A DNA stretch of 32,972 bases from IMG/VR virus record IMGVR_UViG_3300038701_001854, positions 1 through 32,972 of that record. One strand, written 5' to 3'. Below are positions 1 to 32,972 of this stretch, one piece after another. How positions within the stretch are numbered: position 1 is the first letter of the stretch; each line of letters begins with the position of its first letter. Below the pieces are notes generated by a model. That model had not been told where the DNA came from, searched no databases, and worked only from the letters and a program-made list of their open reading frames with translations. The stretch is from a virus. The position numbers were made by a program, and so were the translations under genes.

Positions 1-245
1 CTCGTAACAGAAGTTCCGGCACTTATCATCGTTATTGGAAACAATCGACACGCCGTAGTAAACCTGCGGTTTCCCCACATGGAGGCATATATGCACGGAT
101 CAGGAACACAGTTTATAGGCACTGAAACAGGCTGCATTACTACCAGAAGCGCTTCCTAACTAAACTTGGCGCTTATTGGTGGTTGCGGCGTGCTTTTAAA
201 AAGCATTCACCATATTGGCGTAAGTAGTTAGAGAGGTGTGTAAGT
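1..245. other. Leader region ahead of the terminase genes, no firm gene
   Basis: Two frames are open from the left edge. One runs to a TAA at 157-159 and contains an ATG at 91 with GGAGG at 81-85 that would give only 22 codons. The other runs to a TGA at 123-125 and is in phase with the open frame that leaves the right edge of the window, so it would continue that gene if the ends join. After the TGA the same frame is open again to 230 and encodes a strikingly basic and aromatic stretch, but no ATG is present. A perfect inverted repeat, TGCTTTT-A-AAAAGCA, lies at 191-205. This is where a late promoter or a packaging site would be expected, but I see no convincing promoter. Confidence 0.4.
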
Positions 246-590
246 ATGACTAAACAAATCATCCGCCTCCACAAAACAAGGGTACTTATAACTACAGGTA
301 ATATCACTGTAGGCAATAATGGTCATGCCTTAGTCTATCAACGCACAGATGTAACAGGCGTCTACCTGTTTGATTGGTCTGATTACTTCACGCGGGACAC
401 AGAGACAGTCACTGTTACGATAGATTCAAAGAACTGCACAGCGACAAAAGTAGACGGCACAGACAACACAACAGTCACAGTCACTGATCCATCAGAAAGC
501 ACGAATAATTACGTTGAGGTTAAGGTAGCTATTACAGGCGGAGAGACATTTGTCATGAGATTGTATATAAGGGGCGAGGGCACTGATTAA
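246..590 (+). CDS. Small phage structural-type protein upstream of terminase
   Basis: A 114-residue protein preceded by GAGAGG about 9 bases before the ATG. It is rich in Thr, Val and Asp in alternating patterns, which suggests an all-beta fold, with no signal peptide or membrane segment. Its stop overlaps the next gene's start (TAATG), so it belongs to the packaging operon. Small beta proteins at this position in podoviruses are sometimes fibre adaptor or decoration proteins, but I do not recognise a specific family. The gene is likely real; the function is open. Confidence 0.75.
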   Translation: MTKQIIRLHKTRVLITTGNITVGNNGHALVYQRTDVTGVYLFDWSDYFTRDTETVTVTIDSKNCTATKVDGTDNTTVTVTDPSESTNNYVEVKVAITGGETFVMRLYIRGEGTD

Positions 591-886
591 TGGCGAAACG
601 ACTTAATCCTCAACATGATGAAAGAACACGCCTGAAAATCAAGACAAGTCAGCTTGTTAACCGTTTGAATTCTTTTGCTTTAGGTGAGAAGTCGCAGGGA
701 AAGCTTGTTGATATGTCAACTCAACAGGTAAATGCTGCTAAAATATTGCTGGCTAAGGTGCTACCAGACTTAAAAAGCACTGAGTTTAAGGGTAATTTAT
801 CCCTTACTAAAGATCCATCTGAAATGACTGATGAAGAGCTTGCAGCTATCGCCGCAAATAGCGGCGCAACACCTCCTAGCACGTAG
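590..886 (+). CDS. Candidate terminase small subunit
   Basis: A 98-residue, largely helical, basic protein directly upstream of and overlapping the large terminase gene. The N-terminal half is rich in Lys and Arg. The middle (about residues 43-65) reads as a helix and includes QQVNAAKILLAKVLP, which resembles small phage terminase subunits of the 'ribbon of helices' kind. Small subunits recognise the packaging site and load the large subunit. Position and size are the main support; no classical HTH motif is certain. Its start overlaps the stop of the preceding gene by one base, implying coupled translation. Confidence 0.6.
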   Translation: MAKRLNPQHDERTRLKIKTSQLVNRLNSFALGEKSQGKLVDMSTQQVNAAKILLAKVLPDLKSTEFKGNLSLTKDPSEMTDEELAAIAANSGATPPST

Positions 887-2279
887 AAGGGGACGCGAGA
901 GCTTAATAGGCTTCACTGAGTACACGTTCCCTAAGTATCAGGCTGCGGATCATCATCATTTGATTGCGGAGCATTTGGAAAAGGTTGAGAGTGGTGAGAT
1001 TGACAGGCTGGCAATTACAATGCCGCCAAGGCACGGAAAGTCAGAGCTTGCAACACGACGCTTCCCTGCATGGTTTATGGGGCGCAATCCTGACAAGGAT
1101 ATCATCAGCGCGTCTTACAACCTTGATTTGGGTATGGATTTTGGGCGTGATGTTCGGAACATTATGCAGGAGCCTCGTTTCCGGGGTGTGTTCCCGCAGG
1201 TCAAGTTAGCGCAGGACAGTCAGGCTGCGAATAGGTTTGGAACGCCACAGGGCGGCAAATACAACGCCGCCGGTGTTGGGACGGCGGTAACTGGTCGCGG
1301 CGCTCACGTTCTTATCATTGATGACCCGTTGAAAGACAGGGAAGAGGCAGAGAGCGAGCGCCGACGCGATACGGTTTGGAATTGGTACACGTCAACAGCT
1401 TACACGCGCCTTGAAGATGGCGGGGCCATTATTGTCATTCAGACACGTTGGCATGAGGATGACTTAATCGGTCGGTTGAAAGAGAAAGAGCTTGAGGGTG
1501 GTGATGAGTGGGTTTGGTTAGACCTTCCAGCGTTGCGTGATGAAAAGGCGTTATGGCCGGAAAAGTATCCCGTAGAGTCACTTGAGAGGATACGGGACAA
1601 CATCGGATCGCGGGATTGGTCGGCGCTTTACCAGCAACAGCCAGCACCAGACGAGGGCGCGTTATTCAAGCGTGATTGGTTCAGGTATTACAACGAGCGA
1701 CCAAGGCACTTAAATATTTACGCGGCAAGTGATTACGCTGTTACGGATTCGGCTGGAGACTACACGGTTCATATCGTTATCGGGTTAGATCCTGATGATA
1801 ATATATTTATTCTTGATTTGTGGAGAGCGCAAGCAAGTTCAAACGTTTGGATTGAAAGCCAGCTTGATCTTGCGGTTATGCATAGGCCTTTAATATGGGC
1901 TGAAGAGGGCGGCGTCATTCATAAGGCAATAGACCCGGCTCTTACGAAGCGTATGAGAGAGCGTCAGGTGTTCTTTCGCAGGGAAAAGATTAACCCCATT
2001 CACAGTAAGGAAGCGCGGGCTCAAAGCATTTCCGCTCGGTATGCAATGGGTAAGGTTTACCACCCTGCAAATGCGCCGTGGTTGGCGGATTTTGAGCGGG
2101 AACTTCTATCGTTTCCTTACGCCAAGAATGATGACCAGGTTGACCCGATGAGCCTTATTGGTCGGCTCTTAAGTGATGTAGTTGCAGCGCGCAACGACCA
2201 GCGAAAGCCCACAAAGCCCAAAAGTCGATATGACAAAATGTTTGAACGCGTAGGAGGTGACAATTGGAAAACAGTCTAA
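831..2279 (+). CDS. terL: Terminase large subunit
   Basis: A 482-residue DNA-packaging motor. The ATPase domain shows Walker A MPPRHGKSE (Lys70), Walker B VLIIDDP (residues 160-166) and a coupling motif at IQTRWHEDDL (204-213). The C-terminal RNase H-like nuclease has the expected acidic residues: Asp301 in AASDYA, Asp329 in FILDLW and the terminal cluster KNDDQVD near 433-438. Length is normal for the family. The ATG at 831 overlaps the small subunit gene by 56 bases and has only a weak ribosome-binding site, so a slightly later start such as the TTG at 840 is possible. The protein cleaves concatemers and pumps DNA through the portal. Confidence 0.97.
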   Translation: MKSLQLSPQIAAQHLLARRRGRESLIGFTEYTFPKYQAADHHHLIAEHLEKVESGEIDRLAITMPPRHGKSELATRRFPAWFMGRNPDKDIISASYNLDLGMDFGRDVRNIMQEPRFRGVFPQVKLAQDSQAANRFGTPQGGKYNAAGVGTAVTGRGAHVLIIDDPLKDREEAESERRRDTVWNWYTSTAYTRLEDGGAIIVIQTRWHEDDLIGRLKEKELEGGDEWVWLDLPALRDEKALWPEKYPVESLERIRDNIGSRDWSALYQQQPAPDEGALFKRDWFRYYNERPRHLNIYAASDYAVTDSAGDYTVHIVIGLDPDDNIFILDLWRAQASSNVWIESQLDLAVMHRPLIWAEEGGVIHKAIDPALTKRMRERQVFFRREKINPIHSKEARAQSISARYAMGKVYHPANAPWLADFERELLSFPYAKNDDQVDPMSLIGRLLSDVVAARNDQRKPTKPKSRYDKMFERVGGDNWKTV

Positions 2280-4057
2280 TGATCCCCGCAGAAAAAGATG
2301 AGCGCGTTGAGTTACCACAGCTTGTATCGTGGTTTGAAGAGGCGGAGCGCCTAACTGATTCTGAGCGTCGCCAACAGGACATAGACGAGGATTACTACCA
2401 CAACAAGCAGCATACATCTCAAGAGAAGGCCGAGTTACGGAGACGAAAGCAGCCCGTTGTTGCTTACAATCTGATAAAGCCCTCTGTTGATTATATGGCG
2501 GGCATTGAGAAGCAGCAGCGCGTTGACCCAGTGGCTCGTCCAAGAACACCGCAGCACCAGCAAGCGGCTTATGCAGCTACTCAGGCTTTACACTTTGTGT
2601 GTAAAAACCAGAACTATGACCGCGTTCGCTCCCTTGTGTGGAAGGGTATGCTTAGGCCTGGCATTGCTGGCGTTAAGGTTGATGTCGAGACACGCGGCGG
2701 TGAATTGGAAGTGTTTTATCGCCCATTTGCCTATGATAGATTCTTCAGGGACGCGCATGCCAGTCAAACAGATTTGAGTGACGCCCGGTTTATGGGTTTA
2801 GTGGCTTGGATGGATTTAAATCAAGCTGTTGCAGAGTTTGGCGAGGAACATCGTGAGGCCCTTGAGGCGTCTGTAAGGGCGCATGACAACGACCAGCATT
2901 ACGACGATAAGCCTAGATGGTCTGTGTGGGGTGATTCAAAGCGTGAACGTGTTCGTATAGTTGAGATGGCGTACTTGAATAATGGTGTATGGCACGAGGC
3001 TATATATACGAAGGGCGGGGTTATTGTTAACCGTCCTAGCCCGTTTCATGATGAACATGGCGAGCCTGACAATCCATTTATTGCGCAAGCGGCTTACATA
3101 GACCGCGACAACAATATTTACGGTCAAGTGCGCGAGATGCGCGACCCGCAAGATGAGGTTAACAAAAGGCGTTCCAAGGCGCTGCATATTCTGAATAGCC
3201 GGCAGGTTATTGCGGATAAAGGTGCGGTTGATGACCCAAACAAGGCCCGCAATGAATTAGCTAAACCAGATGCTTTTATCGAAAAGAATTCTGGTATGGA
3301 TTTTGACATAAACGCAAACGTGGGACTTGAGCAAGGCCAGTTCCAGTTGATGCAGCAGAGCATGGACTTTCTTTCAAAGAATGACCTAAAAACCGCAATG
3401 ATCGGCGGGTCAAGTCAGTCGGGCCGCTCTAAGCAGAGCCAGCAGCAAGCGGCTTTTGTTGAAGTGGGTGATTTGCTTGACGGCTTACGAGACTTCGACA
3501 CCCGTGTATTCAGGGCGACCTGGGCACGCATTAAGCAGGTTTGGACAACAGAGCGTTGGGTTAGAATTACAGATGACCCGAATAACATTCAGCATCTTGG
3601 GCTAAACGTACCATTGCGAGGCCCGCTTGGGAATGTTGTTAGTGTTCAAAACCCTGTTGCTGAGATGGATGTTGACATCATCATTGAGGACGCGCCGGAC
3701 GTTGTAAGTTTGGCAAATGAAGAGTTTGAAACGTTCATGAATATCTTGCCGACATTGGCACAGTTGCCTCCACAGTGGGCGCGCTTGTCAGTTGAGATGG
3801 CCCCTAACTTTAGGGATAAAGAGCGTGTTCTCAAGCTGCTTGATGAGATGTCACAGCAGCAACAGCCGCAAGTTGACCCGATGCAGCAGGAAATGATGCG
3901 CTTGGAGGTCGCGGGTAAGGCGGCTGATGTGGATAAGACGCAGGTTGAGACACGCAAAACAGAAAGCGAGATTGTCAAGAATTTGGCAGATGCGCGGGCA
4001 ACGGTGCCGGAGCGCGTTCCTGTTCCAGTTCCAGTCGCAGCTAATCAAGGATTTTAA
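2264..4057 (+). CDS. Portal protein, P22 type
   Basis: A 597-residue protein that would form the dodecameric ring at one capsid vertex. The N-terminal region (YYHNKQHTSQEKAELRRRKQP, then VVAYNLIKPSVDYMAGIEKQ) matches what I know of P22-like portal proteins, and the C-terminus is Gln-rich and helical, like the portal barrel. It is shorter than P22 gp1 (725 residues). I take the start as TTG at 2264 because AGGAGG sits about 6 bases upstream; the ATG at 2279 lies too far from it. The start overlaps the end of terL by 16 bases, the usual terminase-portal coupling. Confidence 0.93.
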   Translation: MENSLMIPAEKDERVELPQLVSWFEEAERLTDSERRQQDIDEDYYHNKQHTSQEKAELRRRKQPVVAYNLIKPSVDYMAGIEKQQRVDPVARPRTPQHQQAAYAATQALHFVCKNQNYDRVRSLVWKGMLRPGIAGVKVDVETRGGELEVFYRPFAYDRFFRDAHASQTDLSDARFMGLVAWMDLNQAVAEFGEEHREALEASVRAHDNDQHYDDKPRWSVWGDSKRERVRIVEMAYLNNGVWHEAIYTKGGVIVNRPSPFHDEHGEPDNPFIAQAAYIDRDNNIYGQVREMRDPQDEVNKRRSKALHILNSRQVIADKGAVDDPNKARNELAKPDAFIEKNSGMDFDINANVGLEQGQFQLMQQSMDFLSKNDLKTAMIGGSSQSGRSKQSQQQAAFVEVGDLLDGLRDFDTRVFRATWARIKQVWTTERWVRITDDPNNIQHLGLNVPLRGPLGNVVSVQNPVAEMDVDIIIEDAPDVVSLANEEFETFMNILPTLAQLPPQWARLSVEMAPNFRDKERVLKLLDEMSQQQQPQVDPMQQEMMRLEVAGKAADVDKTQVETRKTESEIVKNLADARATVPERVPVPVPVAANQGF

Positions 4058-4080
4058 GCCCGCTTAACGGCGGGTTTTTT
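4058..4080 (+). terminator. Rho-independent terminator after portal
   Basis: The stem CCCGC (4059-4063) pairs with GCGGG (4070-4074) around a six-base loop and is followed by six T residues (4075-4080). It begins immediately after the portal stop codon. Within a late operon it would reduce, not abolish, read-through, or be overridden by antitermination. Confidence 0.75.
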
Positions 4081-4169
4081 ATGCGTGATGCCGACGTTAA
4101 CGGGCAATGCCGATGCCGGGCTTTCGGGCAAAGTGGACGCCGCACTACGGGCGATAAGTGAAGGTAATT

Positions 4170-4982
4170 ATGTCAGATAAGGAATTTGAACCCGTTGATC
4201 TTGGTAAAGTATTATCAGACGACGAACCACACATTGATGTGAAAGAGCAAACGCCAATTGAGAATCCAGTGGAACAGGTAGCGGAAACAGCCGCCCTTGA
4301 AGCCCCACAGGATGCGCCGACAGAGCCGGAAACGGTTCAGCCGGAGCCACAGCCCGCAGACGATGCGGGTAAGCCGTGGACGTATCATATGGCAATGGAT
4401 GAAAAGGCAAAGCGAAAGCAGTTTGAGGATGAAAACCGCCAATTACAGGCGAGGCTTCAAGCTCTTGAGTATGACCAACGGCAGCGACAGGCTCAAAAGC
4501 CAGTTGAGGCTCCCGATGTTCTTGTTGATCCAAACGGATACACACAACACATTCAAGGTCAAATTGTTCAGCAATTCAGTCCGGTTGTTCAACAGCTACA
4601 AAGGCAGGTTGCAGAGATGCAGCACACGCCTGATGTGGTTAAGGACGCAGAGGCATGGATGAACACTCTTGCTCCTCATCAAAGGGGCGCTCTTATTCAG
4701 CAATGCAACGCGACAGGCAATCCTTACAGTGAGCTTGTTAGTGTTTTCCGACGAGATGAGGCGGCACAAGCCTTAACTGACCCGGCGCAACTGGAAGCCT
4801 TTAAAGCTTGGCAAGCAGAGCAGGTGAAACAGCCCTCTCAACCCGCGCCAAGCGCACAGACACAACCTTCAACACAAACACCTCAATTCATGCCCTCAGT
4901 AGCGGGCAAACCTAGTGTGACCTCCCGGTCTGGCCCGACATGGGCAGGCCCTCAACCATTGGAGGCCATACTTCCCGAATAA
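4170..4982 (+). CDS. Candidate scaffolding protein
   Basis: A 270-residue acidic, Gln/Pro/Glu-rich protein between portal and major capsid, where podoviruses encode the scaffold. Residues 1-75 are low-complexity and acidic. Residues about 80-150 (KRKQFEDENRQLQARLQALE onward) read as a coiled coil, and the tail is Gln/Pro/Thr-rich. Scaffolds direct procapsid assembly and then leave. I prefer the ATG at 4170 over the upstream in-frame GTG at 4158 because GAAGG lies 5 bases before 4170. Identification rests on position and composition, as scaffolds diverge fast. Confidence 0.75.
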   Translation: MSDKEFEPVDLGKVLSDDEPHIDVKEQTPIENPVEQVAETAALEAPQDAPTEPETVQPEPQPADDAGKPWTYHMAMDEKAKRKQFEDENRQLQARLQALEYDQRQRQAQKPVEAPDVLVDPNGYTQHIQGQIVQQFSPVVQQLQRQVAEMQHTPDVVKDAEAWMNTLAPHQRGALIQQCNATGNPYSELVSVFRRDEAAQALTDPAQLEAFKAWQAEQVKQPSQPAPSAQTQPSTQTPQFMPSVAGKPSVTSRSGPTWAGPQPLEAILPE

Positions 4983-4994
4983 CCCGGCACATGA

Positions 4995-5009
4995 GCGTCG
5001 AGATGACGC
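4995..5009 (+). other. Hairpin 25 bases upstream of the capsid gene
   Basis: GCGTC (4995-4999) pairs with GACGC (5005-5009) around the loop GAGAT. It has no T run, so it is not an ordinary terminator. A near copy with the same stem lies at 13315-13328, at the same distance upstream of the tailspike gene. A 5' leader element affecting mRNA processing or stability is an inference. Confidence 0.5.
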
Positions 5010-5033
5010 CCTGGCCCTTCGATGGAGTAAATT

Positions 5034-6128
5034 ATGGCTGATACATCAGCAGCAACGGGCTCAACCGTTCAACAGTGGGATAATACGTTCTTTATGGAAC
5101 ATATCAACGAGAACCGCTTCGCCTCTGAGATGGGGGTAAGCGAAAGCTCAATCATCCAAGTAAAGGAAAACCTGACCAAGAAAAAAGGTGACTCGATCAC
5201 TTTCGCTCTTGTTAACCGCCTAACAGGCGGGGGGGTAACATCCGGTGGTGTGCTTGAGGGTAACGAGGAGTCTATGGATTCCCGTTCATTCAAGCTTACC
5301 ATTGAGCAGCGCCGTAATGGTGTGGCTGTCAGAGACTTTGAGGAGCAAATCAGCGCGATTGGCTTGCGTAAAGCAGCTAAAGCCGTCCTTAAAGATTGGG
5401 CTATGGAGAGCACACGCGACCGCATTATTGCGGAGCTTGGGTCTATTAATGGCGTGGCTTATGGCACGGCCTCAGAAGCGCAAAAGGATGCGTGGTTGGT
5501 TGATAATGCTGACCGCGTTCTATTTGGCGCGGCGAAGTCAAACAATTCCTCAAATGACCATTCTGCGTCACTGGCGAATATTGACAACACGAATGACCAG
5601 CTAACCACGGGCGCGCTGTCTCTAATGAAGCGTATGGCGCAAGAGGCTAGCCCTAAAATCCGCCCCGTGCGTGACACGTTGGCTAAAGATGGGCGGCAAT
5701 ATTTTGTTGTTTACGCAGGCCCTCGTACCTTCCGCGACCTTGAGTCCAGCACTGCCATACAGCAAGCGCAACGTGAAGTGTCCCTTAAGGGTGAGAACAT
5801 GCGCCTGTTCAAGGGCGGTGACCTCATGTGGAGGGGTCTTGTTATCAAGGAAGTGCCAGAGATTTCAGTTATTTCTGGTGTTGGTGCAGCGGGTATCGAC
5901 GTTGAACCCGTTTATCTTTGCGGCGCTCAAGCCATTGGCTACGGTATAGCGAGGCGCTGGCGTTCAGCAGAAGAGACGTTTGATTATGGCGACAGAAAAG
6001 GTTGTGCCATTGGTGAAATGGGTAACTTCGCTAAACTTATCTTTGGAACGAATGCATCCACAGATACGGGTGATACGAAAGACCACGGTGTCTTGACAGG
6101 TTACTTCGCGGCTGTTGCGGACTCTTAA
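5034..6128 (+). CDS. Major capsid protein, N4-gp56/DUF4043 type
   Basis: A 364-residue protein. The segments KGDSITFALVNRLTGGGVTS and RNGVAVRDFEEQISAIGLRK and the later YFVVYAGPRTFRDLES are features I associate with the N4-gp56 family of HK97-fold capsid proteins. It follows the scaffold gene, as expected. The start is ATG at 5034 with GGAG upstream. It lies between a leader hairpin and a downstream terminator, consistent with an abundant, separately tuned message. Length is slightly below N4 gp56 (about 400). Function is confident; the exact family is less so. Confidence 0.92.
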   Translation: MADTSAATGSTVQQWDNTFFMEHINENRFASEMGVSESSIIQVKENLTKKKGDSITFALVNRLTGGGVTSGGVLEGNEESMDSRSFKLTIEQRRNGVAVRDFEEQISAIGLRKAAKAVLKDWAMESTRDRIIAELGSINGVAYGTASEAQKDAWLVDNADRVLFGAAKSNNSSNDHSASLANIDNTNDQLTTGALSLMKRMAQEASPKIRPVRDTLAKDGRQYFVVYAGPRTFRDLESSTAIQQAQREVSLKGENMRLFKGGDLMWRGLVIKEVPEISVISGVGAAGIDVEPVYLCGAQAIGYGIARRWRSAEETFDYGDRKGCAIGEMGNFAKLIFGTNASTDTGDTKDHGVLTGYFAAVADS

Positions 6129-6144
6129 GTCTAAAGCATTAACG

Positions 6145-6172
6145 GGCCTCGCTCTTTGGGCGGGGTCTTTTC
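6145..6172 (+). terminator. Terminator-like hairpin after the capsid gene
   Basis: GGCCTCGC (6145-6152) pairs with GCGGGGTC (6160-6167), using two G-U pairs, around a seven-base loop. A T-rich tract follows (6166-6171). It begins 16 bases after the capsid stop codon. It probably acts as a partial terminator and protects the capsid mRNA 3' end. Confidence 0.65.
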
Positions 6173-6184
6173 TATGGAGGTTGT

Positions 6185-6370
6185 ATGGCTGATGTTGTGA
6201 AAGTTACGTTTGACGGTGATGTCAGCGGTGGGACTGTATTTGGATTTGAATGCGAGGCAGGAAAGCCCTTCGATGTTCCAGCAGACTCGCCTTTTTTAAG
6301 TAAAATGAAAAATAACCCTCATTTCACTGTGAAGATTCCACGTAAGCGCAAGGTCGCAAAAAATGGCTAA
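6185..6370 (+). CDS. Small phage protein, unknown
   Basis: A 61-residue protein with a strong GGAGG site 5 bases before the ATG. The N-terminal two thirds has alternating hydrophobic residues and looks beta-rich; the C-terminus (KIPRKRKVAKNG) is basic. It overlaps the next gene by 8 bases. Small proteins directly after the capsid can be decoration proteins or head-completion factors, but I see no recognisable motif. Confidence 0.7.
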   Translation: MADVVKVTFDGDVSGGTVFGFECEAGKPFDVPADSPFLSKMKNNPHFTVKIPRKRKVAKNG

Positions 6371-6710
6371 GGTCAAAAATGACATTGCAACCCGTGTAGC
6401 CGAACGCCTGAAAATCGTTCAGGAAGGCTGCACGGTAAGCAGTGCCGACCTTGTAACGATCAATTCAGCTATTGAGGACGCTTACGCGGCGCTCAAGTTC
6501 GAATTGCGACTTACATGGGATTTAACGGCGATTCCTGATGAAAGCGTTTTGGGTCTCGTAATTTGCGCCTCTGCACTTGCAGCAAGTGGCACGAACGCGC
6601 CGGATGCTGGCGAACACGAGGCTAAGTATGATTATGGCGAAAGACAACTTCGTGTTGTAAACCGCATTCGTCCAGACAACTCTAAGCCTGTTGAACAGGT
6701 GGCGTTCTAA
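6363..6710 (+). CDS. Head-tail adaptor, P22 gp4-like candidate
   Basis: A 115-residue mostly helical protein immediately before the gp10-like gene, the position of gp4 in P22. P22 gp4 (166 residues) binds the portal after packaging and starts tail assembly. Here an acidic helical pattern runs through residues 25-75 and the C-terminus (YGERQLRVVNRIRP) is basic. The assignment comes from synteny and size. It overlaps its neighbours by 8 bases upstream and 1 base (TAATG) downstream, so the adaptor genes are translated together. Confidence 0.65.
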   Translation: MAKVKNDIATRVAERLKIVQEGCTVSSADLVTINSAIEDAYAALKFELRLTWDLTAIPDESVLGLVICASALAASGTNAPDAGEHEAKYDYGERQLRVVNRIRPDNSKPVEQVAF

Positions 6711-8092
6711 TGGACTTGACGCTTGCAGCGCAAGCCTATCAGCAGGGTGTTGATGGTGGTGCTGAGATTATCTGCAAGAACATGTTTCCTGTTCAGAAAC
6801 CAACCACAGACGGCTATTCTTTCCAGTTAGAATCCTGCCCCGGCCTTGGAGCTTTTGTTGATCTTGGGGCTGCGGTGCGCGGCATGATAGCGACACCAGG
6901 CTTGTTCAATGGTGATATCATAGCGGTCGCAGGAACGAATGTTATTCGAATTGATAGTTCAGGGACAAAAACAACTATTGGAACGGTTGGGTCTACAGGA
7001 GAGGTCACAATGGCGGCAAGCCGTCTTGAGACAGCTATATGTGTTCCTCCTAAGCTTTACATGTGCGATGGCAGTACGGTTACAGAGGTCACGGATAGCG
7101 ACCTTCCTGACGTTTATTCGGTGGCTTATGTGTCGCAACGTTTTGTGATGTCAGATATGAATGATCGTCAGTATTGGACTGACTTGCTCGACGGCGACAG
7201 CATTGTGGGAACTAACTTCTCCACGGCAGAAAGTCACCCTGATAAGCTTGTTAGGGTGTTCTCGGACGGTGAAAAGTTTTACTCAATGGGTACGGTATCT
7301 ATTGAGACAATGGGGGTTGTGACTAACCCCACAAGTGATTCAAATGCGTTTGCCCGGCTTGGCTCCGGTGTTATCCGCTCAGGTCTTGCGGGCATTCATG
7401 CTGTGGCGGTTGATGTGAGCACTAAAACGCTGGCCTTTCTTGGTAATGAGCGAGTTGTTTATATCACACAAGGGTATGACCCTACACCAATTTCAACGCC
7501 TTATATTGACGAGGTTTTAGCGAATGCTGCGGAGGCCGATATAGAGGCAACGCGGTGCTTTTCTTACACAGAGAGGGGCGAAACGTTCTTTGTTATGACT
7601 GTGCCTAACACAGTGACATTTGTCTTTGGCAAGCGTTCGGGTAAGTGGCATGTTCGGGAGACGTTTGGAAATAGCACGTGGCGGGCTGACCAGTATGTTT
7701 CAGCTTTTGGCAATGATTATGTTGCTTCAAGTAGTGATTCAGCTATTTGGATTATGGAGACGGCCACGCGAACAGATGTTGGCCTGACTATCCAACAGGA
7801 ATTTAGCGCAAGTGCAGCGGTTCGGTCTGTTAATTCAGTGCAGGAAATAACAGTGGACGGGTACGCTTCAACAGAGTGCAAAATCAACATGAGGAAGCGT
7901 AAGCCGGGTAAGAAGCGTATTTGGTCAAGTTATGTTCAAAGGGACATGTTGAGCCCTGACCAGTCTTGTCTCCCGCAATGGCGACGCATGGGTAAGACGT
8001 TCCCGCCTGAAGAGGTGTTTCAATTTCAAATTTCAGACCCGGCTTTTGTCGTTGTGACAGGTGTTCGCGCAAATGACGGGATTAGCCGGTAA
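6710..8092 (+). CDS. Packaged DNA stabilisation protein, P22 gp10-like
   Basis: A 460-residue beta-rich protein close in length to P22 gp10 (472). The start (LAAQAYQQGVDGG, then CKNMFPVQKP) and the series of repeated beta blades, such as CPGLGAFVDLG, PPKLYMCDG and KFYSMGTVSIETMG, resemble the tail hub family (Phage_stabilise). Gp10 forms the hexameric hub that carries needle and tailspikes and keeps packaged DNA in the head. The start overlaps the stop of the gp4-like gene. Confidence 0.9.
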   Translation: MDLTLAAQAYQQGVDGGAEIICKNMFPVQKPTTDGYSFQLESCPGLGAFVDLGAAVRGMIATPGLFNGDIIAVAGTNVIRIDSSGTKTTIGTVGSTGEVTMAASRLETAICVPPKLYMCDGSTVTEVTDSDLPDVYSVAYVSQRFVMSDMNDRQYWTDLLDGDSIVGTNFSTAESHPDKLVRVFSDGEKFYSMGTVSIETMGVVTNPTSDSNAFARLGSGVIRSGLAGIHAVAVDVSTKTLAFLGNERVVYITQGYDPTPISTPYIDEVLANAAEADIEATRCFSYTERGETFFVMTVPNTVTFVFGKRSGKWHVRETFGNSTWRADQYVSAFGNDYVASSSDSAIWIMETATRTDVGLTIQQEFSASAAVRSVNSVQEITVDGYASTECKINMRKRKPGKKRIWSSYVQRDMLSPDQSCLPQWRRMGKTFPPEEVFQFQISDPAFVVVTGVRANDGISR

Positions 8093-8656
8093 ATGCAGTA
8101 CCTTGATAGGAATATGGTAATTGTGGGCCCGGACAGGCGACCAACAAAGGAATTTGTAGCTTTATACAATCGCATGGTAGACGCAAACGGTGGGCAGGGT
8201 ACAAAGACAACAGCGGACAGGATTGCAGACGGATCTCAGGCCGTAACTGTCAATGATGCGCGTGTGGGTGATTTAGATGCAGCCTTGACGGCGTTGAATG
8301 CTAATGTTTCACAAGCGCAAAGCACAGCGACAGAGGTCGCGGGTGGTGGCGGGTCTACATTAAGCGGGAGCGCCGATCCGGCATTTGCAACAGGCACCAC
8401 GTCTAAACAGGTTACGATTACAGCGACAGGTGGAACAAGCCCTTACACATACGCCGTAAGCCAGGTGTCAGGGAGTGCGGCTATTACGGTGGACAATACA
8501 GCGGTTAATAATCCTACATTCAGCACGGCAAGCCCAACAGAGGTCACAGCGACATGGAAGGTCGTTATTACAGATGACGTAAGCGACTCGTTTACCGTAA
8601 CATTCCCCGTAACCCTTACAGGGTCGTATGGTGGTGAATCAGGGATTGAGCCTTGA
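8093..8656 (+). CDS. Candidate tail needle with Ig-like tip
   Basis: A 187-residue protein in the gp26 (needle) position. Residues 1-45 form a conserved-looking head (MVIVGPDRRPTKEFVALYN). Residues about 54-83 have heptad-like hydrophobics (DLDAALTALNANVSQAQ), then a Gly linker (84-87). Residues about 95-178 look like a bacterial Ig-like beta sandwich. A coiled coil ending in a small beta tip is how tail needles are built, but the family is not proven; a head fibre is the main alternative. It starts directly after the previous stop (TAA then ATG). Confidence 0.6.
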   Translation: MQYLDRNMVIVGPDRRPTKEFVALYNRMVDANGGQGTKTTADRIADGSQAVTVNDARVGDLDAALTALNANVSQAQSTATEVAGGGGSTLSGSADPAFATGTTSKQVTITATGGTSPYTYAVSQVSGSAAITVDNTAVNNPTFSTASPTEVTATWKVVITDDVSDSFTVTFPVTLTGSYGGESGIEP

Positions 8657-9060
8657 TACGTGAGGCCGCGCTTGAAGATTTAGACCTTGCTTTGTCACAC
8701 GCTAAAGAATTTTGCCTAAAGCATCCCCGCGGGCTTGAGTATTGCGAAAGAAGCGCACGAAAAACACTTAAAACACTGATTGAACACAAGGACGGTGTTT
8801 TGTTCGTGTCAGAAACAGGGGTGTTCGGTGCTTCTATCCAGCCCATGTTATTTAATGACCAATATCGCCAAGCTATCGAGCATTTTTGGTATGGTGACAG
8901 GCTTATGTTTCGGCATTTTGAGAAGTGGGCGAAGTCACACGGCGTTTCTGCTGTAGCCGTAGGCTCCACTCATGGAATCGGACATGAGCGAGTTGGAAAG
9001 CACTACGAGAGGCGCGGATATAAACCCGCAGAACACGCCTTTGTGAAGGAGTTAGCATGA
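8653..9060 (+). CDS. GNAT-fold protein, T7 gp13-like
   Basis: A 135-residue protein resembling the T7 gp13/GNAT-like family often found beside podovirus ejection genes. The order is helix-rich N-terminus, GVLFVSETGVFGASIQPMLF strand pair, and the C-terminal AVAVGSTHGIGHERVGKHYE segment followed by RRGYKPAEHAFVKEL, a typical acetyltransferase-like ending. The start is TTG at 8653, overlapping the previous stop (TTGA). T7 gp13 assists virion morphogenesis; an enzymatic role is uncertain because the acetyl-CoA pyrophosphate loop is not clear. Confidence 0.7.
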   Translation: MIREAALEDLDLALSHAKEFCLKHPRGLEYCERSARKTLKTLIEHKDGVLFVSETGVFGASIQPMLFNDQYRQAIEHFWYGDRLMFRHFEKWAKSHGVSAVAVGSTHGIGHERVGKHYERRGYKPAEHAFVKELA

Positions 9061-9905
9061 GTATTTTATCTACTGTTGTGAATGGTATATTTGCCAATGA
9101 GGCCGCAGACGAAACAACAGATGCGGCTCGCGCGGCTAACGAAACAGCGCGCTATATTTACGATGATACTCGTGACAGGAACCAGTACCGTGAGAACCTT
9201 GGGAATGCGGCGCTTGCGCAACTTGGTGGCATGTATGGCATTGACGGAACTCAAACCTTTAGCGGTGGCGGTGGTAGCGGCGGCGCAAGCTTCAATGGTC
9301 AGGGCAGTCAGTTTAACACACAAGCCTATTTGGCGGCAAACCCTGATGTTGCGCAAGCATTCACACCCGGAGCGCACGGCTTTAACACAATTGATGAATT
9401 TGCACAGGCGCATTACCAGAACCACGGACAGCGCGAAGGGCGCTCGCTTGGAATTCCGCAGCAACGCATCGACGGGGCGGCGGCAAACTACGCGCAGGGC
9501 GACGCTCAGACGGGCGCACAGGGCACTAGTCCCTTCCAGGCATTCTATGATAGCCCGGACTATCAACTTGCTTTCACTGAGGGACAGCAAGCCCTAGAGG
9601 GTAGTGCAGCAGCACGTGGTGGGTTGTTGTCCGGTAACACAGGTAAGGCTTTGGTGGATTTTGGTCAAAACCTCGCAAATACAACATTCGGCAATTACAA
9701 AAACACGCTCAACAATTTGGGCGGGATTGGTCAACAGGCTAATCAAGCCGTTACACAGGCAGGTCAAAACTACTCTGCGCAATTTGGTCAAAATCAGGCC
9801 ACTATCGGGGCGGCGAATGCGAACATGTATAACCAAATCGGCGCAGGCGTAAATCGCGGCATAAATCAGGCGACACAATTCTTTGCGGGAGGCTTCGGCG
9901 GATAA
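9057..9905 (+). CDS. Ejection (DNA transfer) protein, P22 gp7 position
   Basis: A 282-residue Gly/Asn/Gln/Ala-rich protein, first of three likely ejection proteins. The N-terminus (DETTDAARAANETARYIYDD) is helical and is followed by a Gly-rich linker near residues 65-80. Residues about 85-125 contain QAYLAANPDVAQAF and AHYQNHGQREGRSLG, a small repeat motif otherwise seen in secreted and S-layer-like proteins. The C-terminal half is Asn/Gln-rich. It overlaps the GNAT gene by an ATGA. Confidence 0.75.
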   Translation: MSILSTVVNGIFANEAADETTDAARAANETARYIYDDTRDRNQYRENLGNAALAQLGGMYGIDGTQTFSGGGGSGGASFNGQGSQFNTQAYLAANPDVAQAFTPGAHGFNTIDEFAQAHYQNHGQREGRSLGIPQQRIDGAAANYAQGDAQTGAQGTSPFQAFYDSPDYQLAFTEGQQALEGSAAARGGLLSGNTGKALVDFGQNLANTTFGNYKNTLNNLGGIGQQANQAVTQAGQNYSAQFGQNQATIGAANANMYNQIGAGVNRGINQATQFFAGGFGG

Positions 9906-11137
9906 TGTTTGGATCAGATTTTAACATGCAGCGCGCCCTTGCGGGTGCGGCAGGTGGTCAGCAGGGTATTTCCCGCTATGATCAAAACCAGAGATATGAC
10001 CAGGCTTTGGGCTTTCGTCAACAACAAGCACAGCAGAAACAGGCTGGAATTGATAAAAAACAAGCAGAGGATATGCTTCTTAACACTGTGAAGTATGTTC
10101 GCCAGCTTCCTCCAGACTTGCAAAGCCGTAAGCTTGGTGCTGTTGAATACTGGAAGGTATTAGGCGGCAATCCTCAACACATGGAGCAAATGTCACAGGC
10201 GGGATTCCTTGAGAACCTAACAGACCAGAAGCTAGACGCTTTATTGGCGTCTAAGCGCTCGGAGCAGGTTTTGAAGGGTGATGAGGTGTTGCTTGGCTCA
10301 AGCGGTAATCCTATCTATGAGAACAGGCCCAATGAGGTGCTTGCGGACGGGGCGCAGCTGGCTAATGGCGCCGGAGGCATTATTGCGAATAATCCAAAGG
10401 ATTTTGCACCTCAACAACCGACTGCCACGATGCAGGAATACGAACTTGCAAAGTCACAGGGCTATCAAGGCACGATTGCAGACTTTATTCAGCAAAATAA
10501 GGCGGCCGGAGCATCCCGGCAGACAATCAATACAGGCGAAGGAGCTTACACAAAGGGCCGTGAGGAAGTGGATAAGGCCTTTGCGCCAGATTACCTAAAA
10601 TGGAAACAAGGTGGCGCTGCGGACACGATTAAGCAGTTAGGACAGCTTGATGAGGCCTTAGCTGTGCTTGAAACACGCGGAGACGTGACGGGTAAATATA
10701 TCGGCGCTGTGCCAGATGCATTAAAGCCCTATGTGGGAGAGTCGGGCCAAAACTCTATCAACACAAAACAACTTGTCGAGGAGGTTGTTCAAAGAAACCT
10801 TCGCGAGGTTTTGGGTGCGCAGTTCACTGAAAAGGAAGGCGACCGCCTTATTTCTCGCGCCTACAATGACAAACTGGACGAGGCAACAAACGCAAAACGG
10901 GTGCGCAGACTATCGCAGCAAATACGCTTGGCAGCTGAGGCGAAACAATCCCTTGCAGAACACTTTGAGAGAACAGGTAGTGCGATGGGGTGGTCAGGCA
11001 ATATTCCGTCTATGGCTGACTTTGAATCGCTTATTGACCAAATGGACAGGGAAATGGGTGTTCAAGGTCAAGGCGCGCTAACCTCTGCGGAACAAGCTGA
11101 GCTTGAAGCGCTTGAGCGCGAGTTCGCAGGGCGCTAG
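9905..11137 (+). CDS. Ejection (DNA transfer) protein, P22 gp20 position
   Basis: A 410-residue, Gln-rich, helical protein. Residues 20-60 (YDQNQRYDQALGFRQQQAQQ onward) are a charged coiled-coil stretch. Residues about 255-370 (GKYIGAVPDALKPYVGESGQ, then FTEKEGDRLISRAYNDKLDE) match a segment I have seen repeatedly in phage ejection proteins. In P22, gp20 enters the cell with the DNA and helps span the envelope. It starts at TAATG with the previous gene and converges tail-to-tail with a small reverse-strand gene; the two TAG stops share CTAG. Confidence 0.75.
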   Translation: MFGSDFNMQRALAGAAGGQQGISRYDQNQRYDQALGFRQQQAQQKQAGIDKKQAEDMLLNTVKYVRQLPPDLQSRKLGAVEYWKVLGGNPQHMEQMSQAGFLENLTDQKLDALLASKRSEQVLKGDEVLLGSSGNPIYENRPNEVLADGAQLANGAGGIIANNPKDFAPQQPTATMQEYELAKSQGYQGTIADFIQQNKAAGASRQTINTGEGAYTKGREEVDKAFAPDYLKWKQGGAADTIKQLGQLDEALAVLETRGDVTGKYIGAVPDALKPYVGESGQNSINTKQLVEEVVQRNLREVLGAQFTEKEGDRLISRAYNDKLDEATNAKRVRRLSQQIRLAAEAKQSLAEHFERTGSAMGWSGNIPSMADFESLIDQMDREMGVQGQGALTSAEQAELEALEREFAGR

Positions 11138-11313
11138 CTTTTAGCCGAAAAGATCCAAGTTAAGGCTATACCTATTCCTGTCAGGATCAGAGCGCCAATA
11201 AGCCCTGTAGTTAGTGGAACATTATCATCAGGGCCATAGGCAGCAACGAAGCCAAGCCAGAGCAACGCCATGACAACAGATATGCGAAAGATAACAGATT
11301 TTTTGAGATTCAT
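11134..11313 (-). CDS. 59-residue two-helix membrane protein, antisense moron candidate
   Basis: An open frame from ATG (11313) to TAG (11134-11136) on the reverse strand fills almost the whole gap between two late genes. The product has two hydrophobic segments, about residues 7-25 (VIFRISVVMALLWLGFVAA) and 38-55 (GLIGALILTGIGIALTWIF), joined by a short acidic loop (YGPDDN). The upstream bases are only weakly ribosome-binding (AGAAAG). A promoter may lie just upstream. Reverse-strand membrane genes among podovirus ejection genes are often lysogenic conversion or superinfection exclusion genes, as P22 sieA is; this is an inference. Confidence 0.65.
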   Translation of the reverse strand: MNLKKSVIFRISVVMALLWLGFVAAYGPDDNVPLTTGLIGALILTGIGIALTWIFSAKS

Positions 11314-11319
11314 TCTTTC

Positions 11320-11348
11320 TGTTTACACCACACTTTGCCTAAATTCAA
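11320..11348 (-). promoter_or_regulatory. Possible promoter for the antisense membrane gene
   Basis: On the reverse strand TTGAAT (11343-11348) and TAAACA (11320-11325) are separated by 17 bases. The -35 is good, the -10 is weak. Transcription would start very near the ATG at 11313, implying little or no leader. Confidence 0.3.
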
Positions 11349-11360
11349 TAGGAGGTGTCT

Positions 11361-13310
11361 ATGAGTGACCCTCGCGCCAGACTCGACGAGTTGCGCAAAA
11401 GAAAACGCCTTGAGGAATTGCGCGCGAAAGCTGGGAATCAGCCTACCCGCGTCATGGATGGTGCGGGCGATGCGACAACAAACGCTGGCTTTTTTGGGGC
11501 TATTCCTGTTGTTGGGGCGCCCCTTCAGAACATGATGCAAGGGGCCTCTAGTGAACGGCGCGGACAGGTGCTTTCAGGTATGGTTGGCGCTGCAAATGCA
11601 GCTTCATTAGGCACTGTAGATGACATTGCCGGCGCTATATCACCTGAAGCTGGTCAAGGCGCTGATTTGATGAAGCAATACGCTCGTGAGGAAAACCCAA
11701 AATCAACGTTTGCGGGAGAGGTTACGGGTGGACTTATGACGGGTGGCGCGGGCTTGCAGAAGGTTGCCGGCAGTAAAGCGCTAGGCGCTGCGGCTACAGG
11801 CGCTGCATATGGAGCAGCTTACGGCGCGGGGGAGGCGGAAGGTGGTCTAAAAGAGCGCGCTACAGGTGCGGCTTATGGCGGCGCTTTCGGCGCGGCTGGC
11901 GGCTTCCTTATCCAAAAAGCAGGGCAGGGATTAAAACAACTCATTACGCAGCGTAATTTCCGCGTTAACGGCGAACTCACAGACGAAGCGCGTCAACTCA
12001 TTCAGCAGTACGGAATAGATCCTAACGATATTCCTCCGAATGAACTTGACCAAATGGAGGCTTACTTTCGTCAAGGGAATGATGCACAACAGGCGGCGTT
12101 CTTGAATGATGTAAGCCAATTACCTCAAGAGATACCGTTAACCCGTGCAAATATCACGAGAGATGTCGATGACGCGCTTTTAGAAAGCCGAGCAGCAAAA
12201 GGTAACTTTGGGGGCGATGCACAGGTTGCAATGCAGGGTTTCCGGGGTGTTCAGGATGACGCCCTTAAGGCGAACGCTGAGACGCTTCAGGGCGGTGCGG
12301 TGTCAGCCTATGGTGAAGGTGCTGAGGGTGTCATACGGCGCGTTCAGGGCGAATCTGAGGCGCTTAAAGGGCAGGCAAAGAGTTTGCGGGCCAAGGCTAA
12401 GAACGGGAATGCATTTGTAAGCCCCGAAAGTGCAAAAGCGCTCAAAGGCACATTTGAAAACATTCTTGAGGACGAAGGGTATATTCGAGGATCAACATCA
12501 CTTCCCAAAGTTTCCGGTGTGTTGGATGATTTAAACCTTTTGGCTGAAAAGTTTCCTGAAGGGGTTCCTGTCAATGCGCTGGCTCAATGGAGGCGCAAAG
12601 TCAGCAATCTATCCAAGGGTGTGCCAGATGGCGAGAAGAACATGCTCGGCAAGCTGTCTAGGTCATTCAATGAGGAGATGGTTAAGGCTATCGACAACTC
12701 AATGGTTCAGGGTGATGAAGAGGCCATTAAGCAATGGCGCAAGTCAACAGAATTGTTTGCAGAATGGTTTAGAACTTACCAAGGTAAGAGGGGCGCTAAA
12801 AAGATTGTCGCTGAGATGGTAAATGATGACCTGACAGCAGAGGCGGCTAGTAACAAAATTATTGGTACAGGCAAGCAAAACGCGGGTAAGATTGTTGCGG
12901 AGATGAAAGAGTTTTTAGGCGCTGATAGCCCTGAATTTCAAGACCTTCGTAAGGAAGCAGCCTTTCGCTTGATGGGGCAGCGCCCGGGTGAGAGGTTTAG
13001 TGGTCAGAAATTTTACACTAGCCTTGAAAAAGAGCTAACCAAAAACCCGTCCTATATGAGAGAGCTATTTACGGCTGATGAAATAGCAAATATGCGTCGT
13101 TTTGCCAGAGTCGCTAAGCGTATCACAACCTCGCCCGATGGGTCACAGTCAAGCGCTCGAACGGCTGAAGTGTTAAGTAATATGCTTAAGGGTTCAGCGC
13201 TTCAAAAAATCCCTGTTGTTCGCAATCTTCCGCTTGTTAAGGAAATCGGAGAGATACGCGCAAGGCGGCAGGGTGCGAAGAAGGTTCGCAAGGCAATTAC
13301 TCAAAATTAA
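11361..13310 (+). CDS. Large ejection (DNA transfer) protein, P22 gp16 position
   Basis: A 649-residue protein, close to P22 gp16 (609). A basic coiled N-terminus (DPRARLDELRKRKRLEELRA) precedes a Gly/Ala-rich stretch at about residues 125-185 (GAAATGAAYGAAYGAGEAEG) that resembles membrane-active or glycine-zipper segments. The rest is helical. AGGAGG at 11350-11355 sits 5 bases before the ATG at 11361, so I choose that over the in-frame GTG at 11355. Such proteins are ejected into the host and form part of the trans-envelope channel. Confidence 0.78.
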   Translation: MSDPRARLDELRKRKRLEELRAKAGNQPTRVMDGAGDATTNAGFFGAIPVVGAPLQNMMQGASSERRGQVLSGMVGAANAASLGTVDDIAGAISPEAGQGADLMKQYAREENPKSTFAGEVTGGLMTGGAGLQKVAGSKALGAAATGAAYGAAYGAGEAEGGLKERATGAAYGGAFGAAGGFLIQKAGQGLKQLITQRNFRVNGELTDEARQLIQQYGIDPNDIPPNELDQMEAYFRQGNDAQQAAFLNDVSQLPQEIPLTRANITRDVDDALLESRAAKGNFGGDAQVAMQGFRGVQDDALKANAETLQGGAVSAYGEGAEGVIRRVQGESEALKGQAKSLRAKAKNGNAFVSPESAKALKGTFENILEDEGYIRGSTSLPKVSGVLDDLNLLAEKFPEGVPVNALAQWRRKVSNLSKGVPDGEKNMLGKLSRSFNEEMVKAIDNSMVQGDEEAIKQWRKSTELFAEWFRTYQGKRGAKKIVAEMVNDDLTAEAASNKIIGTGKQNAGKIVAEMKEFLGADSPEFQDLRKEAAFRLMGQRPGERFSGQKFYTSLEKELTKNPSYMRELFTADEIANMRRFARVAKRITTSPDGSQSSARTAEVLSNMLKGSALQKIPVVRNLPLVKEIGEIRARRQGAKKVRKAITQN

Positions 13311-13314
13311 AGCC

Positions 13315-13328
13315 GCGTCGTGAGACGC
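13315..13328 (+). other. Hairpin 26 bases upstream of the tailspike gene
   Basis: GCGTC (13315-13319) pairs with GACGC (13324-13328) around GTGA. It has the same stem as the hairpin upstream of the capsid gene and lies at almost the same distance from the start codon. No T run follows. Confidence 0.5.
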
Positions 13329-13353
13329 CGCAATTCCCATAGATGGAGATGCT

Positions 13354-15480
13354 ATGTCCACCCTATACATAGTCCCGCAGGTCGTTAACTCGGCTGGCGG
13401 GGTTCTTAATGCTACCGCAGAGTTTTACGAATCCGGCACATCTACAGCGCTTGAAGTTTATAGCGATGCAGGCCTAACATCGAGCCTCGGCAGTACGATC
13501 AATGCAGACTCAACGGGGTATTTTGGCGGCGTATATCTGAAAAGCCAGATTTACCGCGTGGTACGTAAGATTGATGGCGTTATCCTGGACACTGAAGACG
13601 ATATTAATGACAACAGTTCTGCTGTCTCATTGTTCACAAAACAGCAATCTACCACAATCACGCTAAGCCCTACGAATACGCTTACAGATGCACTCGCCAC
13701 TCTTGAAACCTATAAACTCGCAACAGGCGATTCGGTGGGTTATGACGGGGACGGGCCGCGCGTATCGGTAAGCTTTCCGTCAGGCAAGACAGAAACTAAT
13801 TATTTCCCATTTTCTTATCCATACGGCACCGCAGTTCTATTTGAAGGTCAAACCCCGACACCAGATAGGACATGCACAATTGTAGGCGCACCAGTTAGGC
13901 AAGAAACAACGCATAGTGGAGTGACGACAGAAACCAGTTTTACGCTCGACGTTTCATTTTGGACGCCAGCCCGCGCGCATGACCTTTATGTCTATGATGA
14001 CGACATTCTGAAAGAGCCTGAAAAGGACACGGATGGGGATTACACCCTAAGCGCAGACAGCACAACAATCATTGCCACTTCCAATTGGACGCCTGGTGGT
14101 ACTGTTCGTGTTATGCATGGCTATGCGCTTACATTTACGACAACTGACACATACGCGGTTGGCGATATAGCCTCAATTGAGAGCGTAATAGCCACGGGGC
14201 CACATGCAGATTCTATCGCGTGTCGGCATAGGGTGATTGCTGTATCAGGTTCTAATGTCACTGTGCGCGTATTATGGACGCTTGACGCCGCGCTTGACTT
14301 AGGAACTGTCACGAGCATGCAGGTGCGAAAGATGGCCTCTTGGCTTGATGTTGATGTTCCTGATCCAGATTTAAATGACGATACAGCGAACGCCTTTGGA
14401 ATAACATCTCTCACAGGCTTAAATTTCGATCGTGTGGGCCTAACTAATCGCGGAACTTATCATGACACAACGCTAATAGGTGTCGCGCAGGGCGCTTTCA
14501 TGACGTTTTACAATGCGTTTACAATTGATAGCCCGAAGCATGGTGTATGGACGCGAGAAGGGGCTAATTTCGTTGGTAATAATACGCAGTTCATCGGAGC
14601 GCGTGAAAACGGGATTTATATTGCCCAGGGAGGTTCGGCGCAGCTTGTCAGTGCAGAAGCCTACGGCTCTGGTGTTGCGCTTCGCCTGTCTAACGGTGTC
14701 GTGGAAGGCTCCAGTTTTAAGTGCCGGAATAACCTGCGCGGGATTTCAATGGAATTGGGATCCAGCGTGTCTGGTGGATCGATTGATAGCCAGCACAATG
14801 TTTATTATGACTTACTTCTTGAGGAAGGTGGACAAGCGTTCATGCCAACAGCTACGCTTGGTGAGGCTGGCAAAACAACGCTGTCTGTGGATATTCGTGC
14901 AGGCTCATTGTTGCATTGTGAAAACGCGACAATAAACGGCATTATTCGGCTTGAACCTGGGGCTGTTCTTATAGCTCCTGGATTGTCTGGTACGTATACA
15001 ATTGAGCATGATTTTGGTGATGGGTATGAAAATACAGCCGTTAATCACGCGGACGCCCTAGGGGGCGGCGTCTTTACCGATTTAACAGCGGTTCCGACGA
15101 ATATACTCTATAAGCATGCGTCAGCCACGCCAGCAATACAGGACATGGCTGGAGACTTGCCCAAACTGGATTTTGTAGGGACAAGCGGGACGCTGGCGTA
15201 TTTCTACTATGCGGCTGGCAAGTTCATTACACGTGTAGGCTCTAAAAACGTCACTGAACACACAAGCACGTCTTTCCGACCGGGCGAGGCGAGTATTGAT
15301 AATGGAACGTCTTCTGACCCGTGGGGGCAAATTCACACGAATGAGGGCTTTTACTATGGCGGCAATCAGGTCGTTGGCGCTCAACAGTCTGCAATTGCTG
15401 ATGTTGGGGCTGCACCTACACAATCTGACCACAATGCGGTGCTGGCGGTTCTTCGCGCGCACGGGCTTATAGACACATAG
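13354..15480 (+). CDS. Tailspike / receptor-binding protein
   Basis: A 708-residue beta-rich protein at the tailspike position. The N-terminal domain (about 1-95; AEFYESGTSTALEVYSDAGL, then STGYFGGVYLKSQIYRVVRK) is of the kind that attaches phage spikes and fibres to the virion. The middle (about 370-560) has short repeated turns with Gly, Asn and Ser, such as NGIYIAQGGSAQLVSAEAYG, consistent with a right-handed beta-helix. The C-terminus (about 640-708; SSDPWGQIHTNEGFYYGGNQ) matches a common phage fibre ending. Ribosome-binding GGAG precedes the ATG. Host polysaccharide binding or cleavage is likely but no catalytic residues are certain. Confidence 0.85.
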   Translation: MSTLYIVPQVVNSAGGVLNATAEFYESGTSTALEVYSDAGLTSSLGSTINADSTGYFGGVYLKSQIYRVVRKIDGVILDTEDDINDNSSAVSLFTKQQSTTITLSPTNTLTDALATLETYKLATGDSVGYDGDGPRVSVSFPSGKTETNYFPFSYPYGTAVLFEGQTPTPDRTCTIVGAPVRQETTHSGVTTETSFTLDVSFWTPARAHDLYVYDDDILKEPEKDTDGDYTLSADSTTIIATSNWTPGGTVRVMHGYALTFTTTDTYAVGDIASIESVIATGPHADSIACRHRVIAVSGSNVTVRVLWTLDAALDLGTVTSMQVRKMASWLDVDVPDPDLNDDTANAFGITSLTGLNFDRVGLTNRGTYHDTTLIGVAQGAFMTFYNAFTIDSPKHGVWTREGANFVGNNTQFIGARENGIYIAQGGSAQLVSAEAYGSGVALRLSNGVVEGSSFKCRNNLRGISMELGSSVSGGSIDSQHNVYYDLLLEEGGQAFMPTATLGEAGKTTLSVDIRAGSLLHCENATINGIIRLEPGAVLIAPGLSGTYTIEHDFGDGYENTAVNHADALGGGVFTDLTAVPTNILYKHASATPAIQDMAGDLPKLDFVGTSGTLAYFYYAAGKFITRVGSKNVTEHTSTSFRPGEASIDNGTSSDPWGQIHTNEGFYYGGNQVVGAQQSAIADVGAAPTQSDHNAVLAVLRAHGLIDT

Positions 15481-15488
15481 GAGGTGTT

Positions 15489-15782
15489 ATGTCCCTAACA
15501 AAATACGTCGAGCAAAGCCTAACAAGGCTATTTGTCAACGGGTCAAACGTGTTGACAGTTGGCGGGGATGACACGGCCTGTCATCTCGTGCTTTTGGATA
15601 TGCAAAAGCCTGTTAACGGTGCCTGGGTGCTTTCTGGTACGGATCGGCTGGAAGCTTCCATACAGGGCGATGAAGCCACTTTTTGTATGTTTATAGGGGT
15701 TCGTAAGGCCGTTGTTAAATTGGTGAAAGAGGGAGGTGTGTGGAGTGTTTATGTGCCGCCTGCGCCACAGGAAGATAATTAG
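15489..15782 (+). CDS. Small unknown protein after tailspike
   Basis: A 97-residue, probably beta-rich protein with a strong AGGAGG site. Alternating hydrophobics through LEASIQGDEATFCMFIGVRK and VVKLVKEGGVWSVYVPPAP suggest a single small beta domain. It sits between the tailspike and the candidate holin. A tail-associated or chaperone role is conceivable, but I do not recognise the family. Confidence 0.7.
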   Translation: MSLTKYVEQSLTRLFVNGSNVLTVGGDDTACHLVLLDMQKPVNGAWVLSGTDRLEASIQGDEATFCMFIGVRKAVVKLVKEGGVWSVYVPPAPQEDN

Positions 15783-15792
15783 AGGCCCTATT

Positions 15793-16179
15793 ATGACAGA
15801 TGTTCAAACTATCGGCGCTGGCGCGATAACTGTATTGGCTGTTGTGGGCTTTAATGTGCCTGAAATTCCGCTTTTTTATCTTCTGATGATTTCCGCAGTG
15901 GTTGGAAGCATTCAAGCTATGTCGGTTCGGTTTCACAATGGGTCTATAAAGGGAACGTGGGCGCTTTTGTGGGGGTTTATTGCGGGAGTTACGGCGGGTT
16001 ATTGGGTTGGCGACGGGATAGCAACAATTATGGGGCTTCAGGGTACAACCGCAGAGATTTTGCCTGTGTATTTAACCTCTCTTGCGGGCGCTAAATTAGT
16101 AAATGCGGTTATCAATCTCGACGTTGGTAAATGGCTTAATAGCATTTTAGAAAAGCGTTACGGAAACAAAAACAAATAA
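15793..16179 (+). CDS. Candidate holin, three membrane segments
   Basis: A 128-residue protein with three predicted membrane helices, about residues 6-20, 25-43 and 52-72, and a basic C-terminus (LEKRYGNKNK). This topology and its place ahead of the endolysin fit a class I holin, which forms the inner-membrane hole that times lysis. The start is the ATG at 15793 with AGAGG upstream; an in-frame upstream ATG at 15736 would add a segment overlapping the preceding gene and is less likely. Confidence 0.65.
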   Translation: MTDVQTIGAGAITVLAVVGFNVPEIPLFYLLMISAVVGSIQAMSVRFHNGSIKGTWALLWGFIAGVTAGYWVGDGIATIMGLQGTTAEILPVYLTSLAGAKLVNAVINLDVGKWLNSILEKRYGNKNK

Positions 16180-16220
16180 CACTTTCTTAACTAGAATCTA
16201 CACCACATGGAGTTATGACA

Positions 16221-16544
16221 ATGGCAAACAACAAAACAACACGTCTCATTAGCCGCATAGATGAGCAGGAGAAGCAAATCATTAAATCGGCGGACAGGTT
16301 GGCCCGTACAGTGCTTGACGGCCTCTCTGTGGCGTCTGAAGAGGGCGCTAGTGACTATCAGAAGGTGCGTGCCCTTGCGCCCTTGCTGCAACAAATTGGA
16401 CATCTTGGAGGCATGGCGGAAGACCAGATAAAGGCGCATGATGCTATGAAGCACTTAGCGGCTGTTCTTGGGTCTGACACAGCATTGCTACGCACAGCCG
16501 GAGATGGTACAGATCAGGATGGGCCTGGTCGCGACAAGGATTAG
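16221..16544 (+). CDS. Helical charged protein in the lysis module
   Basis: A 107-residue soluble, highly helical protein (SRIDEQEKQIIKSADRLA, DYQKVRALAPLLQQIGHLGG) with an acidic disordered C-terminus. The ATG at 16221 lies 8 bases after GGAG; an ATG at 16215 is only 2 bases from it, so 16221 is preferred. There is no signal peptide or membrane span. It sits between two membrane-protein genes, so a role in lysis timing is possible but unproven. Confidence 0.7.
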   Translation: MANNKTTRLISRIDEQEKQIIKSADRLARTVLDGLSVASEEGASDYQKVRALAPLLQQIGHLGGMAEDQIKAHDAMKHLAAVLGSDTALLRTAGDGTDQDGPGRDKD

Positions 16545-16570
16545 CAATTCCCTTACTTGATGATACATTA

Positions 16571-17005
16571 ATGGTTTTATCCGGCTTGATTGTTTTAGCT
16601 TTCAGGCGGGATAAGGCACACATAGCGGTTTGGTTTGCCCTCATTGCCTATTGGATGGCCGGGGGCGTTATTCAGGATATTACAGGCAATAACTCTATCC
16701 CGTGGCCTAACCTCGGCATGGCGGCGGCTGTTGGAATAGTCTGTGCAACAATAGGCGAACGCACACGCACTCTATGGCCGGCCTTTGTTTTTGCTTTCAT
16801 GGTTTTAACTGTTATAAACGATACATGGTATGGCATATTAACTGACTTTGCTATGCCAACCAAAGTACAGCGTTCTTTTTACCAGAATGCCTGTTATGTG
16901 CTCTTTTTCTTGAGCCTTCTCTCTGTTTGCAGCCCTGATTTGAGGAGGCTATATGTTCGACTTGGCGATGCTTGGGGGCGAATTAGGGAAAAGCCTTCTA
17001 GTTAA
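16571..17005 (+). CDS. Multi-pass membrane protein in the lysis module
   Basis: A 144-residue protein with four or five hydrophobic segments, about residues 1-11, 17-36, 46-62, 68-90 and 102-119. The C-terminus is basic (RRLYVRLGDAWGRIREK). No ribosome-binding site precedes the ATG at 16571. The frame is open upstream to 16478 without another ATG, GTG or TTG, so translation may depend on coupling with the preceding gene. It could be a second holin or antiholin. Confidence 0.6.
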   Translation: MVLSGLIVLAFRRDKAHIAVWFALIAYWMAGGVIQDITGNNSIPWPNLGMAAAVGIVCATIGERTRTLWPAFVFAFMVLTVINDTWYGILTDFAMPTKVQRSFYQNACYVLFFLSLLSVCSPDLRRLYVRLGDAWGRIREKPSS

Positions 17006-17123
17006 ACTGGTGTGGCTGGCTCTTGCATATAGCAGCTTGCATAAAAGTGTTGTTAAGTTTCGATATTGTCTTCGTAAACATCGCGTCATGAAAGCTTGGC
17101 GCAATAGGAGTCGTCATGAATGA
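16953..17123 (+). CDS. 56-residue basic small membrane-anchored protein
   Basis: The ATG at 16953 follows a strong GAGGAGG site at good spacing. The product has one hydrophobic segment at about residues 14-28 (KSLLVKLVWLALAYSS) and a strongly basic tail (KFRYCLRKHRVMKAWRNRSR). The gene starts inside the end of the preceding gene, in another frame, and overlaps the next gene by ATGAATGA. The excellent site and double overlap make it convincing. Function is unknown; the lysis context suggests a lysis regulator. Confidence 0.65.
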   Translation: MFDLAMLGGELGKSLLVKLVWLALAYSSLHKSVVKFRYCLRKHRVMKAWRNRSRHE

Positions 17124-17403
17124 CCTTGAGTTAGACCTTCGCACTGTCTGCGATACACTTTACGCTAAAAAGGGGCTTGTATTAACCCCGGCTGATAAAC
17201 CTATGATCTTAGCTCGTGTTGAAGATGGCATGAAAGCCCGTTCAGGTTGGCGTCTATGCGATATTAGAGTTGATATGGATGATGACAAGGAACGGGTAAC
17301 GATACGCGTTCAGAACGGCTTAAAAACGGCAGAGACAACGCTTTGTTGGGAAACTGCAAATGGGTATTGGGTTCGCGTCGATACAGACGGAGATGGTAAG
17401 TAG
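17116..17403 (+). CDS. Small unknown protein of the lysis module
   Basis: A 95-residue acidic protein with AGGAG before its ATG, overlapping the previous gene by 8 bases. It reads as an alpha/beta domain (helix 5-40, strands DIRVDMDDDKERVTIRVQNG and TLCWETANGYWVRVDTDGDG). No membrane segment. No family recognised. Confidence 0.7.
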   Translation: MNDLELDLRTVCDTLYAKKGLVLTPADKPMILARVEDGMKARSGWRLCDIRVDMDDDKERVTIRVQNGLKTAETTLCWETANGYWVRVDTDGDGK

Positions 17404-17656
17404 CTTGGTGTCCCCGCTTGCACCTACATAAACCAAAAGCGACGCTAAAGGGTTCCGTCATAGGCGGTAGTGGCGGAGATTGTCTCAAGTATTAGACCAC
17501 TGAGAGCCAATCCCCGCTTTATATCAAACTTGGCATTTCCACAACCTGTTTCGCCCGCTTCGTTACTGTAGAATATTAAGGCTCTAGTGCGGTCTAACGA
17601 GCACTGCCAAGCCCCATCCCTATACCCCAAACACCCTGAAAAGGCAAGGAGTTCTT
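17404..17656. other. 253-base gap before the endolysin gene
   Basis: No convincing plus-strand gene. The reverse strand is open from 17651 to 17445 and begins with a stretch reading LLAFSGC, like a lipoprotein signal end, but a stop sits just before it and no ATG exists; a TTG at 17630 would give 61 residues. TAGAAT near 17570 resembles a -10 box but lacks a clear -35. Confidence 0.4.
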
Positions 17657-18202
17657 ATGACTATTCCTGCGCAATTTAAACACATTGAAAGCCCTGATGC
17701 ACCTCGCATGGTGCGGGAAGCTGTCAAAACATTTGGCGTCAAAGAATATCCCGGATCACGAGATAATCCCCGCATTCTGTCATGGGCGCGTGAAGTTGGA
17801 AAATCTGGCTCATGGTACAACCGGGACAGCATTCCGTGGTGCGGATTATGGATGGCTGTTATTGCGCAACGGGCGAATAAGACGGTTGTCCATGAATACC
17901 TACGCGCTCAGGCATGGCTTAAGTTTGGAAGGCGTCGTAATGGCCCTGCTTTATTGGGTGACGTTCTGGTTTTTGAGCGTGGCCGGCCTGGTTCTGGCAA
18001 GGGTCATGTTGGCCTGTATGTCGGAGAGACAGAGCATTATTATTACGTGCTTGGCGGCAACCAAGAGGACAGCGTTATGGTGTCTCGCCTTGAAAAGAGG
18101 CGCCTTTTGCAGGCCCGGTATGAGTACCGAATAGGACAGCCGCGAAGCGCCAAGCGTATCAGGATGGGTGTGTATGGGGGCTTAACGGAGAATGAAGCGT
18201 GA
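17657..18202 (+). CDS. Endolysin, TIGR02594/CHAP-like peptidase
   Basis: A 181-residue cell wall hydrolase. The order VKEYPGSRDNPRILSWAREV, then SIPWCGLWMAV with the likely nucleophile Cys62, then GDVLVF, GKGHVGLYVGE with His117, and VLGGNQ (Asn135) follows the TIGR02594 family of NlpC/P60-CHAP-like proteins. There is no signal peptide, so it needs a holin to reach the wall. Ribosome-binding AAGGAG lies before the ATG. It overlaps the spanin gene by GTGA. Confidence 0.88.
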   Translation: MTIPAQFKHIESPDAPRMVREAVKTFGVKEYPGSRDNPRILSWAREVGKSGSWYNRDSIPWCGLWMAVIAQRANKTVVHEYLRAQAWLKFGRRRNGPALLGDVLVFERGRPGSGKGHVGLYVGETEHYYYVLGGNQEDSVMVSRLEKRRLLQARYEYRIGQPRSAKRIRMGVYGGLTENEA

Positions 18203-18648
18203 TTGACAAGCTGTTCAATATAAAAGGCCTTGTAGGTACACTGGCGGCAGGGGCGCTTTTAGGATTTGGCGGGGGCAGTTGGTTTTCAGGGGCCGTGCAA
18301 GCCAAGAAGGACCTTAAAACCACACAGGCGGCGCTTACAGCCGAGCAGGAGGCAAGAAAGCGTCAAGTTGAGCTAACCAATGACGAAGTTGAACGGGCAA
18401 ACCGTTTGTCGCTTGATCTGCAAGACACACGCCAAGCCCTAAATGACGCTATACAGGCAAATGCGGTTATCGCGGCCTCCCGCGCGGCCACACACACGAA
18501 AACTATTCTTGAAGGAGAGAAAATTGGAACAGAGCTTGAAGGTAATTACGCTTGGATTCGTTACGCTATTCCTGATGAGTTGCGCCTCTACGCGAACGGT
18601 GACGACACAGGCGGCGTCTTGCCCCCCTCCGAAAAAGTTGGTTATTGA
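18199..18648 (+). CDS. Inner-membrane spanin (Rz-like)
   Basis: A 149-residue protein with an N-terminal membrane anchor (about residues 9-31) followed by a long periplasmic coiled coil (KKDLKTTQAALTAEQEARKR onward). This is the i-spanin layout: it pairs with an outer-membrane lipoprotein to fuse the two membranes after wall degradation. The start is GTG at 18199 overlapping the endolysin stop, with GGAG at 18187. The o-spanin starts inside this gene in the +1 frame. Confidence 0.8.
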   Translation: MIDKLFNIKGLVGTLAAGALLGFGGGSWFSGAVQAKKDLKTTQAALTAEQEARKRQVELTNDEVERANRLSLDLQDTRQALNDAIQANAVIAASRAATHTKTILEGEKIGTELEGNYAWIRYAIPDELRLYANGDDTGGVLPPSEKVGY

Positions 18649-18913
18649 TGAATTACAGCCCGGGCTGTTTCCTCACGCGCCAGTCATAGCCACACTGCCA
18701 CCTGGCGCTGATGTTGTTTATGCGGTTTCAGTCATCCGCGCGAGCCGTGATCTGACCGAACAGCACAACAACGCGAAGGACAAAAACATTGTGGCTGCTA
18801 ACAAGCATATTAAGGATACAGAGTTAGCTTATAATGCGTATCTTGAAGAAAGAGCAGTTAATTGCCCAAAGGACGAACCCGAAGAGCCTAAGAAGCGGGG
18901 GTGGTTGTTTTAA
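18524..18913 (+). CDS. Outer-membrane spanin lipoprotein (Rz1-like)
   Basis: A 129-residue product beginning at TTG 18524, with AGGAG 6 bases upstream. The N-terminus is a lipoprotein signal (VITLGFVTLFLMSC) with the lipidated Cys20. Mature residues include a Pro-rich stretch (SCPPPKK) and then a helical region. It begins inside the i-spanin gene in another frame and extends 265 bases past it, an overlapped arrangement. Rz1-type proteins are usually shorter. The TTG is preferred to the in-frame ATG at 18443 because of the signal peptide. Confidence 0.8.
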   Translation: MEQSLKVITLGFVTLFLMSCASTRTVTTQAASCPPPKKLVIDELQPGLFPHAPVIATLPPGADVVYAVSVIRASRDLTEQHNNAKDKNIVAANKHIKDTELAYNAYLEERAVNCPKDEPEEPKKRGWLF

Positions 18914-18978
18914 GGGGTAAACGAGAAAGTTTGAACGTCACCGTTGTCAAAAATCAGCTTGTAGAATCCTGGCTTCAT
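18910..18978 (-). CDS. Possible 22-residue peptide gene at the operon end
   Basis: ATG at 18978 preceded by AGAGGA at good spacing, ending at TAA (18910-18912) that overlaps the spanin gene's stop region on the other strand. It encodes the beta-like MKPGFYKLIFDNGDVQTF and a few more residues. The frame is open upstream to an ATG at 19038, giving 42 residues without a ribosome-binding site. It could be real and short, or chance. Confidence 0.3.
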   Translation of the reverse strand: MKPGFYKLIFDNGDVQTFSFTP

Positions 18979-19024
18979 TGAAACGTCCTCTTGTACAGGT
19001 AATCCGAATAAACTGATAGCTAGG

Positions 19025-19183
19025 CTACCCGCCCTCATTGAGATTGCGCCAAGCCTCTTCGATATCTTTACTTATATCAGTCATTGGGGCTTCCTCTCTG
19101 CATATATAGCGATCAATAACGTAGGGGCAGTTTATTCCATGAGGGCAACTCGCGTCACGTTTTGGGCAAACTCTAACTGCCAT
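19025..19183 (-). CDS. 52-residue four-cysteine protein, zinc-finger candidate
   Basis: ATG at 19183 (TGATG with the upstream gene's stop) follows a near-perfect AGGAGGTG site and runs to TAG at 19025-19027. The product holds Cys6, Cys13, Cys19 and Cys28 in CPKRDASCPHG and NCPYVIDRYIC, a spacing that could bind one zinc ion, followed by an acidic helix. The strong site makes it a confident gene; the metal binding is inferred. Confidence 0.7.
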   Translation of the reverse strand: MAVRVCPKRDASCPHGINCPYVIDRYICREEAPMTDISKDIEEAWRNLNEGG

Positions 19184-19521
19184 CACACCTCCTCCGCCCT
19201 TGCCCGTAGACAGGATGTGACTATGGCTAGGGGGAGGGTTTGGGCTACTCCACTCATGCTAGAGGCAGACCAGGTCATACCATTTTCATTCCGTCCGCAA
19301 ATTTCTGCCTTCCACTCCTCGCCTTTTGTGTAAGCGAAGCCCTGAATGTCTAACCGCAATCCCTCTGGAACCAGTGTAAGGGCTGCGTCTACTGATGAAG
19401 TGAACTTCCCCTTAAAGTGCTCCGTGTCAAAACCTAGAGCCTTGCTAATGCTTAAGTCAGTCTCCAGACAAGGCCCATCTAGCCCTTCTACATGTGTTGC
19501 TAGGTCTGTGAGGGAGGTCAT
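19183..19521 (-). CDS. Conserved phage protein of unknown function
   Basis: A 112-residue protein. The order DLATHVEGLDGPCLETDLSI, SSVDAALTLVPEGL, then AQTLPLAIVTSCLRARAE matches an unnamed family I have seen often in phages of alphaproteobacteria. It has an N-terminal helix, a central beta segment and a C-terminal helix. Its start overlaps the previous stop by ATGA. Role unknown. Confidence 0.8.
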   Translation of the reverse strand: MTSLTDLATHVEGLDGPCLETDLSISKALGFDTEHFKGKFTSSVDAALTLVPEGLRLDIQGFAYTKGEEWKAEICGRNENGMTWSASSMSGVAQTLPLAIVTSCLRARAEEV

Positions 19522-19781
19522 GCTGTTTCGCCCCTTAGAAGCCCTTCTTCGTCGTTACAGGCAGCGCCGCAACCGCCATCAAAAGGGCCGTCAATGGTTG
19601 CTAAAATTAACGCGCCTTTTCGGTCATCATCATGAATCCGAATACTGCCCGAACCTGTTCCGCCAAATATTGTGACTCCTAACTTACCCGCCATTTTAGC
19701 ATACCGGCTTATACCACGAGCTATTATATCAACTTCGTCAGCAGCTATTCCTGCTGCTTCACATTCTTCAGCATTAATCAT
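19518..19781 (-). CDS. Small unknown early protein
   Basis: An 87-residue acidic protein beginning MINAEECEAAGI, with a strong AGGAGAG site about 8 bases upstream of the ATG. A helical N-terminus (VDIIARGISRYAKMAGKLGV) precedes a Gly-rich strand region (TIFGGTGSGSIRIHDDD) and a Cys pair (GGCGAACND). It is part of the promoter-distal end of the leftward operon. Confidence 0.72.
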   Translation of the reverse strand: MINAEECEAAGIAADEVDIIARGISRYAKMAGKLGVTIFGGTGSGSIRIHDDDRKGALILATIDGPFDGGCGAACNDEEGLLRGETA

Positions 19782-19997
19782 TTACTCTCTCCTGTTGGGG
19801 TGGCGTCGGATATGCTGGCGTTTTTGCAGTTTAGCTTCAGCACGTTCGCGCGCTCTGCGCATTTGGCGAGTTTCTTTAACTTCAGTTTCTTTGGGTTTAG
19901 AAACTTCTTCATCTGGAGTTGGATCTGATGTTGCTGGAGTTGCCAAGGCAAGCATAGCTGTCGATAGGTGTAAATGGCATGTAAGAATTGTTTTCAT
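19782..19997 (-). CDS. Small protein with signal-like N-terminus and basic tail
   Basis: A 71-residue protein from the ATG at 19997, chosen over the ATG at 20015 because GAGGAGAG lies about 6 bases before it. The N-terminus (MKTILTCHLHLSTAMLALATP) resembles a weak signal peptide. The rest is acidic then very basic (RQMRRARERAEAKLQKRQHI). Function unknown; the basic half could bind nucleic acid. Confidence 0.55.
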   Translation of the reverse strand: MKTILTCHLHLSTAMLALATPATSDPTPDEEVSKPKETEVKETRQMRRARERAEAKLQKRQHIRRHPNRRE

Positions 19998-20015
19998 CCT
20001 ACTCTCCTCTGTCAT

Positions 20016-20195
20016 GTGTGGGGGTTGGGCCGCTTGCTAGATTCACAACGCCAGAAAAGCGTGTGTTTTCAATAAAGGGTAAACGGTTGCTAGATTCAGT
20101 TTCCGTGAATAAAAACAATCGAGTTAGCGTTCTGCAGGGTCTGCCAATCATATTGATTTTATTAGCAAAATTAAGCACAAATATCAATGCTAGAT
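20016..20195. repeat. attP candidate region with three direct repeats
   Basis: The gap directly after the integrase gene carries TGCTAGATTCA three times, at 20035-20045, 20088-20098 and 20188-20198. The first two also share a preceding T. The third overlaps the integrase stop codon. Start-to-start spacing is 53 and 100 bases. Repeats beside a tyrosine integrase gene are typical of arm-type integrase or excisionase sites, so attP probably lies here. The core crossover sequence cannot be identified without the host junction. Confidence 0.55.
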
Positions 20196-21206
20196 TCAAT
20201 CCAGCTTGGATAGGGCGCTGTCCGCTAAGGTCTTTCGATTGGCCTCTGCTGTATAGCGTGTCACTTCTGATAGTGTCAAATGCCCCGTAACGGCGGCAAT
20301 CTCTTGCGGCGTGGCTCCTGCCTCTGATAAATGAGCGGCAAGTGCTCGGCGCAATCCGTGAGCGCTTAAACCCGTCAATCCGGCCTCCCTTACCCGCTTC
20401 ACAAACCAATGCTGGAATGATTTTACTGAGCCGAATGGTGTTCCGTGCTGTGTTATCAACCATGTGTCACGCTCCGGCAATTCTGCAGCAAGGCTCGAGT
20501 GAATGGGAAGGCTGACTTTAGTTCCCGTCTTTTTCTGGTGAATGACAATCCTGTCACCCTCAATACTGTGTTTGCCCATGTTCCAAACATCAGATCCGCG
20601 TTGCCCTGTGTAATAGAGGAGTAAGAGCGCCAAACGTGCGACAGAGCCTCTTTCATGGTGTTTGAGGTATTGCGCGATATTGTCACGGCTCCACGTCTTA
20701 TAGGACGTTGTTTTGACCTTAGCGCGAGGTATGCCCTTGGCGACGTTCTTGACAATAATTCCGTGATTGACGCTTTCCTGCAAAACAAGCCGGAATAGCG
20801 AAAGCGTCCTGTTGCGTTCGGAGGGGGAGGGCTCTTTTGATAGAATGCCCATAAGGTCTTGCTGTTGAAGAGTGCCAATGGAAAATTGACCGTATGTCTT
20901 GGCAATGATTGATAGCCGGCGCTTGTAATTTCGCTGTGAGGAGGCACTAAGCCCTTTGTAAGAGTCGCTCTCATAATACAGGTCAATCGCCCTATCCAAA
21001 CTAGAAAGCGGCTGTGCGCGTGTCTTAGGCGGCGCTGTGAGGGCTTCAGTGTATTGTGTGATGAAGTCAGGGTGTCCCGGTTCTGGTAAATACCTGGAAG
21101 GATAGCCGCGACGGTTAAAGCGCCAGCGTAGTTTTCCTCTGTTATCAATAAATGATGTGACATATTTATAGCCGGATTGCCTCCGACCAGTCTGTTTTCG
21201 CTCCAT
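20196..21206 (-). CDS. int: Tyrosine recombinase integrase
   Basis: A 336-residue site-specific recombinase that inserts and excises the phage genome. The C-terminal catalytic domain shows Arg203 (TGQRGSD), Lys near 226 (QKKTGTK), His283 and Arg286 (SAHGLRRA), His309 (VTGHLT) and the nucleophile Tyr318 (VTRYTAEA), the full R-K-H-R-H-Y set. The basic N-terminus (RKQTGRRQSGYKYVTSF) may bind arm sites. I prefer the ATG at 21206 to the in-frame TTG at 21212. It overlaps the preceding gene by about 41 bases and is followed by the repeat-bearing gap. Confidence 0.95.
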   Translation of the reverse strand: MERKQTGRRQSGYKYVTSFIDNRGKLRWRFNRRGYPSRYLPEPGHPDFITQYTEALTAPPKTRAQPLSSLDRAIDLYYESDSYKGLSASSQRNYKRRLSIIAKTYGQFSIGTLQQQDLMGILSKEPSPSERNRTLSLFRLVLQESVNHGIIVKNVAKGIPRAKVKTTSYKTWSRDNIAQYLKHHERGSVARLALLLLYYTGQRGSDVWNMGKHSIEGDRIVIHQKKTGTKVSLPIHSSLAAELPERDTWLITQHGTPFGSVKSFQHWFVKRVREAGLTGLSAHGLRRALAAHLSEAGATPQEIAAVTGHLTLSEVTRYTAEANRKTLADSALSKLD

Positions 21207-21387
21207 CCGCAAGCGTATGCCCTAAAGAATCGGATTTGACAAATACCCTGTGGTTTACCGTGTCGATCACAATACGCGCAGGGTCTATGCCAGCGTCAAC
21301 AAAAGCTTGAAACGCTTCACTCACTGGAATGCGAGCAGGTCGCCGCTTTGGCTTAACAGGTGATATGTCTGTGGGGTGTGCTGTCAT
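21166..21387 (-). CDS. Small basic protein next to integrase, excisionase position
   Basis: A 73-residue protein starting MTAHPTDISPVKPKRRPAR, with a basic N-terminus followed by an alpha/beta part (SEAFQAFVDAGIDPARIVID). The in-frame ORF continues upstream, but that part overlaps the neighbouring membrane gene and reads as a shadow. The gene overlaps the integrase start, as excisionase genes often do. The HTH of a typical Xis is not clear, so this is only a positional hint. Confidence 0.55.
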   Translation of the reverse strand: MTAHPTDISPVKPKRRPARIPVSEAFQAFVDAGIDPARIVIDTVNHRVFVKSDSLGHTLADGAKTDWSEAIRL

Positions 21388-21391
21388 GGGG

Positions 21392-21646
21392 TTAGTCAAA
21401 TAAAGCGGCGGTTGCTGCGAATACGCCCGTTGCCACTGCTGACACAACGCTGACAAGCCTAATAAACCAGTAAATTTCAGAGTGAAGGCTAAAAGGCGAT
21501 GACCACATAACAACAGAAACAGACAAAACCCCTACTACGAATATTCTGAATAAAACAAAAAGGCCATTTCTTATTGCCATCAAACCCGCTTTATAGACCT
21601 TCTCGGTTATCCCAATATTAGCGGCCAATTCCTCAAAAATAGACAT
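21392..21646 (-). CDS. Small two-helix membrane protein
   Basis: An 84-residue protein. Residues 1-25 are soluble and helical (EELAANIGITEKVYKAG), followed by hydrophobic segments at about 28-50 (GLFVLFRIFVVGVLSVSVVM) and 60-82 (FIRLVSVVSAVATGVFAATA). It lies in the early leftward operon beside the integrase. Early phage membrane proteins can exclude other phages or alter host physiology; no specific role is visible. Confidence 0.65.
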   Translation of the reverse strand: MSIFEELAANIGITEKVYKAGLMAIRNGLFVLFRIFVVGVLSVSVVMWSSPFSLHSEIYWFIRLVSVVSAVATGVFAATAALFD

Positions 21647-21656
21647 ATCCTATCTC

Positions 21657-21965
21657 CTATTCCTTGAGGGTTTTGTGGGCGTTCATTTCAATATCGACCA
21701 CCCGGTCTAAATGCTCTTCTGTAAGTATTGTATTTTGAGGTGTCATTCCTGCAAACACGCCTCCTTTTTGTATCGTCAGGACATCTTTTGATCGCAAGTG
21801 CCGGTACCGTGCCGCGTCTCTTTCCAACTCCGCAATCCGCGCATCCTTTTCACGTAGGGCGGTGATGGCTTCAAATATATCTTCAGCAAAGGATTCGCCG
21901 ACAGCCTCTAAGGCCATACCGTAGCGCACCTTCAATTTATCTATAAGGTCTTTAGCGGGGGTCAT
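21657..21965 (-). CDS. Coiled-coil early protein, unknown
   Basis: A 102-residue acidic helical protein. Residues 20-55 (EAVGESFAEDIFEAITALRE, KDARIAELERDAARYRHLRS) look like a coiled coil of a kind common in small phage early proteins. Its start overlaps the NinB stop (ATGA). No enzymatic motif. Confidence 0.72.
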   Translation of the reverse strand: MTPAKDLIDKLKVRYGMALEAVGESFAEDIFEAITALREKDARIAELERDAARYRHLRSKDVLTIQKGGVFAGMTPQNTILTEEHLDRVVDIEMNAHKTLKE

Positions 21966-22483
21966 GCTACATTCCTTTTACTGGTTTTATTTGTGCCTTC
22001 GGGGTACGTGTCCGAGGAGCCCGGTTCACTCCATTGAATGCCGTGCTCAGCCCCAAACGAATAAATATAATCAATCAGATCCACCATCTCACTGACCTTA
22101 AGCCGTGAGGAACGATACCCGACCGGGAATGGCTCTCCATTGATATCCAAGAGATACCCGACTTCATGACCCTTTGCGCGCATCATGACAGCTTTCCATT
22201 GCTCAGGCGTGTAGCTTCTCCCTAACGGCTTTTGAACTGACAGGTCTGTAAGCATAGGCCACATCTTGTCGTTTTGCTCTTTCGTTCGGTTCGGCTTCGT
22301 GATTTTCATTCTCCAGCCAGCCGCTAACTTACTGATAAATTCAAGCACCCTACCGCGTGTGTTTTCTGTCACGACCATACGACGCTCAAACGTCACAACA
22401 TGCTTGTCAGGCGCGCTTAGAACAGCGTTACGGGCAATATCACGCGACCACTGACTCTCTGTTATGGGAAAGGCGTGAGGCAT
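21962..22483 (-). CDS. ninB: NinB-like recombination protein
   Basis: A 173-residue protein. The segment WRMKITKPNRTKEQNDKMWP, followed by WKAVMMRAKGHEV and YRSSRLKVSEMVDLIDYIYS, follows the lambda NinB (Orf) family, which binds SSB-coated single-stranded DNA and helps load recombinases. It sits near SSB and ERF, the partners expected for such a mediator. The C-terminal 20 residues (SSDTYPEGTNKTSKRN) are polar and probably disordered. Confidence 0.8.
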   Translation of the reverse strand: MPHAFPITESQWSRDIARNAVLSAPDKHVVTFERRMVVTENTRGRVLEFISKLAAGWRMKITKPNRTKEQNDKMWPMLTDLSVQKPLGRSYTPEQWKAVMMRAKGHEVGYLLDINGEPFPVGYRSSRLKVSEMVDLIDYIYSFGAEHGIQWSEPGSSDTYPEGTNKTSKRNVA

Positions 22484-22681
22484 CTATTCTATTGCGTCTT
22501 TAGGTGTGTACTGATGCCCGAAAATGAACGGGCCTAAATGAAGTGATTTTACGTGATTCAATTCGTCAATAACGAAACTTTCCCATGAAAAGCCCCAATG
22601 CCAACCAATATTTACTTGAGAAAAAGTGCGGTAGGTGTCCCGCCAGATTTGAATGCCGTACTTGTAAGGTGTGATATTCAT
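22484..22681 (-). CDS. Small unknown early protein
   Basis: A 65-residue aromatic-rich protein (YKYGIQIWRDTYRTFSQVNI, then HWGFSWESFVIDEL) with GAGG before the ATG at 22681. It lies 8 bases after the ssb stop and ends directly before the NinB gene. It may be a small alpha/beta protein. Not recognised. Confidence 0.65.
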   Translation of the reverse strand: MNITPYKYGIQIWRDTYRTFSQVNIGWHWGFSWESFVIDELNHVKSLHLGPFIFGHQYTPKDAIE

Positions 22682-22689
22682 GACAGCCT

Positions 22690-23121
22690 CTAAAACGGAA
22701 ATTCTGAATCGTCGAAGCCCTCACGCGGATCCTCTTGCCTTGGTTCATTACGTGAATTGTTAGAGGGCTGGCGACTGTCGAGTAGAACCAACTCACCACG
22801 ATAGCGCTGTAGAACAATCTCTGTCGTGTAGCGGTCATTCCCATCCCGATCTTGCCAATTACGAGTTTGCAACTGGCCTTCAATGTAAAGCTTTGCACCT
22901 TTATCAATGTAATTTTCAACAACCTTGATTAGGTTCTCGTTGTAAATTGCAATATTGTGCCATTCGGTCTTATCGCGCTTTTCGCCAGACTGTTTATCTC
23001 GCCATGTTTCAGATGTGGCTAAGGAGAAGTTGCACACCTTCCCGCCATTATTGAACGTGCGGGTTTCTGGTTCTTTCCCCACGTTTCCTACAAGAATTAC
23101 CTTATTTACCGATCCAGCCAT
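22690..23121 (-). CDS. ssb: Single-stranded DNA-binding protein
   Basis: A 143-residue SSB. The OB fold begins MAGSVNKVILVGNVGKEPET and includes FSLATSETWRDK, KTEWHNIAIYNENL, YIDKGAKLYIEGQLQTRNWQ and TTEIVLQRYRGELVLLD. A disordered linker follows and the tail ends DDSEFPF, the acidic tip that recruits partner proteins. It lies between the upstream coiled-coil gene and NinB. The start codon overlaps the upstream stop within a conserved junction (GAGGTCGCATAATG). Confidence 0.97.
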   Translation of the reverse strand: MAGSVNKVILVGNVGKEPETRTFNNGGKVCNFSLATSETWRDKQSGEKRDKTEWHNIAIYNENLIKVVENYIDKGAKLYIEGQLQTRNWQDRDGNDRYTTEIVLQRYRGELVLLDSRQPSNNSRNEPRQEDPREGFDDSEFPF

Positions 23122-23813
23122 TATGCGACCTCTTTTCTTTCTTTGAATGCGACACCTGGTATTTTTTCAGACTTGGTTTTATCTGAGCGCATAACTTGCT
23201 CAGCTAAGTTCACGATCAGGTCAGTCATTTTTGGGTGGTCAGCAAAATATATTGCAGCCATTTTTACATCGATGACCTCCGCATCCCAATATGATCGCAA
23301 CGAAGCTGTGCGAGCGGCACCTGTTGCGGAGCCTACACGCTTTGCGTTTTCTGCTTTTGCGACTGCAAGTTTTAAATCGGACTCAGCCACCTTAGAACGC
23401 TCTTCAGCAAAATCCCCAAACGCACTATCATCTTTAAGTAACTCAGCTTCGCGAGCCTTACGTTTCGCTTCTTCACGCGCCCTACGCTCCTCCTCAGCAG
23501 CAATACGCGCTTGCTCTCGTAGGTACGGCGTGAGGATGGCTTTAGCGCTATTTACACAGTCGCTAATTGCTGTTGTTATAGACTTGAAGCGACTGTCAAC
23601 ATCGCGTCCGCCATCAAGAAATGGCTGCTTAATGGCCTTTCTGTCTGCATCAGCAGATTTTGACAACTTACGGGCCTTACTCATAAAGTCATTAATTCGC
23701 GCCGCAATAGTTTCATTTACGTCTACGCCAGAGAACTGCAAAAGCTCCTCTTGTAACGCCTCCAAGTCTACATTGTACTCAGCGGCGTCTCTTGGGCCAT
23801 TATTGCTAATCAT
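23121..23813 (-). CDS. Coiled-coil protein between ERF and SSB
   Basis: A 230-residue helical protein. The middle is a charged coiled coil (about 105-155; REQARIAAEEERRAREEAKR), followed by TGAARTASLRSYWDAEVID and a C-terminal domain ending VAFKERKEVA. This layout is common for a protein encoded next to ERF recombinases in alphaproteobacterial phages; its role is probably in recombination but is not established. It overlaps the ERF gene by ATGA and the ssb gene by TAATG. Confidence 0.75.
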   Translation of the reverse strand: MISNNGPRDAAEYNVDLEALQEELLQFSGVDVNETIAARINDFMSKARKLSKSADADRKAIKQPFLDGGRDVDSRFKSITTAISDCVNSAKAILTPYLREQARIAAEEERRAREEAKRKAREAELLKDDSAFGDFAEERSKVAESDLKLAVAKAENAKRVGSATGAARTASLRSYWDAEVIDVKMAAIYFADHPKMTDLIVNLAEQVMRSDKTKSEKIPGVAFKERKEVA

Positions 23814-24538
23814 GCTGCTTCTCCTGTGATAGCGTTTAGAGCAGCGATTTTCGCATCAGCTCCACGCTGTTTAATGCTGTCCTGCCAATCAGCTGGCAGT
23901 TCTTTGATTTTGTGCTTAAAGTCACCGCTTTCCGCGAGAATTGTAAGGGCGTCTAAGTCTTTGTCACACGCATCGATTTCTTGCTGTAATTCGGTGTAGA
24001 GTGCGCGCGTTGCAGGGTTTTTACTTGCGCCAGCCTTGGCGGGTATCCGACCTCCGTCACTCACAACACCGTCATCTGTGCTTTGAAAGTCAGGATCGTC
24101 CTTGTCACCTGTTGGAATTTGAAACAGCGCCCTCATATACTGCTTTAAGGCATAGCTTTGAGCCCCGCCTGAAGCCTGAGCACCAGAACGCATGACCTCA
24201 ACGGACTTCCTAACGGGTGGCATGGACTGGCCGCTTGTATGGTAAAGCGTTATTTCAAAAATAAACCGCAGCCATGAACTTTCACCATACTTACTCTTTT
24301 TCGTAAATTCCTGTATTTCAACCTCTTGCGGGGGAGGAATAATCAAACCGTTTTCGGCGCATATCGAGTTAGATACTTCGAGAAAGTCATCTATAGACGC
24401 AAAGTCGTATTTATCGTGCTTGTTTTCATTGGTTTTAGCTATCTTCTTAACTGCCTTCATTGCAGCGTTTATTGCAGGTAAAATCTTGTCGAGACGCACA
24501 AAAGGCACATCACTTTCTTTCTTTATTACTTGTGTCAC
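23810..24538 (-). CDS. erf: ERF-family single-strand annealing recombinase
   Basis: A 242-residue protein. The N-terminal ERF domain is visible in VRLDKILPAINAAMKAVKKI, DKYDFASIDDFLEVSNSICA, and WLRFIFEITLYHTSGQSMPP, followed by GGAQSYALKQYMRALFQIPT, the conserved ERF ending. ERF proteins anneal complementary single strands for phage recombination and circularisation. The start is GTG at 24538 with GGAG 7 bases upstream. SSB and NinB lie just downstream. Confidence 0.93.
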   Translation of the reverse strand: MTQVIKKESDVPFVRLDKILPAINAAMKAVKKIAKTNENKHDKYDFASIDDFLEVSNSICAENGLIIPPPQEVEIQEFTKKSKYGESSWLRFIFEITLYHTSGQSMPPVRKSVEVMRSGAQASGGAQSYALKQYMRALFQIPTGDKDDPDFQSTDDGVVSDGGRIPAKAGASKNPATRALYTELQQEIDACDKDLDALTILAESGDFKHKIKELPADWQDSIKQRGADAKIAALNAITGEAA

Positions 24539-24548
24539 GTTCTTTCTC

Positions 24549-24851
24549 CTATTTGTGCGGGTTGCACTTAAGTCCGCAGTACCCCTCTAACTCTCCAAAG
24601 CCCTTATGCTTTCCGGTCTTGATTTCAGTTAGAAGCGCGTTGTGCTCTTTGAGCCAATCAACGGATTTGTCGCCGTTTTTTATTTTTGCTTTGCAGCGCC
24701 TGATTACCTCTTGAGAGTGCGCGTGTGTTTGATGGGAGTGCGACCAATTCCAGGCTGCACAAGTGTCACCGACGCAATGCTGACCACTCGGGGCCTCTTT
24801 AAGGCAAACTTTTTCATGCATTTCTTCAACCGTATAACTATCTCTACTCAC
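24549..24851 (-). CDS. Cys-rich early phage protein
   Basis: A 100-residue protein with six cysteines (16, 26, 31, 53, 92, 96). The pair CVGDTCAAWNW and the C-terminal GYCGLKC match an unnamed family I recognise from many proteobacterial phages next to recombination genes; it probably binds zinc. The start is GTG at 24851 overlapping the upstream stop (GTGA), with GGAAAG upstream. Confidence 0.75.
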   Translation of the reverse strand: MSRDSYTVEEMHEKVCLKEAPSGQHCVGDTCAAWNWSHSHQTHAHSQEVIRRCKAKIKNGDKSVDWLKEHNALLTEIKTGKHKGFGELEGYCGLKCNPHK

Positions 24852-25015
24852 GCTCTTTCCTTTCCGGCCACTGGCCCTAAGCGTTGTTGTGCGCGAGATA
24901 GGTTGCTCTCACGCTCTGCCCGTACCCATTTATCAGCTTGTTCACCTGTCAGAACACGGGCTATGGCTCCGCACTTGATGTGAGCGGGGAGGGTGTTGAT
25001 TTGCGATAAGGTCAT
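24848..25015 (-). CDS. 55-residue early protein
   Basis: ATG at 25015 (TAATG with the upstream stop) to TGA at 24848. The product starts MTLSQINTLPAHIKCGAIAR and continues as a charged helix (GEQADKWVRAERESNLSRAQ). It is bracketed by translational overlaps on both sides, which supports it strongly despite its size. Function unknown. Confidence 0.68.
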   Translation of the reverse strand: MTLSQINTLPAHIKCGAIARVLTGEQADKWVRAERESNLSRAQQRLGPVAGKERA

Positions 25016-25356
25016 TAATCTGCGACCTGCCGCGCCTGCTGTGTGAACGGGTCGAACTCACGAGCTATTCTAAACTCATACACACCCGGCTCAAAATCAT
25101 GCCGATCGTGCGGAGTTTGCGCATCCTGAACCAATCCGTTTGCCTCATCAAGAATGGCATAGAAGACATCCAGGCCGGAACGCGGTTGCGTCTCTGCCTT
25201 GAACACCTCAACAGGTCTCTCAAGGACATGATGGTTACCTTGCTTACTGTGTGAGATGATGGATTGCCCCTTGACATTGACGTCCTTGTGAACCTCAACA
25301 TCCTGAGGCATTTTTTCGATTTTGCGAATGAAGATTTCGCCTTGTGCTACGGGCAT
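25015..25356 (-). CDS. Companion protein of the repeat-gene block
   Basis: A 113-residue beta-rich protein. The order MPVAQGEIFIRKIEKMPQ, SKQGNHHVLERPVEVFKAET, RHDFEPGVYEFRIAREFDPF matches a small unnamed family that I have seen beside DUF6745-like genes in phage and bacterial genomes. AGGAG sits 6 bases before the ATG. It may act with the repeat protein encoded just upstream. Confidence 0.75.
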   Translation of the reverse strand: MPVAQGEIFIRKIEKMPQDVEVHKDVNVKGQSIISHSKQGNHHVLERPVEVFKAETQPRSGLDVFYAILDEANGLVQDAQTPHDRHDFEPGVYEFRIAREFDPFTQQARQVAD

Positions 25357-25365
25357 TTTATTCTC

Positions 25366-26523
25366 CTAGGTGCGTAGTGATGGATAGTGAAATTCGGTCG
25401 GAGCAAGTCCGACACGCCATGCTTGAGCATGTTTGACGGTCTTGATTTGATTGTTGGTTATTTCGCAAACGGGCGGAACAGCTTCCACTATGGTTCCGTT
25501 TCTTGGACACTCAGCCTTGAGGTATATTCCCGGATCAGGCAGGCCATCGAGCCAGACTCGAAGCAATTCGCCCTTTTGTGGGTCAGGATCGCTGTCAATG
25601 ACTTCGTGCTGAAGTTTGTCGAGCATATGGGCCATGCCTAAAATACCAATTCCAGCCGCGCGCTGTTCGGTGCTTTCGACTCTCAACACATCTTCTGGAG
25701 TTACAGTATCGGGCGACAGTATCCATTGATCTGGAACCCGCACCCCGTGATGAGCGCAGACCGTATATCCGTCACTCCATTCCAATGCTGCGCGCCCCTC
25801 ACCATGTAATCTAAGTTCTTCATCAAAACCAATGTAGCGCGGCCTGTCAGACACAATAGCAACATCTGAATAAAGAAAAGCAACGCCGCACTCACGCGAG
25901 TAGGTCAGATACGCATCAAGCCAGGCATTTTGCCTGTCAGTTAGCTCACACCCCACATGACGCCCAAAGCTATAATATGCCAGCCAATGGCCGTCAAGAC
26001 CGGCGCCAAACGCAAGGCCATCAAACTTTTTTAGCTGATCCCAGAGCTGATCCCAGAGCTGAGTCCCAAGCTGAGCCCCAAGCTGAGCCCAGAGCTGATC
26101 CCTGAGCTGATCCCAGAGCTGATCCCTGAGCTGAGTCCTGAGCTGATCCCCGAGCTGAGCCCTGAGCTGAGTCCCAAGCTGATCCCAGAGCTGATCCCAG
26201 AGCTGATCCCTGAGCTGATCCCAGAGCTGATCCCAGAGCTGAGTCCCAAGCTGAGTCCCAAGCTGATCCCCGAGCTGAGCCCTGAGCTGAGCCCCCTTGT
26301 CCAAACTTAGAAAACTTCGCATTAACTGCGCTTGCATCGGAGATTGAGCGAATAACACTAAACGTGGTGAAGGAAGGTCAACAGAATTGTAAAGAGCTAT
26401 CACAGATTCCCTTGCTTTTGCCTCATCTATTGTATCTGTTCGTAAAGCCTCTGAACGAAAACGCTCACGCCAAACCGGAATAAGGGCCTCTTGCTCTGCG
26501 GTCAGTTTTGTAATCTTGGACAT
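25366..26523 (-). CDS. QLxx tetrapeptide-repeat protein with DUF6745-like domain
   Basis: A 385-residue protein. Residues 1-78 form a helical N-terminus. Residues 79-166 consist of 22 tandem tetrads QLxx (QLWD, QLRD, QLGT, QLGD). Residues 167-385 are a globular domain (FDGLAFGAGLDGHWLAYYSF, DRPRYIGFDEELRLHGEGRA, DGYTVCAHHGVRVPDQWI) resembling DUF6745. The repeat would form a long amphipathic helix or coiled coil with Leu every fourth residue. Its ATG lies in the conserved GAGGTCGCGTAATG junction. No function is established. Confidence 0.8.
   Translation of the reverse strand: MSKITKLTAEQEALIPVWRERFRSEALRTDTIDEAKARESVIALYNSVDLPSPRLVLFAQSPMQAQLMRSFLSLDKGAQLRAQLGDQLGTQLGTQLWDQLWDQLRDQLWDQLWDQLGTQLRAQLGDQLRTQLRDQLWDQLRDQLWAQLGAQLGTQLWDQLWDQLKKFDGLAFGAGLDGHWLAYYSFGRHVGCELTDRQNAWLDAYLTYSRECGVAFLYSDVAIVSDRPRYIGFDEELRLHGEGRAALEWSDGYTVCAHHGVRVPDQWILSPDTVTPEDVLRVESTEQRAAGIGILGMAHMLDKLQHEVIDSDPDPQKGELLRVWLDGLPDPGIYLKAECPRNGTIVEAVPPVCEITNNQIKTVKHAQAWRVGLAPTEFHYPSLRT
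26026..26289 (-). repeat. 22 tandem 12-bp repeats encoding QLxx
   Basis: The 12-base unit, CAGCTC or CAGCTT followed by two variable codons, is repeated 22 times without gaps inside the preceding gene. Many units are identical at the DNA level, so unequal recombination or slippage can change copy number in steps of four residues without losing frame. Confidence 0.9.
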
Positions 26524-27314
26524 TACGCGACCTCCCGCCCATTAGGAACAAGCCACTCATTAACCCACTCAAGAGCCAGCTTTGCCGCATAACCCCCGCC
26601 AGTGTCATCCGTGGGTTTATCTCCTTTTGATATCATCATGAACCAGCGCTCAGACGGGTTGTTACTGTTTTTCGGCAGAGTAACAACGTCCACACCTCGT
26701 ATATTGGCGATAGTGCCGATAAGACATGCGCATTCACCAGAATACACTGATCCATTGACGCGCCCTTCACGCAAAGCCTTTGCGACTCCAGAAGCCTCCT
26801 TTGGATTTTCTGTTAACGTCATCCATAAGCAAGATTTGAATGCGCGAAGGTCGGCACCGCGAAGGTCGGCACCGCTAAGGTCGGCATCGCGAAGGTCGGC
26901 ACCGCTAAGGTTGGCACCGCTAAGGTCGGCACCGCGAAGGTCGGCACCGCTAAGGTTGGCGCCGCTAAGGTTGGCACCGCTAAGGTTGGCACCGCTAAGG
27001 TTGGCATAGCTAAGGTAGGCACCGCGAAGGTAGGCACCGCTAAGGTTGGCACCGCTAAGGTTGGCACCGCTAAGGTCGGCACCGCTAAGGTTGGCGCCGC
27101 TAAGGTTGGCACCGCGAAGGTTGGCATAGCTAAGGTCGGCACCGCGAAGGTCGGCACCGCGAAGGTCGGCACCGCTAAGGTCGGCATCGTTTTTTAACGC
27201 CCACCTTACAGCCAGCCCAAGCTTTACTGAATGGCTGGCAGATTCATTACAATCTATTTCGGCTGTGAATTTAACCTCACCTGACCACCTTGATTTAACT
27301 TCAAACTTTAACAT
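26523..27314 (-). CDS. Pentapeptide-repeat protein with C-terminal domain
   Basis: A 263-residue protein. Residues 1-43 are a small N-terminal domain. Residues 44-158 are 23 pentapeptides of the form A(D/N/Y)LxG, which should fold into a right-handed quadrilateral beta-helix of about six coils. Residues 159-263 form a separate domain ([40 protein letters not shown]). Pentapeptide proteins such as MfpA and Qnr mimic DNA and protect or inhibit gyrase; that role is only a possibility here. Both borders carry the conserved GAGGTCGCGTAATG junction. Confidence 0.88.
26841..27185 (-). repeat. 23 tandem 15-bp pentapeptide repeats
   Basis: Twenty-three in-frame 15-base units encode A(D/N)LSG or A(D/N)LRG. 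Identical units occur repeatedly, for example in the runs around 26930-27000 and 27040-27100, implying recent amplification. Confidence 0.9.
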
Positions 27315-28252
27315 TACGCGACCTCCACAAGCTTTCCGCCTTGTAATGTGTAATAGGTGTCAGGCCTCACTTTACCGCGCCTCTTGGCGATTCCTGCAAA
27401 CACATGAATGATTTCCATGTTATTACTGCGCTCAACTAAGCAAATAGCGCTACCCTCGCCAGCTTTAGCTTTTGCTTGATAGCCGGACGCTATCGCTATG
27501 CTGTGCTCGCCCCCTACACTGGCCGCAGACTGATCGCCTGTGTTGGTGGCCGCAGACCGATCGCCTGTGTTGGTGGCCGCAGACTGATCGCCTGTGTTGG
27601 TGGCCGCAGACTGATCGCCTGTGTTGGTGGCCGCAGACCAATGGCCTGTGTTGGTGGCCGCAGACTGATGGCCTGTGTTGGTGGCCGCAGACTGATGGCC
27701 TGTGTTGGTGGCCGCAGACTGATCGCCTGTGTTGGTGGCCGCAGACCGATCGCCTGTGTTGGTGGCCGCAGACTGATGGCCTGTGTTGGTGGCCGCAGAC
27801 CGATCGCCTGTGTTGGTGGCCGCAGACCGATCGCCTGTGTTGGTGGCCGCAGACCGATCGCCTGTGTTGGTGGCCGCAGACCGATCGCCTGTGTTGGACT
27901 CTGTCTTACTGTCGGCAATTTTAGACAAAATGTAATCAACGCCACGTTGAACAAGTTCAGGGATAGTCAACTCGGCTCTTATAGTGATCTCTGCTGACGC
28001 AAGCTTGGTGTCGTAACTGTGATTCTTAATGTCTCCACCCAACTCCACTAATGCGAAACGGCTACGGCCTGGCTCGTAATACGCCCAAACCTCAAACGGA
28101 TGCTCACAGGAATGGAAGCCGCTATGGCATGGGAGCACCCCCCCTTCATGCGTATAGGTTTTCCCAATCTCATATTGGTATCCGCGACACCGTAAGTTTT
28201 CATCAAAACCCTTGAAGGCAATAACGGGATTCTTTTCAGTCTTGCCAGCCAT
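27314..28252 (-). CDS. DUF7666-like protein with 14 nonapeptide repeats
   Basis: A 312-residue protein. Residues 8-112 ([40 protein letters not shown]) resemble the DUF7666 domain. Residues 120-245 are 14 exact-length repeats NTGxxSAAT. The next part ([20 protein letters not shown]) is similar to YadA-type head repeats, so the array probably forms a left-handed beta roll. The C-terminus ([18 protein letters not shown]) is a small cap. No signal peptide is present, so it should be cytoplasmic. Its ATG lies in the conserved junction. Confidence 0.82.
27518..27895 (-). repeat. 14 tandem 27-bp repeats encoding NTGxxSAAT
   Basis: Fourteen direct repeats of exactly 27 bases without spacers, nearly identical except at the two codons after Gly (DR, DQ, HQ, HW). 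Several adjacent units are identical. The absence of spacers excludes a CRISPR array. Confidence 0.92.
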
Positions 28253-28263
28253 TACGCGACCTC
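28250..28263 (-). repeat. Conserved gene-junction module, first copy
   Basis: GAGGTCGCGTAATG, read on the reverse strand, ends one gene (Glu-Val-Ala-stop), provides GAGG as ribosome-binding site and starts the next gene. Identical copies lie at 27312-27325 and 26521-26534, and a one-base variant lies at 23119-23132 before ssb. Confidence 0.85.
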
Positions 28264-28551
28264 TTGCCCATACATCGAGTTAGAGTGGCAGTCGTCAGAG
28301 TAGTCAGGCGAGCAATATGAAAGCCCGTTTTCTGCCATAAGATTTTCATCGTCAGTGTTGTAACGCCCGCAAGCCGTGCACTGTTGATACTCGTCGTTAT
28401 TCTCGATAGCTTGGAGTGCCTTAAGGGCGTCGTACATGACGGATTTGACGGATTGGTTCTTTGTGTGAAGCGCAATACGCTCTACTTCCTTGATAGCCGC
28501 TTGACGCGGTGTAAGCGGTGCGCCTGTTATTTTGTTAGTTTCGATTTTCAT
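28252..28551 (-). CDS. First leftward gene, small zinc-ribbon-like protein
   Basis: A 99-residue protein from ATG 28551, with GTGAG 6 bases upstream; in-frame ATGs at 28557 and 28596 are alternatives, the latter inside the operator. Residues 10-52 are helical (TPRQAAIKEVERIALHTKNQ). The C-terminal part has Cys58, Cys61, Cys80 and Cys88 (CTACGRYN, YCSPDYSDDC), a zinc-ribbon-like set. As first gene after the pL-like promoter it stands where lambda has N, but no Arg-rich motif is seen. It ends in the conserved junction. Confidence 0.72.
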   Translation of the reverse strand: MKIETNKITGAPLTPRQAAIKEVERIALHTKNQSVKSVMYDALKALQAIENNDEYQQCTACGRYNTDDENLMAENGLSYCSPDYSDDCHSNSMYGQEVA

Positions 28552-28578
28552 GTTCATCTCACTTGTGTTTGTGAGAGT

Positions 28579-28607
28579 GTGGTACAAAATGTACAATCAA
28601 TAGTCAA
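28579..28607 (-). promoter_or_regulatory. pL-like promoter of the leftward early operon
   Basis: On the reverse strand, -35 TTGACT (28602-28607) and -10 TACCAC (28579-28584) are 17 bases apart. An operator covers the spacer and -10, and a second lies directly upstream of the -35. Geometry equals that of the rightward promoter (operator starts 13 bases after the first T of TTGACT). The predicted start near 28572 leaves a leader of about 20 bases. The -10 itself is weak. Confidence 0.6.
28582..28594. promoter_or_regulatory. Left operator 1
   Basis: GTACAAAATGTAC, half-sites GTACA and TGTAC separated by three bases. It overlaps the -10 of the leftward promoter and is identical to left operator 2. 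Confidence 0.75.
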
Positions 28608-28620
28608 GTACAAAATGTAC
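28608..28620. promoter_or_regulatory. Left operator 2
   Basis: A second exact GTACAAAATGTAC, 26 bases centre to centre from the first and adjacent to the -35. The spacing allows cooperative binding by repressor dimers on the same helix face to within about half a turn. Confidence 0.75.
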
Positions 28621-28660
28621 AATATTCCCTTAGAATAAAAATACGGGGATTATTTAAAAA

Positions 28661-29344
28661 TTAAGGCTTTCTACGCCTCTTTATATAGCAGCCAATTACA
28701 AGTGCTGTGATCTGCACCTCATCAACAGGAGTGTCATCTGTTAAGTTTATAGGCGATTGCCATTCGGGATTGCTTGAGCGGGGCCATAGTTCCGCGCCTG
28801 ACTTTGTGAACACGAACTCCTTAACAGTAACCTCCCGCAAGTCGCCCTTCCTTCTCTCCACAATAACATGGTCGCCATGCTCTGGCATAATATCATCTGG
28901 GTGATATTCTATGTGTGCGCAATGCACGAATGAGCCGGAGGGATAGTGCATGTTCATTGAGTCACCCTTCACCTCAAGTGCGTACTGCTCATAATCCGAG
29001 TAATCAGGGTCTACAGCCATAGGAATTTCGCGCCCGCTAAAATCTGGCATGGCTTCGACAAACGATCCGGCCTGTACGCGCCCATGCACTGGTAAAGGCT
29101 GAAGGGGAACGGTTTTGCCTATACCTGATTTCTCACCTCGGCCAGTCTGTAGCCAGTCGATAGACACATTAAACGCTCTTGCGTAGGTTTCCAGCCTCGT
29201 TGCTGGAATGCCCCGAATGCCACCCTCATGGCTTCGGTAGGTGTTTATATTCCACCCAAAATCTCGCACCATGTCAACGACATTGTCGTAGCTAGAGTTA
29301 ATGCGAGCTTGCTTTAGTCGCTTGGCTATCTTCGAATCTATCAT
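28661..29344 (-). CDS. S24-type phage repressor
   Basis: A 227-residue repressor. Residues 1-66 form an XRE-type HTH (KRLKQARINSSYDNVVDMVR, then RAFNVSIDWLQTGRGEKSG). The C-terminal half is the LexA/CI-like S24 self-cleaving domain: cleavage site in VQAGSF (Ala92-Gly93), catalytic Ser129 in EVKGDSMNMHYPSG and Lys175 in REVTVKEFV. It would maintain lysogeny and be inactivated by RecA after DNA damage. I choose ATG 29344 over ATG 29350 because the predicted transcript starts there. No ribosome-binding site is present. Confidence 0.93.
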   Translation of the reverse strand: MIDSKIAKRLKQARINSSYDNVVDMVRDFGWNINTYRSHEGGIRGIPATRLETYARAFNVSIDWLQTGRGEKSGIGKTVPLQPLPVHGRVQAGSFVEAMPDFSGREIPMAVDPDYSDYEQYALEVKGDSMNMHYPSGSFVHCAHIEYHPDDIMPEHGDHVIVERRKGDLREVTVKEFVFTKSGAELWPRSSNPEWQSPINLTDDTPVDEVQITALVIGCYIKRRRKP

Positions 29345-29350
29345 GTGCAT

Positions 29351-29356
29351 TTAGTA
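29351..29356 (-). promoter_or_regulatory. pRM-like promoter -10 for the repressor
   Basis: TACTAA on the reverse strand, with no good -35 at 17 bases, as expected of an activated maintenance promoter. The predicted start falls at about 29344, the repressor ATG, so the mRNA may be leaderless. A GTACA half-site overlaps it (29354-29358). Confidence 0.4.
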
Positions 29357-29368
29357 CAAATAAATCTT

Positions 29369-29381
29369 GTACATGGGGTAT
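29369..29381. promoter_or_regulatory. Degenerate right operator 2
   Basis: GTACATGGGGTAT matches GTACATTTTGTAC at 9 of 13 positions and lies immediately upstream of the rightward -35, the same place as left operator 2 relative to its promoter (one base shift). Confidence 0.45.
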
Positions 29382-29409
29382 TGACTTGAGGTGGTGCAAA
29401 ATGTACAAG
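29381..29409 (+). promoter_or_regulatory. pR-like promoter of the rightward operon
   Basis: TTGACT (29381-29386), 17-base spacer, TACAAG (29404-29409). The operator GTGCAAAATGTAC overlaps spacer and -10. Transcription should start at about 29416-29417, that is at the ATG of the first gene. Confidence 0.65.
29394..29406. promoter_or_regulatory. Right operator 1
   Basis: GTGCAAAATGTAC differs from the left operators at one base. It overlaps the -10 of the rightward promoter. Confidence 0.7.
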
Positions 29410-29416
29410 ATGTCCC

Positions 29417-29650
29417 ATGAAAACATTTTCAGAAATATTATCTCTATACTCTAGCCCCGGCGAGTTAGCGTCAGACCTTGGAGTTGAATACCAGGCCGCC
29501 CGAAAAATGATTGACCGCGCGAGCGTCCATCCTCGGCACTGGGTAAAACTTATAGCGGGTCTCAAAGCACGAAGCTCAGAGGTTGAAATGAATGACCTGC
29601 AAAGGCTTCGCCCAGACCTGTACCCGCACCTTGTTGAGACAACTGCATGA
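29417..29650 (+). CDS. Cro-like HTH regulator
   Basis: A 77-residue protein divergently transcribed from the repressor, the cro position. The HTH is in SPGELASDLGVEYQAARKMI followed by HPRHWVKLIAGLKA, of the small Cro/YdaS-like type. It should bind the same operators and favour lytic growth. No ribosome-binding site precedes the ATG, and the promoter predicts a start at or next to the ATG. It overlaps the next gene by ATGA. Confidence 0.75.
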   Translation: MKTFSEILSLYSSPGELASDLGVEYQAARKMIDRASVHPRHWVKLIAGLKARSSEVEMNDLQRLRPDLYPHLVETTA

Positions 29651-30150
29651 TTTACTTCATCACATGTAAAGAGGCGGGCAGAGTCAAGATTGGGTATACG
29701 TCTGGCTCTCTTTTGGGGCGGCTTCAAACCATAAGCACATCTAGCCCTTATCCGCTGGATGTTGCGGGGGTAATTCATGAGGGAACGTTGGGTGACGAGA
29801 AAGAGCTTCATAATAAGTTTTCTGACCTTCGGGTTCACAGGGAGTGGTTTTTGTGGGGCGATGAATTGAAGGCTTTTGTAGGGGCGGAGTGCTCGCCAAA
29901 TCCTTTAACGTTACCTAAAAAGCGTGATGCAAAAGACCTGCCGTTCCCTGCAAATATCATCAAATCCTTAGGTGGAGCTGATGCTGTGGCGGAGATAGCC
30001 GGGGTTGCGGTTCCAACTGTGTATTGCTGGCAAAACAGAAAGCCGTTCAAAATTCCCTCCGCTCATTGGGCGTCGCTTCTTGCAAGCGCTAAGTCCAGCG
30101 GCGTTGATTTAACGGCTGATGACTTCATGAGCCTTGAGGCCTCCGCATAA
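29647..30150 (+). CDS. T5orf172/GIY-YIG-like domain fused to HTH
   Basis: A 167-residue two-domain protein. Residues 1-78 resemble the T5orf172/MUG113 branch of GIY-YIG nucleases: IYFITC, RVKIGYTSG, GRLQTISTSSPYPLDVAGVI, EKELHNKF and HREWF. Residues about 100-150 (IIKSLGGADAVAEIAGVAVP, TVYCWQNRKPFKIPSAHWAS) are an HTH of the same kind as the neighbouring regulators. This could be a site-directed DNA nuclease or a regulator that retains the fold. It overlaps its neighbours at ATGA and TAATG. Confidence 0.75.
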   Translation: MIYFITCKEAGRVKIGYTSGSLLGRLQTISTSSPYPLDVAGVIHEGTLGDEKELHNKFSDLRVHREWFLWGDELKAFVGAECSPNPLTLPKKRDAKDLPFPANIIKSLGGADAVAEIAGVAVPTVYCWQNRKPFKIPSAHWASLLASAKSSGVDLTADDFMSLEASA

Positions 30151-30254
30151 TGGAACTCGCCCTCATGATATCCGCAATGGTGTTTTTCACTGTATGGACT
30201 GACTGGTCTGATGGATCGCCTGTCCTTGAACTTACGCCGGATATGGAGGTGTAG
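30150..30254 (+). CDS. 34-residue membrane peptide
   Basis: ATG at 30150 overlaps the previous stop (TAATG), and its TAG directly abuts the next gene's GTG. The product has one hydrophobic segment (ELALMISAMVFFTVWTDW) and an acidic C-terminus. GAGG lies about ten bases upstream. Tiny but well placed between two real genes. Confidence 0.5.
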   Translation: MELALMISAMVFFTVWTDWSDGSPVLELTPDMEV

Positions 30255-30572
30255 GTGAAGCTTTACTCTATTCGTCATAAGATATCGGGAAAGTGGTTTG
30301 TTTCCTCAACAGGATCGCAGGTATGGAACGCAACCAGCCCGCACTTTTGGAAAACTATTGATGGTGTTCGTGGTAATCTCAAAAAAATTGCCTCTGATAA
30401 AATCGCGAGAGAAGATAGTCGTGGTTACTGGTATCTCGTTTGGGGTGATTATGATCCTGCCCGCCTTCAAGATATAGAAGTCATTGTAACAAACGTCTCC
30501 ATCCTTGGTGAGGAGTCCTTTCCTGCTTCTGAATTTGTCGATTTTACTTCTGATGTGGAAATTACTGATTAA
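30255..30572 (+). CDS. Small unknown early protein
   Basis: A 105-residue beta-rich protein starting at GTG 30255 with GGAGG about 7 bases upstream. It begins MKLYSIRHKISGKWFVSSTG and ends acidic (EFVDFTSDVEITD). The pattern of aromatic and charged residues (GYWYLVWGDYDPARLQDIEV) suggests a compact domain. No known family. Confidence 0.7.
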   Translation: MKLYSIRHKISGKWFVSSTGSQVWNATSPHFWKTIDGVRGNLKKIASDKIAREDSRGYWYLVWGDYDPARLQDIEVIVTNVSILGEESFPASEFVDFTSDVEITD

Positions 30573-30719
30573 TGCGTCAACGCATCAGCATATCACGCTG
30601 TGACGCATTGCTCGGAGGTGTAACCCCTCCACACTCTGCCTCCGCGCACCTTTTTCCTCCCCACTCAAGCGTAAGAACGACCCGCTTGAGCAACTTCCAC
30701 GGGCGAAAGCCAAGCTCTA
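30573..30719. other. Structured non-coding stretch with three hairpins
   Basis: ATGCGTCA (30572-30579) pairs with TGACGCAT (30601-30608); the first arm is itself part of the dyad ATGCGT-CA-ACGCAT. A second hairpin joins GGAGG near 30616 with CCTCC near 30628. A third, CTCAAGCG (30664-30671) and CGCTTGAG (30683-30690), is a perfect 8-bp stem with an 11-base loop. No T run follows any of them. A regulatory leader or replication origin are possibilities. Confidence 0.5.
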
Positions 30720-30881
30720 TTAAAGCATTGGCCTTCCCTGTGGTTTTTTATTCTCTCTTCGCCGCCACCCTTCAATCCAAGGGTCGCCGCGTTGTTTCTG
30801 CATTTTGTACTCGAATAATGAAATCACTATCGCTTCCCGGCTTTGTGAGTTCGTTTGGTTCGTTTGTGTCTCTGTTTCCAT
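30720..30881 (-). CDS. Possible 53-residue reverse-strand gene
   Basis: From ATG 30881 to TAA 30720 the reverse strand encodes a polar, plausible protein (SREAIVISLFEYKMQKQRGD, then PWIEGWRRRENKKPQGRPML). The composition reads as real coding sequence, unlike the overlapping plus-strand frame. No ribosome-binding site precedes the ATG, and the frame continues upstream to an ATG at 30917. Divergent from the next gene. Confidence 0.35.
   Translation of the reverse strand: METETQTNQTNSQSREAIVISLFEYKMQKQRGDPWIEGWRRRENKKPQGRPML
30792..30819 (+). promoter_or_regulatory. Possible operator-bearing promoter before the third HTH gene
   Basis: TTGTTT (30792-30797) and AATAAT (30814-30819) are 16 bases apart. 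The spacer contains CTGCATTTTGTAC (30798-30810), 11 of 13 matches to the operator in its other orientation. It could give repressor-controlled transcription of the gene at 30896. Confidence 0.35.
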
Positions 30882-30895
30882 GTTGGAGAAACTAG

Positions 30896-31204
30896 ATGGG
30901 AACGAACCAGATGACATTACCGTACAATGCGGATGATCCGCAATTTTTTGCGAAAATATTGCAAAGTAAAAAAGAACGCTTTGTTCAGCTTTGCGTGAAG
31001 TGGGACAGTGCCGAGGATTTAGCGTCTGACCTTGCTGAGATTGGTTATGAGGTAAGCCCTCGAACTGTAACCAACTGGCGCAATCGTTCATTTAAGCGCG
31101 TACCGTATGCGGCTGTTCAGGCTGTGAAGTACGCAATTGAAATCAAGCGTCAACGCCAAGCCGAAATGTGGGCGGCTTCATTAAAGGAGGCTCAAGCCCT
31201 GTGA
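30896..31204 (+). CDS. HTH DNA-binding regulator
   Basis: A 102-residue protein. An HTH is visible in SAEDLASDLAEIGYEVSPRT followed by VTNWRNRSFKRVPYAAVQAV, similar to the Cro-like protein and to the HTH of the nuclease fusion. The C-terminus is a charged helix (EIKRQRQAEMWAASLKEAQA). GGAG lies upstream of the ATG. Candidate for a CII-like or late regulator, or a replication-linked DNA-binding protein. Confidence 0.72.
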   Translation: MGTNQMTLPYNADDPQFFAKILQSKKERFVQLCVKWDSAEDLASDLAEIGYEVSPRTVTNWRNRSFKRVPYAAVQAVKYAIEIKRQRQAEMWAASLKEAQAL

Positions 31205-31326
31205 AAAGGTTTACTAGTGATTCCCTACGTATAATCGCGATTGGACTGCGCTTGATAGGCGAGGGGTTCTTATGGGCTTCTAGTCGCTGTCTTGCGCTGT
31301 CTCGTTGGGTGTGGAGCGATAAATGA
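31201..31326 (+). CDS. 41-residue amphipathic peptide gene
   Basis: GTG at 31201 overlaps the previous stop (GTGA), with AAGGAGG upstream. The peptide (SLRIIAIGLRLIGEGFLWAS, then SRCLALSRWVWSDK) is hydrophobic with spaced Arg residues and may sit on a membrane. It overlaps the next gene by ATGA. Confidence 0.55.
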   Translation: MKRFTSDSLRIIAIGLRLIGEGFLWASSRCLALSRWVWSDK

Positions 31327-31460
31327 GCCTCACCTACGAACAAGACAAGCGCTTACTCAAAAAACTCATAGCTGATTACGAGAGCAAGTACGGAAAGCGT
31401 CACCCTCTTTACAAGGCACGGGTTGCTGACCTGAAAAAGTTGGAGGCGCAGCATGATTAA
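31323..31460 (+). CDS. 45-residue helical protein
   Basis: ATG at 31323 (ATGA overlap with the previous stop) to TAA at 31460. A charged helical hairpin-like protein (YEQDKRLLKKLIADYESKYG, then YKARVADLKKLEAQHD). It is overlapped on both sides, which supports it as a gene. Function unknown. Confidence 0.6.
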   Translation: MSLTYEQDKRLLKKLIADYESKYGKRHPLYKARVADLKKLEAQHD

Positions 31461-31602
31461 CCCAATCACAATTGAAGAGGGCGGTAAGACATTGCGCCCC
31501 GGCCAGTCAGAGGGTGACCGTAAGCGTGAGTTATTTGCGCGGGAGGGATGGATTTGCGCCGAGGATTTGCGCGAACATTGCTGGACGGGGGAAGAGGGAT
31601 GA
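31453..31602 (+). CDS. 49-residue small protein
   Basis: ATG at 31453 to TGA at 31602, with GGAGG shortly upstream. Sequence includes TIEEGGKTLRPGQSEGDRKR and REGWICAEDLREHCWTGEEG, with two cysteines. It overlaps the preceding and following genes by 8 and 4 bases. Function unknown. Confidence 0.6.
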   Translation: MINPITIEEGGKTLRPGQSEGDRKRELFAREGWICAEDLREHCWTGEEG

Positions 31603-31808
31603 CCCACCTACACCGCTTTGACCACCCAGACGGAGGCGTAGAGCTATTTAGCCCGCTTGCTCTCAAGTACCGTGACGAAAAACCCTTTGAGATTGAGGAG
31701 GTCATACAGCCGCTCAAACACTCAGAGACGCATGGTAACAGCTTAACCTATAAACAGCGGCGCAAGGCTGTGCATGAAGCTTTAGAGGCGTCTGTGAGGC
31801 GCTCATGA
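31599..31808 (+). CDS. Small unknown protein of the rightward operon
   Basis: A 69-residue protein starting at ATG 31599 (ATGA overlap), preferred to the in-frame ATG at 31548 that lies within the previous gene. It begins MTHLHRFDHPDGGVELFSPL and ends with a basic helix (YKQRRKAVHEALEASVRRS). Gly/Ala purine-rich GGGGGAAG lies upstream. No family recognised. Confidence 0.65.
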   Translation: MTHLHRFDHPDGGVELFSPLALKYRDEKPFEIEEVIQPLKHSETHGNSLTYKQRRKAVHEALEASVRRS

Positions 31809-32170
31809 CTAATACAGTAAAGCGCCAAGCCCTGACTAAATTCCAGTTTGCACAGCTTGTCTTAAAGCAAGAGGGGCGTTGTGGTTGCGGGTGTGGTCAA
31901 AAGCTTGTGTTTGAACGCGGCCAGATACGCGACGAACATTTGCACCAAATCGCTATGGGTGGCGGTAACGAATTATCAAACCGCTCTCTATGGCGCCTTG
32001 AATGCACGAAGGTCAAAGACCGTAAGGATGCGCATGCCCGTAAGAAAGTGCGGAGCTTAACCAAGGCTACAAAGAAGTCGCAACGGCCAAAGGCTAAGAT
32101 TCAGTCACGTGGGTTTAACACTCCTAAGGATTACAAGCATAAATGTCCTAAGCGGGGGTTTGGGTCATGA
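31805..32170 (+). CDS. HNH-type endonuclease
   Basis: A 121-residue protein. A Cys cluster (GRCGCGCGQKL) precedes IRDEHLHQIAMGGGNELSNR and SLWRLECTKVKDRKDAHARK, which fit the beta-beta-alpha-metal HNH core (His in DEHLH, Asn in GGNELSN, Lys/Asp at the end). The C-terminal third is very basic, likely DNA-binding. Such proteins can act in packaging or recombination. It overlaps its neighbours by 4 bases each. Confidence 0.8.
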   Translation: MTNTVKRQALTKFQFAQLVLKQEGRCGCGCGQKLVFERGQIRDEHLHQIAMGGGNELSNRSLWRLECTKVKDRKDAHARKKVRSLTKATKKSQRPKAKIQSRGFNTPKDYKHKCPKRGFGS

Positions 32171-32532
32171 CCTATGCCCGCAAAAACAAATTCAATGCCA
32201 AGAAGGTAAAAGATGACGGCTATACCTTCGACAGCAAGGCGGAGCATAGGCGGTATTGCGTTTTAAAGCTACGTCAGAAAGCGGGTGAGATTGCCTGTCT
32301 TGAGGTTCACCCAAGGTTTAAAATCAAAGTGAACGACGTTCTTATTTGCCAATACACAGCGGACACAAGGTATTTAGAATTTAGACCTGATCCGAACAAC
32401 CCTGAGCGTCAAGTTACCCATGAAGTTGTTGAAGATGTGAAGTCAGAGCCGACCCGAAAGAAGCGGGATTATCGGTTGACCAAGAAGCTCATGAAAGCAG
32501 TTCACGGGATAGAGATAAGGGAGGCGGTGTGA
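32167..32532 (+). CDS. DUF1064-type nuclease
   Basis: A 121-residue protein. KFNAKKVKDDGYTFDSKAEH, RRYCVLKLRQKAGEIACLEV, HPRFKIKV, CQYTADTRYLEF and VVEDVKSEPTRKK follow the DUF1064 family, considered a PD-(D/E)XK-like nuclease (Glu in SKAEH, Asp in YTADTRY, Glu-x-Lys in VEDVK). In related phages it sits among the replication-recombination genes, possibly as a Holliday junction or branch-cleaving enzyme. Confidence 0.85.
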   Translation: MTYARKNKFNAKKVKDDGYTFDSKAEHRRYCVLKLRQKAGEIACLEVHPRFKIKVNDVLICQYTADTRYLEFRPDPNNPERQVTHEVVEDVKSEPTRKKRDYRLTKKLMKAVHGIEIREAV

Positions 32533-32849
32533 TGTTTTGCCCAGAAACAACATTTGCATGCAATCGTTTTATTTCAATTTGGCATAATGGCAACAGTGAT
32601 ATTCAGTGGAAGTATAGGTCACTGAAGGAGCGACTAAACCCGCTTAGATGGTCTGTATTTTTAATTAGAAAAAAGCGCGGTTATTTAATCAGAATCAACC
32701 GTGACGGTCGGCTTAATTTTCATTGGTCAAACTTTGTGTGGAATTACCTTGGTGGCGAAAAGCGCGCTGAGAAACGATGGGCGCAGGAGAGGCGGCAATC
32801 AGACTTAGAGTTTGAGAGACTCGTTTCCAAGCGGGAAGCCTCCAAATGA
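32532..32849 (+). CDS. Basic unknown protein
   Basis: A 105-residue, strongly basic, aromatic-rich protein (WHNGNSDIQWKYRSLKERLN, RWAQERRQSDLEFERL). I prefer ATG 32532 (TGATG overlap) to GTG 32529, because GGAGG is 7 bases upstream. No family recognised; the charge suggests nucleic-acid binding. Confidence 0.65.
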   Translation: MFCPETTFACNRFISIWHNGNSDIQWKYRSLKERLNPLRWSVFLIRKKRGYLIRINRDGRLNFHWSNFVWNYLGGEKRAEKRWAQERRQSDLEFERLVSKREASK

Positions 32850-32972
32850 CCTCATTGACAACACATAAGAATGACGCCATAAATGGTTTGCGTTGCAATA
32901 GTAACGCCAAGGTTCACCAGGCCTTGACCAAAGGCGTCCAGCCGCAATTCTTAGCGGCTTTTTCTATGGGCG
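32846..32972 (+). CDS. Possible last gene, running off the window edge
   Basis: ATG at 32846 overlaps the previous stop (ATGA) and the frame stays open to the window end (42 codons). If the two ends join, it continues in phase into the left edge and stops at 123-125, giving 83 residues with a very basic second half. However, it passes through a strong terminator hairpin and has no clear ribosome-binding site, so it may be a chance frame. Confidence 0.3.
   Translation, partial: MTSLTTHKNDAINGLRCNSNAKVHQALTKGVQPQFLAAFSMG
32940..32965 (+). terminator. Terminator of the rightward operon
   Basis: AGCCGC (32940-32945) pairs with GCGGCT (32954-32959) across an 8-base loop and is followed by a run of five T (32959-32963). 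This is the strongest intrinsic terminator on the right. If the genome is circular, the terminase genes lie just beyond it, so late expression would need antitermination or a separate late promoter. Confidence 0.75.

Follow-up and report, generated by a model that had tools for sequence, protein, structure and literature searches.

Three adjacent repeat-array genes of a bacteriophage, and the rewriting of related arrays between near-identical flanks

The window, that is the whole stretch of 32,972 nucleotides analyzed here (IMG/VR record IMGVR_UViG_3300038701_001854), comes from a virus of bacteria. The terminase and capsid of this phage have their nearest relatives in the Pseudanabaena phages Pam1 and Pam5, and bases 1-24000 gave no megablast match among phage records. 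Its recognized head and connector genes lie at 0.8-8.1 kb, away from three mutually overlapping array genes on the minus strand, which are flanked by the gene for a CI-like repressor and by erf. The features of this region are as follows.

23119-23132, minus strand: one-mismatch copy of the junction GAGGTCGCGTAATG
23121..23813, minus strand: exonuclease (phrog_10477)
23810..24538, minus strand: Erf single-strand annealing protein (domain and profile match)
25015..25356, minus strand: partner gene (113 aa), starting 9 bases past the stop of the DUF6745 gene
25366..26523, minus strand: gene 1 (P0001, 385 aa), DUF6745-type with tetrapeptide array (PF20530)
26026..26289, minus strand: 12-bp array, 22 QLxx units (TRF), variable residues W/R/G then D/T/A
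26521..26534, minus strand: junction GAGGTCGCGTAATG (stop/start overlap), exact; also exact at 27312-27325 and 28250-28263
26523..27314, minus strand: gene 2 (P0002, 263 aa), N-segment, 23 pentapeptides, C-domain (PF00805)
26841..27185, minus strand: 15-bp array, 23 units (TRF), variable residues D/N/Y, S/R, G/Y/D
27314..28252, minus strand: gene 3 (P0003, 312 aa), DUF7666 N-domain, 14 x NTGxxSAAT, C-terminal cap (PF24703, phrog_4433)
27518..27895, minus strand: 27-bp array, 14 units (TRF), variable residues D/H then R/Q/W
28252..28596, minus strand: gene that opens the overlapping set (114 aa with TTG as the called start), CxxC motif seen by eye
28661..29350, minus strand: CI-like repressor (HTH and S24 peptidase)

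Genes 1-3 start at TAATG overlaps inside an identical 14-base junction, of which there are three exact copies and one with a single mismatch, versus 0.2 expected at up to two mismatches. The 28252..28596 gene, whose product matched nothing above cut-off in domain and profile scans, ends in the same junction. The three array genes are probably accessory genes of the early-left region. The initial annotation had them made at the start of infection or induction, and their placement is that of lambdoid early-left genes: gp53 of phage ES18, of the same family as gene 3, is placed between N and cIII/kil/erf, so that both are sited between the repressor/N region and erf. The window's own Erf, used as a query, found no relative.

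The adjacent arrays of 22 x 12 bp, 23 x 15 bp and 14 x 27 bp that had been read from the letters are borne out by TRF and the translations. The QL units of gene 1 begin at residue 79 (21.8 TRF copies, 86% match, 4% indels), the pentapeptides of gene 2 at residue 44 (22.9 copies, 89%) and the units of gene 3 at residue 120 (14.0 copies, 96%), and TRF at score 50 reports no other arrays in the window. Many copies are indeed identical, as had been claimed, the distinct units among those compared being 8 of 21, 9 of 22 and 4 of 13, respectively. Three such arrays side by side are not background, because none of 80 Erf-centred phage loci (1,041 kb, from one closely related phage group) holds two or more arrays with a period divisible by 3 and four or more copies.

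Each array is carried by a different protein family. P0003 is a DUF7666 protein (PF24703, 113.4 bits against a cut-off of 27, E 7e-33), and phrog_4433 matches residues 5-311 of its 312 (E 2e-113), thereby taking in the N-domain, the 9-aa array and the C-cap. ES18 gp53, of this same phrog, resembles gene 3 over its full length (52%) and has the same type of 9-aa array and the same C-cap; however, it stands alone, whereas gene 3 precedes two further array genes. The ES18-type N-domain had no megablast match in 5,426 complete E. coli genomes, and the DUF7666 population comparison was therefore drawn from viral contigs and named phages. P0002 is a pentapeptide protein (PF00805, 163.8 bits against 20.2, E 5e-49), with a C-domain that recurs in 35 viral loci and in a protein of a Bordetella phage, which on sequence comparison is the mark of a phage-borne pentapeptide group. 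P0001 is a DUF6745 protein (PF20530, 48.4 bits against 27, E 9e-13), in which the tetrapeptide array is inserted at the family's fixed site. Structure prediction, which the initial annotation had called for, drew array folds for P0003 and P0001, both with low confidence in AlphaFold: beta strands in P0003 (mean pLDDT 57.5) and helices in P0001 (mean 75.2, its DUF6745 domain being mostly at 81-93). Foldseek found nothing at E 0.001 and VIA-align, run on P0001 only, gave a best Z of 3.6; against the PDB the P0001 profile had no match and the P0003 profile matched solely the Spt5 repeats (E 3e-8). None of our conclusions draws on these predicted folds.

Searches with the P0001 C-domain as query gave no relatives, which were found later by profile. 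A DUF6745 protein, gp38 of Mycobacterium prophiGD102-1, has the same DUF6745 domain (~27% identity) and the same QLxx array site as gene 1, with neither of the other two families seen beside it; its relatives L098 and L100 carry a QLxx array at this site, too. DUF6745 genes without any array also exist. Tetrapeptide arrays are located within the DUF6745 gene itself or, in certain phages, in small genes of their own next to it (with 17 such ORFs in one stretch of a phage contig). Of the 13 DUF6745 loci with no or almost no array, 10 lack such a free-standing array gene. DUF6745 genes are accompanied by a conserved partner gene. The partner family lies beside DUF6745, always on the same strand, in 87 of 109 loci, some of which stem from the same contig or genome (L098/L356, L099/L357, L121/L126), and in 54 of these within 100 nt, versus none of 203 control loci. 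The 25015-25356 gene is such a same-strand neighbor, as we define the module here; used as a phmmer seed, it retrieved 34 ORFs at first and 94 once the search was iterated, from a genome set holding further repeated contigs or genomes. The partner family is unnamed, though other members match phrog_27831, and the pair occurs in contigs of cyanobacteria and other bacteria as well.

The proposal of a conserved three-gene block fails. No viral stretch of the 298 scanned with TRF, whether related or control, holds all three arrays (two sets of 219 and 79, each stretch extending 2.5 to 9 kb to both sides where available rather than over a whole phage, and with some contigs recurring across sets, e.g. 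L029/L168 and L098/L356); the three families were searched separately, with 79 of 80 loci analyzed in the DUF6745 set. Two of the three families are paired in L142 and L305 only; L145 and L163 each have a pentapeptide gene next to a 27-bp array of a different protein. Second arrays, some of them further tetra- or pentapeptide stretches, are also present in L006, L010, L011, L150, L153, L154, L302, L320, L328, L336, L341, L342, L350, L351, L356, L357, L358, L361 and L363. Among 398 Pseudomonadota genomes, PF20530 is found in three (one being the search centre, picked for having it) and PF24703 in two, with no genome holding both. The families thus appear to be independent of one another, which is half of what the initial annotation had reckoned against its proposal; repeat numbers, whose invariance it had reckoned likewise, are not invariant among relatives of genes 3 and 1. 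We posit that three independent families may have been stacked into one operon through modular insertion.

Among relatives of the DUF7666 gene, as among those of the DUF6745 gene, unit number and unit order have been rewritten between identical or near-identical flanks. The 37 close ES18-like DUF7666 genes carry 36 distinct strings of variable residues (hereafter letters) and 1 to 29 units; they were taken from 69 loci of the ES18 set after excluding arrays that were truncated or did not match, L064 (short) and L089-L093 (more distant), and some share one host genome (L035/L042, L033/L038, L056/L057). Thirteen of them with an identical 345-nt N-domain have 13 strings of 2 to 26 units, and six identical over these 345 nt and the last 240 nt still have six strings, with 5 to 15 units each. 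Natural variants with flanks that are the same include the L035, L039, L040, L045, L046 and L088 types. With 2 differences over 2,185 flank bases, L031 and L054 have 14 versus 5 units, and the Pseudomonas phages YA3 and Flu_PA14_4, which share 1,587 of 1,590 bases ahead of the array and 1,212 of 1,213 past it, have 28 versus 27 units in a different order. Mycobacterium phage prophiGD102-1 and contig L098, which carry DUF6745 genes, are the same in both flanks (849 of 849 and 702 of 702 bases) with 46 versus 19 units, and their prophage group shows 46, 19 and 62 units between identical or near-identical flanks (45, 18 and 61 if only units followed by another are tallied). There are also pairs without array variation: BR228a equals BR208a over 5,840 bases, and the letters are the same in S107 and S135 as well as in L056 and L057. 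The majority of the arrays derive from viral contigs of unspecified read type, in which assemblies can misjudge arrays, and some counts are surely wrong, because 25 of 79 DUF6745 ORFs run off the locus start, bases at variable positions are ambiguous in fLi-Aba03 and an array of fEg-Aba01 is out of frame. The copy-number variability that had been predicted stands for the relatives of genes 3 and 1, the two genes for which near-identical pairs were compared.

Variation within the arrays is concentrated in two or three designated residues per unit, the codons of which hold ~80-96% of within-array differences. The pairwise differences per codon are 0.60-0.65 and 0.55-0.61 at the variable codons of DUF7666 (23 of the 37 ES18-like genes, with at least 8 units, and 11 hand-picked others, including L163, which has another N-domain), versus at most 0.03 nonsynonymous differences elsewhere in the unit; 0.65 and 0.46 in the tetrapeptides (8 genes, three being close mycobacterial relatives, with 55 further genes left out); and 0.48, 0.38 and 0.45 in the pentapeptides (23 of 36 ORFs from 35 loci and the window, 21 used). 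The first ES18 unit figures were obtained with a pattern that fixes scaffold residues, and the codon measure was repeated without it. The synonymous share is 0.20 in ES18-like arrays, 0.09 in other DUF7666 arrays and 0.04 in both penta- and tetrapeptides, where random single changes would be expected to give 0.25-0.29; the unit pairs compared are not independent of each other, and the deficit is modest in the largest set (0.20 versus 0.29). The unit types, with letters such as NR, DW and YQ, are linked residue pairs (mutual information 0.476 bits versus 0.133 for the largest of 500 shuffles). The periodicity of letters is weak, because 36 lags were examined: z is 2.3 at lag 7 and 3.2 at lag 10 for 9-aa units, 2.8 at lag 4 and 2.9 at lag 12 for pentapeptides, and 3.5 at lag 4 for tetrapeptides. 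In TALE-type repeat proteins near-identical units likewise differ at a residue pair that is inherited as a unit. The arrays described here are alike in form; however, their units are of 4, 5 or 9 residues, no homology is claimed and a fixed target-sequence readout is unlikely, because even close relatives do not keep the same order of units.

The shuffling and recounting of repeats while the rest of the gene stays identical suggests fast-changing contact surfaces. We posit, at what we would call even chances, that these are accessory, probably early-left scaffolded repeat proteins, the arrays of which are recombinationally rewritten to give changeable multivalent binding surfaces. Unequal homologous recombination would rewrite the arrays in blocks of several units, possibly with the help of the phage's own Erf, as the gene neighborhood hints, while selection would keep the letters diverse. 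Soon after infection or induction, the solenoids might act as multivalent, fast-changing binding surfaces for host proteins, e.g. defence or regulatory factors; alternatively, the arrays might change to escape recognition by them. A rather unlikely alternative is neutral or selfish instability, with slippage and recombination generating any tolerated number of units and the letters being relics. Any multiple of three keeps the frame, close relatives range from 1 to 29 units and array-less DUF6745 genes exist, all of which would suit it; however, the differences are synonymous-poor and piled on the same codons in three unrelated scaffolds, the letters YQ, DQ, NR and DR recur in phages of unrelated hosts, and identical neighboring 9-aa units (lag 1) are rarer than in shuffles (z -3.1), where single-unit slippage predicts more. 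The focus of variation on fixed codons, with the first of the variable codons in ES18-like units changing almost solely at its first base, might instead recall targeted hypermutation by something like a diversity-generating retroelement. We consider this the faintest of prospects, as none of the 20 window proteins scanned is a reverse transcriptase, and unit shuffling fits better than independent mutation because the residues are linked as letters.

Other readings concern individual genes. Gene 2 does encode a pentapeptide protein, whose relatives of solved structure (All3740, Qnr, MfpA) likewise have a pentapeptide array, and it might be a gyrase-directed DNA mimic or have another known pentapeptide role, leaving the other two genes with unrelated roles. 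We regard this as improbable: its scores against the NCBIfam models for Qnr (56.6 of 240 bits) and MfpA (50.9 of 360) are far under the curated cut-offs, its charge is near neutral (30 acidic versus 27 basic residues) and, unlike Qnr and MfpA, it has the C-domain of the phage-borne group and a variable-letter array. We hold it similarly improbable that DUF7666 is an ADP-ribosyltransferase-like enzyme aimed by the array, as might be read from the Acinetobacter phages fLi-Aba02, fLi-Aba03 and fEg-Aba01, where it is annotated as "putative ADP-ribosyltransferase", in fEg-Aba01 with a noted similarity to a rifampin-modifying enzyme; the DUF7666 profile did not match Arr or KptA, although the Arr-KptA positive control was likewise without a match. 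That the solenoids are virion or tail-fibre components is very improbable: the NTGxxSAAT array weakly matches tail-fibre profiles (E 4e-5 and worse), but the genes adjoin the repressor and erf rather than the head and connector genes, and the full-length match is to phrog_4433, a family without assigned function.

Going further, we tentatively raise the possibility, which we hold doubtful as a whole, that binding surfaces of this kind would constitute an undescribed phage class of 'letter-arrays', in which unrelated 4-, 5- and 9-residue scaffolds with a small alphabet are reshuffled faster than neighboring bases mutate, changing the contacts of early proteins with host targets, and that DUF6745 and its partner would form a two-gene conflict module with arrays supplied in cis or trans. 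PADLOC models gave no match for P0002, P0003 or the partner, and PDC-S55 a weak one for P0001 (E 5.5e-4, residues 119-163, within the array).

In the open PMC literature, we found neither the names 'DUF7666' and 'DUF6745' nor a title describing such arrays. If our proposal is true, phages would own fast combinatorial variation in early proteins, beyond tail fibres, and of a kind that short-read assemblies tend to hide. DUF7666, DUF6745 and the phage pentapeptide group, which are catalogued and unexplained, would gain one testable principle. DUF6745 gains a frequent unnamed partner, and the natural variants with identical flanks offer ready-made experiments on array length and letters.

The three repeat-bearing genes of the window, which is an entire IMG/VR virus record (32,972 bases), are members of the DUF7666/phrog_4433, pentapeptide-repeat and DUF6745 families. 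The 22, 23 and 14 in-frame units that the initial annotation had claimed for three adjacent genes were recovered in the DUF6745, pentapeptide and DUF7666 genes, respectively, and the only tandem arrays found by TRF in the window lie inside them. The overlapping set is as follows:

28252-28596, minus strand: 114-aa gene heading the set; CxxC...C pattern, no match over a cut-off
27314-28252, minus strand: DUF7666 protein gene; 14 in-frame units
26523-27314, minus strand: pentapeptide protein gene; 23 in-frame units
25366-26523, minus strand: DUF6745 protein gene; 22 in-frame units

TAATG overlaps join the three array genes, with the 114-aa gene and a CI-like repressor upstream, and a 113-aa gene, a 100-aa ORF, Erf and an exonuclease downstream. 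Identical copies of the stop/start junction GAGGTCGCGTAATG precede each array gene, and it recurs at 23119 with one mismatch (0.2 matches expected at up to two mismatches). This shared junction hints at a modular insertion bringing ready-made translational coupling. Qnr or MfpA as the identity of the pentapeptide protein was ruled out by the NCBIfam cut-offs, and the idea that DUF7666 is an ADP-ribosyltransferase rests on annotation by others.

Among phage records, the Pseudanabaena phages Pam1 and Pam5 have the nearest terminase (56%) and capsid (58%), and bases 1-24000 have no megablast match. Pam1 has ERF and YqaJ genes between repressor and integrase. Since the stretches read in Pam1, Pam5 and Pan3 have no comparable coding array (TRF), while Pan4 has a DUF7666-type gene of 21 units about 1.1 kb from its integrase, the block looks like an accessory insertion. 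In ES18, gp53, of the same family as the DUF7666 gene, sits after N and before cIII, kil and erf, and the family member of the Salmonella phages S107 and S135 is likewise placed after N and before erf; this position supports, by analogy, early expression. The 114-aa gene occupies the place of the ES18 N antiterminator.

In the DUF6745 family, the tetrapeptide array has been inserted at a single site of the aligned members, some of which lack it (L101-L103, L105-L107, L109, L112, L113) while others have up to 62 units; in a profile scan of viral contigs, the ORF contains four or more units in 55/79 loci analysed. Scaffolds include QL, QV, SV, SL, NL, AV or GL, with mostly W/R/G/D/Y-type variable residues. 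Free-standing Q[VIL]xx array genes adjoin some array-less members (17 ORFs in L101, 4 in L102, 3 in L106), as they do in the L294/L295/L297/L303 group and L300; they are absent from 10/13 array-less or nearly array-less loci screened and from all 203 background loci (1,927 kb). The L101 ORFs (891-11597 of IMGVR_UViG_3300047548_000652, 156 kb) are a large paralogous family of small, partly overlapping ORFs around the DUF6745 gene, most starting MNSV... or MNSM..., followed by QVxx tetrapeptides. The 113-aa partner gene lies near DUF6745 on the same strand in 87/109 loci (at most 100 nt away in 54 and at most 500 nt in 83; 48 downstream, 39 upstream) and in 0/203 control loci; 18 of the 22 DUF6745 loci lacking it are cut at most 500 nt upstream of the domain. 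Its family matched nothing in Pfam (0/4 other members tested) or NCBIfam (0/3 given), and four members match phrog_27831, which has no function assigned in PHROG. On cyanobacterial contigs the pair adjoins, by eye, apparently ordinary chromosomal genes. Conserved histidines, also judged by eye, suggest a metal-binding barrel.

A recurring three-gene unit found no support: arrays of all three families occur together in none of 298 other stretches examined. Partial combinations do exist: pentapeptide and DUF7666 array genes in L142; in L145 and L163, a pentapeptide gene together with a different protein carrying a 27-bp array; and in L305, within 4.6 kb, a DUF7666-type array end (C-terminal cap, E 1.6e-14), ERF, YqaJ, a DUF6745 array gene and the partner gene. 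At least two arrays are present in 6/35 pentapeptide loci as opposed to 0/80 Erf loci (one phage group). Given these pairings, the arrays may attract each other somewhat, and the triple is so far unique among the 298 stretches. L145 encodes, 0.6 kb after its pentapeptide gene, a further 9-aa array protein with SATISxVxx units and no Pfam family (8403-9146). L136 has, 3.8 kb from a C-domain like that of the window's pentapeptide protein, a tetrapeptide array gene (12045-12932) of AAWDAARA type in which W/R and D/A vary, possibly a further scaffold of this kind.

The claim that repeat number varies among relatives was borne out for the DUF7666 and DUF6745 genes. Of 69 viral loci close to ES18 gp53, the analysis covers the 37 with a closed array, and their copy number ranges from 1 to 29, though single unit counts are not to be trusted. 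Among pairs with N-domains at least 99% identical, copy number differs in 121/132. The ES18-like units are letters, defined by their variable residues (e.g. NR, DW, YQ, DR, DC), and the 37 genes have 36 distinct letter strings. Among 13 genes whose 345-nt N-domain is identical, each has its own string (2 to 26 units); the same is true of the six of them that agree in the last 240 nt as well (9, 8, 8, 5, 15 and 9 units). L031 and L054 have 14 vs 5 units between flanks differing at 2/2,185 bases. The phages YA3 and Flu_PA14_4 have 28 vs 27 units in different order, with flanks agreeing at 1,587/1,590 bases before and 1,212/1,213 after the array. For DUF6745, Mycobacterium phage prophiGD102-1 has 46 units and contig L098 19 between identical flanks (849/849 and 702/702), and L100 has 62, with flanks five and four bases different. 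As counter-examples, BR228a shows no difference from BR208a, S107 and S135 share their letters and L056 and L057 their array. The 70-kb contig IMGVR_UViG_2795385501_000005 carries the DUF7666 gene twice (L091, L092), each with the same 19-letter array. The public record of Vibrio phage 1.185.O labels a DUF7666 array (L026, 4366-4583) as CRISPR spacers within a protein gene, apparently in error.

The main doubt about this variation is assembly, as arrays longer than a read can collapse; contigs often end in arrays, and 25/79 DUF6745 ORFs run off the locus start. A long-read study reports that pentapeptide repeats are 26 times as common in long reads as in assembled data sets (PMC9238414), in line with loss of repeats on assembly. 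However, new letter orders between identical flanks are not easily produced by collapse alone. Of the otherwise near-identical Acinetobacter phages fLi-Aba03 and fEg-Aba01 (L249, L250), the former has base ambiguities at variable positions and the latter an array that is out of frame, which may reflect mixed populations or assembly faults.

All unit pairs were compared within 23 ES18-like, 11 other DUF7666-type, 21 pentapeptide and 8 tetrapeptide arrays; as units are related by copying, the figures are descriptive and no formal selection test. Nonsynonymous differences sit at two codons (three in pentapeptides), at 0.38 to 0.65 per unit pair vs at most 0.03 elsewhere. In the same order of sets, these codons account for 80%, 86%, 93% and 96% of the differences, and the synonymous share is 0.20, 0.09, 0.04 and 0.04, as against 0.29, 0.27, 0.27 and 0.25 expected if the consensus unit underwent random single changes. 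The two variable residues of the ES18-like units are linked (0.476 bits; the largest value from 500 shuffles within arrays is 0.133). Neutral instability of the arrays is an explanation that we consider rather unlikely, if far from negligible. We favor the reading that the array genes encode early, changeable, multivalent proteins with a putative binding role, whose arrays would be rewritten by recombination; that neither length nor order is conserved argues against the readout of a fixed sequence and points to avidity or evasion.

Follow-up and report, generated by a model that had tools for sequence, protein, structure and literature searches.

The window examined here is a virus record of 32,972 bases, analyzed over its whole length, in which a gene for a two-domain protein directly follows a Cro-like gene (Table 1). 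The setting is an ordinary immunity region. A CI-type repressor, identified by its peptidase domain (Peptidase_S24, E 7e-12) and its protein family (phrog_4 transcriptional repressor, E 1.4e-22), diverges from the Cro-like gene, and the fusion is second in the rightward operon. A preliminary description of this DNA had proposed that the fusion is coupled to the Cro-like gene, and this is borne out by the ATGA at 29647-29650, in which the stop of the one gene and the start of the other overlap. Sites resembling GTACAAAATGTAC, with two mismatches at most, number six in the window versus 0.51 expected.

Table 1. Features of the immunity region and of the fusion gene in the window
Feature	Positions	Strand	Basis or remark
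Putative left operators	28582..28620		GTACAAAATGTAC twice without mismatch, ahead of the leftward operon
Divergent CI-type repressor, HTH + S24 peptidase-like domain, 229 aa	28661..29350	-	Pfam, phrog_4
Putative operators between CI and Cro	29345..29415	.	GTACAAAATGTAC-like sites and inverted repeat ATCTTGTACAT / ATGTACAAGAT
GTACAAAATGTAC-like sites, putative operators	29345-29357 (-), 29394-29406, 29403-29415		
Stand-alone Cro-like protein, 77 aa	29417..29650	+	Holds the Cro position
GIY-YIG (MUG113/T5orf172) + Cro-like carph-isopro HTH fusion, 167 aa	29647..30150	+	ORF, Pfam, NCBIfam, AlphaFold (mean pLDDT 90)
MUG113/T5orf172 domain, residues 2-69	29650..29853	+	Pfam; domain-alone model pLDDT 97
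Low-confidence joint between domains, residues 83-100	29893..29946	+	pLDDT 54 for block 91-100
Cro-like five-helix HTH, carph-isopro type, residues 102-167	29950..30147	+	NCBIfam, fold search, Cro comparison

The affinities of the genes around the fusion conflict. The closest relative of the window Cro is a small protein that Rhizobium phage RHph_N28_2 encodes next to its S24 repressor (30.4 bits), and this Cro is nearest to Rhizobium phages overall, whereas the best matches of the repressor and portal come from cyanobacterial phages (34-39% identity); a host assignment based on neighboring genes was thus set aside. Several other features of the region deserve mention in their own right. An ORF at 30896-31204 (+), about 90 bases past an operator-like site at 30798-30810, contains the HTH-like stretch TVTNWRNRSFKRVP; it is possibly the true CII-position regulator, and it scores only about 5 bits against the fused HTH. 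On the leftward side, 27314-28252 (-) encodes a DUF7666 protein (E 7e-33) in which the unit TNTGDRSAA recurs about a dozen times in tandem, and a DUF7666 protein with other tandem repeats occupies the equivalent place in the immunity region of the Roseomonas plasmid p1-AD2 (L005:3320-4282). Two adjoining repeat proteins, at 25366-26523 and 26523-27314 (-), carry tandem DQLxxQL heptad-like repeats or pentapeptide repeats (ANLSG), and a few hundred bases of the second share about 85% DNA identity with Acinetobacter phages. PADLOC returned nothing beyond a weak hit to PDC-S57, a candidate family.

Both halves of the fusion are recovered by profile methods, as the preliminary description had anticipated. 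The T5orf172 signature that it placed in the first half is confirmed over residues 2-69 by two Pfam families, MUG113 (E 8.9e-10, 39.5 bits, cut-off 22.3) and T5orf172 (E 3.5e-7, 31.1 bits, cut-off 20), so that the product passes the curated profile cut-offs for the MUG113/T5orf172 branch of the GIY-YIG superfamily. Its putative active site, composed of residues that are invariant or nearly so in alignments, comprises Y3, K14-I-G16, R25, E51, H55, and E66-W-F68. Residues 102-156 match the NCBIfam carph-isopro family NF046037 at 38.5 bits, just over the cut-off of 38, and more weakly the Pfam families YdaS and P22 Cro; relatives score 48.9 (L300), 31.1 (L069), and 26.0 bits (L185) against the carph-isopro profile.

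Structural modeling is in keeping with this partition. The AlphaFold model of the full protein, built with 17 relatives, consists of two confident domains connected by a loose joint, namely, a mixed strand/helix N-terminal domain (residues 1-81) and a C-terminal domain of five helices (residues ~101-166). In fold searches the C-terminal half matches the Cro of prophage Xfaso 1 (3bd1; Z 6.8, rmsd 2.8 over 64 residues) and P22 Cro (1rzs; Z 6.1, rmsd 2.6 over 59 residues) and thus has the Cro-type HTH fold; Xfaso Cro is the nearest among the biologically sensible matches, with two unrelated phosphonate-enzyme chains scoring equally. A sequence profile built from the fusions likewise finds Xfaso Cro first (3bd1, E 3.4e-6). 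Both of these Cro proteins stand alone and, unlike the fusion, carry no nuclease domain. The fusion, for its part, is no small stand-alone repressor divergent from CI, being encoded by the second gene of the operon with a nuclease domain attached. For the 82-residue GIY-YIG domain alone, no convincing match came from either Foldseek or VIA-align 2, an absence that is uninformative; its strands and helices are predicted in an order compatible with GIY-YIG. The assignment of the nuclease half therefore rests on the Pfam matches and the conserved residues.

The preliminary description had spoken of an unusual combination, which in one sense is wrong: temperate phages carry the gene pair repeatedly, as a module with the layout CI / Cro / GIY-YIG-X. 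A small HTH gene followed directly by a GIY-YIG gene, in the order of the window, is present on the Roseomonas plasmid p1-AD2 and in Rhizobium phage RHph_I1_23, and many IMG/VR contigs carry a Cro-like gene followed by a GIY-YIG gene. In most coupled loci with enough sequence, a divergent HTH or CI-like ORF adjoins the Cro gene. Our Cro-coupled set contains 41 accepted copies, including that of the window; they were gathered with a strict DNA pattern, which in the first IMG/VR search covered the domain only and in later ones also required an ATGA start, so that all counts describe samples. A scan free of the overlap requirement found 12 of 37 genes with the N-terminal domain to be Cro-coupled. 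The overlap pattern yielded only two loci in genome contigs, and a variant start pattern, used in one search, gave no match. In a tree of the nuclease domain, which has few columns and many open forks, the Cro-coupled copies cluster, requiring 13 label changes as opposed to 37.4 for shuffled labels.

Related genes in other settings were also seen. Eight loci (L068, L136, L199, L204, L208, L213, L222, and L223) carry GIY-YIG genes that end in an XRE-type HTH and occupy their own part of the tree; no coupling to a Cro gene was seen in these eight. In Citromicrobium phage RXM, the ribonucleotide reductase genes are directly preceded by a gene (L011:2495-2974) for a GIY-YIG protein whose C-terminal part may be an HTH.

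Across the 41 Cro-coupled copies, Tyr3, Lys14, Gly16, Arg25, Glu51, Glu66, and Trp67 show no variation, and 40 copies have His55; the search pattern prescribed Tyr3, the KIG block, and EWF but left Arg25, Glu51, and His55 free to vary. The Tyr, Arg, and Glu of a GIY-YIG active site are accordingly present as Y3, R25, and E51 in every copy, and the loss of catalytic residues across homologs that the preliminary description had named as the result that would speak against it was not observed. Such conservation is not what one would expect of an inactive nuclease retained as a scaffold. The notion of a dead nuclease turned regulator was ranked lower because the catalytic residues never vary among the 41 copies, and the fully conserved active site also weakens the earlier suggestion that a regulator descends from a nuclease.

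These observations bear on a broader possibility, that the protein is a transcription regulator at the CII position, attached to one of the phage's own promoters through its Cro-like domain, with the GIY-YIG domain acting only as a scaffold or an occasional nickase. The location of the gene directly behind cro and the Cro-like nature of its HTH are consistent with such a role, for which I-TevI, a GIY-YIG enzyme that is also an autorepressor, offers a precedent (PMC10448857). Against such a role, the active-site Tyr, Arg, and Glu persist in all 41 copies while the HTH is variable or missing, the opposite of what a regulator with a relic nuclease would lead one to expect, and nothing links the fused HTH to the switch of its own phage, as detailed below. 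We consider a regulatory role distinctly unlikely.

The preliminary description had also likened the C-terminal HTH to the upstream Cro. An HTH is indeed present, and both proteins touch the carph-isopro family, the neighboring Cro with 15.7 bits, under the cut-off of 38; their likeness to each other is weak, at about 6-6.5 bits and 16% identity. Considerably closer to the fused HTH are a stand-alone carph-isopro protein of a bacterial genome (L312, 31.3 bits) and the Cros of an IMG/VR contig (L094, 29.9 bits), of Sinorhizobium phage phi2LM21 (27.5 bits), and of Paracoccus phage Psul1 (25.8 bits). The resemblance to other phages' Cros extends to the IPSAHW motif of the fusion and to its recognition-helix region. 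There the fusion has PTVYCWQNR, to which TTVQGWRDR and STVQGWQDR correspond among the foreign Cros and QAARKMIDR corresponds in the neighboring one. The phi2LM21 and Psul1 Cros share the carph-isopro HTH and the TVxxW and IP motifs with the fused domain; unlike it, they stand alone, and they have no annotated GIY-YIG gene downstream. Peptide patterns run against viral contigs and genome contigs revealed no close relatives of the whole protein or of the locus, and a pattern joining GIY-YIG to IPxxHW had no match in viral contigs. A search with P0001 in 385 genomes of one class gave 12 matches; the ones inspected proved to be either nuclease domains or carph-isopro proteins standing alone, and the whole fusion was not found among them.

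The mismatch between the fused HTH and the neighboring Cro is not peculiar to the window. HTH-bearing ends, picked by eye, were found in 17 Cro-coupled copies, and the three HTH type profiles were trained on these same data; for the examples also scanned independently with Pfam and NCBIfam the results concur, with some matches under cut-off. At a threshold of at least 15 bits, the fused HTH matches its own Cro in just one of the 17 fusions and the Cro of another phage in 13, and the summed score of own pairings (56.3) is close to that of shuffled ones (51.8 +/- 25.0, P 0.39). The fused HTHs therefore share a pool with Cros and are unmatched to their own Cro; pairing with the own Cro is random, from which avoidance of self does not follow. 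L158 and L184 provide a reciprocal example, in which each fused HTH resembles the Cro of the other phage (31-32 bits) and not its own. Similarly, the fused domains of L091 and L109 are of the kind serving as Cro in L257 and L273, that of L267 is of the kind serving as Cro in L091 and L064, and that of L306 of the kind serving as Cro in L239 and L230. Among 11 pairs of phages with a common fused HTH, one pair also has the same Cro type, and L184 and L207 have the whole fused protein in common (63-72% identity) alongside unrelated Cros. An origin of the fused HTH as a duplicate of the own Cro was rejected for most fusions on the strength of the own-Cro scores; L162, where the own Cro is the best match of the fused HTH (11.8 bits), and more weakly L141, where the two are of one type, are still candidates.

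Beyond these 17, the C-terminal end varies. About half of the Cro-coupled genes have no recognizable HTH; what follows their nuclease domain is another region that recurs among them or next to nothing, and the HTH is thus one of several ends. Several fusions terminate in -AA, as stand-alone Cros do, for which reason whole cro genes seem to have been captured. Eleven loci (L064, L145, L233, L239, L242, L273, L280, L293, L299, L308, and L309) have in common a C-terminal region with an AGTFDxxxLPxP-like start that is not recognized as an HTH and is possibly a second kind of DNA-binding end. Judged by eye, the GIY-YIG domain of L253 is followed by a GapR/DUF2312-like region, and a similar gene lies downstream of a Cro homologous to the window Cro in RHph_N28_2 (L014:2719-3636).

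Could the HTH be nothing but a recombination scar, that is, the remains of a foreign cro fused in frame to the GIY-YIG gene by swaps of immunity regions, with the nuclease half alone mattering? The C-termini in -AA and the many coupled copies devoid of an HTH are what such a history would leave behind. Yet the HTH half appears to be under purifying selection: between L184 and L207, the one pair amenable to close measurement, dN/dS is ~0.12 for the nuclease half and ~0.09 for the C-terminal half (63% identity), ratios that are rough because dS is near saturation, and between L091 and L109 it is ~0.24 for the HTH half. The low L184/L207 values imply that, in this pair at least, selection maintains the HTH instead of leaving it to decay as a scar, and in the window the HTH is complete, with a high-confidence AlphaFold fold. 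We thus regard a scar as very improbable.

Taken together, we favor, at somewhat less than even confidence, an early lytic nuclease whose Cro-type domain of foreign specificity is aimed at the immunity region of a rival. The fusion and Cro would both be expressed from the rightward early operon; the fused domain would bind operators of a rival phage or prophage that relies on carph-isopro-type Cro/CI control; and the nuclease half would nick or cut the rival's immunity region, while the phage's own operators, which answer to another Cro and CI, would be spared. From the sequences we infer that the fusion cuts DNA, that its HTH directs the cut to operators, and that competing phages are the targets. 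Recognition of rival operators is suggested by Cro-domain resemblances of 25-45 bits, which are too distant for site prediction. The earlier idea of a sequence-directed nuclease acting at operator-like sites is the best-supported one, given the invariant residues and the Cro-type HTH. It requires amendment in one respect: the operators recognized are probably not those of the phage itself, because the fused HTH matches the neighboring Cro no better than chance. As about half of the coupled genes have no HTH, operator targeting is not the function of the whole family. Still more tentatively, we envision a widespread family in which temperate phages keep a GIY-YIG nuclease with a swappable foreign Cro domain behind cro, target the immunity regions of rivals, and thereby drive immunity types to diversify.

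A homing endonuclease of the immunity region would differ from an operator-directed nuclease mainly in who profits. It would cut a co-infecting phage that does not possess the gene, and repair would copy the CI-Cro-nuclease block across, making the captured foreign Cro domain both a homing device and a trace of past exchanges. The relative in Citromicrobium phage RXM fits this behavior, as it lies between nucleotide-metabolism genes, a frequent site of free-standing homing genes, and so does the free reassortment of C-terminal domains, Cro, and GIY-YIG domain. Moreover, T5orf172 proteins are a recognized class of phage homing nucleases found at exchange boundaries (PMC10448857). Against this, the coupled genes hold one position and the ATGA overlap across large divergence and cluster in the tree, which a domesticated gene fits better than a roaming one; we deem homing unlikely, though it is, with a CII-like regulatory role, one of the two main alternatives.

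If a nuclease armed with the Cro domain of a rival is indeed at work, immunity regions would be battlegrounds as well as repressor switches, and the conserved gene directly behind cro across diverse temperate phages would be accounted for. The great diversity of Cro and CI types would likewise gain a testable cause. Even with some other function, a Cro-coupled gene that combines an invariant nuclease with a freely swapped Cro-type domain is absent from the open-access papers that we found.

Two known systems frame this proposal. I-TevI and the T5orf172 homing genes resemble the fusion in joining GIY-YIG to a separate DNA-binding domain and in their modular exchange; unlike them, the fusion has a short, 69-residue domain in which KIG replaces YIG, lies outside introns, and keeps a fixed place behind cro. 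Closer in principle is Odn of phage ICP1, a T5orf172 nuclease whose RepA_N domain mimics the initiator of a satellite and which binds and cuts the satellite origin (PMC8263062). Odn-like nucleases have arisen more than once, with examples in coliphages Inny, Muut, and Mt1B1_P17 (PMC10448857). Both of the fusion's domains are already known, and the principle itself is known through Odn; among open-access papers we found no report of a Cro-type domain in an Odn-like role, of its fixed place behind cro, or of its reassortment relative to the own Cro. The fusion departs from Odn in its DNA-binding half, which is of the Cro/carph-isopro type instead of RepA_N, in its N-terminal nuclease domain of the short MUG113 form, and in the position of its gene behind cro in the immunity region. 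Odn aims at satellite origins, whereas the fusion would aim at temperate-phage operators, a reading that, if true, would carry the Odn principle beyond satellites and their origins, to the operators of temperate phages. Like Odn and its analogs, the fusion unites a T5orf172-class nuclease with a domain that is closer to the DNA-binding protein of another element than to its own (26-31 vs 6.5 bits), and in both the Arg and Glu are kept while the DNA-binding half is swapped between relatives.
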